Part shown: piece after piece, positions 1 through 64,000 of the stretch
How positions within the stretch are numbered: the first letter of the stretch is position 1
Layout: every line of letters starts with the position of its first letter
DNA from: Mycobacterium sp. EPa45
GTDB taxonomy: Bacteria > Actinomycetota > Actinomycetes > Mycobacteriales > Mycobacteriaceae
Assembly (NCBI RefSeq): GCF_001021385.1
Contig: NZ_CP011773.1
Coordinates: forward strand, 3,658,001-3,722,000
Length of the DNA: 64,000 nucleotides
Direction: 5' to 3'
Notes under the pieces: model-generated
What the model was told of the DNA's origin: nothing
Database searches by the model: none
The model's input: only the letters and a program-made list of their open reading frames with translations
Position numbers and translations under genes: made by a program

Positions 1-52
1 AGTGGTCGACACCGTCGGCCCGATCAGCATTCTGGAGGCCGTCGCGGTCTAG
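1..52 (+). CDS. C-terminal end of an unidentified protein
   Basis: An open frame enters from the left edge and stops at TAG 50-52. It reads as a short hydrophobic tail ending in ILEAVAV. It converges on the CoA-transferase gene, whose stop lies 10 bases away. Too little remains to name a family. It is probably the end of a real gene because the frame is open from the edge and the next gene is packed against it, but this is inference only. Confidence 0.4.
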   Translation, partial: VVDTVGPISILEAVAV

Positions 53-62
53 CCGACCGTCG

Positions 63-1271
63 TCAGGCGATGACCCCCGATTGTCGCAAGTCGGCCCGCT
101 GGCCCGCGCGACCCATTTCGGCGAGTATCTCCTCGGTGTGCTCACCCAATGTCGGTGCGGGACCGGCGAGTTGAGCGGGTGTGCCATCGAACAACGCCGG
201 GTGCCGTGGAATGCGCACCCGTCCCACGACTGGGTCGTCACGTTCCTCGAACAGCCCCATCGCGATGGCATGCGGATCATGGGGTAGCTCGTCGGGCGGA
301 ACGATCATCGCGTATGGCACGTCGGCGGACTCGAATCTCTCGGTCGCCTCGCGCACCGTCAACTTTTCCGCTCCGGCGTAACACGCCCCCATCACCTGCG
401 CCATCAACGGGCGATGTTGGTTGCGTAGCTCGGCGGTCTGCAGCCGTGGATCATCCGCACCGGGCGCGCCCAGGCAACGGCACATACCGGTGAAGTCGGA
501 GTCCGAGATCGGTGTCACCACTCCCCAGCCGTCGATGAAGCGGAAAGGTTTGAATCCCGATGTGAAGCTGGACGGTTGGGAGTTGTCCGAGTCGAGCAAG
601 ACCTCGTTGCCCGCCGCATCCGTCCACAAGAACGACACCACCGCATCCACCATCGAGACGTGCACATGCTGCCCGCCCCGCCCTCTCTCGCGCGCGAACA
701 GTGCCGCGGTGACGGCCTGGCTGGCATACAGCGCGGTGACCTTGTCGGCGATCACCTGCTGCAGGAAGATCGGTTCGCCGACATCGGGTGCGGCCTGACT
801 GGACGCGACACCGCCGTATGCCTGAATCACCGTGTCGTAGGCGCTGCGGTCGCGATACGGACCGACCTCGCCGAAACCGGTCAGTGATACGTAAACGACA
901 TCAGGATTGACGGCGACAACGTCGTCGTAGCCGAGCCCGAGCCGGTCCGCTACGCCGGGACGGAAGTTCTGGATCACCACATCGGCGCTCGCGGCCAGCT
1001 CGAGGGCGATCTCGCGACCGGTGTCGGTCCGGACGTCCATCGCGATCGATTTCTTGCCGCGATTGCAGACCCGGAAGACCGCGCTCAGTCCGTTCACGCT
1101 CGGGCCGATCCACCGCAGGATGTCACCGATATCCGGACGTTCCACCTTCACCACGTCGGCACCCTGGTCGGCGAAAAGGGCGCCGATGTACGGCCCGGTG
1201 AGTGCCAGCGAGAGCTCCAGAACACGAACGCCGCTCAGTGGCCCCGGGTGCGGCCCATCAGCCGAACTCAT
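63..1271 (-). CDS. Type III (CaiB/BaiF) CoA-transferase
   Basis: The 402-residue length is normal for family III acyl-CoA transferases, which move CoA between carboxylic acids through an aspartyl-CoA thioester. The N-terminus has the family pattern LSGVRVLELS followed by GADVVKVERP (about residues 12-46). The expected catalytic aspartate is in RSAYDTV, about residue 146, after the TGFGEVGPY stretch. It is the last gene of a minus-strand operon, three bases after an amidohydrolase. The context suggests it activates or recycles the CoA ester of the operon's substrate. The substrate cannot be read from the sequence. Confidence 0.88.
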   Translation of the reverse strand: MSSADGPHPGPLSGVRVLELSLALTGPYIGALFADQGADVVKVERPDIGDILRWIGPSVNGLSAVFRVCNRGKKSIAMDVRTDTGREIALELAASADVVIQNFRPGVADRLGLGYDDVVAVNPDVVYVSLTGFGEVGPYRDRSAYDTVIQAYGGVASSQAAPDVGEPIFLQQVIADKVTALYASQAVTAALFARERGRGGQHVHVSMVDAVVSFLWTDAAGNEVLLDSDNSQPSSFTSGFKPFRFIDGWGVVTPISDSDFTGMCRCLGAPGADDPRLQTAELRNQHRPLMAQVMGACYAGAEKLTVREATERFESADVPYAMIVPPDELPHDPHAIAMGLFEERDDPVVGRVRIPRHPALFDGTPAQLAGPAPTLGEHTEEILAEMGRAGQRADLRQSGVIA

Positions 1272-1274
1272 CGA

Positions 1275-2543
1275 TCAGTTCTCGACCAGGTCGGCGAGAG
1301 GCTCGGTCTCAGTGAGCCAGTGCCGTCCGGCCTGGCGGGCGGCCTCCCACTTGGGAATGCTGACCGCGTCGTCCTGACCCAGCTCGTCGGGTGTCGGGCC
1401 GATGCGCTGCACGAGTGGCGCGAGGGCCGTCAAATCGAAGTTGTAGATCTCGGCCGCCGCCAACCCCAGCATCTGCCGGGTCTCGTCGATGGGAACATCC
1501 CAGAACGCATGCCGCAGCCACTTGCGGGTGTTCGGCCACGTGCCCTCCGGGTGGGGGTAGTCGTTGCCCCACAGCATGTTCGGAACACCGATCTCGTAGC
1601 GCCGAGCCAGTTCCCGGCGCTCCGTGGTGGTCGCCCCGATGAAGCAGTTCCGGTCGAAGTACGCCGACGGCGGCATCGTCAGATCTCCCTCGAGCAGTTT
1701 GCTCATCTTCTTCGCCGAGTGCTCACGCAGGAACCGGGTGTCCATCAGCCAGAGCAGATCGTTGGCCCAGAACGCACCGCACTCGGTGGCGCCCCAGCGC
1801 AATCTCGGGAAACGCTCGAATACCCCGGCCCACAGGGCGAACCACAGCGGCCGAGCGCCCCACCAGCGCACCTCGGTGGTGTAGATGCCCAGATGCTCCC
1901 CGTACTCCTCGCTCGGCGCCGGGCCCACATGGGTGTGCACCGGCATGTTCAGGTCTTGGCATGCGGCCCAAACCTTGTCGTAGCGACGATCATGGTAGGG
2001 CGGGTAGTCGCCCCACAGCACCGGGATCAAAATGCCGCCCCGCAGACCGGCTTCGGCTGCGCGGTGGATCTCGGTGACCGCCGCGTCGACGTCGGCGAGG
2101 ATCGGGATCACCGCAACCCCAGCTCGCCGCTCGGGGCTGTGGCTGCAAAGCTCGGCCAGCCAGCGGTTGTGTGCCCGCGCGCCCGCCATCGCCCGGCCCG
2201 GGTCGAGGTTGCCCGACTGGCCCAGGCCGGCACCGAACGGTGCACCGGCGACTCCTGTCACGGCGTCGGCGTCGGGGAAGATGACCTCGCCGGCAACACC
2301 GTCGCCGTCGAGTTCCTTATCACGTTGTGCGACATCCCATCCGCCGGCGATGCCCTCGCCGTGCTCGTCGAACCACGCTTGCGCGAACTCCTCGTCGATG
2401 AAGCCACCGGCCTGCGCCGCCGCTTGTTTTTCGGCCAGGAACGCGTCGAAGTCGTCTCGGTATTCGGGGTCGACGTATTCGCGGTACCGCTCGGTCGGGA
2501 GTTCGGCGTGCGTGTCTGCGGAGATGATCAGGTAGGGATCCAT
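1275..2543 (-). CDS. Amidohydrolase-2 family metal-dependent hydrolase or decarboxylase (first copy)
   Basis: This 422-residue TIM-barrel protein has the amidohydrolase-2 signature. The N-terminal strand motif ISADTHAE (residues 8-15) supplies the D-x-H metal site, and MLWGNDYPHPEG near the C-terminus carries the conserved aspartate and histidine. The family includes hydrolases and decarboxylases of cyclic or beta-keto acids, usually with Zn or Mn. It sits between a CoA-transferase and a second, divergent member of the same family. Two such genes in tandem are common in actinobacterial catabolic operons of unknown substrate. The ATG at 2543 matches the usual family start. Confidence 0.85.
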   Translation of the reverse strand: MDPYLIISADTHAELPTERYREYVDPEYRDDFDAFLAEKQAAAQAGGFIDEEFAQAWFDEHGEGIAGGWDVAQRDKELDGDGVAGEVIFPDADAVTGVAGAPFGAGLGQSGNLDPGRAMAGARAHNRWLAELCSHSPERRAGVAVIPILADVDAAVTEIHRAAEAGLRGGILIPVLWGDYPPYHDRRYDKVWAACQDLNMPVHTHVGPAPSEEYGEHLGIYTTEVRWWGARPLWFALWAGVFERFPRLRWGATECGAFWANDLLWLMDTRFLREHSAKKMSKLLEGDLTMPPSAYFDRNCFIGATTTERRELARRYEIGVPNMLWGNDYPHPEGTWPNTRKWLRHAFWDVPIDETRQMLGLAAAEIYNFDLTALAPLVQRIGPTPDELGQDDAVSIPKWEAARQAGRHWLTETEPLADLVEN

Positions 2544-2559
2544 GGCGCTTGTCCTTTCA

Positions 2560-3774
2560 CTACCAGGTACGGATGGGGTCGGGTTCGAAGACGGTGCTGC
2601 TCGCCCCGGCGGGCACTTCGGCCAGCGGCTCGGCGACCTCGGCCACCGTCGGACCGATCCGGTTGACCAAGGGCTGCAGCGCCGCCAGGTCGAAGCCGTA
2701 GACGGTTGCCGCGTTTCCGCCGACCATGGCCGCTACCTCCTCGGGCGGAACACCGGAGAATGTGTAACGCAACGCTTCTCGGGTGAAGAAGCCCGTTCCC
2801 TCCAGATGCGGATAGTCGCTTCCCCACATGATGCGGTCGACGCCGATGTCATGACGTTCGGCGCACTCGACCGGTCGCATGAAGCTGGCGCCGACGTAGC
2901 ATTGGCGGGCCCAGAACTCACTGGGCTTGAGGCTCAGCGAGCCGGCGGTGGGGCCGGCGAACCGGGCGATCGCCGAGCCCTCGCGCGCGTAGCGGGCCGC
3001 CGCGACGTCGAGGGATTCCAGGGTGGCCGGGATCCAGCCGGCGCCCTGCTCGGTGAAGACCACGGTGAGATCGGGATGACGATCCATCACACCGCTGAAG
3101 ATCAAGTGCCACAAAGCCCGGTGGGCGAACCAGTGGGTCTCGTAGACCCATATCGCGAACGAGCTGCCCCAGCCGTCGAGTGGGCTTGGTCCGGCGTTGC
3201 CGCCGTGGTGGTTGACCACGACGCCCGCGTCGGCGCACGCCTCCCACAGGGGCTCCCAGTGTTCGGCATACAGCTGCGGGATGGCTGCTCCGGGCGGGAC
3301 CCCGGGCAACAGAACCCCGCCGCGCAGTCCGAGTTTGGCGATCTGCTTGATCTCGGAGACGGCCTCGTCGAGGTTTTGAAGCATGACCTGACCCACCCCG
3401 GCACGCCGCTCGGGCGAGCGGGAACAGAAGTCGGCCAGCCAGCGGTTGTGTGCACGCAGGCCGGCGCAGCGCAATTCCAGCTCGCGTGCGGTCTCCGGTG
3501 GCGTAGCCGCCAGACTCGACGAAGGGAAGAACGGCGGAATGGTGTTGGGGTAGATGACCTCCCCCGCAACACCTTCGGCATCGAGGTCCGCGTTGCGCCG
3601 GTCGCTGTCCCAGTTGCGTTCGGCGTCGGCATCTGCGAGGTCGGCGAACGGATTGACGTATTCCGCTGCCCAGCTGTCGAATTCGTCCCGGAAGCCGGGA
3701 TCGAGATAGTCGCGGTAGTCGAGCAGGTCGGCGCCGGCGTGGCAGTCGGCTGAGATCACGGTGTACCGGTCCAT
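2560..3774 (-). CDS. Amidohydrolase-2 family metal-dependent hydrolase or decarboxylase (second copy)
   Basis: This is a 404-residue paralogue of its downstream neighbour. The N-terminal metal motif reads ISADCHAGADLLDYRDYLDP, and the C-terminal motif is MWGSDYPHLEGTGFF. The two proteins align over their full length but differ in much of the barrel, so they may act on successive intermediates or form a heteromer. The gene follows the acetoacetate-decarboxylase-like gene by three bases, so co-transcription and translational coupling are likely. The substrate is not deducible from the sequence. Confidence 0.85.
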   Translation of the reverse strand: MDRYTVISADCHAGADLLDYRDYLDPGFRDEFDSWAAEYVNPFADLADADAERNWDSDRRNADLDAEGVAGEVIYPNTIPPFFPSSSLAATPPETARELELRCAGLRAHNRWLADFCSRSPERRAGVGQVMLQNLDEAVSEIKQIAKLGLRGGVLLPGVPPGAAIPQLYAEHWEPLWEACADAGVVVNHHGGNAGPSPLDGWGSSFAIWVYETHWFAHRALWHLIFSGVMDRHPDLTVVFTEQGAGWIPATLESLDVAAARYAREGSAIARFAGPTAGSLSLKPSEFWARQCYVGASFMRPVECAERHDIGVDRIMWGSDYPHLEGTGFFTREALRYTFSGVPPEEVAAMVGGNAATVYGFDLAALQPLVNRIGPTVAEVAEPLAEVPAGASSTVFEPDPIRTW

Positions 3775-3777
3775 CGG

Positions 3778-4581
3778 CTACACCCGCGTCGGCTCGGGCC
3801 TCGGCGCGGCGAGCAGCGCCACGTCGTCGTAGCGCTGATGTACGTACGGCAACAACCACTCGGCCGGCACCCGCTCGGCAATGCGGCCGACCTGCACGGT
3901 CCGGCGACGGCACCAGGTGATCGACTTGATCTGCCGCACAACGATATCGGCCACCGGGTCCAACGGCGATTCCCCGAGCTCGACAGTGCCGTCGATGTCC
4001 TCCAGCACCTCGTAGTGTCGGTGGTATTCGCCGTACACCAGGTGCGGATCGGTGATGCCATCGCCATCTGGAGCGCGCAGGAACTTGAAGTAGAACTCGG
4101 TGTTCACCTGGTCGGGCGGCAACTCCGCCGGGCCGGTAACCCGACCGCTCAGAGTGAGCAACGCATAACCCAACCGGTTGACGGTGGCGGTGACACCGTC
4201 GCCGTCGCGGTCGACTCGGATATCGGCCAACTTCTTGGGCTCACCGAAGGTCTCGCGCCCACCGGTGACGGACTGCTCGGTGGACTGCGGCATGAACAGC
4301 GGGTAGTCACCGTCGACCTCACCGTGGCGGGCAGCCACCGAGAACACCGCCGAGCCGAACGGCGGCCGGCCATCGATCTGGACCCGCTGGAGCGAGATTC
4401 GCACCAGCGGTTCAGCCGCCGGCTCGAGCGGTTTGGGCAGGACCGCGGCGACGATCTCCGGATCCGTGAGATAGGTGACCGTGACGGCCTCCGTGGCGAT
4501 GGGCGCCTTGGTGGCGTCGATCTCATGGTCGACGCGCGCCTCGGGCGGGCGGGGGCCGTAGCGAACCGCGTTGGCGCTCAT
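3778..4581 (-). CDS. Acetoacetate-decarboxylase-fold protein with intact catalytic lysine pair
   Basis: A protein of about 267 residues with the acetoacetate decarboxylase fold. The motif TFGEPKKLADI (about residues 111-121) holds adjacent lysines at about 116-117. In characterised decarboxylases the first lysine forms the Schiff base and the second lowers its pKa, so this copy looks chemically competent. The SDR stop and this ATG overlap as TGATG. A GTG three bases upstream is an alternative start. In this operon it may decarboxylate a beta-keto acid or act as an aldolase/dehydratase variant; the substrate is unknown. Confidence 0.8.
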   Translation of the reverse strand: MSANAVRYGPRPPEARVDHEIDATKAPIATEAVTVTYLTDPEIVAAVLPKPLEPAAEPLVRISLQRVQIDGRPPFGSAVFSVAARHGEVDGDYPLFMPQSTEQSVTGGRETFGEPKKLADIRVDRDGDGVTATVNRLGYALLTLSGRVTGPAELPPDQVNTEFYFKFLRAPDGDGITDPHLVYGEYHRHYEVLEDIDGTVELGESPLDPVADIVVRQIKSITWCRRRTVQVGRIAERVPAEWLLPYVHQRYDDVALLAAPRPEPTRV

Positions 4582-5525
4582 CACTTCTCTCCTTCTGTTG
4601 CGGTTGTCTGCGTCGCGTGCTTGCCGAGGACGTCGACCAGGTAGTCGGGCTCGCCGCGCGCGATGATCGACGCTGCTTTCTTGCTCACGACGTCATCGGA
4701 CGGAGCCGGCGGGCCCATCATCCAGAAGCTGTCTGACCGGATGCCGTCGACGACCTGCGCGGCGATGGTCTCCAGCGGCGTGAATTCGATGTGCACACCG
4801 GCGGACTCGAAGCGGTCCACCACCCTGGCCAGGGTTTGGTCGGGGGTGTGGCGTTCCTGAGTTGGGGCGTAGCGCTGCGGGCGATGCCGCCACGACTCCC
4901 AGATGCCGGTGTTCAGGAAGCCGCCGGGGAACAGAACGTGCGCCCGCACCCCGGATCCGGTCATTTCCAGGTGTGTGTACAGACTTTCGGTCAGGCACAG
5001 CACGGCGGCCTTGGTCATCGGGTAGACCGCAGTGGCCGGTCCGCCCATCGCACCGCGGGCGATCGGCGCGAATCCACCATTGCCAGAGCAGGTGTTGACC
5101 ACGTGGCCTTCGCCTCGGTCGAGCAGGATCGGCACGAATGCCTTGATGCCGTGGATGACGCCCAGCACGTTGACGTCGATGCCCCAGCGCCAGTCGGCGA
5201 GGTCGTGTTCCCACATGTATCCCTCGGACACCGCACCGGTGCCCGCGTTGTTGCACACCACATGCACGGCGCCGAAGCGATCGAGCGCTCCTTTGGCGAG
5301 CGCTTCCACCGAGGAGTAGTCCGTGACGTCGGTGACCACACCGACGGCGTCGATACCCTCATCCGTCAACTCTCGGGTGGCTTCGTCGAGGGGTTCGGCC
5401 AAGACGTCGGCCAGGACGATCTTCATGCCTTCTTGACCAAACCGCCTGCCCAGTGCGCGACCGATTCCACCGGCGCCCCCGGTTACGACGGCGACTTTGC
5501 CCCGTAGGTCGTTCATTGTGGGCAT
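4581..5525 (-). CDS. Short-chain dehydrogenase/reductase
   Basis: A classical SDR of about 314 residues. The NAD(P)-binding TGGAGGIGRA is near the N-terminus, the NNAGTG motif follows, and the catalytic YPMTK (Y-x-x-x-K) comes after a serine/glycine-rich strand. It is the first gene of the operon and starts just inside the divergent promoter region shared with the IclR regulator. An upstream GTG at 5531 and a downstream ATG at 5516 are alternative starts. It probably oxidises an alcohol or reduces a ketone intermediate of the pathway. Confidence 0.85.
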   Translation of the reverse strand: MPTMNDLRGKVAVVTGGAGGIGRALGRRFGQEGMKIVLADVLAEPLDEATRELTDEGIDAVGVVTDVTDYSSVEALAKGALDRFGAVHVVCNNAGTGAVSEGYMWEHDLADWRWGIDVNVLGVIHGIKAFVPILLDRGEGHVVNTCSGNGGFAPIARGAMGGPATAVYPMTKAAVLCLTESLYTHLEMTGSGVRAHVLFPGGFLNTGIWESWRHRPQRYAPTQERHTPDQTLARVVDRFESAGVHIEFTPLETIAAQVVDGIRSDSFWMMGPPAPSDDVVSKKAASIIARGEPDYLVDVLGKHATQTTATEGEK

Positions 5526-5531
5526 CGTCAC

Positions 5532-5574
5532 ATGGTCGCGTATATCACCGCAAGCAGTCGCATTATGCGACCAT
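5532..5574. promoter_or_regulatory. Inverted repeat in the SDR/IclR divergent promoter
   Basis: ATGGTCGC at 5532-5539 is mirrored exactly by GCGACCAT at 5567-5574. An inner near-palindrome, TCGCATTATGCGA, covers 5558-5570. The repeat fills the gap between the divergent SDR and IclR starts, as expected for an IclR-family operator controlling both directions. Binding by this IclR protein is inferred. Confidence 0.6.
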
Positions 5575-5580
5575 CATCGG

Positions 5581-6477
5581 ATGCCGCCACGTCCATCTCC
5601 GCAGACCGAGCGGGTGGTGAAGCTGTTCGAGCACCTGGCCGGCGACGGAAGTCGAGGGCTGACGCTGACCGAGGTCTCGCGCCAGTTGAGCGTGCACAAG
5701 GCCAGCTGCCATTCGATGCTCTCGGAGCTGGCGCGGTCGGGCTGGCTGCTGCGTGACCCGGTTCGCAAGACCTATCACCTGGGGCCTGCGCTGGTCCGCC
5801 TCGGCCGGGAGGCAGCCGGCCACTATCCGGCGCTGGTGCTCGCCCGCTCGGCGATGGTCGAGCTGTCTGCCGCGACCGGCGCTCATTGCGTCGCCTTTTC
5901 GGTCGGCGACGACTACTCCACGGTGGTCGATCAGGTCCGCAGCCGTCTGGGCGGCGGCCACCCGATGGCGATCGGAACCCAGTTCCCGCATCGCCCGCCG
6001 TACGGCGCATCGACGGTCGCATGGGCAGGTGCGCAGGCGCGGGAGCGTTGGCTGGCCGCCTTACCCGAGGACGTGCGCGATCGGTACCGGCGCGCCATCG
6101 CCGCCACACAACAGCGCGGCTACGCCGTCGGCCTGCATCTCCTGCCGGATCTGCGCCTGCAGGAACTGGCACTGATCGTCCGCAGTGCCGAAGTCCGCTC
6201 CACCCGGCTCAGCCAGCTGGCGCAGGCGTTGACCGATGAGCTGATCAACCAGGAGGAGTGGTTCCCGGCCAGCCTGGACCCGGACCGTACCTACGAGGTG
6301 AGCCATATCGACTCCCCGATCCTGCAGCCGGATTCACGAATTGCGTTGATACTGAGCCTGGTTCCAAGCCCTGAGCCGATGAGCGGTGGCGACGCCACCC
6401 GCATGGGTGAGCAGCTCGCGGGTGTGACCCGCCAACTCAGCGCCGCGTTGGACGAGGAACCGCAGCACACCGAATAG
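5581..6477 (+). CDS. IclR-family transcriptional regulator
   Basis: About 298 residues from the ATG at 5581, chosen because it places the winged helix-turn-helix at the usual distance from the N-terminus. The helix-turn-helix includes GLTLTEVSRQLSVHKAS and the effector domain follows. The gene is divergent from the five-gene catabolic operon, the standard arrangement for an IclR regulator that senses a pathway substrate or intermediate. A longer open frame reaches 5497 but would run across the operator, so it is unlikely to be the true start. The ligand is unknown. Confidence 0.88.
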   Translation: MPPRPSPQTERVVKLFEHLAGDGSRGLTLTEVSRQLSVHKASCHSMLSELARSGWLLRDPVRKTYHLGPALVRLGREAAGHYPALVLARSAMVELSAATGAHCVAFSVGDDYSTVVDQVRSRLGGGHPMAIGTQFPHRPPYGASTVAWAGAQARERWLAALPEDVRDRYRRAIAATQQRGYAVGLHLLPDLRLQELALIVRSAEVRSTRLSQLAQALTDELINQEEWFPASLDPDRTYEVSHIDSPILQPDSRIALILSLVPSPEPMSGGDATRMGEQLAGVTRQLSAALDEEPQHTE

Positions 6478-6501
6478 CGACCGATGTGAAGGTGTGAGCG
6501 C

Positions 6502-6846
6502 TCAGTGCTGACCCTGCTCATTGCTGCCCTTGTGCCCTTGGCCGTTGTGCTCACTGTGCGGGGCGGCGTCGCGCGGGAACAGGGTGTGCTCCTGGGCGGC
6601 GGCGCTGCCGGGAGCGGGGATGGCGGCGACATCGGGGCCCCGCGTCGCGTCTGCCAACTCCTCCGGAATCGCCCGGGCGTCCTCAACGGCCTGCCCGGCG
6701 GTCCCGGTCATGTCGGTGCCCTCCACCTGCACGGCGCCCGGGGTCTCGGCATTGGCCGGCGCCGCAATGGCGACGACGGTCCCACCGAAGGCGGCCAGAC
6801 CGAACGTGACGATGGCTGCGGCGGAGGCGATGCGGTTCTTGATCAT
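6502..6846 (-). CDS. Small secreted protein with His/Gly/Gln-rich tail
   Basis: A 114-residue protein with a clear signal peptide: basic MIKNRIASA, a hydrophobic run, and a probable signal-peptidase site after the APANA motif near residue 30. The mature part is acidic and Ala/Pro-rich and ends in a His-, Gly- and Gln-rich tail. No family is recognised. The chosen ATG follows an AAAGGA ribosome site; an in-frame start at 6870 lies inside the hairpin just upstream. It lies downstream of the SARP-FHA gene on the same strand, so it may be part of that signalling locus. Confidence 0.65.
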   Translation of the reverse strand: MIKNRIASAAAIVTFGLAAFGGTVVAIAAPANAETPGAVQVEGTDMTGTAGQAVEDARAIPEELADATRGPDVAAIPAPGSAAAQEHTLFPRDAAPHSEHNGQGHKGSNEQGQH

Positions 6847-6854
6847 GGGAGTTC

Positions 6855-6892
6855 CTTTTCTCAAAGCCACTCGTGTGGCTGGTTGAGAAAAG
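6855..6892 (-). promoter_or_regulatory. Long hairpin overlapping the ribosome site of the secreted-protein gene
   Basis: CTTTTCTCAA (6855-6864) pairs perfectly with TTGAGAAAAG (6883-6892), and AGCCAC pairs with GTGGCT inside the loop. On the minus-strand transcript the 3' arm runs into the AAAGGA ribosome site of the gene at 6502-6846. There is no U-tract, so it is not an obvious terminator. It could be an RNA switch, a processing site or a protein operator. Confidence 0.55.
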
Positions 6893-6939
6893 AATGGGAT
6901 GAAGCCCTCAACGAATCCTCAATGCCGAGAAGTGCCGGC

Positions 6940-8085
6940 TCAGGCCGACCCGGCCCCCGCGATCTCGAACGTGAACTGATAGCCCGCGATGCTGATGATG
7001 TCGCCGCCGTTGAGCGTGGCGCTGCCGCGGATGCGCTCGTTGCCCACCACGACGCCATTGCCCGACCGCAGGTCGTTGATCACGAAGCTTGCGCCGGTAT
7101 CGATGATCGTCGCGTGGTACCGGCTGACTTTCGGGTCGTCGATGACGACGCTGTTGTCGCCGCGGCGGCCGATGCCGGTGACCACCGTCTCAAGGGGATA
7201 ACAGCGTCCGCCGACATCACGCAGCTGCGCCCGGTTCGATGATGCGACTCCATCTGTGGTCGTCGTGTGAAGTTCGAGCATGGTGGCGACTTCGGACGCA
7301 TCGCTGCGTGCGATCTGTTGGACGTCCAGCGGCTCTTGACGCAGGATCCGCTCATGCAGTGCCCGCAGCGTCGGCCCCGGATCGATACCCAGTTCCTCGG
7401 ACAGGGTGGACCTCAGTCGCCGGTACGCGTTGAGTGCATCGGTCTGACGCTCGGCGAGATAGTAAGCCGTGATCAACTGCGCCCACAGCGGTTCCCGATA
7501 AGGATGCTCTCCCACCAGCTCTTCGAGTTCGGCAATCACCGAACCAGCACGCCCACAAGCAATTTCGGCCTCCGCGCGCAGTGCGTGGACGGTGACCTTC
7601 TCCTCGAGAAGGGCGGTGGCGAACGGTTCGACGAACCAGCATTCGCGAAGATCGTCGAGAACCGGACCGCGCCATTGCACCAGCGCGGCAGAAAGGCGGT
7701 CGCTGGCCAGCCCGAACCGGCCGGCGGCCGCGGCCTGCACTCCGGCCGCCTTTTCGGTGTTGAAGCGGCCCAGATCGCACGCCCCGTCCGGCACGTTGAG
7801 CTGATACCCCGGCCGGGCGCTGGCCAGCACGGTGCGCGGGTCAGCCCCGGACGACCCAAGGATCTTGCGGAGGTTCGCGACGTAGACGTGCAGATTGTGG
7901 ATCGCGTCGGCCTGCGGCGAATCCGCCCAGATCGCGTCGATGATGGAGTCCCTCGACACCGGCCGATTACGACTGATCAGCAGCAGCGCCAGCACCGCGC
8001 TCTGCTTGGGTGTGCCGAGTCCGACGGGCTGGCTGTTGACGCTCACTTGGAGTGGGCCCAGCACCCCGAAATCCAGGTCCGCCAT
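6940..8085 (-). CDS. SARP-type transcriptional activator with C-terminal FHA domain (EmbR-like)
   Basis: A 381-residue regulator with three parts. A winged-helix DNA-binding domain (about residues 1-95, starting DFGVLGPLQV) is followed by a bacterial transcriptional activation (BTAD) helical domain (about 95-245). The last part is a forkhead-associated domain (about 285-375, with NSVVIDDPKVSRYHATI and LRSGNGVVVG) that binds phosphothreonine. This is the architecture of mycobacterial EmbR, which is phosphorylated by PknH and activates embCAB. The start overlaps the upstream kinase stop as TGATG, so kinase and regulator are probably made together and act as a pair. The target genes are not evident here. 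Confidence 0.88.
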   Translation of the reverse strand: MADLDFGVLGPLQVSVNSQPVGLGTPKQSAVLALLLISRNRPVSRDSIIDAIWADSPQADAIHNLHVYVANLRKILGSSGADPRTVLASARPGYQLNVPDGACDLGRFNTEKAAGVQAAAAGRFGLASDRLSAALVQWRGPVLDDLRECWFVEPFATALLEEKVTVHALRAEAEIACGRAGSVIAELEELVGEHPYREPLWAQLITAYYLAERQTDALNAYRRLRSTLSEELGIDPGPTLRALHERILRQEPLDVQQIARSDASEVATMLELHTTTTDGVASSNRAQLRDVGGRCYPLETVVTGIGRRGDNSVVIDDPKVSRYHATIIDTGASFVINDLRSGNGVVVGNERIRGSATLNGGDIISIAGYQFTFEIAGAGSA

Positions 8086-9917
8086 CAGCCGACGGGAAGT
8101 TTCGCCACTGGAGTCTTGCCGACATCGGTCACGTAGACGTCGCCCGCCGCGTCGACACCCACTCCTTGGGGATCGATGAGGCCGACGAACGGCAGCGGGG
8201 TCGCCCCGGGCGTGCCCAGCCGCAGTCGCAGCACGCCGGCGTTCCCGCGGTCGGTGATGTAGGCGTTGTGTTCGTTGTCGATTGCCACGCCCTGCGGGTC
8301 GCTGAGGCCGGTCAACGGCAGCGGCGTCGCCTGCGTCGCGCCGACCTCCAGCACCAGCACCCGGTTGTTGCCGGTGTCGGTGACGATGACATCGCCGTGC
8401 CCGTCGACGGCTACACCGCGCGGGTCATTGAGGCCGCTGAACGGCAGCACGGTCACCAGCCCGGTGGCGGCCGCCAGCCGCAGGATCCGATCGTTTCCGC
8501 GGTCTGTGATGAAGACGTCACCCGCCGGGTCGACGGCAACACCGCGGGGATCGCGAAGGCCACTGAACGGCAACGGCGTTGCAGCCGGGGCGCCTACCGC
8601 CAATTTCAGCACGCGGTCGTTGCCGGAGTCGGCGACGTAGACGTCACCCGCTGCGCCGACGGCGACATCCCGGGGATTCTTCAGTCCACTGAAGGGCAGC
8701 TGGTCCGGCGACCCCCTGCCTGCCGCCAGCCGCAGCACGTGATCGGTCCCGATGTCGGTGACATACACGTCGCCGGCCGCGCTGACCGCGACGCCGGTGG
8801 CGAGTCGAACATCATTGAACGGCAACGGAATCTGTGCCGAGAAGCCCTGTGCGGTCGTTGTTGTGGAGGTACTGCCCTTGTCGGACGACAGCCGACCCTC
8901 GAGGATTACGGCCCCAGTGATGAGCACAGCAGCGGCAGCCGCCGCAGCAATCCACTTGAATGCCTTACGCGGCAAGCGCTTTGACCGCTCTGGCTGGGCG
9001 CCAGTCACCGGGTCGACGACAGGCAAACCGCTCACTGCGGCGCGGGCCGCCGCCGCCAGCTCCTGCACGGTCTGGTAGCGGTCGTCGGGATCCTTGGCCA
9101 TTCCCTTTGCGACGATGCCGTCAAGAGCGACCGGTACGCCGGGCTCGGTGACGCTCGGCCGCGGAGGCGGGGTGTGGAGGTGGTGAGCGATCATGCCTTG
9201 CACACCCATGTCGCTGGCGAAGGGCGGCTGGCCGGTCAGGCACTCGTAGAGGACGCACGACAGTGCGTAAACGTCGACGCGGGAATGGGTTTTGACAGCA
9301 GCGCCGATCGCCTCGGGAGCCATGTAGGCCGCGGTGCCGATGGTCTGGCCGGCTTTGGTCAAGGTGTGGTCTTCAGAGGCGTGGGCGATCCCGAAGTCGA
9401 TCAGGTAGGCGAAGTCGTTGGCGGACACCAGGATGTTGGAGGGTTTGACGTCGCGGTGCACCAGCCCGACATCGTGGGCGGCCTGCAGGGCACCGGCGAC
9501 TTGAGCGATGATCGCCACGGCTCGCTGTGGCGACATCGCCCCGTGTTGCTTGATCAACGTCCGGAGGTCCGTTCCGTCGACGAGCCGCATGTTGAGGTAG
9601 AGCCGACCGTCGATGTCGCCGAAGTCGTGGATCGGAATGACGTGCGGTTCGGTGAGCTGCGCAACGGCCTGGCATTCGCGCCGGAATCGTTCCCGCGGTT
9701 CCTCGTCGTCAGCGGAATTCTCGGGTAGCACTTTGAGCGCCACCACGCGGTTCGTCTGGGAGTCCCGGGCCCGCCATACCTGGCCCATACCGCCGGCACC
9801 CAACAGGGACAGCAGTTTGTAGCGGCCGAACTCCCCCGCCGGCGTTTCCCCCGCGGTGGCGTCCTTGGGGTCGGGTCCCTGAGTGGCGTCCCCGCCGTCG
9901 ATCACTGTGTCATCCAT
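8085..9917 (-). CDS. Membrane Ser/Thr protein kinase with extracellular NHL beta-propeller
   Basis: A 610-residue receptor-type kinase. The kinase domain covers about residues 31-290, with glycine loop LGAGGMGQVW, catalytic Lys62, HRD at 154-156 and DFG at 174-176. A basic juxtamembrane stretch precedes one membrane helix at about 321-339. The extracellular part carries about six NHL blades, each built on LPFSGL-x-x-PRGVAV and DRVL-type strands, as in the PknD sensor. The partner FHA regulator is encoded immediately downstream with overlap, like the PknH-EmbR pair but with a PknD-type sensor. A cytoplasmic acidic N-terminus of about 30 residues precedes the kinase. Confidence 0.92.
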   Translation of the reverse strand: MDDTVIDGGDATQGPDPKDATAGETPAGEFGRYKLLSLLGAGGMGQVWRARDSQTNRVVALKVLPENSADDEEPRERFRRECQAVAQLTEPHVIPIHDFGDIDGRLYLNMRLVDGTDLRTLIKQHGAMSPQRAVAIIAQVAGALQAAHDVGLVHRDVKPSNILVSANDFAYLIDFGIAHASEDHTLTKAGQTIGTAAYMAPEAIGAAVKTHSRVDVYALSCVLYECLTGQPPFASDMGVQGMIAHHLHTPPPRPSVTEPGVPVALDGIVAKGMAKDPDDRYQTVQELAAAARAAVSGLPVVDPVTGAQPERSKRLPRKAFKWIAAAAAAAVLITGAVILEGRLSSDKGSTSTTTTAQGFSAQIPLPFNDVRLATGVAVSAAGDVYVTDIGTDHVLRLAAGRGSPDQLPFSGLKNPRDVAVGAAGDVYVADSGNDRVLKLAVGAPAATPLPFSGLRDPRGVAVDPAGDVFITDRGNDRILRLAAATGLVTVLPFSGLNDPRGVAVDGHGDVIVTDTGNNRVLVLEVGATQATPLPLTGLSDPQGVAIDNEHNAYITDRGNAGVLRLRLGTPGATPLPFVGLIDPQGVGVDAAGDVYVTDVGKTPVAKLPVG

Positions 9918-10313
9918 GGTCAGATCCCCGAACCGGACGAGTCGTCAACCCCCGCACACTTCTATCTAACCAGGTCAACCGGGGGTCGACGTCGCGTTGC
10001 GGGTCATTCGCGGGCCTTTTGCCCTGATCATCGCTTCGATTTGTTCCGGATGGGCATTCCGCGTCCGCGGATTGACCCGCTGGTCGGCTGAGAGCAAACC
10101 CTCGTAACGGCGTCCGCGGAATCGCGCCTTACGTCACCTCACGCGGTCAGACAACCGAAGAGATCGAACCGACGGTCGCCCGCATGGTTCCCGAATTCGG
10201 TTGTGCCAGAATGCGGCTCGCCATAGCTGACAAACCTTCAAGGTCGTCACCTATCGCCGACCCAGGCAATTGCGACCGGGTCGGCTCGACGTGGGCCTCA
10301 CGTCCTGATGTCG
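9918..10313. other. Intergenic region upstream of the kinase gene
   Basis: No convincing gene is seen in these 396 bases. The right end abuts arsC, which is transcribed toward this region. The left part should hold the kinase-regulator promoter on the minus strand, but no clear pair of promoter boxes could be chosen by eye. Confidence 0.4.
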
Positions 10314-10742
10314 TCACGAACCGGGTTGGGTGGGCACGCCGGTTGGCAGCAGCTCCGCAACCAGGGCCCGCACGCGGGTCTTGATCTCGTCGCGGATCGG
10401 GCGCACCGTGTCGATGCCCTTGCCGGCCGGATCCTCCAGCGCCCAGTCCCGGTAGCTGATGCCGGGGAGCACCGGGCAGGCGTCCCCACAGCCCATCGTG
10501 ATGACCACATCGGAGGTCTCGACCGCTTCGTGGGTGAGCAGTTTCGGTGACTGATCGGAGATGTCGATACCGACCTCGGCCATCGCCTCGACCGCGGCCG
10601 GATTGATGTGGGGGCCCGGGTCACTGCCCGCGGAGCGGACCTCGATGGCATCGCCGGCAATATCACGCAGGAAACCGGCCGCCATCTGGGAACGGCCGGC
10701 ATTGTGGATGCAGACGAACAAGACGCTGGGGCGAGAAGCCAT
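10314..10742 (-). CDS. arsC: Arsenate reductase, low-molecular-weight phosphatase fold
   Basis: A 142-residue protein with the phosphate-loop motif C11-IHNAG-R17-S18 near the N-terminus. Cys85 and Cys89 in the MGCGDACPVL segment supply the redox relay. The C-terminal helix is of the LEDPAGK...VRPIRDEI type. It reduces arsenate to arsenite, which the neighbouring ACR3 pump can expel. In actinobacteria such enzymes use thioredoxin or mycothiol; which one cannot be decided here. It is the last intact gene of the minus-strand ars operon and lies downstream of a decayed second copy. Confidence 0.9.
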   Translation of the reverse strand: MASRPSVLFVCIHNAGRSQMAAGFLRDIAGDAIEVRSAGSDPGPHINPAAVEAMAEVGIDISDQSPKLLTHEAVETSDVVITMGCGDACPVLPGISYRDWALEDPAGKGIDTVRPIRDEIKTRVRALVAELLPTGVPTQPGS

Positions 10743-10774
10743 GAGATATGGAGCCTTTCAAACGCACGTATGGG

Positions 10775-10993
10775 TCAGGGGTGATGATCAAGTTGGGCGA
10801 GTAGTTGGCGCACCGGCGCACCGAGGTCGTCGCGAATCGCGCGGACCGACTCGAAGGACTGGCACTCGGGGTCCGCGAGGGCCCAGCCCGGTCAGCGATT
10901 TTCGAGATCGCGGCGATGCGTGAGAGGACGGGATTGCGGCATCGACAGATCAGGTTGGGTACGGCACCCGCGGTCAATTTTGTTCTTGGACAT
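10775..10993 (-). pseudogene. Decayed second arsenate reductase directly after acr3
   Basis: Reading on the minus strand, a segment WALADPECQ...VRAIRDDL...LLAQL ending at TGA 10775-10777 matches the C-terminal helix region of ArsC (compare WALEDPAGK...VRPIRDEI in the intact gene). Upstream, a 33-codon frame begins at an ATG sharing bases with the acr3 stop (TGATG) and ends at TGA 10892-10894. The phosphatase loop is missing. In M. tuberculosis the homologous pump is fused to an ArsC domain (Rv2643), so this may be the wreck of such a domain. Exact ends are uncertain. Confidence 0.7.
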
Positions 10994-12111
10994 CAGGACT
11001 CCTTGGTCGAGGATGCAGATGCGGTAGGAACAGCAGATGTCGGGGGCGGCGTGAAGCGCCCGCGCAGAGCGAGCGAGACATACACCAGAGCGACCAGGAC
11101 GGGCACCTCGATGAGCGGGCCGACCACCCCGGCTAGTGCCTGTCCGGACGCGGCGCCGTAGGTGGCGATGGCCACCGCGATGGCGAGTTCGAAGTTGTTA
11201 CCGGCAGCGGTGAACGCCAACGTGGTGGTCCGGGCATAGCCGAGCCCCAGCACGGCGCCCAGGACGTAGCCGCCACTCCACATGAGCGCGAAATATGCCA
11301 GCAGCGGGAGCGCGATCCGCACCACGTCCAGGGGACGCGAGGTGACCTGGTGGCCCTGCAGCGCGAACAAGATGACGATGGTGAATAACAACCCGTACAA
11401 CGCGCACGGACCGATCTTCGGCAAGAACGTCGACTCGTACCAGGTTCGCCCCTTTGCTTTTTCGCCGTAGCGGCGCGTCAGGAAACCAGCCAGCAGCGGT
11501 ATACCCAGGAAGATCAGCACCGACTTCGCGATCTGCCACGGCGAAGTGTCAATCGTGGTCTGCGCCAAGCCGAGCCAGCCCGGCAGCACCAACAGGTAGA
11601 ACCAGCCCAGCACCGCGAACATGACAACCTGGAAGACGGAGTTGAGCGCGACCAGCACGGCGGCGGCCTCGCGGTCACCGCAGGCCAGATCGTTCCAGAT
11701 GATGACCATGGCGATGCAGCGCGCCAGCCCAACGATGATCAGCCCGGTGCGGTACTCGGGCAGATCCGGGAGCAGTAACCAGGCGAGGGCGAACATCAGG
11801 GCGGGCCCGATGAGCCAGTTCAGCACCAGGGAGCTCACCAGCATCTTGCGGTCGCCGGTCACCGAGTCCAGGCGGTCGTAGCGGACCTTCGCCAATACCG
11901 GGTACATCATGATCAACAGGCCCAGTGCGATGGGCAAGGAGATGCCGTCGACTTCGACGGCCGAAAGCGCATTACCCAGGCCAGGAATTTGGCGACCCAA
12001 GAGCAGCCCGGCGGCCATCGCGATGCCGATCCAAACCGGTAAAAACCGGTCCAGCGTGGACAGCTTTCCGACTACCGCAGGCATTTCGTTGTGCGCCACC
12101 GTATCGGTCAT
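10993..12111 (-). CDS. acr3: ACR3-family arsenite efflux permease
   Basis: A 372-residue membrane protein with about ten hydrophobic segments. The conserved ACR3 stretch GLARCIAMVIIWNDLACGD carries the essential cysteine (Cys132). It exports arsenite across the inner membrane using the proton gradient. The start overlaps the arsR stop (ATGA) and the stop overlaps the first codon of the decayed arsC (TGATG), so it is the middle gene of a coupled arsR-acr3-arsC unit. Length and motifs are normal for a stand-alone ACR3 protein, without the C-terminal ArsC fusion seen in M. tuberculosis. Confidence 0.93.
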   Translation of the reverse strand: MTDTVAHNEMPAVVGKLSTLDRFLPVWIGIAMAAGLLLGRQIPGLGNALSAVEVDGISLPIALGLLIMMYPVLAKVRYDRLDSVTGDRKMLVSSLVLNWLIGPALMFALAWLLLPDLPEYRTGLIIVGLARCIAMVIIWNDLACGDREAAAVLVALNSVFQVVMFAVLGWFYLLVLPGWLGLAQTTIDTSPWQIAKSVLIFLGIPLLAGFLTRRYGEKAKGRTWYESTFLPKIGPCALYGLLFTIVILFALQGHQVTSRPLDVVRIALPLLAYFALMWSGGYVLGAVLGLGYARTTTLAFTAAGNNFELAIAVAIATYGAASGQALAGVVGPLIEVPVLVALVYVSLALRGRFTPPPTSAVPTASASSTKES

Positions 12112-12488
12112 ACCGGCGCCCCCGCCGGTGCTGCGGATTCAGCACTCGTATGCAACAGCGACGACAACGTCGTGAGTACTTGCGGTACCACCGCGTAGTA
12201 CACCCACGACCCCCGCCGCTCCGATGTCAACAACCCCGCGTCGCGCAGCACCCTCAGGTGATGGGAAACCGTCGGTTGCGACACATCCACGCCGGCCGAG
12301 ATTTCGCACACGCACGCCTCACCGCCGGCGTGGCTGGCGACCGAACTCAACAGGCGCAACCGCACCGGATCCGACAACGCCTTGAATTTTGCCGCCATCT
12401 CAACGGCCGCTCGCATGCTCAACGGTTCGCTCACCATCGGTTCCACCTGACACCGGGCAGCCTCTCGACCGAGGGCTTGATTCGACAT
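12108..12488 (-). CDS. arsR: ArsR-family metalloregulator of the acr3 operon
   Basis: About 126 residues from the ATG at 12488. The winged helix has the pattern ALSDPVRLRLLSSV and the recognition helix is in VSQPTVSHHLRVL. The segment GGEACVCEISAG carries a C-x-C pair at the position of the arsenite-binding cysteines of ArsR. It represses its own operon until As(III) binds. The stop overlaps the acr3 start. The longer open frame to 12572 would cover the promoter palindrome, which favours the shorter start. Confidence 0.9.
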   Translation of the reverse strand: MSNQALGREAARCQVEPMVSEPLSMRAAVEMAAKFKALSDPVRLRLLSSVASHAGGEACVCEISAGVDVSQPTVSHHLRVLRDAGLLTSERRGSWVYYAVVPQVLTTLSSLLHTSAESAAPAGAPV

Positions 12489-12491
12489 TCG

Positions 12492-12511
12492 TCGATATTG
12501 ACAAGTATCGA
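12492..12511. promoter_or_regulatory. ArsR operator palindrome
   Basis: TCGATA (12492-12497) and TATCGA (12506-12511) form a perfect inverted repeat around an 8-base centre containing TTGACA. It lies four bases upstream of the arsR ATG, so a bound ArsR dimer would cover the transcription start. AT-rich inverted repeats of this size are typical ArsR/SmtB operators. Confidence 0.7.
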
Positions 12512-12625
12512 ATCTGGATGCAACAAACGCTGGGTGAACACCTCGGGCCGGCGGTCGCCGGAGCCTCGTCATCGAGATCGGCGGACCATCCGCAAGGACG
12601 GCCCGCCGATCTCGTCAGTGCGCGT

Positions 12626-13120
12626 TCAGCAGCACGATGTAGTGGCGGTGGCCTTGTCCTGTCGGTCTTGAACCCCGACTCCGGCAGCGCCGGCTCCGCA
12701 GCAGGCCCCACCGGTGGACTCAATGTCGAGATGTTGGGGGCTGGAGCCGAAGGTCTCGGAATCGGCCAAGACGGTGTAGACCTCCCACTTCTCGCCGGCC
12801 GGTCCCGTCACCCACACCTTGTCTTGGGTCGCGAAGCAACACGTGGTGCCGATTTCCTCCTCGGTGAACAAGCCTTCACCGGCGAGGCGGGCGATCTCGG
12901 CGTGCACCTTTTCACTGGATTCCACCTCAACGCCTAGGTGGTTGAGGGTGCCGCCGTTGCCCGGGTTCTCCAGCAGAACGAGCTTCAACGGCGGTTCGGC
13001 GATCGCAAAGTTGGCGTAGCCGGGTTTTACCTTGGACGGCTTGGTGTTGAACAGCTTGGAGTAGAACGTGATCGCCTCGTCAAGGTTGTCGACGTTGAGG
13101 GCGAGTTGAGCTCGGGACAT
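12626..13120 (-). CDS. cadI: CadI/ArsI-like vicinal oxygen chelate protein
   Basis: A 164-residue glyoxalase-fold protein very close to M. tuberculosis CadI, the cadmium-induced protein. It has N-terminal SRAQLALNVDNLDEAITFY, His61 in NHLGVEVESS, the vicinal cysteines Cys94-Cys95 in GTTCCFATQDKVW, and Glu113 in GEKWEVYTVL. Those positions correspond to the C-C pair and metal ligands of the ArsI carbon-arsenic lyase family, so both organoarsenical lyase and cadmium-response roles are possible. The C-terminus is Cys-rich (GGACCGA and a final SCC). It is divergent from the ArsR gene at 13224 with shared palindromes between them. Confidence 0.9.
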   Translation of the reverse strand: MSRAQLALNVDNLDEAITFYSKLFNTKPSKVKPGYANFAIAEPPLKLVLLENPGNGGTLNHLGVEVESSEKVHAEIARLAGEGLFTEEEIGTTCCFATQDKVWVTGPAGEKWEVYTVLADSETFGSSPQHLDIESTGGACCGAGAAGVGVQDRQDKATATTSCC

Positions 13121-13143
13121 GGTCCGATCCTCTCTTCCTGTAA

Positions 13144-13199
13144 GACATATATCGAATTAGCGCGCTGAGCCCAGCATGCCGACCTCTTTGATATATGTC
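13144..13199. promoter_or_regulatory. Twin ArsR-type half palindromes in the cadI/arsR divergent promoter
   Basis: GACATATATC (13144-13153) is an exact reverse complement of GATATATGTC (13190-13199). The second copy also sits in a near-palindrome beginning TTGA and ending TCAA. One copy lies near each divergent start, so a metalloregulator could control both cadI and arsR. Confidence 0.65.
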
Positions 13200-13223
13200 A
13201 ATATTTCTGGCATCATCAGTTGC

Positions 13224-13583
13224 ATGCCGAAGGCGTTGCCTGTGATCGATATGTCGGCGCCGGTGTGCTGCGCCCCGGTGGCGGCAGGTCCGATGAGTGA
13301 TGACGACGCTTTGCAGGTCGCGTTACGCCTCAAGGCGCTGGCCGATCCTGCCCGGGTGAAGATTATGTCGTTTCTGTTCAGTTCCTCGGCCGGCGAGGAG
13401 AACAGCGGGGACCTGGCAGCCGCGCTCGGATTGACCGAGTCGACGGTCAGTCACCACCTGACTCAACTGCGCAAAGCCGGGCTGGTCGAATCCGACCGGC
13501 GCGGCATGAACATGTACCACCGACCCCACCGAGACGCGGTCGCTGCGCTCTGCACTGTCCTTGACCCCAACTGCTGCCGCTAG
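13224..13583 (+). CDS. ArsR-family metalloregulator divergent from cadI
   Basis: 119 residues from the ATG at 13224. The winged helix contains [14 protein letters not shown] and [18 protein letters not shown]. Cysteines lie at both ends (APVCCAPVA near residue 14 and a final DPNCCR), which suggests a thiolate metal site different from the C-x-C type of the other ArsR. The layout (this regulator, divergent cadI, second arsR, arsenite pump) matches M. tuberculosis Rv2640c-Rv2643 in order. An open frame starting at 13176 runs through the operator and is less likely. Confidence 0.88.
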
Positions 13584-13760
13584 TCTCGCAGCTCGGTCCA
13601 TCGACGATACGCAGCGCACCCGCTGGCGGCCCTCATGTCCGCACCCTCGGTGTGGAGGGGACCGCCGAGAGAGCGGCAGGATTTGTACCCGACTTTCGAG
13701 GCCGAGCCGAGGAACTGCACGAGGAAAAGCGGGCACGAGGAGCGGTATTCGGCGGCAGAC

Positions 13761-14087
13761 CACTACGACTCGTCATTCTCGGAGTGGCCCCGGTGGATAC
13801 GTCGCCACGGTGCGCGTCGCCCATCTCCCCGACCGCGGTCGTGGAGCGCAAGGGTGGGGTATGCCTCAATGTCGGGTGCATCCCTTCGAAAGCGTTGCTG
13901 CGCAACGCTTGACTGGCTCATATCGTCGCACGGTAGCCCGACTGGTTCGGCATCCGCGGCATGCCGACTATGGATACGGAACGGCGTTCGACCGCAGTCG
14001 TGAGGTCACCGACGGTCGAGTCGCCAGTGTATGCATTTCCCGACCAAGGAGAACAACGTCTCCGAGGTCGACGGCAACGGCACTTAA
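13761..14087 (+). pseudogene. Multiply frameshifted dihydrolipoamide dehydrogenase remnant
   Basis: Pieces of the N-terminal third of an Lpd-type flavoprotein appear in order but in changing frames. They are HYD and VILG near 13761-13790, [14 protein letters not shown], then [20 protein letters not shown], which holds the redox-active C-x4-C. An in-frame stop follows after LLRNA, then LAHIV, DYGYGTAFDRSREVTDGRV, and finally MHFPTKENNVSEVDGNGT followed by TAA. At least four frameshifts and two stops are needed, so it is dead. It ends exactly where the tRNA-Pro-derived att sequence begins, suggesting truncation by an integration event. Confidence 0.8.
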
Positions 14088-14100
14088 GTCGGGCTGACAG
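14086..14100 (+). repeat. Left 15-bp direct repeat flanking the IS element
   Basis: AAGTCGGGCTGACAG here is repeated exactly at 15413-15427 on the other side of the insertion sequence. It contains the 3' end of the tRNA-Pro sequence, so it is a duplicated piece of the attachment site. Confidence 0.85.
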
Positions 14101-15412
14101 TGTCTGGTTTCACGACATAGTTGGCAGCTGTCTCGGGACATAGTTGACACCTCGGCTTTTCGGGAGGTCAGCCCATGTCCAAGGCCCAGCTTGTCATCAC
14201 CGCGGTAGTCCTGGAAGGGCGCAGCAAAAGCGAAGTCGCCCGCGACTACGAGGTCTCCCGCTACTGGGTCCACCAACTCGCCAAACGCTACGAAGCCGAA
14301 GGGGCGGCCGCCTTCGAACCCCGGTCACGCCGCCCCCATACCAACCCCCGCGCCATCGACGCCGACCTTGAAGAACGCATCATCAGGCTGCGCAAAACGC
14401 TGCACAAAGAGGGCTACGACGCCGGAGCCACCACCATCGCCGAATACCTACGCCGCGACCCCGAAGTCCTCGAGTCACCCGCGATTTCCACCATCTGGCG
14501 GGTGCTGTCACGACGGGGCTTCATCACCCCACAACCCCAAAAACGCCCCCGCTCAAGCTGGAAACGCTTCGAAGCCGACCTGCCCAACCAATGCTGGCAA
14601 GCTGACGTCACCCACTGGCGCCTCGCCGATCACACCACCGTCGAAATCCTCAACCTCATCGACGACCACTCCCGTCTGGCCATCACTTCGCTCGCCCGCC
14701 GCACCATCACCGGCATCCACGTCGTCGAGGCCTTCACCGAAGCCTTCACCACCTGGGGTGTTCCCGCCGCTGTACTCACCGACAACGGTGCGGTATTCAC
14801 CGCCACACCCCGACGCGGCGGCCGCACCGCCCTGCAAATCCTGCTCGGCGAACTGGGCATCAACTACATCAACTCCCGGCCCTACCACCCACAAACCTGC
14901 GGCAAGATCGAACGCTTGCACCAAACACTCAAAAAGCGGCTCAACGCGCTACCCGCAACCAGCACGATCGACGAATTACAAAGCCAGCTCAACGAATTCG
15001 CCGAACACTACAACAACACCAGGCCCCACCGAGCCCTGCAGCGGCGCACCCCGACCGAGGCCTTCACCGCCCGCCCCAAAGCCTTCCCCACCGGTTACCA
15101 AATCCCGCCGCACTTCCGCGTCCGCCACGACACCATCGACGCCGCCGGCGTCATCACCCTCCGCTACAACAGCCGCCTACACCACATCGGACTGTCCAAA
15201 CACCTCCGCGGCACCCACGTCATCGTGCTCATCAACGACCGCGACATCCGCGTCCTGGCCCGCGACAGCGGAAAACTCATCCGCAAACTCACCCTCGACC
15301 CCCACCGCGACTACCAACCACGCGGCGTAAAACCCGGAAACAGCCCCACCAACAAACCCCAGATGTAAATGATGTCCCGAGACACCTGTCAACGGTGTCT
15401 CGAGACATCACA
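14101..15412 (+). mobile_element. IS481-family insertion sequence
   Basis: A 1312-base element. Its two ends, read inward over 49 bases, agree at about 36 positions; both start TGT and share GTCTCGGGACAT. It holds one transposase gene and is flanked by identical 15-bp direct repeats. The ends were placed by matching the terminal inverted repeats and the direct repeats together. It has inserted into the left attachment site of the tRNA-Pro element. Confidence 0.88.
14175..15368 (+). CDS. IS481-family DDE transposase
   Basis: 397 residues. An N-terminal helix-turn-helix pair (KSEVARDYEVSRYWVHQLA, about residues 17-35) is followed by an integrase catalytic core. The DDE residues lie in CWQADVTHWRL, AVLTDNGAVFT and CGKIERLHQTLKKRL. 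The C-terminal region is of the usual IS481 type. The reading frame is intact from ATG to TAA, so the element may still be active. The start lies 74 bases inside the left inverted repeat. Confidence 0.93.
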   Translation: MSKAQLVITAVVLEGRSKSEVARDYEVSRYWVHQLAKRYEAEGAAAFEPRSRRPHTNPRAIDADLEERIIRLRKTLHKEGYDAGATTIAEYLRRDPEVLESPAISTIWRVLSRRGFITPQPQKRPRSSWKRFEADLPNQCWQADVTHWRLADHTTVEILNLIDDHSRLAITSLARRTITGIHVVEAFTEAFTTWGVPAAVLTDNGAVFTATPRRGGRTALQILLGELGINYINSRPYHPQTCGKIERLHQTLKKRLNALPATSTIDELQSQLNEFAEHYNNTRPHRALQRRTPTEAFTARPKAFPTGYQIPPHFRVRHDTIDAAGVITLRYNSRLHHIGLSKHLRGTHVIVLINDRDIRVLARDSGKLIRKLTLDPHRDYQPRGVKPGNSPTNKPQM

Positions 15413-15427
15413 AAGTCGGGCTGACAG
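15413..15427 (+). repeat. Right 15-bp direct repeat flanking the IS element
   Basis: An identical copy of 14086-14100. From 15415 it runs on into the 43-base att core, so the IS target was the attachment site itself. Before insertion the lpd remnant joined this att core directly. Confidence 0.85.
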
Positions 15428-15457
15428 GATTTGAACCTGCGACCACTTGACCCCCAG
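15415..15457. repeat. Left attachment site of the tRNA-Pro element
   Basis: 43 bases identical to 24875-24917, the 3' part of tRNA-Pro from the anticodon loop to the acceptor end. The match stops right after CCCCCAG, where the tRNA continues with TCAAG but this copy diverges. This is the standard direct repeat left by site-specific integration into a tRNA gene. Confidence 0.92.
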
Positions 15458-15563
15458 ATGGAAAAGTGGTGTTCCCGGGCGTGTCGCAGTGGCCCATTTT
15501 TGCAGGTGGGCATCACTTGTGGCACACCACGGCACGGGCCGAAATGCCCAGGAAATAGACCGC

Positions 15564-15585
15564 GTTGCTGTACCGGTTGCTGTAC
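15564..15585. repeat. Tandem GTTGCTGTAC repeat near the left att site
   Basis: Two copies of GTTGCTGTAC separated by two bases. The same tandem, differing by one base in the spacer, occurs at 24781-24802 beside the right att site in the same orientation. Repeats placed this way are typical arm-type integrase binding sites. Confidence 0.65.
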
Positions 15586-15624
15586 AGCTCCGACCACTTG
15601 ACACAGCGAGTTACCTTGCTGGAC

Positions 15625-15918
15625 ATGACCATCCGAAACACGACAGTCGTCCGCCACACCTCCCCCAACCCTGCCGACGTCGGCCCGAAACTCGGCTGGT
15701 CCGGCGCGATAGTCGAGGTCATCGCGGGCCAAGTCACCGGGTCAATCATCCGCTCCATCGACACCGACCGCGCCGTGGTCGACGAGGCCCAAATTCACAT
15801 CGACACCGAGCAGCACGACGGATACATGGCCGACGTCGTCACAGATGATCCGGCCGTCCTTCGCGCTCTGTCGGCGGTCGCCGCAACCCTCGCCGACGAA
15901 CTCGGCGGTGCCGAATGA
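15625..15918 (+). CDS. Unknown 97-residue protein, first gene of the plus-strand cargo block
   Basis: Starts at ATG 15625 (MTIRNTTVV), chosen over an upstream start at 15565 inside the att-arm repeats. The protein is acidic in its second half and lacks membrane segments or cysteine motifs. No family is recognised. Its stop overlaps the next start as ATGA, so it is coupled to the following gene. The opposite orientation to the phage core genes is typical of lysogeny-expressed accessory genes (morons). Confidence 0.55.
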   Translation: MTIRNTTVVRHTSPNPADVGPKLGWSGAIVEVIAGQVTGSIIRSIDTDRAVVDEAQIHIDTEQHDGYMADVVTDDPAVLRALSAVAATLADELGGAE

Positions 15919-16232
15919 GGACCAACAACTGGCCCGCGATGTGCGGCCAGGAGCGGACTAGGTTCCGCGATGAATATGACGGCACTGGCCGCCTCGTTGT
16001 CGCCGACCGCGCCGACGGCCACCCGGGCGCAGTGTTGGTGCTGCCCGACGACAGCAAGCGCGGCGAGGTCTACGTGCTCACCAGCGGTGAGGTCGACGGT
16101 CTGATCGCGGCGCTGCGAAAGAACGCGCACGAAACAGCGATCTCCAGTTGCGGATGGTGCGACAGCGTCGGCATGGTGGACGGTGAGGACGGCCCGGCGT
16201 TCTGCGACCACCCACCACCCATCGACGCCTGA
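15915..16232 (+). CDS. Unknown 105-residue protein with C-terminal cysteine cluster
   Basis: Overlaps the preceding gene by four bases (ATGA). The body is a predicted alpha/beta fold with RLVVADRADGHPGAVLVL and a VYVLTSGEVDGLIAAL segment. The C-terminus SSCGWCDSVGM...PAFCDHPPP could bind a zinc ion through C-x-x-C and C-x-H. No family could be named. Position and coupling place it in the element's plus-strand cargo operon. Confidence 0.6.
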   Translation: MRTNNWPAMCGQERTRFRDEYDGTGRLVVADRADGHPGAVLVLPDDSKRGEVYVLTSGEVDGLIAALRKNAHETAISSCGWCDSVGMVDGEDGPAFCDHPPPIDA

Positions 16233-16308
16233 CCACCGCCATGTGGACAACGAGGATCGGCGCGTCGGCCGCAGGGTGACCGCGGATTCCTCGTAGTCTC
16301 AACGCAGG

Positions 16309-17037
16309 ATGTCCGCCCCGAACTACGTAATGGTCGGCAGCCCCGGCGACGTTGCCCCGACCCTGGCTGGGCCGGGCACCCTCCGCTGGGCCAGCGGCCA
16401 ACCCGTTGGTCCTCGGTCGATGACGTGGCAGGTCATCGGCGCTCGGAACAGCGACGACATTTACGTCGGCGCGCGCGGGCTGATGCACGACATGAAATTG
16501 AGCCTGCATATGTCACGCGTATGGCGGTGGGCATTCACGCAACAAGCGCTGCAGAAGTACTTCCCGCCCGGCGCAGACTCGAAAGTCATTCGCTACGAAG
16601 AATCCGCACCGTTCGCCGACGGATGGCGCCGGGGAGCGGTAATCCGCACGCCATCAACCACGTTCGGCCCGGCCTATTCCGAGAAACGCCCCAGCGACAA
16701 GCAGCCGATCCGGTTCTTCACCGCGCCGGACCCTCCGCAGCATTGGCAATACCACGTCCTGATCGCCGAACCTGCAGCACCGCCCATCCAGATTCCAGTG
16801 GTCTTCGTCGGGTCGATGGTGCTCACATCCGGCAAGACCGTTTGCGTCGTCGCTGACCACTGGGAGATGACTACGGAACGCGAGCAGTCGATCGCCCAGG
16901 CAATCGGAGCGGCTGCCGAGGAGCCGAGGGCTCGCGCGGGTATTGCGTCGGGCGACATTGGCGGAGTTCCGCTCCTAATCGACCTGGCTAGATTGCGCCC
17001 CGAAGACGGCGAACATGCTGACGCGGGTGGCGGTTAG
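16309..17037 (+). CDS. Unknown 242-residue protein, third cargo gene
   Basis: Soluble and tryptophan-rich in the middle (SRVWRWAFTQQAL). It contains a strand-like stretch IPVVFVGSMVLTSGKTVCVVADHW and an acidic, Gly-rich tail. There is no signal peptide or membrane helix, and no family is recognised. It follows the two coupled cargo genes after 76 bases and is on the same strand, facing the phage core genes. It could be an exclusion or defence gene carried by the element, but nothing in the sequence proves this. Confidence 0.6.
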   Translation: MSAPNYVMVGSPGDVAPTLAGPGTLRWASGQPVGPRSMTWQVIGARNSDDIYVGARGLMHDMKLSLHMSRVWRWAFTQQALQKYFPPGADSKVIRYEESAPFADGWRRGAVIRTPSTTFGPAYSEKRPSDKQPIRFFTAPDPPQHWQYHVLIAEPAAPPIQIPVVFVGSMVLTSGKTVCVVADHWEMTTEREQSIAQAIGAAAEEPRARAGIASGDIGGVPLLIDLARLRPEDGEHADAGGG

Positions 17038-17140
17038 CCCCGCCCGGGGACTTCCTTGTGTGCTGCGGCTGCGTCGCGGAACCAGCAGACCCACATCCGC
17101 GACGCCATTACCGGCCGTCGGCCGCACCACGTGGACTACG

Positions 17141-17311
17141 TTATCGGCCTCCACCCGCGCTACGGAACTGCAGATCTGCAAACGTCTCGTCACGCTTGCG
17201 CTTCTCGCCCTCAGCTTCGAGTGCCGCGACCCGCGCGCTCAACGCCTCAATCTTCTCGTTCAGCGCGACAAACGCTTCCTGGACCGACGCCGCAAACTCG
17301 TCATTCGACAT
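17141..17311 (-). CDS. Small coiled-coil protein
   Basis: 56 residues from the ATG at 17311, which has AAAGGA nine bases upstream. The sequence SVQEAFVALNEKIEALSARVAALEAEGEKRKR has heptad hydrophobic spacing and is almost certainly a coiled coil. It is converging with the last plus-strand cargo gene. Small coiled-coil proteins of this sort are common downstream of phage structural genes. Function unknown; a start at 17320 is also possible. Confidence 0.55.
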   Translation of the reverse strand: MSNDEFAASVQEAFVALNEKIEALSARVAALEAEGEKRKRDETFADLQFRSAGGGR

Positions 17312-17437
17312 ATCCGTCATTCCTTTGCTCGACAGAACTGATGGAGATCGGGTGCCAATCAAGCGTAGGCGGCGGGTACGACATCGGTGCTTACAGGGCC
17401 GCCGGAAAGCCGCAGACCTGTCGACGGCACCAGACCG

Positions 17438-17728
17438 TCACACGTAGGCAGTCATCCGGCGCCCGCCCCCTCCACGTGCGGGCCGCGTTCCGCGCCGGTG
17501 CTGGCCGGACGACCGCTGTTCTGAGCCGCCCACCAGGCCGTGCCAGTGCTCGATTGGATACACCGGCGACCCGTCGACGTAGATCATTCCGCCACGATGT
17601 CGTACACCTCGGCTCGTGCCACGCTTGCGGTACAAGCGAGCACGTTTGGCGTGCTCGTCGGTGCAAGTCCGGCAGCGGCACCCGCGTGGGTAGCCGTCAC
17701 CGGCACGGCGGTGCTTGATTTCGCTCAC
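17438..17728 (-). CDS. Small phage protein with Cys-x-Cys-x2-Cys motif
   Basis: Starts at GTG 17728 with AAAGG eight bases before it. The N-terminal half has GYPRGCRCRTCTDEHAKRARLY, a pattern seen in many small actinophage proteins that probably bind zinc. The middle, GGMIYVDGSPVYPIEHWHGLV, looks like an ordered domain, and the tail is basic. The longer frame to 18040 overlaps the glycosyltransferase gene and is not credible. The exact role is unknown. Confidence 0.6.
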   Translation of the reverse strand: MSEIKHRRAGDGYPRGCRCRTCTDEHAKRARLYRKRGTSRGVRHRGGMIYVDGSPVYPIEHWHGLVGGSEQRSSGQHRRGTRPARGGGGRRMTAYV

Positions 17729-17877
17729 TTGCAATACCTTTCGCGGGGCGTGGTACCGGAGAGTCCCACACTCGTCCGGCCTGCTAGCGCCAATGACTAC
17801 CGGCGGCGCGCACCCGGGGGGCGGGGGTAAGGCCCCCGGGGTAGGGCTACCGCCATCCGGCGGGTGGCTCGGGGAGC

Positions 17878-18594
17878 TCACAGCGCCACCGCCGTGCCTG
17901 TCCACGTGCGGCGTACTCCGACGCGCCAGGCGCGGCGTCGGCGTGGCGCTCGCCGTCGACCTGCGATCACGGGTTCGCCGTCTAGGTGATCGACAAGCGA
18001 CGGCCATGTGTATCCGACCTTGTGGTCGCGTCGCACACACCAGGCGCTGATCGCTTCGTCGATAGGACGACGCGCGTCGATGCAGCCCAACATGTCGGCG
18101 ACCAGGTGCCCCCGGATAGCCACCCCTACCGCGTGGTGTAGCCGGTCGGCGAGGAACCAGGACACGTCATCGGTTGCTCGGACGATCGCTGAGGCGAACC
18201 TGGACTGCAGGTGCGCTGGACTGCCTGTCCCAAGATAGAGGCCCACCACAGGGGTAGGGGCCACCGCTAGCGCGGCTTCTAGCTCTTCACGAAAGTTGTT
18301 GACCGGCAGGGCATCATCCTCCAGCACTACGATCCACGCATTGCGCTGCGCCGCGCCCAGACACCACCCCCACGTGTGCAGGTGGTTACGGGTACCGCCC
18401 CGGCCCCCCGGGTCTACCTCCACGTGATCTGCCCGTACCCGGGTGGCGAGCCGGTCAGCCATCCCCCGCCTGGCGGGATGTGCCACGACGGCGACCACCG
18501 GGGATGCCGCCCCGATGGTCGCCGCGTGGCCCGCGCCTGGGGCTGGAGGAGCGGCCAGCCCCGTCGCGAGTCCGTTGCGCATTGTGTTGCGCAT
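17878..18594 (-). CDS. Glycosyltransferase-like phage protein
   Basis: About 238 residues from ATG 18594, eight bases after the capsid stop. The pattern HPARRGMADRLATRV near the N-terminus and WIVVLEDDALPVNNF in the middle (E-D-D in place of the sugar-nucleotide metal motif) resembles family-25-type glycosyltransferases found in some mycobacteriophages. The C-terminus is very basic (RRRAPRRRR). Its position directly after the capsid gene suggests it glycosylates the capsid or another virion protein, or alters the cell surface. The start is uncertain because no strong ribosome site is seen. Confidence 0.65.
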   Translation of the reverse strand: MRNTMRNGLATGLAAPPAPGAGHAATIGAASPVVAVVAHPARRGMADRLATRVRADHVEVDPGGRGGTRNHLHTWGWCLGAAQRNAWIVVLEDDALPVNNFREELEAALAVAPTPVVGLYLGTGSPAHLQSRFASAIVRATDDVSWFLADRLHHAVGVAIRGHLVADMLGCIDARRPIDEAISAWCVRRDHKVGYTWPSLVDHLDGEPVIAGRRRAPRRRRAWRVGVRRTWTGTAVAL

Positions 18595-18601
18595 GTTGGT
18601 G

Positions 18602-19447
18602 TTACGACCCGTCGACGCCCAGGAGGACGACCCGGCTGGCGTCGTGGATCGTGGCACCGAACCGCCAGGTTGCGCGGATTGCGACGGCCTGGCGGTTGAA
18701 GTAGTAGTGCTCGCTGGAGGCGATTTCCAGCCCGCCGTAGACGCTCAAGATCGCCTCCTTGTCGAGGACGATGATGCTGTCCTCGGGCACATCCCGATCG
18801 ACGGTCACACCGACCCCTAGCAGTCGCCGGTCAGCCGGTTCCGTTCCGGCACCGATCAGGCTGACATTGCTGTCGACCGCGGACTTGAGCTTGGACAGGG
18901 TTGCCCAGGCGTTCGGGTGGGCAAGAATGTTGGTCGCCTCACCACCGGCGTTCTCGATCGCGGCGATCGCGTCGATCAGGGCGTCCAGGTCTTCGCCGAT
19001 GACACCGCCGTCGGTGACGCCCTGGTGGATGATTCCGGCCGGGGGGCGCACTGCGGGCGGGGTTGGGGCGGCCTGTGCCAGATAGGCGGCGTTCGCCTTG
19101 CGGGTCATGGCCCGTCGGGTGGCGTTCGACAACAGCTCGGCGGCCTGGCCGGTTTGATACTGCTCGATCGACACCGGGAATAGCACCGCGATCTTGCTGG
19201 TGCCCACCAAGACCTCGTCGTCGTCGGGGTCCGACTCTTCGATCGCGTCACCTTCAGCGACGAAGTCGGGGGCGTCGGTCAGGTCCACTTTCGGCACCCG
19301 CACATAGGGCTCGTCGCCCTTGACGTTTCCGGCCTTCGTGCTGGTGTTCAGGATCAGCGCGTTGGGGATGATCTCGGCTGGCGCGGCGCCTTCCACGTCA
19401 ATGTGAAACGCCTTGGCGCTGCCGGTTGTATTGAACGGATTGGTCAC
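18602..19447 (-). CDS. HK97-fold major capsid protein
   Basis: 281 residues from GTG 19447, which has AGAAGGA eight bases upstream; this beats the ATG at 19483. The sequence has the typical HK97 capsid order: an early beta region (PYVRVPKVDLTDAPDFVAEGDAI as spaced strands), the SKIAVLFPVSIEQYQ segment, a spine helix region with TRRAMTRKANAAYL, and the C-terminal TWRFGATIHDASRVVLL. It would build the shell. Its presence without terminase or portal genes means the element alone could not package DNA, unless a helper phage provides them. Confidence 0.85.
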   Translation of the reverse strand: MTNPFNTTGSAKAFHIDVEGAAPAEIIPNALILNTSTKAGNVKGDEPYVRVPKVDLTDAPDFVAEGDAIEESDPDDDEVLVGTSKIAVLFPVSIEQYQTGQAAELLSNATRRAMTRKANAAYLAQAAPTPPAVRPPAGIIHQGVTDGGVIGEDLDALIDAIAAIENAGGEATNILAHPNAWATLSKLKSAVDSNVSLIGAGTEPADRRLLGVGVTVDRDVPEDSIIVLDKEAILSVYGGLEIASSEHYYFNRQAVAIRATWRFGATIHDASRVVLLGVDGS

Positions 19448-19531
19448 TGGATGTGATCCTTCTGCGGCATCGGCCGCGGACATGTTGCAGAGCAACACAA
19501 TTCGGATTGAGTTCCGCGGCGGCCACGGGCC

Positions 19532-19609
19532 GGTCAGCGTCCCCGCGCGGCGGGGGTGGTTCCTGGCGTCGCACCGCCGGGCCACGGGCCACACGCGGAG
19601 ACGCTGACC
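19532..19609. repeat. Large inverted repeat between scaffold and capsid genes
   Basis: GGTCAGCGTCCCCGC (19532-19546) pairs with GCGGAGACGCTGACC (19595-19609) with one mismatch, around a GC-rich 48-base loop. It lies in the 184-base gap upstream of the capsid start. It could be an mRNA stability or attenuation hairpin controlling capsid output, or a packaging recognition site. Confidence 0.6.
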
Positions 19610-19631
19610 ACCATTCTACTGTGTCAGCCCG

Positions 19632-20405
19632 TCACCGCTGACGAAACGCTGCCGTGAACTGTTCAAGCCCACCGGGGATTTGCGGTGCGCCGCCGCGACC
19701 GACGGCGCCGACGGGATCAGGGCGGCGCGGTCGGCCGGGGATGTCGACGCGGAATTGCGCGATCGTCGATTCGACTGCGGCGGTGAGCTTGTCGTGGTCG
19801 ATGAGGCCGCTGTCGTCGAGGAGCGTGTCGGTCGTGTGACCGGCGGCGGTCAGCAACGCGGGGTCGAGTCCTGCCCGGCCAAGCTCGCGGTCGATGACGG
19901 CCTGCCGGGTGCGGTCGATCATGTCCCGTGATTCAGCGATCAGCCATTCGGCGGTTATGCGGGCTTCGGCCAGATCGGCTTCGGCTGCGCGCAGACGCGT
20001 GCGGTAGCGGGCGGCCTCGTTGGTGGTGCGCTGATCAGCGTCGTCGTCCTGGTGGCCGTCGCCGTTGTCGGCCGAGTCAGCTTCGGCGTCAGCACCCTCG
20101 CCGGCGGTAGACAGGTCCACTGGCGCTTCGGGTTTCCCGTCCGCAACGGGCGGCTGCGGCGGATCACCCGCGGCCGCATCCGTTGAGCCGTCAGCGGCGG
20201 CGCTGGGTGGCTCAGTGGCGGCCGCGGCGCGCGTCCGCATGTGATCCTCTGCAGAGGTGCGCCAGTCGGTGTCGGTCTGGCCAGGTTGGCGGTCGGGCAG
20301 ATCGTCAGGGCAGTCGCCATACAAGTCCTGCATGCGGGCTGCCCAGGCCTCGCTGGATTCAGCCGGGTTGCCTTCAGCTGCATCGGTTTCGATTGGGGTC
20401 GTCAT
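19632..20405 (-). CDS. Scaffold-like phage protein
   Basis: 257 residues from ATG 20405, overlapping the upstream stop (ATGA). The first half is disordered and rich in Asp, Ala, Glu and Pro. The middle (about residues 130-185) is a predicted coiled coil (YRTRLRAAEADLAEARI), and the tail is Gly/Pro/Arg-rich. An acidic coiled-coil protein encoded just before an HK97 capsid gene is the usual position and make-up of a scaffolding protein. No protease domain is visible. Assignment is by composition and place, not by homology. Confidence 0.65.
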   Translation of the reverse strand: MTTPIETDAAEGNPAESSEAWAARMQDLYGDCPDDLPDRQPGQTDTDWRTSAEDHMRTRAAAATEPPSAAADGSTDAAAGDPPQPPVADGKPEAPVDLSTAGEGADAEADSADNGDGHQDDDADQRTTNEAARYRTRLRAAEADLAEARITAEWLIAESRDMIDRTRQAVIDRELGRAGLDPALLTAAGHTTDTLLDDSGLIDHDKLTAAVESTIAQFRVDIPGRPRRPDPVGAVGRGGAPQIPGGLEQFTAAFRQR

Positions 20406-20914
20406 CGGTTGTCCTCCTTGAGCGTGTTGTTGGCGATGTCGTCGATGATGTGATCGGCCGGACCCGCCCACGCGGCGAGAGTTCGGACCAGGAATACGGT
20501 TTGCAGCGCGACCCGGCGGTCGTCGCCGTCGCCGAAGATGCGTGCCATTTCGAGGCGGTTGGCGAAACCGTCGACCGGGGCGATCGCCAGCACCGCGGAA
20601 CCGATGTCGAAGTCGTCGTCGCGTTGCTGTTCGTGGCGTTCCTCGTCGCCCCAGAAGGTTCCGGCCAGCGCTTGCCGGAATGACAGGAAAATCTCTGGGC
20701 CACCGTGGTAGTCGTCAGCGATGTGTCGGGCCAGAGTGGCGGCGGTCGCGGTCAGGACTTGCCACGGTAGACCGGACCGGTCGAGGGCGGCCCCGACGCC
20801 GACGCCGCGGATGGTGTCGTTCGTCCACGGCCGGAAGTGCCCGGCCGCATGGGCGGCTTCTACGACAGCCCGTACCGCTGCGCTGGGAGGGCTAGAGGGT
20901 TGGTGCTGGGTCAT
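20402..20914 (-). CDS. Unknown 170-residue element protein
   Basis: Starts at ATG 20914, four bases inside the WhiB gene's stop (ATGA), and ends overlapping the scaffold-like gene. The protein appears alpha-helical and soluble, with acidic patches (DEERHEQQRDDDFD) and the C-terminal ADHIIDDIANNTLKEDNR. No family is recognised. Sitting in a tightly coupled WhiB-unknown-scaffold string, it may be a packaging or assembly factor, but the sequence gives no direct evidence. Confidence 0.7.
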   Translation of the reverse strand: MTQHQPSSPPSAAVRAVVEAAHAAGHFRPWTNDTIRGVGVGAALDRSGLPWQVLTATAATLARHIADDYHGGPEIFLSFRQALAGTFWGDEERHEQQRDDDFDIGSAVLAIAPVDGFANRLEMARIFGDGDDRRVALQTVFLVRTLAAWAGPADHIIDDIANNTLKEDNR

Positions 20915-21441
20915 GCGATTGCTCCTTCGGGTTCGGCTTGGAGGGTCCAGGTTGTGTTCCTGCTCGTCCGCGTGATCGTGACGCCCAGGCGTTGGGCTGC
21001 CTGGTGGACGGTGGCGCGGTGGTGTCCGGCGGCCGCCGCGGCGGCGTTGATCGCCGCGGATGTGTCGCTGCCACCCACGGCGGCCATGTGGGCGGCAAGC
21101 CAGTTCGCGGCCCGGTCGGCTTTGGTGGCCCGCGGTGGCTTCGGGGTGGCCGGTGGGCGCAGCTTGGGTGGTGTCGGTTCGGCGATGATCCGTCCGGCCA
21201 CGACACCGGCGGGCCGTTGGCGGCGTGGGAGTGACGCCAACCAAAGGGCGCAGGGGGTGAGCGCGGGGCAGCCGTTGCAGATGTCGACGGCGGTCTGTCG
21301 GCGTGCCACCTCGTCGGGGTGGTCGCCGGAGATGCCGTCGCCCGGCGGATCGAAGAGATGGTGTCGTCCACGGCAGGCGGCGCCGGGGAGATTCGGGATG
21401 GCGCGAGCCAAGTCGGTGAAGAAGTCCTCGATGAATGTCAT
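20911..21441 (-). CDS. WhiB-family iron-sulfur protein of the element
   Basis: 176 residues. Four cysteines, Cys23, Cys55, Cys58 and Cys64, follow the WhiB pattern C...C-x2-C-x5-C that holds a 4Fe-4S cluster, followed by PAGVVAGR in place of the usual G-V/I-W-G-G turn. WhiB proteins bind sigma factor region 4 and change promoter choice; phage-encoded ones can repress host WhiB2 or block superinfection. The C-terminal extension (about residues 105-176) is Ala-rich, with a helical, helix-turn-helix-like segment. It is coupled to the next gene. Confidence 0.85.
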   Translation of the reverse strand: MTFIEDFFTDLARAIPNLPGAACRGRHHLFDPPGDGISGDHPDEVARRQTAVDICNGCPALTPCALWLASLPRRQRPAGVVAGRIIAEPTPPKLRPPATPKPPRATKADRAANWLAAHMAAVGGSDTSAAINAAAAAAGHHRATVHQAAQRLGVTITRTSRNTTWTLQAEPEGAIA

Positions 21442-21474
21442 TGGCGTTGACCGGCGTTCGGGGTGACCGTGGTG

Positions 21475-21553
21475 ACCACCCCCCGGGTCTTAAGGACCCC
21501 GGGGTGGTTGGTAATTTCCACCGAGGGGTGGTCATAGTGGTAATTGGTGGTCA
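21475..21553. repeat. Hairpin and iteron-like repeats between the RepA-type ATPase and WhiB genes
   Basis: A near-perfect hairpin (ACCACC...GGGTC, loop CTTAAG, GACCC...GGTGGT) spans 21475-21508. Beside it GGTGGTCA occurs at 21527-21534 and 21546-21553, and TGGTAATT occurs twice between 21505 and 21548. The second GGTGGTCA covers the stop of the upstream ATPase gene. Such repeats next to a replication ATPase could be its origin binding sites; a transcription pause is the alternative. Confidence 0.55.
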
Positions 21554-23083
21554 ACACGATTTGCCGCCTTCTCGGTAGAACGGGCGCTGTTCGCTGCCCA
21601 GGTTGACCAGCTGGCCGGATTTCTCCAGGTCATTGATGCCGCGATACGCCGTGACGCTGGGAACGCCTATCTCCACAGCTGTGTTGCGTAGTTGTGCTCG
21701 CGTTGCTCCGGTTGCCCCGAAGTGGTCACGGAAGATGGTCAGAATTTTCTCCGCGCGATCATCGGTTACCAGGGGGTGGTCAAAGTCGCTGTGCGCCTTC
21801 AGCACCAGGCTGCCGGTGCCGGGAATGGGATCGGGCCGCAGCTGATGGCGATCGTCCTCTGGCCCGTCTTTTCGCTTTTCGCGGGCGAGGTCGATGACGC
21901 CGCCGTCGCGGGTGACGGCGTAGACGGTGTCGGCCCCGGCCTCGAACACGGACGAGCCGCGGAAGGTCTTGCCGTCTTTGCCGGTGTGGTGGACACCGAG
22001 GACGACGCCGCGACCGTCGAGGGTGTGCTCACGTAGCCGGGTGAGGGTGTCGACGACTTGGCCGCAGTCCTTCGCCGAGTTCTCGTCGGCGCCGACCATG
22101 CACCGGGCCAATGTGTCGATGATGACGAACCCGTAGCCGGTATCGGCGATCAGCGCCGTCAGGTCGCGGACGTCTGCGGGGTTGGTGAGATTCACAGCGG
22201 CGGGAAGGATGTCGAGGTCGCCGTCACCGATCTTGGTCTGCCAGCCTGTCTCCCACGCGTTCATGCGGGCCTTGAGCCCATAGGCGCCTTCAGCGGCAGC
22301 GTAGAGAACCCGGCGCTTCTCGGTGGCCCGCCCCTGCCACGGGTGGCCGGTGGCGACGCTGGCGGCCCAGTCGAGCGCGATGAACGACTTGAATGTCGCC
22401 CACCGGCCGTACAGCAGGGCGACGGTGCCTTGGTCGAGAACGTTGTCGATCAGCGGCTCGGGGTCGGGCAGCGTTCGCAACGCCGACCGGTTGAGCAGCT
22501 TGGCGGCGAACCGGTTGAGGGTGTCGCCGCACGGGTCGAACGTGGTGTTACCGCCACCGTATTCGTTGAGCAGGGTGATGTCGGCGGGGCCGTGCCGGTC
22601 GGCGCCATTCTGGGCGGATTCGAGGGTGCGGCGGATTCCGTTTGGGCCGCAGTTGTGGTCGGTGTCGAGTCCGCAGGCGACGGCGGCGTCGGCCATAGCC
22701 TCGGTGACGATCTCGCGGTCTACTCCGAAGCGGTCGGCGATTCGGTAGCCGCGCAGCGCGTTCGCGTTGAGCGTGTGATTGCGGCCGCTGTCTGGCGCCA
22801 TGCAGGCTAGTTCGGCGGCCAGACTCGCCGCCGCGGCGCGCACATACCGTTCGGCGTCCCTACCGGCCTCCCGGTCCCCCGGTGGTCGCGCGCGTGGCGC
22901 TGGGTTGGTTTGATACCGCTCGGCGGCGAGGCCTTGGGCGATGATCCACGCTTTCACGTGCGGCAGTTTCGGCTTGGTGTCTCCGTCCGGTGGTAGCCTT
23001 GTGGGGCAATGGTTTTCGCCTGATGAGGCGCTCGGGACGGCATGCCCGGGCGTTTCGTCTTGTTGGGGCAAGGTTTTCCGCAC
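21551..23083 (-). CDS. RepA-type AAA ATPase/helicase with primase-like N-terminal region
   Basis: 510 residues. An N-terminal helical region (about 75-165, with ALRGYRIADRFGVDREIV and RRTLESAQNGADR) resembles primase-associated domains of phage replication proteins. The RecA-like ATPase (about 205-430) has a P-loop LLYGRWATFKS at 226-233, Walker B GFVIIDTLARCM and a helicase-type HHTGKDGKTFRGSS stretch. A C-terminal winged helix (about 450-505) follows. It is likely to start replication of the excised element. The first codon is GTG; a later start cannot be excluded. A gene of this kind supports element-borne replication rather than passive cargo. Confidence 0.82.
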   Translation of the reverse strand: MRKTLPQQDETPGHAVPSASSGENHCPTRLPPDGDTKPKLPHVKAWIIAQGLAAERYQTNPAPRARPPGDREAGRDAERYVRAAAASLAAELACMAPDSGRNHTLNANALRGYRIADRFGVDREIVTEAMADAAVACGLDTDHNCGPNGIRRTLESAQNGADRHGPADITLLNEYGGGNTTFDPCGDTLNRFAAKLLNRSALRTLPDPEPLIDNVLDQGTVALLYGRWATFKSFIALDWAASVATGHPWQGRATEKRRVLYAAAEGAYGLKARMNAWETGWQTKIGDGDLDILPAAVNLTNPADVRDLTALIADTGYGFVIIDTLARCMVGADENSAKDCGQVVDTLTRLREHTLDGRGVVLGVHHTGKDGKTFRGSSVFEAGADTVYAVTRDGGVIDLAREKRKDGPEDDRHQLRPDPIPGTGSLVLKAHSDFDHPLVTDDRAEKILTIFRDHFGATGATRAQLRNTAVEIGVPSVTAYRGINDLEKSGQLVNLGSEQRPFYREGGKSC

Positions 23084-23129
23084 TTCCTTGGACCGGGCCT
23101 GCGGTTAGGTTTGATTTAAGTGTCGGCTT

Positions 23130-23333
23130 TTAGACGGCGGCGGCGGCTTCTCCAAGCCGCTCGACGTATTCGCGCAGTGAATCGGCGGTGATGAACCCTC
23201 GCGTCCCGATGTTGACCTTGGTGATCTCGCCGCTGCGGATTAGGCGGTAGAGGGTGCTGCGTCCGATGCCGCCCAGCTGATAGATGGCGGCGTCGATCGG
23301 GATCAGCATCTGCGTCGGGCTGTCGGTTGGCAT
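23130..23333 (-). CDS. Excisionase / AlpA-type helix-turn-helix protein
   Basis: 67 residues from ATG 23333, preceded by GGAGG at a good distance. The sequence IDAAIYQLGGIGRSTLYRLIRSGEI is a MerR-like winged helix as found in AlpA and phage Xis proteins. The next part (KVNIGTRGFITADSLREYVERL) completes the fold. It probably directs the integrase toward excision and may also act as a repressor. It lies between integrase and replication genes, the usual xis place. No separate immunity repressor gene was found. Confidence 0.82.
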   Translation of the reverse strand: MPTDSPTQMLIPIDAAIYQLGGIGRSTLYRLIRSGEITKVNIGTRGFITADSLREYVERLGEAAAAV

Positions 23334-23450
23334 AGGTGCCTCCTTGGGTGTTCTCGTGCGCGGGGTGTGGGCTGGCACGCTTGACACAACGGTGGCACAG
23401 GAAATGGACACGGTCGGCTGAGTCAGGACGAAAGTGTTTGCAACAGAACG

Positions 23451-23524
23451 GTAGACAGGTCTACAGCAGGTTTAGTGGAGTGCTCTCCGCTACGTGCGTC
23501 GATGGCGCGAAATGTTTAGCAAAC
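23451..23524. promoter_or_regulatory. Palindromes in the integrase/excisionase gap
   Basis: GTAGACAGGTCTAC (23451-23464) is a 6-2-6 perfect palindrome, and GTTTAGCAAAC (23514-23524) is a 4-3-4 palindrome, both in the 215-base gap between the integrase end and the excisionase start. They are candidate binding sites for the excisionase-like protein or a repressor. This gap also should hold the promoter of the replication operon. Confidence 0.5.
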
Positions 23525-23548
23525 GGCGAAACGTGCGCGTGGCCGACG

Positions 23549-24751
23549 TCACAGGCCGAGTGCGCTGCTCAACCCCGCGACCGCTGCACGCGCGGTGTCA
23601 TCGGTGCTGTGTGAGTAGATGTCGCCAGTGATGGCGATTGACGAGTGGCCGAGCAGGTCAGCGACGGCCTTGATGTGCACGCCGGACTCGAGCCAGGCGG
23701 TAGCGGCGCTGTGCCGAAGGGTATGCACAACCGCACCTTTCACACCTGCCTTCTCGGACGCGATCTCGATGGTGCGGAGGATGTTCCGCGGCTCTACCGG
23801 TCGCCCCATCTCCGTGCAGAACACGAGGTTGTTGTCCTCCCACAGATTCGCGGCCCGCATCCGCTCCTCCAGCTGCGTTTTGCGATGAGCCTTGAGCATC
23901 GCCACGACACCCGCTGACAGTGGAATGGTGCGGCGGGAGCGCTCAGTTTTTGGTGCGCTGACGATAATTCGCTTGCCGACTCGGCCCACCGTGGCCGCAA
24001 CCTTGAGCACCCCTGCATCGAGGTCGATGCGATCCCAGGTGAGCCCGAGGGCTTCACCGCGCCGCAGCCCGGTCGCCGCGATCAGACGCAAGACGGGTGC
24101 GTAGCGCAGGCCGTCCGCGGCTTGAAGTAGCGCGGCAACGTCGGCCGCCGGTATGTGGTGTGCCTCCCGGCGCTCGACCCCGGGGCGCTTCACCTGGGCG
24201 GCCGGATTGCGCGCCAGCAGCCCATCGCGCACGGCGCCGTCGAGCGCCTGCCGTAGAACCGCGTAGACGGATCGAATGGTGCTGTCGCTGTATCGGCGCA
24301 CCGGCGCCGGTTCGGCGCCATCCGTCGCGGTCTTGCCGGGCTTCGTGGCGGCCCGCAACGACAGGATCAGACCTTCGATGTCGGACGGCTTGAGCTTGTC
24401 CAGCCGGATGGCACCGAACGGGGCGGGCTCCAGGTGCTTGCGGCTCAGATCTGAGTACATTGCGCGGGTCGACACCGCCCGGTCGGACACGGCCAGCGTG
24501 GTGGCCCGCCAGTGCTGGAGCCAGTCCTCGACCGTTCGGGTGGAGTCGGTGGGCGGCTGCCCGGCGTCGATCCGTTCACGTAGCTTCTTGAGTTTCTCGC
24601 GCACGTCGGCCTGGGTCCGACCGTAGACGACCTTCCGCTTGGTCTGGCCAGTGTCGGGGTCGGTGTAGGTGACGGCACCTTCCCAGCGCAGGAGCTTGCC
24701 GTCACGCATCCGTTTGTAGGTCGAGCCCTCGCCGTTCGCCTTCTTCCCCAT
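23549..24751 (-). CDS. Tyrosine-recombinase integrase
   Basis: 400 residues. An N-terminal arm-binding domain (GSTYKRMRDGKLLRWEG) is followed by a core-binding SAM-like domain and the catalytic domain. The active-site set is visible: Arg in ATGLRRGEALGL, the His-Thr-Leu-Arg box in HTLRHSAATAW, His in LLGHSSIAIT and the nucleophile Tyr in DIYSHSTDD. It would recombine the 43-base att sequence in tRNA-Pro. It is the gene nearest the intact tRNA, as usual for tRNA-targeting integrases. Confidence 0.95.
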   Translation of the reverse strand: MGKKANGEGSTYKRMRDGKLLRWEGAVTYTDPDTGQTKRKVVYGRTQADVREKLKKLRERIDAGQPPTDSTRTVEDWLQHWRATTLAVSDRAVSTRAMYSDLSRKHLEPAPFGAIRLDKLKPSDIEGLILSLRAATKPGKTATDGAEPAPVRRYSDSTIRSVYAVLRQALDGAVRDGLLARNPAAQVKRPGVERREAHHIPAADVAALLQAADGLRYAPVLRLIAATGLRRGEALGLTWDRIDLDAGVLKVAATVGRVGKRIIVSAPKTERSRRTIPLSAGVVAMLKAHRKTQLEERMRAANLWEDNNLVFCTEMGRPVEPRNILRTIEIASEKAGVKGAVVHTLRHSAATAWLESGVHIKAVADLLGHSSIAITGDIYSHSTDDTARAAVAGLSSALGL

Positions 24752-24780
24752 GCGGCAGAAGGTAGCTCTGTTTTTGGACA

Positions 24781-24802
24781 GTTGCTGTACCCGTTGCTGT
24801 AC
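24781..24802. repeat. Tandem GTTGCTGTAC repeat near the right att site
   Basis: The second location of the same tandem repeat found at 15564-15585, in the same orientation. It lies between the integrase start and the tRNA. With the left copy it probably forms integrase arm-binding sites on both sides of the att core. Confidence 0.65.
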
Positions 24803-24820
24803 GTACCCCCAGCGGGTACG

Positions 24821-24860
24821 AAAAAGGGCGGTCCCGACCTTCTCGGAAACCGCCCTTTAC
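24821..24860 (-). terminator. Rho-independent terminator after tRNA-Pro
   Basis: AAAGGGCGGT (24823-24832) pairs with ACCGCCCTTT (24849-24858). On the minus strand the hairpin is followed by a run of T. It lies just downstream of the tRNA 3' end, inside the mobile element, so the element seems to supply a terminator for its host tRNA and insulate the integrase gene from tRNA transcription. Confidence 0.8.
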
Positions 24861-24874
24861 CTGCAAATTCTTCT

Positions 24875-24917
24875 GTCGGGCTGACAGGATTTGAACCTGC
24901 GACCACTTGACCCCCAG
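24875..24917. repeat. Right attachment site of the tRNA-Pro element
   Basis: Exact copy of 15415-15457, here embedded in the functional tRNA-Pro. It runs from two bases past the acceptor end to the anticodon loop. Confidence 0.92.
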
Positions 24918-24949
24918 TCAAGTGCGCTACCAAACTGCGCCACAGCCCG
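24877..24949 (-). tRNA. tRNA-Pro (anticodon GGG)
   Basis: A 73-base cloverleaf on the minus strand: acceptor CGGGCTG/CAGCCCG, anticodon arm CTTGA-CTGGGGG-TCAAG with anticodon GGG, and T-arm GCAGG-TTCAAAT-CCTGT. All stems pair. CCA is not encoded. The 3' half doubles as the attB/attR core of the integrated element, which leaves the tRNA intact. Confidence 0.95.
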
Positions 24950-25026
24950 TTGCCGTCCGACCACCGCCGGCAGCAGGTCGAAAGCCTACCGCAGGCCCGG
25001 CCGCGGACCCGAATCGGTTACAGCAC

Positions 25027-25809
25027 TCACACCGTGAGTAGCCGATACAAGCCGATCAGGCCCACCACCACGATGACTGCCCGGAGCACGTTCGGCGACA
25101 GCCGCCGGCCGTAGTGCGCCCCCAGCCAGCCGCCGACCAGCGAGCCGACAGCGATCAGGCCGGCCGCTTCCCAGCTCACCCGGTCGAACGCCACCACGGT
25201 GTAGCCCACCGCCGCGACGACGTTCACCAGCAGGGACAGCAGATTCTTGGCCGCGTTCATCCGCTGCATGTCTTCGGGCAGGAGCGCGCCCATCACCCCG
25301 ATCAGCAGAATGCCCTGCGCCGCGGTGAAGTACCCGCCGTAGATGCCCACCGCGAACGTCCCGGCCACCAGCGCCACCATTCGCTTCGACGACACATGTT
25401 CAGCCGACCGCCCGGCAGCCTCCGCGCGCTGGCGCGCATACGCCTGGATCCGCGGCCCGATCACCACCAATACGAGGGCCGCGATCAGCAGCACCGGCAC
25501 GATCTGGGTGAACACCTTTTCCGGCAGGTGCAGCAGCAGGAACGCCCCGATCGCCGCGCCGAACACCGATGCCGGGATCTGCCAGCGCAGCCGGTCCCAT
25601 TGCCCCCCGAGCTCCTTGCGATACCCCCACGTCCCCGAAACCCCGCCGGCGACCAGACCGATCGCATTCGACATCGTTGCCGTCACGGGCGGAAAGCCGA
25701 GCGTCACCAGCGTCGGGAACGTGATCAACGTGCCCGACCCGACCAGGGAATTGATGGCGCCGGCCCCCATCCCGGCCAGGATGATGACGATCATGTGGGC
25801 AACGGACAT
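25027..25809 (-). CDS. TauE/SafE-family permease
   Basis: A 260-residue membrane protein with about eight hydrophobic segments and the internal repeat typical of the family. The first repeat has GAGAINSLVGSGTLITFPTL and NAIGLVAGGVSG; the second has TAAQGILLIGVMGAL and AAKNLLSLLVN. These proteins move sulfite, sulfonates or other organic anions across the inner membrane. The gene is divergent from the nitroreductase and lies next to the tRNA-Pro insertion site on the chromosomal side. The substrate cannot be told. An in-frame TTG is directly before the chosen ATG. Confidence 0.85.
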   Translation of the reverse strand: MSVAHMIVIILAGMGAGAINSLVGSGTLITFPTLVTLGFPPVTATMSNAIGLVAGGVSGTWGYRKELGGQWDRLRWQIPASVFGAAIGAFLLLHLPEKVFTQIVPVLLIAALVLVVIGPRIQAYARQRAEAAGRSAEHVSSKRMVALVAGTFAVGIYGGYFTAAQGILLIGVMGALLPEDMQRMNAAKNLLSLLVNVVAAVGYTVVAFDRVSWEAAGLIAVGSLVGGWLGAHYGRRLSPNVLRAVIVVVGLIGLYRLLTV

Positions 25810-25935
25810 CAAGAAACCCTATCTGGACAACCCACAAGCGCCGATGGCGGCCGCGCCGTCGCCAAACCCGCTCGACCGCAACGTGATACAGCACACAGCA
25901 CCACGACGGCTGCGCGGCACCTAGCCTCAGTTCCT

Positions 25936-26619
25936 ATGAGCGAGATTCCGAGTACCGACGAGGCGCTGGCCAACCTTTCCATGCCCCTGCTCGACGCGAT
26001 GATGACCCAGCGGGCCATCCGGCGGGTCAAGCCCGATCCGGTCGACGACGCGATCGTCGTCAAGTGCATCGAGCTGGCGCTTCGCGCTCCCACCGGATCC
26101 AACGGTCAGAACTGGGAGTTCATCGTGGTCAAAGACCAAAGGGTGAAAGACCAACTCGGCAAGCGCTACCGCCAGCCCTGGTCCATCTACGGGGCACTCG
26201 GCAGACGCCAAGCCGCCAACGACGCATCGATGCTCAAAATCCTCAAAGCCGTCGAGTGGCAGGTCGAGCACTTCAGCGAGATCCCGGTTTTGGTGATTCC
26301 CTGCCTGCGCGGTGGCACCCGCGTGCCGTACGTCCCGACCCCGTTCGTCGGGGAGACGTCGTACTTCGGATCGATCTACCCCAGCGTGCAGAACCTGCTG
26401 CTCGCCGCGAGGGCGATGGGCCTCGGCGCATCGCTGATCACCATGCCGCTGTGGAACGTCACCTCGGCACGCAAAATCCTCGGTCTGCCCCTGTCGGTGA
26501 CGCCGATCTGTGTGGTGCCGCTCGGCTGGCCGCGCGGACGCTACGGCCCGACCACCCGCAAACCCGTCCAGGAGGTCGTGCACCTCGACCAGTACGGAAA
26601 CCGAGGGCTCACGCCTTAG
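25936..26619 (+). CDS. Nitroreductase-family FMN oxidoreductase
   Basis: 227 residues. FMN-binding features include the early RAIRRVKPDPV (phosphate-binding arginines), LALRAPTGSNGQNWEF and, toward the C-terminus, NLLLAARAMGLGASLITM with the following LPLSVTPICVVPLGWP. Family members reduce nitro groups, quinones or enones with NAD(P)H. The gene stands alone on the plus strand and its stop overlaps the end of the convergent small secreted protein gene. The natural substrate is unknown. Confidence 0.88.
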   Translation: MSEIPSTDEALANLSMPLLDAMMTQRAIRRVKPDPVDDAIVVKCIELALRAPTGSNGQNWEFIVVKDQRVKDQLGKRYRQPWSIYGALGRRQAANDASMLKILKAVEWQVEHFSEIPVLVIPCLRGGTRVPYVPTPFVGETSYFGSIYPSVQNLLLAARAMGLGASLITMPLWNVTSARKILGLPLSVTPICVVPLGWPRGRYGPTTRKPVQEVVHLDQYGNRGLTP

Positions 26620-26918
26620 CGGTGGCCGCCGCTTCCGGGTGCGCCACCGGCAGGGCCGCCGCCATGGTTTCCGCCGTTCCAGCCCGGCTCGGCGACCTCA
26701 GCCTCGGTCAACACGTCACTGGTGTCCGGGATGACCGACGGCGCGCAGTTCATCGAGAAGCTGTCCTCAGTGTCAGTCTCCGAGCAGGCCAACACCCGCG
26801 GCGTAGCGCCGTCAGAGGCTCCCGAGAACGCAGCGACAGCAGGCGCGGCGGCGATCATCAAACCGGCGATCCCGTAGACCAATCGCCGGGTGGGCGCCAA
26901 AGAGGTAGCAAACTTCAT
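26616..26918 (-). CDS. Small secreted protein with Gly-rich tail
   Basis: About 100 residues from ATG 26918. It has a basic N-terminus (MKFATSLAPTRR), a hydrophobic signal stretch (LVYGIAGLMIAAAPAVAAF) and a likely cleavage after the AVAAF region. Two cysteines (VLACSET and MNCAPS) could form a disulfide. The tail is Gly/Asn/His-rich. No family is recognised. It overlaps the end of the nitroreductase gene by four bases on the opposite strand. Confidence 0.65.
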   Translation of the reverse strand: MKFATSLAPTRRLVYGIAGLMIAAAPAVAAFSGASDGATPRVLACSETDTEDSFSMNCAPSVIPDTSDVLTEAEVAEPGWNGGNHGGGPAGGAPGSGGHR

Positions 26919-26968
26919 GCCCGGCAATCTATGCCCAGCGGCGGTCAAATACCGTCAAACCCGCCGAA

Positions 26969-28372
26969 TCAACGCGGCTTGAGCTTGCGCTTCTCGCGCA
27001 CCCGGACGTTGATCCGGATCGGCGTGCCCTCGAAACCGAAGGTCTCGCGCAGCCGCCGCTCCAGGAACCGTCGATAGCCGGCCTCCAGAAAACCGCTGGT
27101 GAACAGCACGAACGTTGGTGGACGGGCGGTGGCCTGGGTGGCGAACAAGATGCGTGGCTGCTTACCGCCGCGCACCGGCGGCGGGGTGGCCGCCACGACT
27201 TCCTTGATCCAGGTGTTGAGCTGCCCGGTCGAGATCCGGGCATCCCAGGACGCCAGCGACGTCTCCATCGCCGGCACCAACTTCTGCACGGCGCGACCGC
27301 TCTTGGCGGAAATGTTCACCCGTGGCGCCCATTGGAGTTGCGCCAGCTCTCGGTCGATTTCCTTGTCCAGCAGGTAGCGCCGGTCCTCGTCGACGAGATC
27401 CCATTTGTTGAACGCGAGCACCAGTGCCCGGCCCGCCTCCATCACCATCGACAGCACTCGCTGGTCCTGTTCGGTCAACGGTTGCGACGCGTCGATCAAT
27501 ACGACCACCACCTCGGCGGCGTCGATCGCGCTGTGGGTGCGCACCGAGGCGTAGAACTCGTGACCGCTGGCCTGCCCGACCCGTCGGCGCAATCCGGCGG
27601 TGTCGACGAAACGCCATGTCTTGCCGCCCAATTCGATCAAAGAGTCCACTGGGTCCACCGTGGTGCCTGCGACGTCATGCACCACAGAACGCTCAGCACC
27701 CGCCAGCCGGTTCAGCAGCGAACTCTTGCCGACATTCGGTTTGCCCACCAGTGCCACCCGTCGCGGACCCCCGGTGGCCCGAGCCACCTCGGACTGCGTC
27801 GGCAGGTCCGCAACAACTTCGTCGAGCAAGTCGGCCACCCCGCGGCCGTGCATCGCACTGATCGGGTGCGGCTCCCCCAGCCCCAGTGACCACAGCGCGG
27901 CCGCGTCGGCCTCGCCCTTCTCGTTGTCAACCTTGTTGGCCGCCAGGAACACCGGCTTGCCCGAACGGCGCAAGATGCGCGCCGCCGCCTCGTCGCCGGT
28001 GGTTGCGCCGACCGTCGCGTCGACAACGAGAATCACCGCGTCGGCCGTCTGCATCGCCACCGAGGCCTGCTCGGCCACGAGCTGCTGCAAGCCCTTCGCG
28101 TCGGGCTCCCACCCACCGGTGTCCTGCACGACGAACCGCCGCCCGGTCCAGGACGCGTCATAGGAAACCCGGTCGCGGGTCACCCCCGGCAGGTCCTGCA
28201 CGACGGCCTCGCGCCGGCCCAGTATCCGGTTGACCAGTGTGGACTTGCCGACGTTCGGCCGGCCGACCACGGCCACCACGGGTGGCGGCGCGAGTGCTTC
28301 GTCGTCGTCGTCGAATCCGTCATCGGAAAGCTCCCAATCGCTTTCGTCAGACCACGTGCCGTCCTCGCTCAT
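26969..28372 (-). CDS. der: Ribosome assembly GTPase Der (EngA)
   Basis: 467 residues with two GTPase domains in tandem, the Der hallmark. G1 motifs are GRPNVGKST (about residue 37) and GKPNVGKSS (about 210), with NKVD and NKWD G4 motifs, and a C-terminal KH-like domain (from about 380) ending in basic KRKLKPR. It acts in 50S subunit maturation. The acidic N-terminal extension of about 30 residues is typical of mycobacterial Der. Its start overlaps the cmk stop, so the two are coupled. Confidence 0.97.
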
Positions 28373-29049
28373 CGCATTGCACCACTTCGCTTTTCGACCA
28401 GTTCGAGAAGGTGGGTGACCACCTCGTCCTGGGTCATGTCACTGGTGTCGACGATGATCGCGTCCTCGGCCGGACGCAGCGGCGACACCGCGCGGGTCGA
28501 ATCCAGGTGATCGCGACGGACCACATCCGCGAGCACCGTCTCGTAGTCATCGGGCAGCCCGACGGCGACGTTCTGATCGTTACGCCGGCGCGCCCTGGTC
28601 TCGGCCGAGGCGGTCAGAAAGATCTTCACGTCGGCATCCGGAAGCACGACGGTGCCGATATCGCGACCTTCGACGACGACCCTGTCTGCACCCGAGGCCA
28701 ATTCACGCTGCATCGCGACCATCCGGGTGCGCACCTGCGGAACCGCCGACACCGCCGACACCGCACGGGTCACCGCGTCGCCGCGGATTTCTGCCGAAAC
28801 GTCTTCATCGCCAAGGTAAGCGCGGTCGACCTCCGGATCCGAACCCACCGACAGTGGTACGTCGGAGGCCGCCGCGATCGCGTCAGCGTGAGCCAGGTCG
28901 ATCTTGGCGCGCAGCACCGCCAGCGTGGCGAGCCGGTACATGGCCCCGGTGTCCAAGTAGCGCGCACCGAGTGCACGCGCCAATCCTCGTGACACCGAGG
29001 ATTTCCCGGTCCCAGCAGGCCCGTCGACGGCCACCACACATCGGGTCAC
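28369..29049 (-). CDS. cmk: Cytidylate kinase
   Basis: 226 residues. The P-loop [16 protein letters not shown] lies at the N-terminus, then [15 protein letters not shown] for NMP binding, and [16 protein letters not shown] in the core. It phosphorylates CMP and dCMP. The gene is joined by overlaps to der and to the pseudouridine synthase, giving a der-cmk-rluB-scpB-scpA-parA operon that matches M. tuberculosis Rv1713 to Rv1708. Confidence 0.97.
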
Positions 29050-29789
29050 AGACCTACCGCCTTGTACAGATCGCCGACTTCCTTGCGGGTCAACACGCGG
29101 ATGCTGCCCGGGCGCTGCTCCCCCAACGTCACCTCACCGATGCTGACTCGCACCAGGGCCTCCACCGGATAGCCCACCGCCGCCAGCAGTCGGCGCACGA
29201 TTCGCTTTCGACCCTCGTGCAGCGTCACCCGCACCAACGTCTTGCCCGGCACCGCGTCGACGACCGCGAAGTCGTCGACCGCGACCGGTCCGTCGTCAAG
29301 CTCGATGCCGGCGCGTAACGTCTTGCCCAAACCCCTTGGCACCGAACCGGTTACCGTGGCCAGGTAGGTCTTGGGCACCTCGAACGAGGGATGCATCAAC
29401 CGGTGCGCCAGTTCGCCGTCGTTGGTCAACAGCAGCAGGCCCTCGGTGTCGGCGTCCAGACGCCCGACGTGAAAGAGATTCTTGTTACCGCGCACCCGAT
29501 GCTCCACGAGATCACCGACGCACGGCCGGCCCCGGTCGTCCGACATCGTCGAATGCATGCCAATGGGTTTGTTGATCGCCAGGTACATCATCGAGTCGTC
29601 CAGGACGATCCGCGCCCCATCAACCCGGATGTCGGCATTGACCGGATCGACCCGGGTGCCCAGCTCGGTGACAATGCGTCCGTCGACCTCCACCCGGCCG
29701 TCGGTGATCATCCGCTCGGCCACCCGCCGCGAGGCAACCCCCGCCTGCGACAGGACCTTCTGCAGCCGCACTCCCTCTGGCTCAGGCAT
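29046..29789 (-). CDS. rluB: 23S rRNA pseudouridine synthase RluB-type
   Basis: 247 residues from ATG 29789. An S4 RNA-binding domain ([21 protein letters not shown]) precedes the RsuA/RluB catalytic domain with [17 protein letters not shown], which holds the catalytic aspartate. RluB modifies 23S rRNA near helix 89; assignment to RluB rather than RluE/F rests on its place next to scpB. Its start overlaps the end of scpB by eight bases. Confidence 0.92.
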
Positions 29790-30504
29790 CAGTGTCCACA
29801 TCAAAGGAGGCGGGTACCTCGCCAGAAGAGCCGGCACCGGACAACTTGGCGAAACGTGGTTCGCTGTCCAGGTTTTCACTCAGATCGTCGATCACGTCGA
29901 CGTCGGGAAGCAGTGGCGCGATATCGGGGAGGTCGGTGAGCGACGAGAGGCCGAGGCGCTCGAGGAACAACTCGGTGGTGGCGAACGTCGTCGCACCGGT
30001 GTCCTCGTCGGTGCCCGCCTCGGTGATCAGCCCACGGGCGACCAACGTACGGATCACCGCATCGACGTTGACGCCGCGGACCGCACTGACCCGCGCGCGG
30101 GTGACCGGTTGGCGGTAGGCCACCACCGCCAGCGTCTCCAACGCCGCCCGGGTCAGTTTCGAGCGCGACCCATCGAGCAGTAGCCGCTCGACATAGGGCG
30201 CGAACCGGGCGCGGGTGTACATCCGCCAGCCCCCGCCCGCCTCACGCAGGTCGATACCGCTGTCGCGCGCCGCCAACTCCGCGGCCATGCTCTCCAGCTT
30301 GGCGGTGACGCGAGAGACCGGCTGCTCGGTCACCGAGGCGAGGGTCTCGGTGTTGACCGGGGTGTCCACCACCAGCAGCAGGGCCTCGAGCACCCCGGTC
30401 AGTTCGTCGTCGTCCATCTCGGCGTGGGCGACGTCAATACCCAGATCGGAGCCCAAGTCGGACCCAGGGTCCACCTCGGCTACGTCGGCTGCGTCCTCGG
30501 TCAT
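29782..30504 (-). CDS. scpB: Chromosome segregation and condensation protein ScpB
   Basis: 240 residues from ATG 30504. An acidic N-terminal stretch (about 40 residues) is followed by two winged-helix domains typical of ScpB, with ALETLAVVAYRQPVTRA as the best-conserved motif and RALVARGLITEAG nearby. ScpB dimers bind ScpA and form the SMC condensin complex. It follows scpA by eight bases. Confidence 0.95.
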   Translation of the reverse strand: MTEDAADVAEVDPGSDLGSDLGIDVAHAEMDDDELTGVLEALLLVVDTPVNTETLASVTEQPVSRVTAKLESMAAELAARDSGIDLREAGGGWRMYTRARFAPYVERLLLDGSRSKLTRAALETLAVVAYRQPVTRARVSAVRGVNVDAVIRTLVARGLITEAGTDEDTGATTFATTELFLERLGLSSLTDLPDIAPLLPDVDVIDDLSENLDSEPRFAKLSGAGSSGEVPASFDVDTDA

Positions 30505-30512
30505 GATTGGTT

Positions 30513-31322
30513 CTACTCTTCTTCCCACTCGGATCGGACCAGCTCTTCGTTGACAACCCGGTCTCCGGTCCATGAAACCTGGAGCACACCAAGTGGTTCT
30601 GGCTGTTCGAATGCTACCGTCCTGGCCCGATACAGTTCGAGCAGCGCCAGGAACCGACCGACGATCTGGATCGGCGCCTCGCAGTCGGCCACCAGCTCTT
30701 TGAACGACGCCCACTGCCCCACCCCGCGCGCCGACAAGAACTCCAGCAGCCGCTCGGCCTGCTCGGGCACTGATACCCCAGGCGCGTGCAGATGGTCCGT
30801 GCCGACGGTGGGAACCGGTCGCGGGGTGAACGCGGCGGCCGCGATATCGGCGAAGCTGGCGACGTCGACACCCAGCATGACCTCGGGAAGCAGGTCGGCG
30901 AAGCGCTCCTCGACGGCCACCGCCCTGGGGTAGCTTCGCAGCGCCGCGGCCTCCAGCTCCGCGAACATCTCGGCGACATGCTTGAACGCGCGGTACTGCA
31001 GCAGCCGCGCGAACAACAGGTCGCGTACCTCCAGCAGCGCCAAATCTTCCTCGTCATGCACGTCACCGGCGGGCAGCAGACGGGCAGCCTTGAGGTCGAG
31101 CAGTGTGGCAGCAATCACCAGGAATGTCGTGGTCTCGTCGAGCTCGAGCTCACGGCCGATCTCACGGGTGTAGGCGATGAACTCGTCGGTGACCTGATGC
31201 AGCGCGACCTCGGTCACATCGAGGCGGTGGGCGAAGATCAGCTGCAACAGCAGATCGAACGGACCCTCGAAGTTGGTCAGCCGGACGCGGAAACCCTTTT
31301 CGGGCGCCGGTGATTCGGTCAC
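30513..31322 (-). CDS. scpA: Kleisin ScpA of the SMC condensin
   Basis: 269 residues. The N-terminal FEGPFDLLLQLIFAHRLDVTEV is the kleisin motif that contacts the SMC neck, and the C-terminal winged helix contains LALLELYRARTVAFEQ, which caps the SMC head. It bridges two SMC arms and recruits ScpB. The start (GTG) overlaps the parA-like stop. smc itself is not in the window. Confidence 0.95.
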   Translation of the reverse strand: MTESPAPEKGFRVRLTNFEGPFDLLLQLIFAHRLDVTEVALHQVTDEFIAYTREIGRELELDETTTFLVIAATLLDLKAARLLPAGDVHDEEDLALLEVRDLLFARLLQYRAFKHVAEMFAELEAAALRSYPRAVAVEERFADLLPEVMLGVDVASFADIAAAAFTPRPVPTVGTDHLHAPGVSVPEQAERLLEFLSARGVGQWASFKELVADCEAPIQIVGRFLALLELYRARTVAFEQPEPLGVLQVSWTGDRVVNEELVRSEWEEE

Positions 31323-32182
31323 TTGCCGAAGCGGTCGATGACCTCACGGGCCAGCGATCGATATGCCTGTGCGCCAACCGATTTCGGCGCCCACGTGGTG
31401 ATGGGCTCGCCGGCGACACTGGTCTCGGGGAAGCGCACGGTGCGGCTGATGACGGTGTCGAACACCAGGTCGCCGAAGCGCTCCAGGACCCGGGCCATCA
31501 CCTCGCGGGCATTGACCGTGCGGTTGTCGAAACGGGTGATCAGAATGCCGCTGATCGTCAGCCGCGGGTTGAGCCGCTCGCGCACCTTGTCGACGGTGTC
31601 GGTGAGCAGCGCCAGCCCGCGCAGCGAGAAGTACTCGCACTCGGTGGGGATGACCACCCCATCAGAGCAGGCCAGCGCATTGACGGTGAGCAGACCCAGC
31701 GACGGCTGGCAGTCGATCAGCACGTAGTCGTAGCGGTCGAGCACCGGATGCAGCGCGCGGGCCAGCGTCTGCTCGCGACCCACCTCGTTGACCAGCTGGA
31801 TCTCGGCAGCAGACAGGTCGATATTGCTGGGCACCAGGTCCAGGTTCTTGACCCGGGTGTTGATCAGCACCTCGTCGATGCTCACCCGCGGCTCGATCAT
31901 CAGGTTGTGCACGGTGTGAGCAAGCTCGTAGTGCGGCACGCCCAACCCCGCCGACAGCGCGCCCTGCGGATCCAGATCCACCAGCAGCACCCGGCGGCCG
32001 TACTCGGCCAGCGCCGCGCCCAGGTTGATCGTGGAGGTGGTCTTGCCCACCCCGCCCTTCTGATTACACATCGAGATGACCGTGGCCGGCCCATGCGAGG
32101 TCAGCGGTTGCGGTTCGGGGATGGGTCGGGGCGGGCGGCCGGTGAGACCGATAGCGGCATCGTCTGGTGCCTCGTCGGTCAC
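31319..32182 (-). CDS. ParA/Soj-family ATPase next to scpAB
   Basis: 287 residues with a deviant Walker A box NQKGGVGKTTSTINLG, the switch DLDPQGALSAG, and the DCQPSLGLLTVNAL segment of the ParA family. No parB is next to it, so it is the orphan ParA (Rv1708-like) found beside scpA in mycobacteria rather than the origin-proximal ParA. It may help position condensin or the division apparatus. The start codon appears to be GTG. Confidence 0.93.
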   Translation of the reverse strand: MTDEAPDDAAIGLTGRPPRPIPEPQPLTSHGPATVISMCNQKGGVGKTTSTINLGAALAEYGRRVLLVDLDPQGALSAGLGVPHYELAHTVHNLMIEPRVSIDEVLINTRVKNLDLVPSNIDLSAAEIQLVNEVGREQTLARALHPVLDRYDYVLIDCQPSLGLLTVNALACSDGVVIPTECEYFSLRGLALLTDTVDKVRERLNPRLTISGILITRFDNRTVNAREVMARVLERFGDLVFDTVISRTVRFPETSVAGEPITTWAPKSVGAQAYRSLAREVIDRFGK

Positions 32183-32276
32183 GCCGTGCCCCCCGTCATC
32201 AGGCTTTTCGGCGGCGTGGCGAACATCCGCGAAAGTCTAACGGTGTGGCGGCTCCACACGAGGCAGACCCGCGACA

Positions 32277-33253
32277 TCATGCGCGCGGATGTGCGCCGGC
32301 CCATACCTCCCGCAGGGCATGCACCGTGACCAAGGTGTAGATCTGCGTCGTGGTCACCGAGGCGTGGCCGAGTAGCTCCTGGACCACGCGGACGTCGGCG
32401 CCACCGTCGAGGAGATGCGTGGCGAAAGAGTGCCGCAGTGTGTGCGGTGACACCGCCACGGAGATGCCGGCACGCTCGGCGGCGTCCTGCAGCACCTGCC
32501 ACGCGCTCTGCCGCGAGAGCTGGCCGCCGCGGGCGTTGAGGAAGATCTTCGGCGTACCGCGGCCACGGCGCGCCAGGTCGGGCCGGCCCCGCACCAGGTA
32601 AGCATCGAGGGCGGCGATGGCCGGGCGGCCGACGGGCACCAGCCGCTGCTTGCCGCCCTTGCCGCGCAACAGCACCGACCGGGCCTCGGTGTCGACATCG
32701 TCGACATCGAGGCCGACGGCCTCTGAGATCCGCGCGCCGGTGGAGTACAGCAGCTCGAGCAGTGCGCGGTTGCGCAGTGTCAGTGGGCCGTCCGACGGGC
32801 TGTCCCCGCCGGCGCCCTCGAGCAGTGCGAGCACCTCGTCGAGAGTGAGGCTCTTGGGGAGCCGCCGGCTCGGTGTGGGTGGCTTCACTGCCCGGGCGAC
32901 GTCCACGCCGATGATCCCCTCGGCGGCGGCAAACCGGTGAAAGCCGCGCACCGCGATCAGCGCCCGCGCGGCCGAGACCGCCGACAGCGGCACGACGCCG
33001 GTGTCGGGATCGCCGCGGCGCAGCGCGACCAGAAACTCGCTGACGTCGGTCTCGGTTGCGTTGGTCAGGTCGTCGATACCGCGAAGATCCAGGTGCTCGA
33101 CGTAGCGGCGCAGATCACGCCGATATGAGCTGATGGTGTTGGCCGCCACCCCGCGCTCGATGGTCAGGTGGTCGAGATAGCCCTGCAGCTGCCCGTCCAA
33201 CGCAGGGCGGAGGGCAGGAGCGGAGCGACCCGGGATATCGGCGGAGAAGGTGG

Positions 33254-33257
<4 letters not shown>
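32277..33257 (-). CDS. xerD: Site-specific tyrosine recombinase XerD
   Basis: 326 residues from ATG 33257, overlapping the NUDIX stop. Core-binding domain: [22 protein letters not shown]. Catalytic set: Arg in [45 protein letters not shown] with Tyr as nucleophile. XerD with XerC resolves chromosome dimers at dif. It is the chromosomal recombinase and is unrelated to the element's integrase. Confidence 0.95.
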
Positions 33258-35696
<2,439 letters not shown>

Positions 35697-35783
35697 CTAC
35701 CCACGGAATCTCACCCTAACACCGACACCGACAAGGTGGCGCTAACACGCGGGTGGCCTGCGTTACCTCCAGGTTGCCGCGGC

Positions 35784-36725
35784 CTACTGGGGGACGGTGA
35801 CCGACGCCGCGCCGGGCCCGGTCCCGAACTTGCCCGACGGCGCCCCGTTGATCAGGTTCTGCAGCGCCAGCACGGTGGTGATCCGACCCGACTCCGAGCT
35901 GATGTCGTCAACGGTGGTGACGTCGGCGGCCATGCCCGCATCCGCCCGGGTCACCGCCAGCGCGGAGGTTCCGGTAGCCGAACCGTCGCGCCCGGCGAGC
36001 ACCGTTCCCGACCCGTGCGGCGCCATGCCCGCGGCGAAGCGTGCCACCGTCGAGCCCTGATTGCCGGCGTCGTCGCCCAACGCTCCCCCGGTGACGACGA
36101 CGGCGGCGTTGGCCGCGCCGAGGTGATCGCCCTGGTAGGTCAGGAAGCCGGTATCGCGCAGCGCGGCCAGCACGGTGTCGCGCTGGGCGTCATCGGCGGG
36201 CCGGATCGCCGGATTGCGGTTGATCAGTAGCGCAATGCCCAGCAGGTCACCGGCCTGCGAGCCCTGGTCGACCAGCGTGGTGCTCAGCTGCGCACCCGCG
36301 GGCACGATCGAGGAGTTGACCACCGAACGCAGCTTCTCCGCCGAGTTGGCGTCGACGAACTCCTTCGTCAGCGCAACCGTGCCGGTGACGATGCCGCCGG
36401 CCTGACCGACGATTCGGCTCATTGCCGCCACATCGTCGTTGTCGGCGTCTGGCGTTCGGAACAGCACCACCGACTTGCCTGCCAGCGCGTCCTTGACGAT
36501 TCGGCTCGACATCTGCTTGTCGAAATCATCTGCAGCACCGAGCTTTTCATTCAACGCATTGCGCTGGTCGGTGAGCGAGGTGATCTGCTTGTTCAGGTCC
36601 TGCTTCTCGTCGCGCAGCCCGGACAACAGCGTGTCGGAAAGCACGCCGGAGCCCAGGAAGACGCCGACGGCCAGCGCCAGAAACACCGCAGCCAGCGAAA
36701 TGGCGTGGTGGCGTAGCGAAATCAC
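35784..36725 (-). CDS. mctB: MctB-like copper transport protein
   Basis: 313 residues. One N-terminal membrane segment (ISLAAVFLALAVGVFLGSGVL) is followed by a coiled coil (EKQDLNKQITSLTDQRNALNEKL) and a periplasmic alpha/beta domain. It matches Rv1698 (MctB), which is needed to keep copper low in the periplasm of M. tuberculosis. It lies directly downstream of the SteA-like gene, in the same order as Rv1697-Rv1698. Whether it is a pore or a peptidoglycan-linked envelope factor is debated. Confidence 0.9.
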   Translation of the reverse strand: MISLRHHAISLAAVFLALAVGVFLGSGVLSDTLLSGLRDEKQDLNKQITSLTDQRNALNEKLGAADDFDKQMSSRIVKDALAGKSVVLFRTPDADNDDVAAMSRIVGQAGGIVTGTVALTKEFVDANSAEKLRSVVNSSIVPAGAQLSTTLVDQGSQAGDLLGIALLINRNPAIRPADDAQRDTVLAALRDTGFLTYQGDHLGAANAAVVVTGGALGDDAGNQGSTVARFAAGMAPHGSGTVLAGRDGSATGTSALAVTRADAGMAADVTTVDDISSESGRITTVLALQNLINGAPSGKFGTGPGAASVTVPQ

Positions 36726-36750
36726 AGCGAAACGCCTTTCTGCTCTAGGC

Positions 36751-37935
36751 CTAGGTCACCCAGCTCTGTACCCACAGCGAGAAGCGGTTCCAGTAGGTCA
36801 CGATCCAGTCGATGACGAAGGTGTCGGCCCGCGACACCCACAGCGCGGCGATGATCGCGAACAGCACCGCGAGGATCAGCATGGCGATCGCACCGCCGGA
36901 GATGTGGTTGCGATACAGCGTGGCAACGGCTTTGGCGTCGACCAGCTTCTCGCCCACCTTCAGCCGGGTGAGGAACGTCGAGGGGTTGCTCTGCTGCCGC
37001 GACCGGTCGAAGAACTCTTCGATACTGGCCGAATGCCCTGCGGTGACGATCAGCGAGGCACCGTGGTGGTCGACCAGCAGCAGCGCCAGGTCGGCAGCCG
37101 AGCCCGCGGCCGGGAACGTCATGGCCCCGATGCCGAGGTCCTGAATTCGTTCCAGACCGTTGGCATGTCCGTCGGCGTCGGCGGGAAGTACCACCTGTGC
37201 ACCGCTCTTGAGCACGTCGGCGCTCATCTGGTCCGGGTTGCCGACGATCAGCTGTGGCCGGTAGCCGTTCTTCTGCAGCAGGTCGGCGCCGCCCTCCACG
37301 CCGATCAGCACCGGCTGATACTCCTTGATGAACGGCTTGAGCGCTTTGAGGTCGTCCTCGGCGCCGGGACCGTCGGCCACCACGAGGACGTGGCGGCGGT
37401 AGACATCGACGTCGATATCGGGGATGCCGATCCCGTCGATCAGCAGCGGACTCTCACTGCGGATGAACTCGATGGTGTTGCCGGCGAAGGCCTCCAGGTG
37501 TGCGACCAGTCCGGTCTTGGCGTCCTGCATGAGGTCGGCGATCTCTTCGTCACTGCGCTCCACGCCGAGCGCCAGCCTGCGATCACCGGCGTACACCCCA
37601 CCGTTGTGCAGGCGGATCTTCGCGCCATCCTTGATCTTCTTGAAGACCTCGGGACCCGCGCTGTCAATCAGCGTGATGTTGTTGGCCACCAACACTTCCG
37701 GGCCGAGGTTCGGGTACCGACCCGAAATCGACGGGGAGGCGTTGACGACGCCGGCGATGTTGGCGTCGACCAGAGCATCAGCGGTCATCCGGTCCAGGTC
37801 GAGGATGTCGAGCACGACGATGTCGCCCGGACCGACGCGGCGCAGGAGGCGGTCGATGTCGCGATCGACACGGGCCGTGCCCGCGACTCCTGGTCGTGCA
37901 CCGGTATTACGGGAGAGAAGCGCTGACATCTTCAT
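36751..37935 (-). CDS. steA: SteA-like cytokinetic ring protein
   Basis: 394 residues from ATG 37935. The large cytoplasmic part includes a thiamin-pyrophosphokinase-like domain (VLVVADGPGAEDDLKALKPF then IGVEGGADLLQKNGYRP and VGNPDQMSADVL). One C-terminal transmembrane helix (GGAIAMLILAVLFAIIAALW) anchors it. Matches Rv1697; the corynebacterial homologue SteA forms a complex with SteB at the septum. The following MctB-like gene could be the SteB counterpart by position. Confidence 0.88.
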   Translation of the reverse strand: MKMSALLSRNTGARPGVAGTARVDRDIDRLLRRVGPGDIVVLDILDLDRMTADALVDANIAGVVNASPSISGRYPNLGPEVLVANNITLIDSAGPEVFKKIKDGAKIRLHNGGVYAGDRRLALGVERSDEEIADLMQDAKTGLVAHLEAFAGNTIEFIRSESPLLIDGIGIPDIDVDVYRRHVLVVADGPGAEDDLKALKPFIKEYQPVLIGVEGGADLLQKNGYRPQLIVGNPDQMSADVLKSGAQVVLPADADGHANGLERIQDLGIGAMTFPAAGSAADLALLLVDHHGASLIVTAGHSASIEEFFDRSRQQSNPSTFLTRLKVGEKLVDAKAVATLYRNHISGGAIAMLILAVLFAIIAALWVSRADTFVIDWIVTYWNRFSLWVQSWVT

Positions 37936-38018
37936 GCTGGGATTCTGTCGGCGACCGGACGGATATCCACGGAGGCGCGCCGTAACACCAGCCACACAAG
38001 TCACATTTTGTCACAGCA

Positions 38019-38036
38019 GTAACACAGTTCTGTTAC
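38019..38036. promoter_or_regulatory. Palindrome upstream of the steA-like gene
   Basis: GTAACA and TGTTAC form a 6-6-6 inverted repeat at 38019-38036, in the 121-base gap between recN and the steA-like gene. The gap is locally AT-rich and contains several TCACA/TAACA runs. It may be an operator, but no regulator can be named. Confidence 0.35.
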
Positions 38037-38056
38037 GCGAATTCGACCGTTCGGGC

Positions 38057-39808
38057 TCAGCTGAGACGTTCGTCCTGCGCGGCCTCGAGTAGCTCCCGGG
38101 CATGCGCGCGCCCGGTATCGGACTCCCCCAACCCGGCGAGCATCCGCGCCAGTTCGCCGACCCGCTGTTCGGTGTCCAGGCGACGGACCTCGCTGGTCCC
38201 GTTGCCCGCGCTGTCGACGACGAGGTGACTGTCGGCGTAGGCGGCGACCTGCGGCAGGTGCGTGACGACGATGACCTGATGGCTGCGGGCCAGCCGCGCC
38301 AGCCGGCGTCCGATCTGCACCGCGGCGCGGCCACCGACCCCGGCGTCCACCTCGTCGAACACCATTGTGGTGCCCTCCGCCGAGGCTGCCAGCACCACTT
38401 CCAAGGCGAGCATCACGCGGGACAACTCACCACCGGACGCGCTCTTGTTCAGCGGCAGCACATCGGTGCCGCGGTGCGCGGTGAAGCCGAATTCGACGAG
38501 GTCGATGCCTTCGCCTCCAGCATGCACGGTCTCCCCGGAGGGCAACCGCAGCGGTGCGGTGTCGTCATCGCGTGCCGGCATCGGCGACACGGTGACGCTG
38601 AAGTCGGCGTGCGTCATCGCTAGCCCGGTCAACTCAGCGGTGATCGCCTTGGCCAGTCCCTTCGCCGCCTTGGTGCGGGCCTTGGATAGTTCGAGGGCAG
38701 ACGTCGCGACCTGTCCGGCGAGCTCGTCGACGCGGCGGGCCAGCCCGGCCAGCGCGTCCTCGGAGACGTCGAGCTGTGCCAGACGATCCCGGGACTCCTT
38801 GGCCCAGGCCAGCACACCGTTGACGTCCGCGGCGTACTTGCGGGTCAGGCTGCGCAGCTCGGCCTGGCGGGCGAGCTTGGTCTCCAGTGCGCTGGCGTCG
38901 TCGGGCAAATCGCCGAGGAAGTCACCGAGTTCACGCGCCACATCGCCGACAACGGTCAGCGCGTCGGCGAGCTGGCGGGACAACGCGCCCAGAGCGGGAT
39001 CGTCGGTGGACTGCAACAGCGCCACCGCACGGCCCAAAGTGTCTGTCGCCGAATGAGGTTCGCCGTCGGCGAGGTCATCAGCCGACAGGTTGAGGCGGGC
39101 ACCGGCAACCGCCTCGCGCAACGCGTCCAGTTCGGAGAGCCGGCGGATGTCGGCCACCAGCGATTCGTCTTCACCCGGCACCGGGTCGACGCCGTCGATC
39201 TCGGTCAGCGCGAATTTCAACCGGTCGGCCTCCTGGGCCAGCTCGCGGGCACGCTTGGTCCGGTCGACCAGATCGCGCCGGGCCACCTGCCACTGGTCGC
39301 GCAGCTTTCGGTACCGCTCGAGCTTCGCGTCGACCCCGGCGAAGCGGTCCAGCGCGGCGCGCTGCTCCTCGGGTCGCATCAGCCGCAGCTGGTCGTTCTG
39401 GCCGTGCAGTGTCAGCAACTCCGAGGTGAACGTCGACAGCGACTTGGCCGGCACGCTGCGCCCGCCGAGGTACGCCCGCGACGGACCGTCGCGGCTGACT
39501 GTCCGCAGGGCGATGATGCTGCCGTCATCGTCACGGTCGGCACCGGAGGAGTCGAGAATCGCGTCGATCTGCTTACCGGTGGCGGCGTCGAGTTCTGCTG
39601 TGGCGAAGCGACCTTCGACGACGGCCCGTTCGGCACCCGACCGCACCCGGGCGGCGTCGGCGCGCGCACCGCCAAGCAGGTGCAGCCCGGTCACCACCAT
39701 GGTCTTGCCCGTGCCGGTCTCGCCGGTCAGCACGGTCAGGCCGCGGTCGAACTCCGCGGTGGCGGCGCTGATCGCGCCCAACGACTCGATTCGAATTTCG
39801 GCCAGCAT
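38057..39808 (-). CDS. recN: DNA repair protein RecN
   Basis: 583 residues, SMC-like. The N-terminal ATP-binding half has VLTGETGTGKTMVVTGLHLL, a central coiled coil (about residues 150-370) and the C-terminal half has SGGELSRVMLALEVVL and TMVFDEVDAGVGGRAA. It acts early in double-strand break repair. Downstream of the NAD kinase and TlyA genes, the usual mycobacterial order. No LexA box was recognised in the seven-base gap, so it depends on upstream promoters. Confidence 0.96.
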   Translation of the reverse strand: MLAEIRIESLGAISAATAEFDRGLTVLTGETGTGKTMVVTGLHLLGGARADAARVRSGAERAVVEGRFATAELDAATGKQIDAILDSSGADRDDDGSIIALRTVSRDGPSRAYLGGRSVPAKSLSTFTSELLTLHGQNDQLRLMRPEEQRAALDRFAGVDAKLERYRKLRDQWQVARRDLVDRTKRARELAQEADRLKFALTEIDGVDPVPGEDESLVADIRRLSELDALREAVAGARLNLSADDLADGEPHSATDTLGRAVALLQSTDDPALGALSRQLADALTVVGDVARELGDFLGDLPDDASALETKLARQAELRSLTRKYAADVNGVLAWAKESRDRLAQLDVSEDALAGLARRVDELAGQVATSALELSKARTKAAKGLAKAITAELTGLAMTHADFSVTVSPMPARDDDTAPLRLPSGETVHAGGEGIDLVEFGFTAHRGTDVLPLNKSASGGELSRVMLALEVVLAASAEGTTMVFDEVDAGVGGRAAVQIGRRLARLARSHQVIVVTHLPQVAAYADSHLVVDSAGNGTSEVRRLDTEQRVGELARMLAGLGESDTGRAHARELLEAAQDERLS

Positions 39809-39815
39809 CGCCGGA

Positions 39816-40736
39816 TCACTGCCCCCGCCAGCCGGTTACCGGCAGGCGGAACTTGCGCACCAGCCGATCGGTGAACGGCGCACTGTCCAGCCGTACCCAC
39901 TGCAGTGGTGTCGTGCATTTGGTCACCTCGAGTCGGCCGCCTGCCGGGACCCGCATTTCGCGGCGGCCGTCGCAGAACACCAAGGCTTCGTGGCTGTCGT
40001 CCTCGATCTCGATAGCGATCAGCGCGGTCGGGCTGGTGACCATCGGGCGCGCGAACAATGCATGCGCGTTGTTGGGCACCACGATCAGTGCCTCCAGATC
40101 CGGCCAGACCACCGGACCGCCGGCTGAGAACGCGTAGGCGGTCGACCCGGTCGGGCTCGACACCAGTACGCCGTCGCAGCCGAAGGCGGACACCGGTCTG
40201 CCGTCGATCTCCAGGACGACGCCGATCACGCCGAGGCGCGCACCCTTCTCCAGGCTGGCCTCGTTGAGTGCCCAGCCGCGAGCGATCACCTCCCCCTTGG
40301 TGCGCACGGCGATGTCGAGCGTCATCCGTTGCTCGACGCGATACTCGCGGGCGATGACATGTTCGAGGACGGTGTCGATGGCTTCGGCCTCGGCCTCGGC
40401 CAGAAAACCAATACGCCCGAGGTTGATTCCGAGGACGGGGATCTCGGCGTTGCGGGCCAGTTCCGCTGCCCGTAGGAAGGTGCCGTCACCGCCGAGGACG
40501 AGCACCAGCTCGCATCCGACGGCCGCATTGGCGTCGGCGTCGACCACCTCGGTGGTCGAGCCCACCGCCCGCATGTCGCTGGGGTCGAAGTGGGTGGCCC
40601 GGTCGACGGCTTCGGCAGAGAGCAACCGTAACGTTATCCCGTTGTCGCCCAATACCTTTTCGACCCGGCGAGCCGTCTCGGTAGCCTCGTCGCGGCCATT
40701 GTTCACAACGAGCAGGATCGCCCGCTCAGCAGTCAT
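39816..40736 (-). CDS. nadK: NAD kinase
   Basis: 306 residues from ATG 40736, overlapping the tlyA stop (ATGA). The GGDGT motif ([16 protein letters not shown], about residue 82) and [12 protein letters not shown] with the conserved Asn-Glu define the family; the Gly-rich [17 protein letters not shown] stretch completes the NAD site. It makes NADP from NAD, with ATP or polyphosphate in mycobacteria. Confidence 0.96.
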
Positions 40737-41542
40737 TGCGGTCCTTCCGCGACGGCGCGGCGTACCGCGGCGTCCAGCTCGTCTCCTTGCAGCCCATGAC
40801 CGGTCTCGGCACGCAGCCACAGAAAGTATTCGACATTGCCCGATGGCCCGGGCAGCGGGCTCGCGGTGGCCCCGACCGTCTGCCAGCCGAGCTCGCAGGC
40901 GCGGGCGGCGACGCCGAGCACCGCGGCGGTCCGCAATGCCGGGTCGGACACCACCCCGCCGGCGCCGACCTGCTCGCGCCCAACCTCGAACTGTGGCTTC
41001 ACCATGGGAACGATATCGGCGTGGGGCGACGCGCAGACAGTCAGTGCGGGCAGCACAGTGGCCAGCGAGATGAACGACAGGTCGGACACCACGAGGTCGA
41101 CGGGGCCGCCGATCGCCTCGGGCGTCAGATCACGTACGTTCGTGCGTTCGATGACCGTCACTCGCGAGTCCGAGCGCAGCGACCAGGCCAGCTGGCCGTA
41201 GCCGACGTCGACGGCCACGACCTCGGCCGCCCCGCGATCCAGCAGCACCTCGGTGAAGCCGCCGGTCGAGGCGCCTGCGTCCAGGCAGCGCCGCCCGGCC
41301 GGGTCGATGCCGAAGGCGTCCAGAGCGCCGATCAGCTTGTGAGCGCCGCGGGACACCCACGAGCGTTCCTCGGTGGCCTCGACGGTCAGGTTGGCGGTGA
41401 TGGCGACGGCGGTGGCGGGCTTGACCGCCCGCATCCCGTCGATGCTGACCCGGCCCGCACCGATGAGTTCGGCAGCCTGCTGTCGTGAACGCGCCAATCC
41501 GCGACGGACCAGCTCAGCGTCAACCCGGGCACGCCGCGTCAT
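40733..41542 (-). CDS. tlyA: TlyA rRNA 2'-O-methyltransferase
   Basis: 269 residues. An N-terminal S4 domain ([21 protein letters not shown]) precedes an FtsJ-like methyltransferase with [20 protein letters not shown] as SAM site and [16 protein letters not shown]. TlyA methylates C1409 of 16S and C1920 of 23S rRNA and its loss gives capreomycin resistance. Coupled to nadK by overlap. Confidence 0.95.
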
Positions 41543-41550
41543 GCGCGAAC

Positions 41551-41727
41551 TCAGCCCTTCTCCACCGATTCCAGCGCATTGACCAGGATCTGGTGCGCTT
41601 CCTCGAGCTGCCGTCCGACGGCGTCGATGTCGACACCGGTGACGTCGGCGCTGTCCGGGTCGACGCTGGGCAGCTGGGCCAGCACGGCGTCGATATCGGC
41701 GCGGATCTGTTCGGGATCGGTGTTCAT
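41551..41727 (-). CDS. Small conserved acidic protein (Rv1693-like)
   Basis: 58 residues from ATG 41727. Acidic and helical: NTDPEQIRADIDAVLAQLPS and RQLEEAHQILVNALESVEKG. It lies between tlyA and the HAD phosphatase as Rv1693 does in M. tuberculosis. No catalytic motif is seen. Its conserved position argues for a real gene. An upstream GTG at 41739 is an alternative start. Confidence 0.75.
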   Translation of the reverse strand: MNTDPEQIRADIDAVLAQLPSVDPDSADVTGVDIDAVGRQLEEAHQILVNALESVEKG

Positions 41728-41735
41728 GTCACCGT

Positions 41736-42761
41736 TCACGCTAGCGGATCCTGCGCCGTCAGCAGGGACCAGCGCTGCAGCGCGGCGCGTGCGGTGTCGT
41801 CGCCGGCCCGCACGGCAAGCTGACGTCCGTTCTCGGCCGCATCCCACACCGCCCGGGCGGTCGCCCGCACCACCGACAGGCCGTCCTCGCTGTGGTCGGT
41901 ATTCACCGCGGTCACGGTCACCGCACCGTCGGCGACTTCGATGCGCCAGGCGGGCTGCTCGGTGACTTCGAGGTTTTCCGCGCCGGTATGCAGATCCCGC
42001 AGGTCTGCGCCGATGTAGGTGGGCCGTTGCTCGGGCACCGCGTGCACCGCCTCGGCCGCGGTGCTGACGCCGCACAACACCATCAGGCTGGGCAGGTCCG
42101 CGGCGTTGGCGCCGGCGATATCGGTGTCGAGGCGGTCACCGACTACCAGTGGACTGTCAAAAGAGCCACGCGCCAACGCGTCTCGCATGAGCGCGGGAGC
42201 CGGTTTACCCGCCACCTGGTAGTCGGCATCAGTGGCGGTGCGCAGTGCGGCGACCATCGACCCATTCCCGGGCAGCAGGCCCCGCTCGGTGGGCAGAGTG
42301 CGGTCCACGTTGGCGGCCACCCACAGTGCACCGGCGCGGATGGCAAGTGCGGCCTCGGCCAAGTCGGGCCAGGCGGTCGTCGTCGAGTGCCCCTGCACGA
42401 CGGCGACGGGCTCGTCATCGAACCGTCGTACCGGCCGCAGCCCGACGGCCTCGACCTCACCGGCCAGCGCGTCGGTTCCCACGATCAATACCTTCGACCC
42501 TGGTTCCAGCTGCTGAGCGAGCAGGCGTGCCGCGCTCTGGGCGCTGGTCACCACATCCGCGGCGTCCGCGGTGAAACCGAGCTCGCGCAGATGGGCGGCC
42601 ACGTCCTCGGCGGCACGGGAGGCGTTGTTGGTGACGAACAGCTTGCGGGGCTGCGCGGCGTCGAGGGCGTCGATGGCACCTACGGTCGGCTCATGACCCC
42701 GAAACACGGTGCCGTCCAAATCCAGCAGCAAGCAATCATGCTGCTGCGCAAGCGTTGCCAC
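41736..42761 (-). CDS. HAD-IIA phosphatase (Rv1692-like glycerol 3-phosphate phosphatase)
   Basis: 341 residues from GTG 42761. The catalytic DLDGT is in CLLLDLDGTVFRGHEP near residue 13. Motif III lies in AGKPAPALMRDAL and motif IV in LVVGDRLDTDIAGA. The C2-type cap places it in HAD class IIA. The M. tuberculosis homologue Rv1692 dephosphorylates glycerol 3-phosphate in phospholipid recycling. The C-terminal extension of about 80 residues is usual in mycobacteria. The start overlaps the TPR protein's end. Confidence 0.9.
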   Translation of the reverse strand: MATLAQQHDCLLLDLDGTVFRGHEPTVGAIDALDAAQPRKLFVTNNASRAAEDVAAHLRELGFTADAADVVTSAQSAARLLAQQLEPGSKVLIVGTDALAGEVEAVGLRPVRRFDDEPVAVVQGHSTTTAWPDLAEAALAIRAGALWVAANVDRTLPTERGLLPGNGSMVAALRTATDADYQVAGKPAPALMRDALARGSFDSPLVVGDRLDTDIAGANAADLPSLMVLCGVSTAAEAVHAVPEQRPTYIGADLRDLHTGAENLEVTEQPAWRIEVADGAVTVTAVNTDHSEDGLSVVRATARAVWDAAENGRQLAVRAGDDTARAALQRWSLLTAQDPLA

Positions 42762-42762
42762 G

Positions 42763-43602
42763 TCAGGCCAGCTCGCTGACCCGGTCTTCGGCGTCGGTGA
42801 CGCCGTCGATGTCCGCGGCGGCGGCATGGATGAACCACTGCAGCGCATCATCGCCACGATCGAGCGCGAGCAGCGTCTCGGCGTAGGCGTAGAACAGACG
42901 GGCGGCCGTCGATCCAGTGCGTGACGGATCGGGCTGCGGAGTCGACAGCACCACCAGCGCCTGCTCGAGCTGACCGAGGTCGGCACGGGCACCGGCGGCG
43001 ACAATCCGCAGTTCGTCGGCATCGTCGCCGGTGAGCTGAGCCGCCTCTGGACTGCGGGCCAGTTCAATGGCGCGTTCGGGCCGCCCCACCCCGCGTTCGC
43101 AGTCGGCGATCAGCGGAAGCAGCTGCGACTTGCTGCCCATGCGGCGGGCGGCACGGAATTCCGAGAGAGCCTGAGCCCAGTCCCCACATTGATAGGCGGC
43201 GATTCCAACGGCCTCACGCACGGCCGCGATGCGCCCGGAGCGGGCACGGGCGGCCTGGGCATGCTCGAGAGCGGCCTGCGGATCGTCCTCGAGCAGTTCG
43301 CCCGCCGCGACCAGATGGCGGGCCACCGTGTCGGCAGTCGCGCGATCCAAAGTCGAGAGTTCACCACGGATTTCGGGCGAGAGTTGTTTGGCCTCGATGG
43401 TCGACGGGATGGCCGGACCGGCTGCGCGTGACGCTGCGTCGTCACCGTTGGAAGACGGTTGGGGCTGAGTCGGACGGGCCCGGCCCGGACCGGACCGGCG
43501 TGGCGCACCGCCGCCCCGGCGATCGCGGTTCCCGGCGCCGCCGGCTCCCGCGGGGCGACGCGGCGGACGTGCGCCGGAATTGCCTTGCCTGTCATCGACC
43601 AC
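42763..43602 (-). CDS. TPR-repeat protein (Rv1691-like)
   Basis: 279 residues from GTG 43602. A disordered Arg/Pro/Gly-rich head (about 55 residues) is followed by helical repeats with TPR spacing: ATADTVARHLVAAGELLEDD, CGDWAQALSEFRAARRMG and RLFYAYAETLLALDRGDDAL. Likely a scaffold for protein-protein contacts. It is the first gene of the operon running to recN, and lies just past the rrn terminator, so its promoter should be in 43603-43683. Confidence 0.85.
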   Translation of the reverse strand: MVDDRQGNSGARPPRRPAGAGGAGNRDRRGGGAPRRSGPGRARPTQPQPSSNGDDAASRAAGPAIPSTIEAKQLSPEIRGELSTLDRATADTVARHLVAAGELLEDDPQAALEHAQAARARSGRIAAVREAVGIAAYQCGDWAQALSEFRAARRMGSKSQLLPLIADCERGVGRPERAIELARSPEAAQLTGDDADELRIVAAGARADLGQLEQALVVLSTPQPDPSRTGSTAARLFYAYAETLLALDRGDDALQWFIHAAAADIDGVTDAEDRVSELA

Positions 43603-43683
43603 CTGTGAAGGATACGGGCAGCGGCGAGGCAGCCACAATTCGCGACAAATAAATGGCGGTAATGGAATACGTACTGAGAAATG

Positions 43684-43715
43684 GAAACGCCCCCCGATTT
43701 CTCGGGGGGCGTTTC
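43684..43715 (-). terminator. rrn operon terminator
   Basis: AAACGCCCCCC and GGGGGGCGTTT pair perfectly around an 8-base loop, with A/T runs at the ends. It lies 10 bases past the 5S 3' end on the minus strand, so it ends the rRNA operon transcript. Confidence 0.92.
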
Positions 43716-43725
43716 ACTAAATTGT

Positions 43726-43840
43726 GTTCGGCGGTGTCCTACTTTTCCACCCGTTGGGGTAGTATCATCGGCGCTGGTAGGCTTAGCTTCCGGGTTCGGG
43801 ATGGGACCGGGCGTTTCCCTGCCGCTATGGCCGCCGTAAC
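43726..43840 (-). rRNA. rrf: 5S ribosomal RNA
   Basis: About 115 bases. The ends GTTACGGCGG and CCGCCGAAC pair, and the loop region CCCGGTCCCATCCCGAACCC is the standard 5S sequence. Last gene of the minus-strand rRNA operon. Confidence 0.95.
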
Positions 43841-43973
43841 TTTATTCACTCGTTTTTGAGTGTGAATTTGTGTTTTGGTGGTGGGGTGCAGTCGTTTGAC
43901 TGTTGTGGGTGTGGTTGCGGGCGTTGGTGTGTTCTTACTTTTTCCGTGTCAACTGGTGTGTTGTTTTGGTTGT

Positions 43974-49009
<5,036 letters not shown>

Positions 49010-49162
49010 CCCCTCGCAAAACGAGGCAGAATTCGAATCAGAAAAATCTGACCAGACAAAAAGACACCAAACAAACTGGCATCAAAAAACGACCACACCC
49101 CAACACGGGGGTACCAGAGCATGGCCAAAAAACAACAACAAACAAAAACCACCAAACACACT

Positions 49163-49200
49163 ATTGAGTTCTCAAACAACACACCCCGGCAAGCTGCCGG
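49163..49200 (-). promoter_or_regulatory. rrn leader antitermination elements (boxA and a boxB-like hairpin)
   Basis: On the minus strand, TTGTTTGAGAACTCAATAG (ending at 49163) is the mycobacterial boxA, the NusB/NusE binding site. Just before it, CCGGC-AGCTT-GCCGG (49186-49200) forms a boxB-like hairpin. Together they license antitermination of the rRNA transcript. Confidence 0.8.
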
Positions 49201-49331
49201 CCGCGCGACTACCCCGCGACCGAAGGGCCGCGACGGAGTAGAGCGGACAGTAGGAACACCCTGTATTCCAGGGTTATTCCCGGGGATATCGTCGCGCTCT
49301 CCGGGCTGACCGGGTCGCGACGACTTGGAAT

Positions 49332-49360
49332 AAGTTACAGAGGAGCTAACAGGGAGTCAA
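49332..49360 (-). promoter_or_regulatory. rrnB promoter
   Basis: On the minus strand TTGACT (49355-49360) and TAACTT (49332-49337) are separated by 17 bases, a good SigA match. It lies 40-70 bases past the tyrS stop and about 320 bases before the 16S gene. In M. smegmatis the rrnB operon, downstream of tyrS, has a single promoter in this place. Confidence 0.75.
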
Positions 49361-49400
49361 ATCGCCTGCTAGATCGGCGTTTCGCCGCAGCTCCGAAGCC

Positions 49401-50672
49401 TCAAACCCGGTGTACCCCAGCGATATTCCGCTTCCCGCGCCGCAGCACCAGCCAGCGCCCGTGGAGGAAATGGGACGGTTGTGCCACCCAGTCCTCGCTG
49501 TCGATCTTCTCGTTGTTGACCGACACTCCGCCCTCGGCGATCGTCCGCTTTGCGGCACCCTTGCTCGCCGACAGTCCGGTGGCTACCAAAAGGTCGACGA
49601 TCCCGTCCGCGCCGCCGGGCTCGAGCTCGGCCACTGAGGTTTCCCGCAGCGCCGCCGCCAGGGTCGGTTCGTCGAGCCGCGACAGCTCGCCTCGGCCGAA
49701 CAACGCCTGCGACGCGTGCTCGACGGCCTCGGTCGCGGCCTGACCATGCACCAATGTGGTGAGCTCCTGGGCGAGTCGGCGCTGTCCGGCACGCTCGTGC
49801 GGCCGTTCCGCGGTGGCCTGCGCAAGCTCGGCGAGCTCTTCTGCCGACAGGAACGTGAACCAGCGCAGATACTTGACCACGTCGGCGTCGGCAGTATTGA
49901 CGAAGTACTGGTACCAGGCATACGGGCTGGTCATCTCGGGATCCAGCCACAGGCTGCCGCCGCCGGTGGACTTGCCGAATTTCGTCCCGTCCGCCGCGGT
50001 GACCAGCGGCACCGTCAGCGCATGGACGCTCGCGCCCAGCGTCTGACGGGCCAGCCGCACGCCGGCGATGATGTTGCCCCACTGATCCGAACCGCCGATC
50101 TGCAGCGAGCAGCCGTAGCGCCGGTGCAGTTCGACATAGTCGTTCGCCTGCAGAAGCATGTAGCTGAATTCGGTATAGGAGATGCCGTCGCCCTCGAGGC
50201 GGCGCCGGATCGTGTCGCGGTCGAGCATCACGTTGACCGAGAAGTGCTTGCCGACGTCGCGCAGGAAATCGATGGCGCTCAGCTGCGCGGTCCACTCCAG
50301 GTTGTTCTCCACGATGGCGCCGCTGGGTGTGTCGTCGAAGTCCACGAACCGCTCCAGCTGGCCGCGGATCCGCTCGGCCCACTGGGCGACGGTGTCGGTG
50401 GTGTTCATGGTCCGCTCGCCGGTGTCACGCGGATCACCGATCATGCCGGTGGCGCCGCCGGCCAACACGATCGGCCGATGCCCGGCCCGCTGGAATCGCC
50501 GAAGTGTGAGCAACGGCACCAGATTTCCCGCGTGCAGGCTCGGGGCGGTCGGGTCGAATCCGCAATAGACCGTCATCGGTGGCTGCGCGGCCGCCGCAGC
50601 GAGCGCGTCGATATCGGTCGACTGCGCGATCAGTTCGCGCCAGCCCAACTCATCGAGAATCGTCGTGCCCAT
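49401..50672 (-). CDS. tyrS: Tyrosyl-tRNA synthetase
   Basis: 423 residues from ATG 50672. Class I motifs: HAGN in [15 protein letters not shown] (HIGH box) and KFGKS in [12 protein letters not shown] (KMSKS box), followed by a C-terminal S4 domain ([17 protein letters not shown]). Charges tRNA-Tyr. It follows mpg by 27 bases and immediately precedes the rRNA operon, which helps identify the rrnB locus of a rapid-growing mycobacterium. Confidence 0.97.
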
Positions 50673-50699
50673 GCGTCGATCTTCCCGCATGGGGTGTAC

Positions 50700-51314
50700 T
50701 CAGTCGCTCGCGCCCGGGATTGGCGCGCGGGGACTGCGGCGGTACGCCGATACCTCCGGCCGTCCGGTGAGCCACAATCGCCACGGCCGATCGGCCGCTT
50801 GCGACACCCCGACCCGCGGGCCGACGCTCTCCGAACCACCCGGGGCGCCGAGTTGAACCGTCACCGGTGAGGCCGGGTCGAAGACGTCGAGGCCGTTGTC
50901 CTCCATCACGATGCCAAGAGCCGAACACAGGTTGCCCGGGCCGCGGGCCAACGCCCTCGGGCGGACCAGCGGGCCGCGGCGGACCTGCGCCATGTCCAAC
51001 CCCGACTCGATCGCCGCAGCCCGCAACAACACCGCTGCGGCCGTGCCATCTGGACCACACGACACATTCGCGCACACGTGGATGCCGTGGCTTCGATACG
51101 TGTAGAGGTGACCGGGCGGGCCGAACATCACCGCGTTGCGCAGGCCCGGACCCCGGTAGGAGTGCGCAGACGCGTCCGGCCACGGCCCGTCCGGCGGACC
51201 GCCGTATGCCTCGACCTCGACAATCAGCGCGCTGACGCCCCGGCAGCTGATCACCCCGCCGAGCAGCAGCCGCGCCGCCGAGACGGGGTCGGTGTTCAGC
51301 TCATCGGCACCCAT
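50700..51314 (-). CDS. mpg: 3-methyladenine DNA glycosylase (AAG/MPG family)
   Basis: 204 residues from ATG 51314, chosen because it matches the M. tuberculosis Rv1688 start (MGADELN against MNAEELA). Motifs: [13 protein letters not shown] with the catalytic glutamate, [32 protein letters not shown] and [15 protein letters not shown]. It removes alkylated bases. Divergent from the ABC transporter operon. Confidence 0.93.
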
Positions 51315-51366
51315 CGGAAGAAATTCTGCCCCAGGCATTGACCCGCGCTCCGCCGGGGAGGATTAT

Positions 51367-51380
51367 TCATCACATGATGA
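51367..51380. promoter_or_regulatory. TetR-type operator candidate
   Basis: TCATCACATGATGA is a near-palindrome between the divergent mpg and ABC transporter genes. A wider imperfect repeat runs from ATTCATC to GGTGAAT. The downstream operon ends in a TetR gene, its likely ligand. Confidence 0.5.
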
Positions 51381-51400
51381 GTTCATCGGATGGTGAATTA

Positions 51401-52141
51401 ATGTCCACCGGCCGAGCCGAGCCGGCCATCGATATCGAGAACCTGCGCGTGATCCGCGGCAAAAGGGTCGCGCTGCACGACATCTCGGTGACGATCCCCC
51501 GCGGCTCGATCACCGGATTGCTGGGTCCATCGGGCTGTGGCAAGACCACGCTGATGCGCAGCATCGTCGGCACCCAGATCGTTGCGTCGGGCACCGTGAC
51601 CGTCCTCGGGCATCCGGCCGGCTCCCCCGCCTTGCGGCACCGGGTCGGCTACGTCACTCAGGACCCGACGATCTACAACGACCTGCGGGTGATCGACAAC
51701 GTCCGCTACTTCGCCGCTCTCTACGGCGCCGCCCCCCAGACCGCCGACCGCGCCGTCGACGACGTCGGGCTGCGGGATCACGCCGGGGCCTATTGCGGCA
51801 ACCTTTCCGGCGGCCAGCGCACCCGGGTGTCGCTGGCCTGCGCCCTGGTCTGTCAGCCCGACCTGCTGGTGCTCGACGAACCGACCGTCGGCCTGGATCC
51901 CGTACTGCGCGTGGACCTGTGGGCTCAATTCGACGAGCTGGCCCGCCGGGGCGCCACCCTGCTGGTATCCAGTCATGTGATGGACGAGGCCGACCACTGC
52001 GCCGGCCTGCTGCTCATGCGCGAAGGCCGGCTGCTGGCCCACACCACTCCCACCCGACTGCGAGAGGACACCGGATGCACGTCACTCGAGGAAGCGTTCC
52101 TGTCCATCATCAGGCACAGCACCGCGGCGTCAGCAAGCTGA
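51401..52141 (+). CDS. ABC transporter ATP-binding protein (Rv1687c-like)
   Basis: 246 residues from ATG 51401; earlier ATGs at 51338 and 51374 lie in or before the operator palindrome. Walker A GLLGPSGCGKTTLM, signature LSGGQRTRVSLA, Walker B LLVLDEPTVGLD and switch SSHVMDEADHC are all present. It energises the ABC-2 permease encoded next. The group (ATPase, permease, TetR) equals Rv1687c-Rv1685c and is a drug or lipid export type. Confidence 0.92.
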   Translation: MSTGRAEPAIDIENLRVIRGKRVALHDISVTIPRGSITGLLGPSGCGKTTLMRSIVGTQIVASGTVTVLGHPAGSPALRHRVGYVTQDPTIYNDLRVIDNVRYFAALYGAAPQTADRAVDDVGLRDHAGAYCGNLSGGQRTRVSLACALVCQPDLLVLDEPTVGLDPVLRVDLWAQFDELARRGATLLVSSHVMDEADHCAGLLLMREGRLLAHTTPTRLREDTGCTSLEEAFLSIIRHSTAASAS

Positions 52142-52905
52142 GGCTCCGTCCCTCCCTGGGCGCCTATCTGGCCACCACGGGCCGCATCCTGCGCCAATTG
52201 CGCGCTGATCGGCGAAGTGTCGCAATGATTCTCGTGGTGCCCAGCGCAGTGATCACGCTGATGTACTTCATGTTCGACGACGTACCGAAGTTCCCGGGCG
52301 CGGTCTCGCCGTTTCAAACCGCATGCCTGATCCTGCTCGGGCTGTTCCCGCTGTTCGTGATGTTCCTGATCACCTCGATCACCATGCAGCGCGAGCGATC
52401 GTCGGGCACGTTGGAGCGAATCCTGACCACCCCGCTACGCCGGCTGGATCTACTTGCCGCCTACGGCTCGGCCTTCTCGATCGCGGCCGCCGCGCAAGCG
52501 ATCCTGGCCTGCATCGTCGCCTTCTGGTTGCTGGGCTTCGACACCAAGGGCAGCCCGGTCTGGGTGTTCGTCATCGCCGTGATCAACGCGGTGCTGGGGG
52601 TCGGACTAGGTCTGTTGGCCAGTGCGTTCGCCCGCACCGAGTTTCAGGCTGTGCAGTTCATGCCGGTGTTCATCGTTCCGCAGTTGCTGCTGGCGGGAAT
52701 CATCGTGCCGCGCAATCAGATGCCGACGTGGCTGGAGTGGATCAGCAACGCGATGCCGGCCAGTTATGCGCTGGAGGCGCTGCAACAAGTCAACGCCCAC
52801 ACCGGCCTGACGAGCATCGCGATCCGGGATATCGTCATCGTTCTCGCCTTCGCTGTGGCGGCGATGGCGCTGGCTGCGGTGACCCTGCGGCGGCGCACCC
52901 CGTGA
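52075..52905 (+). CDS. ABC-2 type permease (Rv1686c-like)
   Basis: About 276 residues with six membrane segments; the first follows QLRADRRSVAMILVVPSAVI. The core has the ABC-2 pattern with MQRERSSGTLERILTTPLRR and a C-terminal QLLLAGIIVPRNQMP. The start is uncertain: the ATG at 52075 overlaps the ATPase by 67 bases in another frame. The stop overlaps the TetR gene start (GTGA). Confidence 0.85.
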   Translation: MHVTRGSVPVHHQAQHRGVSKLRLRPSLGAYLATTGRILRQLRADRRSVAMILVVPSAVITLMYFMFDDVPKFPGAVSPFQTACLILLGLFPLFVMFLITSITMQRERSSGTLERILTTPLRRLDLLAAYGSAFSIAAAAQAILACIVAFWLLGFDTKGSPVWVFVIAVINAVLGVGLGLLASAFARTEFQAVQFMPVFIVPQLLLAGIIVPRNQMPTWLEWISNAMPASYALEALQQVNAHTGLTSIAIRDIVIVLAFAVAAMALAAVTLRRRTP

Positions 52906-53516
52906 CAGCCGAACCCCGACAGTCGAAGCGTCCGGGACGCCCCCGCGGCACCTCCGACACTCGTGAACGGATCCTCGTCAACGCTCGAGAGCTGTTCGCC
53001 CGCAACGGTATCGACAAGACATCGATCCGGTCGATCGCTGCGGCCGCCGGCGTCGACTCGGCGCTGGTGCACCACTACTTCGGCACCAAGGAGCAGCTGT
53101 TCGCCGCGGCGATCAACATCCCGATCGACCCGATGACGATTCTGGTTCCACTGCGTGACACCCCGGTCGAGGAGCTCGGGCATGTGCTGCCGTCGATCCT
53201 GTTGCCACTGTGGGATTCGGAGATGGGCACCGGGCTCATCGCCACGATGCGCTCGCTGCTCGCCGGCTCCGACATCAGCCTGGTCCGCTCGTTCCTGCAA
53301 GAGGTCATCACCGGCGAAGTCGCGCCCCGCGTGGACAACCCAGCGGGCAGTGGTCGGCTGCGGGTGCAGTTCGTGGCCTCGCAACTGGTGGGCGTGGTGA
53401 TGGCGCGCTACATCATCGGGCTGGAGCCGTTCGCGTCGCTACCGCCGCAACAGATCGCCGAGACCATCGCACCCACCCTGCAGCGCTATCTCACCGGAGA
53501 CCTGCCGCTGTCCTGA
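52902..53516 (+). CDS. TetR-family repressor of the ABC transporter
   Basis: 204 residues from GTG 52902. The helix-turn-helix is in GIDKTSIRSIAAAAGVDSALVHHYFGTKEQLF, the classic TetR recognition pattern. The C-terminal ligand domain differs from well-studied members. Coupled to the permease and probably represses the operon through the palindrome at 51367. Confidence 0.92.
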   Translation: MTAEPRQSKRPGRPRGTSDTRERILVNARELFARNGIDKTSIRSIAAAAGVDSALVHHYFGTKEQLFAAAINIPIDPMTILVPLRDTPVEELGHVLPSILLPLWDSEMGTGLIATMRSLLAGSDISLVRSFLQEVITGEVAPRVDNPAGSGRLRVQFVASQLVGVVMARYIIGLEPFASLPPQQIAETIAPTLQRYLTGDLPLS

Positions 53517-53520
53517 TCGG

Positions 53521-54333
53521 TCACCCCAGAATCGGGAAGCGTCGCTGCCGGGACAATCGATTCAGCGCGCGTTGCATGACCCGCCGGACGTGGGTGTCGA
53601 CCTCGTCTACATCGGGGTTCTCGCCGAAGTCCTTGGGGTCGACCGGGTCCAGAACCTCCATCACGATCTTCGACGGGAGCGGGAAGTTCGGCGGCAGGGT
53701 TACCGTCAGCCCGAACGGGAGGCCCACCGTCGCGGGCAGAATGTCCATCCGAATCTTGGTCAGCCCCAACAATTGTGCGAACCGCGTGCCGCGACCGAGG
53801 AAGAACTGCGTTTCCTGGGCGCCGATCGAGACCATCGGCACAATCGGCACACCGGTTTCGATGGCGATGCGCGCGTAACCCGTGCGACCGTCGAAGTCGA
53901 TGGCGTTCTGCCGCGTCGTGGGCCGGTAGGCGTCGTAGTCGCCGCCCGGGAAGACCAGCACGACCGCCCCCGCGTTCAGCGCCGCCCTGGCCGTGTCCGG
54001 ACTCGCGTGCACCACACCGAGGCGCGGCAGCAGCGGACCCCACGGCGCGATGAAGATCCCGTAGTGAGCCAGCGTGTAGAGCGGCCGGTCGTAACCGAAT
54101 CTGGCGTAGAACGCCGGACCGAAGATCGGCACATCGGGCGTCAACATTCCGCCGGAGTGGTTGCACACCAACAGCGCACCGCCGGTCGGCGGAACCAACT
54201 CGAGACCGCGCACCTCGGCGCGAAAGTACAACCGCAACAACGGCCACATCGGGGCCAGGACTTGTCGGGTGAAAGACGGATCCCACTTGGCGAGTTCGCC
54301 GGGAAGCTGCGCGGCGACGACGGTGTCCCCCAT
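53521..54333 (-). CDS. PlsC-like acyltransferase
   Basis: 270 residues. The acyltransferase motif is of the NHSGGMLTPDVP type instead of the common NHxxxxD, followed by a glycerol-site FPGGDYDAYRP. These features match mycobacterial lysophospholipid acyltransferase-like proteins. It is convergent with the TetR gene and 31 bases downstream of the Trm112-like gene. The acceptor cannot be told. Confidence 0.85.
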   Translation of the reverse strand: MGDTVVAAQLPGELAKWDPSFTRQVLAPMWPLLRLYFRAEVRGLELVPPTGGALLVCNHSGGMLTPDVPIFGPAFYARFGYDRPLYTLAHYGIFIAPWGPLLPRLGVVHASPDTARAALNAGAVVLVFPGGDYDAYRPTTRQNAIDFDGRTGYARIAIETGVPIVPMVSIGAQETQFFLGRGTRFAQLLGLTKIRMDILPATVGLPFGLTVTLPPNFPLPSKIVMEVLDPVDPKDFGENPDVDEVDTHVRRVMQRALNRLSRQRRFPILG

Positions 54334-54364
54334 GGCGCAACGGTACGCCCGAGAGGCAGCGCGG

Positions 54365-54565
54365 TCAGGAGTCCGCGGCCGCCATCAGTCGCTCATGCTC
54401 CTCGGGCGCGACGTCGACGGCCTCGTCGACCAGCAGCACCGGGATGCCGTCCTCGATGCGGTAGGCCTTGTGCAGGCGCGGGTTGTAGAGCAGTCCGTCG
54501 ACAAGTATCAGCGGCCCGCGGTCTGCGGGGCACACCAGAATGGTCAGCAGCTTCTCGTCGAGCAT
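54365..54565 (-). CDS. Trm112/UPF0434-family small protein
   Basis: 66 residues from ATG 54565. LLTILVCPADRGPLILVDG and the following LYNPRLHKAYRIEDGIPVLLVDEA are the UPF0434/Trm112 pattern, with one Cys in place of the zinc-binding pair. Such proteins support methyltransferases. Matches Rv1684 by position next to the Rv1683-type gene. Confidence 0.88.
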   Translation of the reverse strand: MLDEKLLTILVCPADRGPLILVDGLLYNPRLHKAYRIEDGIPVLLVDEAVDVAPEEHERLMAAADS

Positions 54566-54572
54566 GTAGCGG

Positions 54573-55121
54573 CTACGGGCTCGGCGCCGGCGGAATCGCC
54601 GGAGCGTTGTTGCCGCCGATGGTCGCGGCGCCGTCGCTTGGCATCTGACCGGCACCCATCACAGCGTTGTTCTGCTGCCGCTGTTGCGCCTGCTGCAGGA
54701 GCTGCATCTGGGCGAACACCTTCTGCTGGTAGCTCAGCGTGTTCTGGAGCGCATCGATCAGCGGCTTTTGATTCGGGCGGTACTGCAGCGCGTTCTGAAT
54801 CTCGGCGATGTTGGTCTTGGACGGCTTGATGCCCTGCGCGCGCAGCTTCATCACCGACTTGATCAGGTTCGACAGCTGACCCCCGCCGGAGCCCTGGTCG
54901 TATTCCTGGTCGATGAAGGCGATCAGCTGATCGGCGCTCTGAAACTGCGGGACGCCGGTATCGGAAGCCGGTGCCGCCGGGGTCGGCGACGGCGCGGTGG
55001 CCGGATCGGCCAGCGCCGCCGCCTGCGTGCCGACGCCGACCAGCAGCCCAGCGGTCAGGGCACAGATCGCCGTGCCGCGGACGGCGCGACGCCAGTGACG
55101 TGAAACGGTCTGGGTTGTCAT
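54573..55121 (-). CDS. Secreted Gln/Ala-rich protein
   Basis: 182 residues. Signal peptide: basic HWRRAVRG, hydrophobic AICALTAGLLVGVG, cleavage near AAALADP. The mature chain has a helical SADQLIAFIDQEYDQ domain and a Gln-rich coiled segment (QLLQQAQQRQQN), ending in Pro/Ala-rich sequence. No family is named. It lies between the fatty-acid ligase fusion and the Trm112-like gene. Confidence 0.75.
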   Translation of the reverse strand: MTTQTVSRHWRRAVRGTAICALTAGLLVGVGTQAAALADPATAPSPTPAAPASDTGVPQFQSADQLIAFIDQEYDQGSGGGQLSNLIKSVMKLRAQGIKPSKTNIAEIQNALQYRPNQKPLIDALQNTLSYQQKVFAQMQLLQQAQQRQQNNAVMGAGQMPSDGAATIGGNNAPAIPPAPSP

Positions 55122-55192
55122 GCATTCCTCCGGCGCGTGGGCAGCTGCGACTATCGGCGAGCCTAACAGCGCCGCGCGACCTCGGCAGAGGC

Positions 55193-58100
55193 TCAGTTCT
55201 CGGTCCCGCTCGAGTCATCGGTACCGCGAAGCCGAGCGCGTGCCGAAGCCGTCAAGCGCTTGTACTTCCCCGTATCGGGCTCTAAAAGCCAGGCGTTACG
55301 CGTCGCCTTCGGTATCCCCTCCGCCCGCAACGCCGACACGGTCGGGCGGCAGGTGGCGCTGAGCGGGATCTCGGGCACCACGTGGACGAGGTCGGGCGCC
55401 AGTCCCACCGGCATCGACGCGAACGCGTCGGTCAGATCCGCCGTGGTGACGGTCATTCCCTGGCGCAGCGTGATCGCGGTGACAGCGACGACGCCGCCGG
55501 GCACCTCGACGCCGTAGGTGGCGGCGAGGTCGACGACGGCGATCCGGTTGGCGGCGTCGGTGACCGCCTCCGGGAACACCACACCGCGCTCGGTGCGGAT
55601 GAGCAGCGGGCGGTTGCCCAACAGCCAGAAATCGCCATCGGCGTCTCGGCGGAACACATACTCCGTGGAGATCCAGGTGTCGCCGGGGGCGAACACCCCG
55701 CGCTTGACCGACGCCGTCGGGTCGATGGGGCCCCATGGCCGGGCCAGCAGCACACCGACCTCGTTCGGCTCGGCCACCGCGACGAACCCACGGTCGTCTT
55801 CGATGATCAGGTCCTCGTCGGCGTCATAGGCCGCCAGTTCGACCTGCCCACCCCCGGGCAGCGGCCGGCCCTTGCTGCCGATCTTGAGCCCCGCCACGTT
55901 GGCCAGCACGGCCTGACCATCGGTGGTGGCGAAGAACTCGACGACGTTGGCCGGGCTGAAGGCGTCGACGGTCCGCTGCCACAGCCCGGGCGGCATGCCC
56001 GAGCCGATGAACAGCCGCACCGGATGGTTGCCGCGCATGAAAAGGCCGGAGTCGTCGGCAGTGTCATCCAAGATGGCACGCAGCATCGTCCAGGTGTAGG
56101 AGACGACGGTGACGCCGTACTGGCGGATCTCGGCGAGGAAGCGGTCCGGACGCAACCCGCGCGACAACGCGATCCGCGTGCCGCCTACCACCGCGCCGCC
56201 GAGGCTGACCAGCAGGCCGGACTGGTGATGCAAGGGCGTCAGGCAGTACACGGTGTCACCACGGCCCAGCGCAGCGGCCGAGGCGGTGCCGAACGCCGAC
56301 AACGCCCAGCGGTAGTTGGTGATCTGCTTGGGCACCAGCACGCCGCCGACGGTGTTGAACGCGACGAACGCCAGATCGCGGGCGAAGCCCGGATTGGGGC
56401 GGTACCAGCCGGGCAGTTCGACGATGTCCGGGTCGATCTTCTCCATGTCGACGACGTCGCTGTCGGCGGCCAGATTCAGGTCCCGGCTCTCGCCGCCGCC
56501 CAGAACCAGCACCTTGACCGGCAACTTGCGGGCCGCGTCGAGGTTGCCGGGGTCGGTGACGACCTCGGCGACGCCCCCGATCCGGACCGCTTCGTCGAGG
56601 TCGGCGTCGGGCGGCATCAGCACCGCCACCGCGCCGAGGCGGGACAGCGCGGCGATCGCCACCAGCGCCGACGGCCGGGTGTCCATCAGGACGCCGACCC
56701 GCACGCCCTGGCGAACGCCGACCGAGATCAAGCCTCGGACCACGTTGTTGATCCGTCGGTTCACTGCTTCGTAGGTATGCACCCGGCCGTCGAACAGCAG
56801 GAACTCGCCGTTGGGGGCTTCGCCGGCCTGCTCGTCGATGATCCGGCCCAGCGAGATCCGGGTGTGGTCGTTGATCTGGCCCAGCCGGGTCAGCCGCGGC
56901 AGCGTGCGGGCGGTCTCCACCGCCAGCGTGCGCATCGACTTGCGGGTGTTCACCACCGCACCCGCCGCGCCGCGGGCCAGCGACCAGGCGACTTCGGAGG
57001 CCTCGGCCATGCTGTGCATCACGCGCGCGGACAGGGCGACCCCGGAGTCGTCGGGCTCGGCATCGCTGTCCAGCATCGGCGCGATATTCGCCGGCCGGGC
57101 GTCCTCCCCGGATAGCCAGCGCACCCAGTCAGCCACCGTCGGCCATGTCGACGTCGCCGCCTTGGATCCCACCACCAGTCCGAAGTGGCCGGCCCGAATC
57201 ATCACCTCGTAGACGTCGGCGCCGGGAGCGGCGCGCTTGATGCCACGCACCGACGCGGGCTGGCCGATGTCGTCGACCTCACCAACGAACGCCAGCACCG
57301 GGCAGGTGATATCGGACAGCGTCACCAACTGACCGTTGATCGCGAAACCGCCGGACATCATCCGGTTGTGCGCGATGAACTGCTTGAGCAACTCCGACAC
57401 CGCGGGACCGGACCAGGCGATCCAGCCCTCGGAGTCCAGGAAGCGCCGCTGCTGCTCGCGTGGGAGCAGCGCGTCGCGGTCGTGCAGCTGGCGCAGGAAA
57501 TCGATGCGCGCCTTCGCGGTCTTGAGCGGGTCGAGCATCTGAAAGCCGGTGCGGGCCAACCAACCCGGGATGTCGATGCGGTTGAACACGTGATCGGCCA
57601 TGAAGTCCGCCGCCACCGCGCCGATGTTGGGTGGGATGCCCAACGGCAGCGCGGCCAACGTGTCCACCGGGGCACCGAATGCGACGATGCTCGCGATGTC
57701 CTTGGTGCGCCGGTAGGCCGCGGTCTGGTAGCAGAACATGCCGCCTTGGGAGTAGCCGGCAAGGTGGATGCTCTGACCGGTGATGTCCCTGACGGTGTCG
57801 ATGGCCTCGTTGAGGGCGACGATGTGGTCGGTGAGGTTGCGCTCCATGCCGCCCTCGATCTCGTCGGGCGAGCCGAAGTCGATCACCCACGGGTCGATGC
57901 CCGCCTCGTGCAGGATGCCGACGGCGCCGTCCTCGCGGGTGACGTCCCACATGTTGGCCGACATCATCATCGGGTGGACCATCAGCACCGGCGGGCCGGC
58001 AGGCTTTTGGCCGGGCCTGCTGTCCGGCGGGAAATAGCGGCGGAGCTTGTACATGGTCTTGTCTTCGACGATCTGGAAGGGTGACGGCACCGCCCCGGTC

Positions 58101-58195
58101 TCCAGACCGCCCCAGCGCAGTACCTCGAAACCGTTCTGGGCCGTCGCCATCAGCCGTTCCACAGGCCTGGTGACCGCCGACAAGTTCAGATCCAC
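55193..58195 (-). CDS. Lipase/acyl-CoA synthetase fusion (Rv1683-like)
   Basis: 1000 residues from GTG 58195, which has GGGGAG five bases upstream; this equals the 999 residues of Rv1683. The N-terminal half (about 1-350) is an alpha/beta hydrolase of the PhaC type with lipase box GYSQG at 147-151, where Ser replaces the PhaC Cys. The C-terminal half (about 460-985) is an AMP-binding acyl-CoA ligase domain. One chain could therefore release fatty acid and activate it. The longer open frame in this reading extends past 58195 only because the antisense strand of the ABC-F gene happens to be open. Confidence 0.9.
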   Translation of the reverse strand: MDLNLSAVTRPVERLMATAQNGFEVLRWGGLETGAVPSPFQIVEDKTMYKLRRYFPPDSRPGQKPAGPPVLMVHPMMMSANMWDVTREDGAVGILHEAGIDPWVIDFGSPDEIEGGMERNLTDHIVALNEAIDTVRDITGQSIHLAGYSQGGMFCYQTAAYRRTKDIASIVAFGAPVDTLAALPLGIPPNIGAVAADFMADHVFNRIDIPGWLARTGFQMLDPLKTAKARIDFLRQLHDRDALLPREQQRRFLDSEGWIAWSGPAVSELLKQFIAHNRMMSGGFAINGQLVTLSDITCPVLAFVGEVDDIGQPASVRGIKRAAPGADVYEVMIRAGHFGLVVGSKAATSTWPTVADWVRWLSGEDARPANIAPMLDSDAEPDDSGVALSARVMHSMAEASEVAWSLARGAAGAVVNTRKSMRTLAVETARTLPRLTRLGQINDHTRISLGRIIDEQAGEAPNGEFLLFDGRVHTYEAVNRRINNVVRGLISVGVRQGVRVGVLMDTRPSALVAIAALSRLGAVAVLMPPDADLDEAVRIGGVAEVVTDPGNLDAARKLPVKVLVLGGGESRDLNLAADSDVVDMEKIDPDIVELPGWYRPNPGFARDLAFVAFNTVGGVLVPKQITNYRWALSAFGTASAAALGRGDTVYCLTPLHHQSGLLVSLGGAVVGGTRIALSRGLRPDRFLAEIRQYGVTVVSYTWTMLRAILDDTADDSGLFMRGNHPVRLFIGSGMPPGLWQRTVDAFSPANVVEFFATTDGQAVLANVAGLKIGSKGRPLPGGGQVELAAYDADEDLIIEDDRGFVAVAEPNEVGVLLARPWGPIDPTASVKRGVFAPGDTWISTEYVFRRDADGDFWLLGNRPLLIRTERGVVFPEAVTDAANRIAVVDLAATYGVEVPGGVVAVTAITLRQGMTVTTADLTDAFASMPVGLAPDLVHVVPEIPLSATCRPTVSALRAEGIPKATRNAWLLEPDTGKYKRLTASARARLRGTDDSSGTEN

Positions 58196-58303
58196 GGCTG
58201 CTCCCCTGTCCCACATCGCTGCTGCATAAGGCCCCGACAGCCAGCACATCATGGCATAACGCCGAACCGCTTCCGTTCGCTTTGAGCCCTGACCAGTAGC
58301 CTG

Positions 58304-60091
58304 TTGCCAGTGGCACACCTGCTCGGCGCCGAAGCGCTCCATCTCGAATATCCGACTCAGGTGGTCTTCGAATCCGTGACCGTCGGTGTGAACGACGGTG
58401 CCCGTATCGGGATTGTCGGGCGCAACGGCGACGGCAAGTCCAGCCTGATGGCGATGCTGACCGGGCGGCTCTCGCCCGATTCGGGCCGGGTGACCCGGCG
58501 CGGCGGGCTGCGCGTCACCGCTCTCGACCAGGCCGACACCATGCCGCCCCAGAGCACCGTCGGTGAACTGCTCGTCGGCGACATCCCCGAGCACGAATGG
58601 GCGGGCAACCCCCGCATCCGCGACGTCGTCGCCGGACTGGTGGCCGATCTCGACTGGCAGTCGCCGATGTCCGCGCTGTCCGGCGGGCAGCGTCGGCGGG
58701 TGCAGTTGGCAGCGCTGCTGATCGGAGACTGGGACGTTATCGCCCTCGACGAGCCGACCAACCACCTCGACATCGAAGGCATCACCTGGCTGGCCGAGCA
58801 CCTCAAGTCGCGGTGGCCGCGCAATGCCGGGGGCCTGCTTCTGGTCACTCACGACCGCTGGTTCCTCGACGAGGTCGCCGACACCACGTGGGAGGTGCAC
58901 GACGGGGTCGTCGAGCCGTTCGACGGCGGATACGCGGCGTATGTGCTCCAGCGCGTCGAACGCGACCGTGTCGCCGCCGCCGCGGAGGCCAAGCGGCAGA
59001 ACCTGATGCGCAAGGAACTGGCCTGGCTGCGTCGCGGCGCCCCGGCCCGAACGTCCAAGCCGAAATTCCGCATTGACGCGGCCAACCAGCTGATCGAAGA
59101 CGTGCCGCCGCTTCGCAACGGGGTCGAGTTGGCCAAGCTGGCCACTGCACGGCTGGGCAAGGACGTCATCGACCTGCTCGACGTGTCGGTCGCTTATGAC
59201 GGTAAACCCGTTCTCCGCGATGTGGAATGGCGCATTGCGCCTGGTGAACGCACCGGCATCGTCGGCGCCAACGGCGCGGGAAAGTCGACGCTGCTGGGGT
59301 TGATCGCGGGAACGCTGAACCCCGATTCGGGCCGGGTCAAGCGCGGCAAGACGGTGCGGCTGGCGATGCTCGACCAGCAATCCAGTCAGCTCACCGAGAT
59401 CGCCGACGACATGGTCCGCGAAGTCGTCGGTCGGCTCAAGACCGATTACCAGGTGGACGGCAAGGACATCACCCCCACACAGTTGTTGGAGCGCTTGGGT
59501 TTTCGCCGAGAGCAGCTCTCGTCGCGGGTCGGTGAGCTCTCGGGAGGACAGCGCAGGCGACTGCAGTTGATGCTGACGCTGCTGGAGGAGCCCAACGTCT
59601 TGGTGCTCGACGAGCCGACCAACGACGTCGACATCGACATGCTGTCGGCCACCGAGGATCTGCTCGACTCATGGCCGGGCACTCTGATCGTGGTCTCCCA
59701 CGATCGGTACCTGCTCGAGCGGGTCACCGATCAGCAGTACGCCATCCTCGACGGCCACTTGCGGCATCTGCCGGGCGGGATCGACGAGTACCTGCGCATC
59801 AAGGCGCGCCGGGAGTCTGCCGGTGGTGCGTCGACACCAGCGCGACAAGAAGCTGCCGCGCCGGCGCTGTCGGGTGCCGAATTGCGCGGTGTGGAAAAGG
59901 AAATCGCATCCCTGGACCGGGCGCTGAGCAAACTGAGCGACCGGGTGAACGCCAAACACGTCGAATTGGCCGAGCATGACCAGTCCGACCATGTCGGCTT
60001 GGGCAAGCTGACGCAGCAGCTGCGCGATCTGGAGGCCGAGGTGGCCGAGAAGGAGAACCGCTGGCTGGAGCTGTCCGAGCTGGTCGACTAG
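58304..60091 (+). CDS. ABC-F family ATPase
   Basis: 595 residues from TTG 58304 (GTG 58310 is also possible). Two ABC domains: first Walker A GRNGDGKSS, signature LSGGQRRRVQLA, Walker B IALDEPTNHLDI; second GANGAGKST, LSGGQRRRLQLM, VLVLDEPTNDVDI. A linker between them and a C-terminal coiled coil (from about 520) are ABC-F features; there is no membrane domain. ABC-F proteins act on the ribosome, some giving antibiotic resistance. By position it matches the split Rv1668c/Rv1667c of M. tuberculosis but is intact here. Confidence 0.93.
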   Translation: MPVAHLLGAEALHLEYPTQVVFESVTVGVNDGARIGIVGRNGDGKSSLMAMLTGRLSPDSGRVTRRGGLRVTALDQADTMPPQSTVGELLVGDIPEHEWAGNPRIRDVVAGLVADLDWQSPMSALSGGQRRRVQLAALLIGDWDVIALDEPTNHLDIEGITWLAEHLKSRWPRNAGGLLLVTHDRWFLDEVADTTWEVHDGVVEPFDGGYAAYVLQRVERDRVAAAAEAKRQNLMRKELAWLRRGAPARTSKPKFRIDAANQLIEDVPPLRNGVELAKLATARLGKDVIDLLDVSVAYDGKPVLRDVEWRIAPGERTGIVGANGAGKSTLLGLIAGTLNPDSGRVKRGKTVRLAMLDQQSSQLTEIADDMVREVVGRLKTDYQVDGKDITPTQLLERLGFRREQLSSRVGELSGGQRRRLQLMLTLLEEPNVLVLDEPTNDVDIDMLSATEDLLDSWPGTLIVVSHDRYLLERVTDQQYAILDGHLRHLPGGIDEYLRIKARRESAGGASTPARQEAAAPALSGAELRGVEKEIASLDRALSKLSDRVNAKHVELAEHDQSDHVGLGKLTQQLRDLEAEVAEKENRWLELSELVD

Positions 60092-60092
60092 C

Positions 60093-62709
<2,617 letters not shown>

Positions 62710-62749
62710 GAAGTGCTCCTTAGTCTTTGGTCTAGCGGATTTAGTTCTC

Positions 62750-64000
<1,251 letters not shown>

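Follow-up and report, generated by a model that had tools for sequence, protein, structure and literature searches.

A probable capsid-making phage satellite in a tRNA-Pro gene of Mycobacterium sp. EPa45, and its relatives across actinobacteria

Results

The window analyzed here, a stretch of 64,000 nucleotides from Mycobacterium sp. EPa45, contains a 9.46-kb unit bounded by perfect 43-bp direct repeats (15415-15457 and 24875-24917, spacing 9460), which is probably an integrative phage satellite that would supply its own scaffold and a small shell and use the motor, portal and tail of a helper phage. The dependence on a helper is suggested by the gene content. That exact 43-base att repeats sit at a tRNA-Pro had been proposed from the sequence, and both copies were found: attL at 15415..15457 and attR at 24875..24917, the latter forming part of the tRNA-Pro(ggg) gene on the minus strand (24875..24949; ARAGORN and Rfam RF00005) that serves as integration target. 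In an Rfam scan of positions 15300-25100, this tRNA was the sole match above the gathering score. The phages prophiGD51-2, Daegal and Wishmaker share all 43 bp of the att core, and Giles is among others that match it at 97.7% identity. Base composition did not distinguish the element from its flanks.

The integration and replication genes are arranged on the minus strand next to attR. The integrase is intact, as predicted, with a 400-aa open frame (23549..24751) of the tyrosine type (PF00589, E 2.7e-28; phrog_1, E 7.6e-68), and is 61-67% identical to the integrases of three relatives (L135, L137 and L149) that likewise lie in tRNA-Pro(ggg). A helix-turn-helix protein (23130..23333, minus strand; PF12728, E 5.8e-7; phrog_66, E 3.2e-5) agrees with the expected Xis-like protein, and the expected RepA/primase-type ATPase reads out as a RepA-like replicative helicase of 510 aa (21551..23083, minus strand; AAA_25, E 3.3e-36; phrog_6012 helicase, E 1.4e-48). 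Fifty-five phage records match the element at the DNA level; the 25 listed all match at a 0.5-kb stretch with about 65% identity to the helicase genes of, for example, phages Minerva and Dove, and records with at least 95% identity exist among the 30 others. An uncertain 39-aa ORF (21438..21557, minus strand) was called by the gene caller only.

The HK97-fold major capsid protein (281 aa; 18602..19447, minus strand) is well supported, with matches to PF05065 (E 4.8e-17) and phrog_10 (E 4.4e-20) and a predicted structure (pLDDT 80) that finds HK97-type folds, in keeping with the original prediction. A tblastn search with the capsid (E 1e-5) against 50,697 phage records gave no match; hence it is no recent fragment of any phage in that set. 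Just upstream lies a scaffold-like protein (257 aa; 19632..20405, minus strand), also anticipated, which has no family match of its own and was assigned through an alignment, A2, of 17 members; these members matched 5 families, three of them named head scaffolding protein.

The scaffold and capsid genes are separated by a folded spacer of 184 nt (19448..19631, minus strand; z -4.3 and -3.6). Strong folding was found at this position in 44 of 61 loci, against 2/61 and 4/61 in the controls, at a cut of z -2 and with 60 shuffles per spacer; of three values that round to -2.0, one was counted below the cut. The remaining 17 spacers, at -2 or above, include those of all three loci with a large terminase (TerL). 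Four ordinary phages have shorter gaps of 18-87 nt; three of these were of sufficient length for the test and gave z from -0.2 to -1.4, and stretches of 150 nt ending at the capsid start of these phages gave z from 0.7 to -1.9. When 39 of the 61 spacers were aligned, little primary conservation was seen.

Upstream of the scaffold gene are the 170-residue protein p170 (20402..20914, minus strand), which overlaps both neighbors, and a WhiB-like protein (176 aa; 20911..21441, minus strand) that has an additional C-terminal region; the sequence of both the WhiB-p170 and the p170-scaffold junctions is an ATGA overlap. The predicted WhiB label is weak: four cysteines were identified by eye, PF02467 (E 0.006) and the best Pfam row, DUF6455 (E 1.5e-4), are both under their cut-offs, and phrog_12112 matches at E 0.0016. 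A structure prediction for p170, proposed at the outset, gave a single-sequence model of pLDDT 37 that was discarded. No relative of p170 was found in the 69 other loci described below, and among 396 genomes it had two weak, stop-broken matches outside G000, the host genome. After the capsid comes a glycosyltransferase (17878..18594, minus strand) that matches phrog_854 at E 1.4e-66, as predicted, and has matches in 706 phage records, about 48-49% identical over 71% of the query among the matches listed. The string of WhiB, p170 and scaffold genes with a glycosyltransferase behind the capsid had been called an unrecognized layout; it is not unique, since the scaffold-capsid pair recurs throughout, similar WhiB-like stretches or ORFs occur in 20 of the 69 other loci, and one further locus, L147, has a glycosyltransferase immediately behind the capsid. 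p170 is not conserved.

Toward attL are a possible cysteine-rich 96-aa ORF (17438..17728, minus strand), which is part of an open frame, was not picked by the gene caller and has no phrog match, and a short coiled-coil-like protein of 56 aa (17141..17311, minus strand; gene caller, weak coiled-coil matches). Three accessory genes follow on the plus strand. The product of the first, p242 (16309..17037), has no Pfam or PHROG match at E 1, no PADLOC match at E 0.01 and no relative in the 69 other loci; among 297 genus genomes it was matched in 22, one of them G000. The other two were called by the gene caller, and neither has a PADLOC match: a 105-aa ORF (15915..16232), with no relative in the 69 loci, and a 97-aa ORF (15625..15918; 117 aa from an upstream TTG), with one, in L127.

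The packaging and tail genes were expected to be missing, and terminase, portal, protease and tail families were indeed absent from the scanned ORFs (PHROGs, 11 of the 14 in the element, all but those of 39, 97 and 105 aa; Pfam, 10 of these 11). TerL or portal homologues among the unknown genes had been named as evidence against a satellite; none was found in the scanned genes. Nor were head-tail connectors or a small terminase (TerS) detected, either in the 11 ORFs scanned with PHROGs or by our own adaptor and TerS-like models, and the window element shows no TerS, adaptor or tail gene as a tie to a helper phage.

Capsid searches yielded 80 loci, or 70 distinct ones, window included, after removal of 10 duplicates. 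Forty-nine belong to the capsid lineage of the window element, and no recognized TerL or portal lies inside the element in any of them (0/49), whereas 45 carry a scaffold gene just upstream of the capsid by the A2 model, 17 of these having served to build that model. Large recombinases, judged by eye to be of the serine type, occur in 4 of 20 loci of one set. Repeats overlapping a tRNA were found in 26 of the 49, giving elements of 8094-10060 bp, and elements of this kind are spread over several actinobacterial genera. Since none of the fetched loci exceeded about 20 kb and contig ends truncated some of them, the complete ends of larger elements would not show. Profiles for TerL and portal (phrog_2, 9, 12 and 104) run over 17 genomes with 20 elements matched only outside the elements; such absence rests on profile searches, which could miss diverged proteins. 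In L036, TerL and portal lie 7-9 kb from the capsid, but on the opposite strand and beyond the att repeat. The host genome itself has one marginal phrog_2 match and no match to PF04860, phrog_12, 104 or 9, and hence no obvious resident helper.

Some relatives carry single packaging or tail parts. Within the lineage, a head-tail adaptor was found in 7 of 49 loci, a minor tail protein in 1 and a tape-measure-like protein in 1. TerS-like proteins were found in 9 of 49 by our own seed model, a tentative count because the PHROG test was mixed: strong for L043 (E 5.9e-19), weak for L148 (3e-4), only a weak unknown family for L110, and no match for L037, L042, L097 and L126. In the sister capsid lineage, L137 encodes a 1379-aa tape measure that is 69.5% identical to that of phage Amelie over residues 1-1374. 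The 20 sister-lineage loci (L130-L149; hand-picked, matches of about 1e-37 to 1e-30, fragments skipped) had been chosen as controls in the expectation that they were ordinary prophages. TerL and portal are recognizable, upstream of the scaffold, in only 3, and 17 are without them; the control set thereby became part of the finding. The two capsid groups are not fully separate, as a full-length match, G454 (212 bits), and fragments lie between them.

Discussion

That the block is just a piece of a full-length prophage in related strains was considered and rejected, since independently att-bounded relatives of the same gene economy recur. The satellite prediction thereby came through both refuting checks that had been named with it. 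Upon infection by a helper, the element would excise and replicate with its own helicase, with the coupled WhiB-p170-scaffold-capsid string providing scaffold and capsid. These would then assemble into a small shell with room for about 9-10 kb, which would be joined by the portal, terminase, connectors and tail of the helper and would exclude the larger helper genome. The glycosyltransferase may add sugars to the particle surface, and the genes on the plus strand near attL may be accessory cargo.

Other explanations have to be weighed against a satellite. An interference island, in which capsid and scaffold mainly poison the assembly of an infecting phage and protect the cell while the element itself is seldom transferred, would fit the lack of a packaging gene in the window element and the defense-like cargo of relative L045 (ShosA-like, E 2.3e-59; ShosT-like, E 2.4e-5). 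We consider it unlikely, however, because the integrase, replication helicase, tRNA sites and narrow size range suit packaging and transfer, because such elements are spread across several actinobacterial genera, and because PADLOC matched none of the three plus-strand ORFs of the window element. A decayed prophage remnant that kept its capsid gene by chance is a good deal less probable: most virion genes are missing and the host genome does hold a truly broken capsid copy elsewhere (G000:C1:2218348-2218996), yet here the frames are intact and the att sites exact, and 48 other loci of the lineage also are without TerL and portal, 44 of them with a scaffold.

Slightly less credence still is given to an unusual mini-phage that is complete but has a portal and terminase too diverged for recognition. 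Although p170, p242 and other ORFs belong to no family, neither p170 nor p242 can be a shared motor when both are without relatives in the 69 loci; p242 also has a patchy distribution within the genus, and TerL and portal were recognizable in those 3 sister-lineage loci. Finally, a lone HK97-fold shell gene might bring to mind an encapsulin-like or gene-transfer-agent (GTA) compartment, and GTA capsids do occur among the 380 structural matches to the capsid at E 0.001. The best 50 of these are capsids of phages, GTAs and satellites, with no encapsulin named among them, and the shell is accompanied by an integrase, helicase and scaffold, so that this explanation seems highly improbable.

As a probable satellite, the element can be compared with several known systems. 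A complete prophage has TerL, portal and tail genes within its att sites, and none of these was found here. phiRv1 and phiRv2 of M. tuberculosis are likewise integrated mycobacterial elements. The phiRv1 capsid is longer and is accompanied by a prohead protease. phiRv1 is described with a large serine integrase, unlike the tyrosine integrase here. Elements of the present kind have already been proposed as candidate Mycobacterium PICIs in a 2023 mSystems paper (PMC10654092), which states that its PICI-like elements in slow growers correspond to phiRv1/phiRv2. According to the parts of that paper compared here, the candidates, like our element, combine an integrase with a major capsid gene, attach at tRNA genes by means of tyrosine integrases and encode helicases; some have a scaffold or terminase, and phage induction and transfer are said to be still to be determined. 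Those parts mention neither spread outside mycobacteria nor a size range, and "tape measure" is absent from the main text. Neither in those parts nor in a limited literature search were the non-mycobacterial spread, the size range, the strongly folded scaffold-capsid spacer or relatives with a single tape-measure or minor tail gene seen.

Capsid-forming PICIs (cf-PICIs), as far as described in PMC10690885, also encode their own capsid, but together with all other head and packaging genes (those for protease, portal and connectors and for both subunits of the terminase), whereas here only scaffold and capsid were found: profile searches recognized no large terminase, portal or prohead protease, and connectors and small terminase occur singly in some relatives. 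Classical PICIs and SaPIs, as generally understood and in part as given in that source, remodel the helper capsid and encode no major capsid, whereas a capsid gene is present here. The Streptomyces satellites MulchRoom and MiniFlayer, in the same source, are actinobacterial like our element and have their own capsid and scaffold, with small capsids of about 43 nm reported; unlike it, they encode both terminase subunits and a portal, have no primase homologue and parasitize virulent phages. Putative Escherichia coli satellites, as far as described in PMC10448857, likewise have a capsid but no terminase, protease or head-tail adaptors; they are enterobacterial and encode capsid and decoration proteins with no scaffold mentioned there, whereas a scaffold-like gene is present here, and their tape-measure and baseplate proteins have single counterparts in few relatives of the element.

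A broader reading is quite possible, though we stop short of calling it probable: that of an Actinomycetota-wide satellite class of about 8-11 kb that swaps only the shell, with scaffold and capsid and a strongly folded RNA spacer setting their ratio, and whose members add single helper-derived parts (TerS-like, adaptor, minor tail or whole tape measure), recombinant particles thus being assembled piecewise on different helpers. If the satellite reading of the element is right, a substantial part of the capsid genes dispersed over mycobacterial chromosomes would belong to satellites, not dead prophages, given the capsid matches in 123 of 396 genus genomes (E 1e-20 or better) and the 49 lineage and 17 sister loci without recognized TerL and portal. 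It would also give phage biology very reduced capsid-making satellites and name candidate helper groups for some, e.g., phages of the Amelie type in the case of L137, judged by its tape measure, and the acceptance of a helper portal by a foreign shell would become a directly testable question.

Anatomy of the element

A repeat and tRNA search of the window, which spans G000:C1:3658001-3722000, finds exact 43-bp repeats enclosing a 9.46-kb unit (15415..24917), one copy lying inside tRNA-Pro(ggg). From the tRNA, the minus strand carries a tyrosine integrase, an HTH/Xis protein, a RepA-like helicase, a WhiB-like protein, a family-less 170-residue protein, a scaffold-like protein, an HK97-fold capsid, a glycosyltransferase and small ORFs; three accessory ORFs occupy the plus strand at the end away from the tRNA. 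By the repeats, the tRNA, Pfam and PHROG scans and a gene caller, the coordinates and gene list of the original prediction are correct, and the element is real. A transposase gene (14175-15368), presumably of IS481 type, stands directly left of attL, between the element and a gene set (10314-13583) that by eye resembles an arsenic operon.

The claim that terminase, portal, protease and tail genes are absent also held up: when 11 of the 14 ORFs were compared with PHROGs and 10 with Pfam, none matched such a family (the ORFs of 39, 97 and 105 aa fell outside both scans). In the host genome, a single 6.18-Mb contig, neither the portal profiles (Phage_portal PF04860, phrog_12, phrog_104) nor the large terminase (TerL) profile phrog_9 found a match, and phrog_2 gave a single marginal one (E 5.3e-4, at 199742); there is thus no obvious resident helper. 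Across 17 whole genomes with 20 elements, phrog_2, 9, 12 and 104 matched nothing inside any element.

Relatives and their gene content

Neither the capsid nor the scaffold has a tblastn match at E 1e-5 among 50,697 phage records. Capsid matches occur in 38 of 148 genomes at E 0.001, with 20 places, the window's own counted, at E 2.3e-43 or better and the others weaker. With an alignment of 20 capsid sequences, matches reach E 1e-20 in 123 of the 396 genomes of the genus, Mycobacterium, and most of them fall into two groups; at order level, 34 of 298 genomes match at E 1e-10. Among the matches listed, at least 58 places score 294 bits or more, followed by fragments and one 212-bit match, and then by scores of 130 bits or less. 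Another 38 loci came from named genomes, among them those of Knoellia, Rhodococcus, Xylanimicrobium, Leucobacter, Brevibacterium, Bifidobacterium and Flaviflexus and one MAG each of Propionibacterium and Micrococcaceae; IMG/VR added one, a duplicate of locus L036. The host's own chromosome holds a broken second copy of the window-lineage capsid (L052, G000:C1:2218348-2218996), and one contig of another genome has two such genes about 8 kb apart (G422:C31:58299-59129 and 66420-67241), possibly two tandem elements.

Gene content was surveyed across 80 loci, namely the window plus L033-L052, L091-L129 and L130-L149, or 70 once ten duplicates were removed; with broken L052 excluded, these comprise 49 loci of the window lineage and 20 of a sister capsid lineage (hand-picked). 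Genes were counted as inside an element if they lay between tRNA repeats or, where no repeats were found, on the same strand and within 6 kb of the capsid. TerL and portal were sought with models built from four sequences apiece, whose identity as phrog_9 and phrog_104 was confirmed. In the window lineage, scaffold is inside at 45/49 loci and TerL and portal at 0/49 each, absence being less certain at the several loci that end at contig ends; head-tail adaptor (7/49), TerS-like (9/49), minor tail (1/49, L046) and tape-measure-like (1/49, L047) genes are also found. Since the scaffold model was seeded from 17 surveyed loci, its independent matches are 28 of the 32 others. The sister lineage has scaffold at 19/20, TerS-like genes at 9/20, tape measure at 1/20 (L137) and TerL plus portal at 3/20 (L138, L140, L143). 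These last three mycobacterial loci are compact, combine TerL, portal, scaffold and capsid (L140 within 10.7 kb between tRNA repeats) and resemble capsid-forming PICIs (cf-PICIs).

At any distance within the fetched sequence, L036 alone among the 49 has a TerL/portal match: a block of TerL, portal, scaffold and capsid (14018-19791) on the opposite strand, just past the end of the capsid-only element and separated from it by a tRNA cluster. In L036, L039, L041 and L098, elements in tRNA-Val or tRNA-Leu, an adaptor gene lies just downstream of the capsid (the L039 protein matches phrog_1290; the other three were found with a model built on L039, L036 and L034). The protein at L034:7900-8415 matches phrog_226, a named minor tail family, and also phrog_1897 (E 2.1e-5); it may be a small terminase, since the Shauna1 record gives gp1 two labels, minor tail protein and terminase small subunit. 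In L045 the capsid is closely followed downstream by two cargo genes (9847-11513) whose products resemble the defence proteins ShosA and ShosT.

Element length was taken from direct repeats of at least 18 bp that span the capsid and overlap a tRNA, with spacings of 4-20 kb allowed, and could be assigned in 35 of 70 loci: 8094-10060 bp (mean 8987, n=26) in the window lineage and 9432-10691 bp (n=9) in the sister lineage. L137 is still 10,227 bp despite a 4.1-kb tape-measure gene. Such sizes fit a fixed head capacity, within capsid-centred loci of about 20 kb that cannot reveal much longer elements.

Capsid, scaffold and the spacer between them

The capsid is predicted to adopt the HK97 fold (pLDDT 80), and phage, GTA, SaPI1 and cf-PICI EcCI2 capsids are among the 50 structure matches listed. 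Because it has 281 aa and a separate scaffold gene upstream, it may need no internal scaffold domain, possibly explaining the missing protease. However, a separate scaffold coexists with an annotated protease in the ordinary phages Amelie, Shauna1, Giles and Eponine, which makes this unlikely to be the whole explanation; the capsid and scaffold models matched no ORF in the fetched stretches of these four. Three families named head scaffolding protein are matched by 3, 1 and 1 of the 17 scaffold members and not by the window protein; in TerL-bearing L138, L140 and L143 the gene at the scaffold position gives scaffolding matches at E 8e-5 to 1.5e-3.

In 61 loci the two genes are separated by 107-213 nt (window copy 19448-19631), and this spacer has a median folding z of -3.6, falling below -2 in 44/61 and below -4 in 21/61, against 2/61 and 4/61 below -2 for same-length controls from scaffold and capsid coding sequence. 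The TerL-bearing L138, L140 and L143 score -0.6, -1.1 and -0.4, none below -2, and the four ordinary phages have gaps of 87, 18, 33 and 58 nt with no marked folding where testable. The spacer may set the capsid to scaffold ratio or, alternatively, serve as a packaging signal.

Links to phages and known satellites

prophiGD51-2, Daegal and Wishmaker carry the 43-bp att core without a mismatch, and Giles and many similar phages match it at 97.7% identity, so the element and these temperate phages share an integration target. Enzymes of phages such as Shauna1, in which the gene lies near the right genome end, share about 49% identity with the window glycosyltransferase across 71% of the latter's length; L147 likewise has a glycosyltransferase directly following the capsid. 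Such glycosyltransferases may glycosylate capsids. Modules appear to have been exchanged between lineages, as the window integrase shares 61-67% identity with the integrases of L135, L137 and L149, elements that sit in tRNA-Pro(ggg) and carry capsids of the sister lineage, while the capsid in the window is of the window lineage. In three satellite-like elements a single phage tail gene lies beside scaffold and capsid, at L137:5129-9268 (tape measure, 69.5% identical to that of Amelie, among others, over residues 1-1374 of 1379), L047:6375-9266 (tape-measure-like) and L046:7389-9167 (minor tail, 60.6% identical to that of Aminay), part of the remaining ORFs at these loci having been scanned. 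The tape-measure variant has a parallel in E. coli satellites with capsid and tape measure and without terminase, as already proposed in PMC10448857.

With portal, terminase and protease not found, the window element falls outside the cf-PICI definition. Most likely it is a phage satellite supplying its own shell, and we consider this proposed satellite mechanism quite probable. A 2023 mSystems paper (PMC10654092) applies the term candidate Mycobacterium PICIs to phage-like regions in which integration machinery is combined with a capsid gene, shows tRNA-integrated examples, mentions helicase, terminase and scaffold genes, relates slow-grower elements to phiRv1 and phiRv2, and leaves induction and transduction to be determined. 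The window element fits that definition and is thus an additional example of an already proposed, still hypothetical kind.
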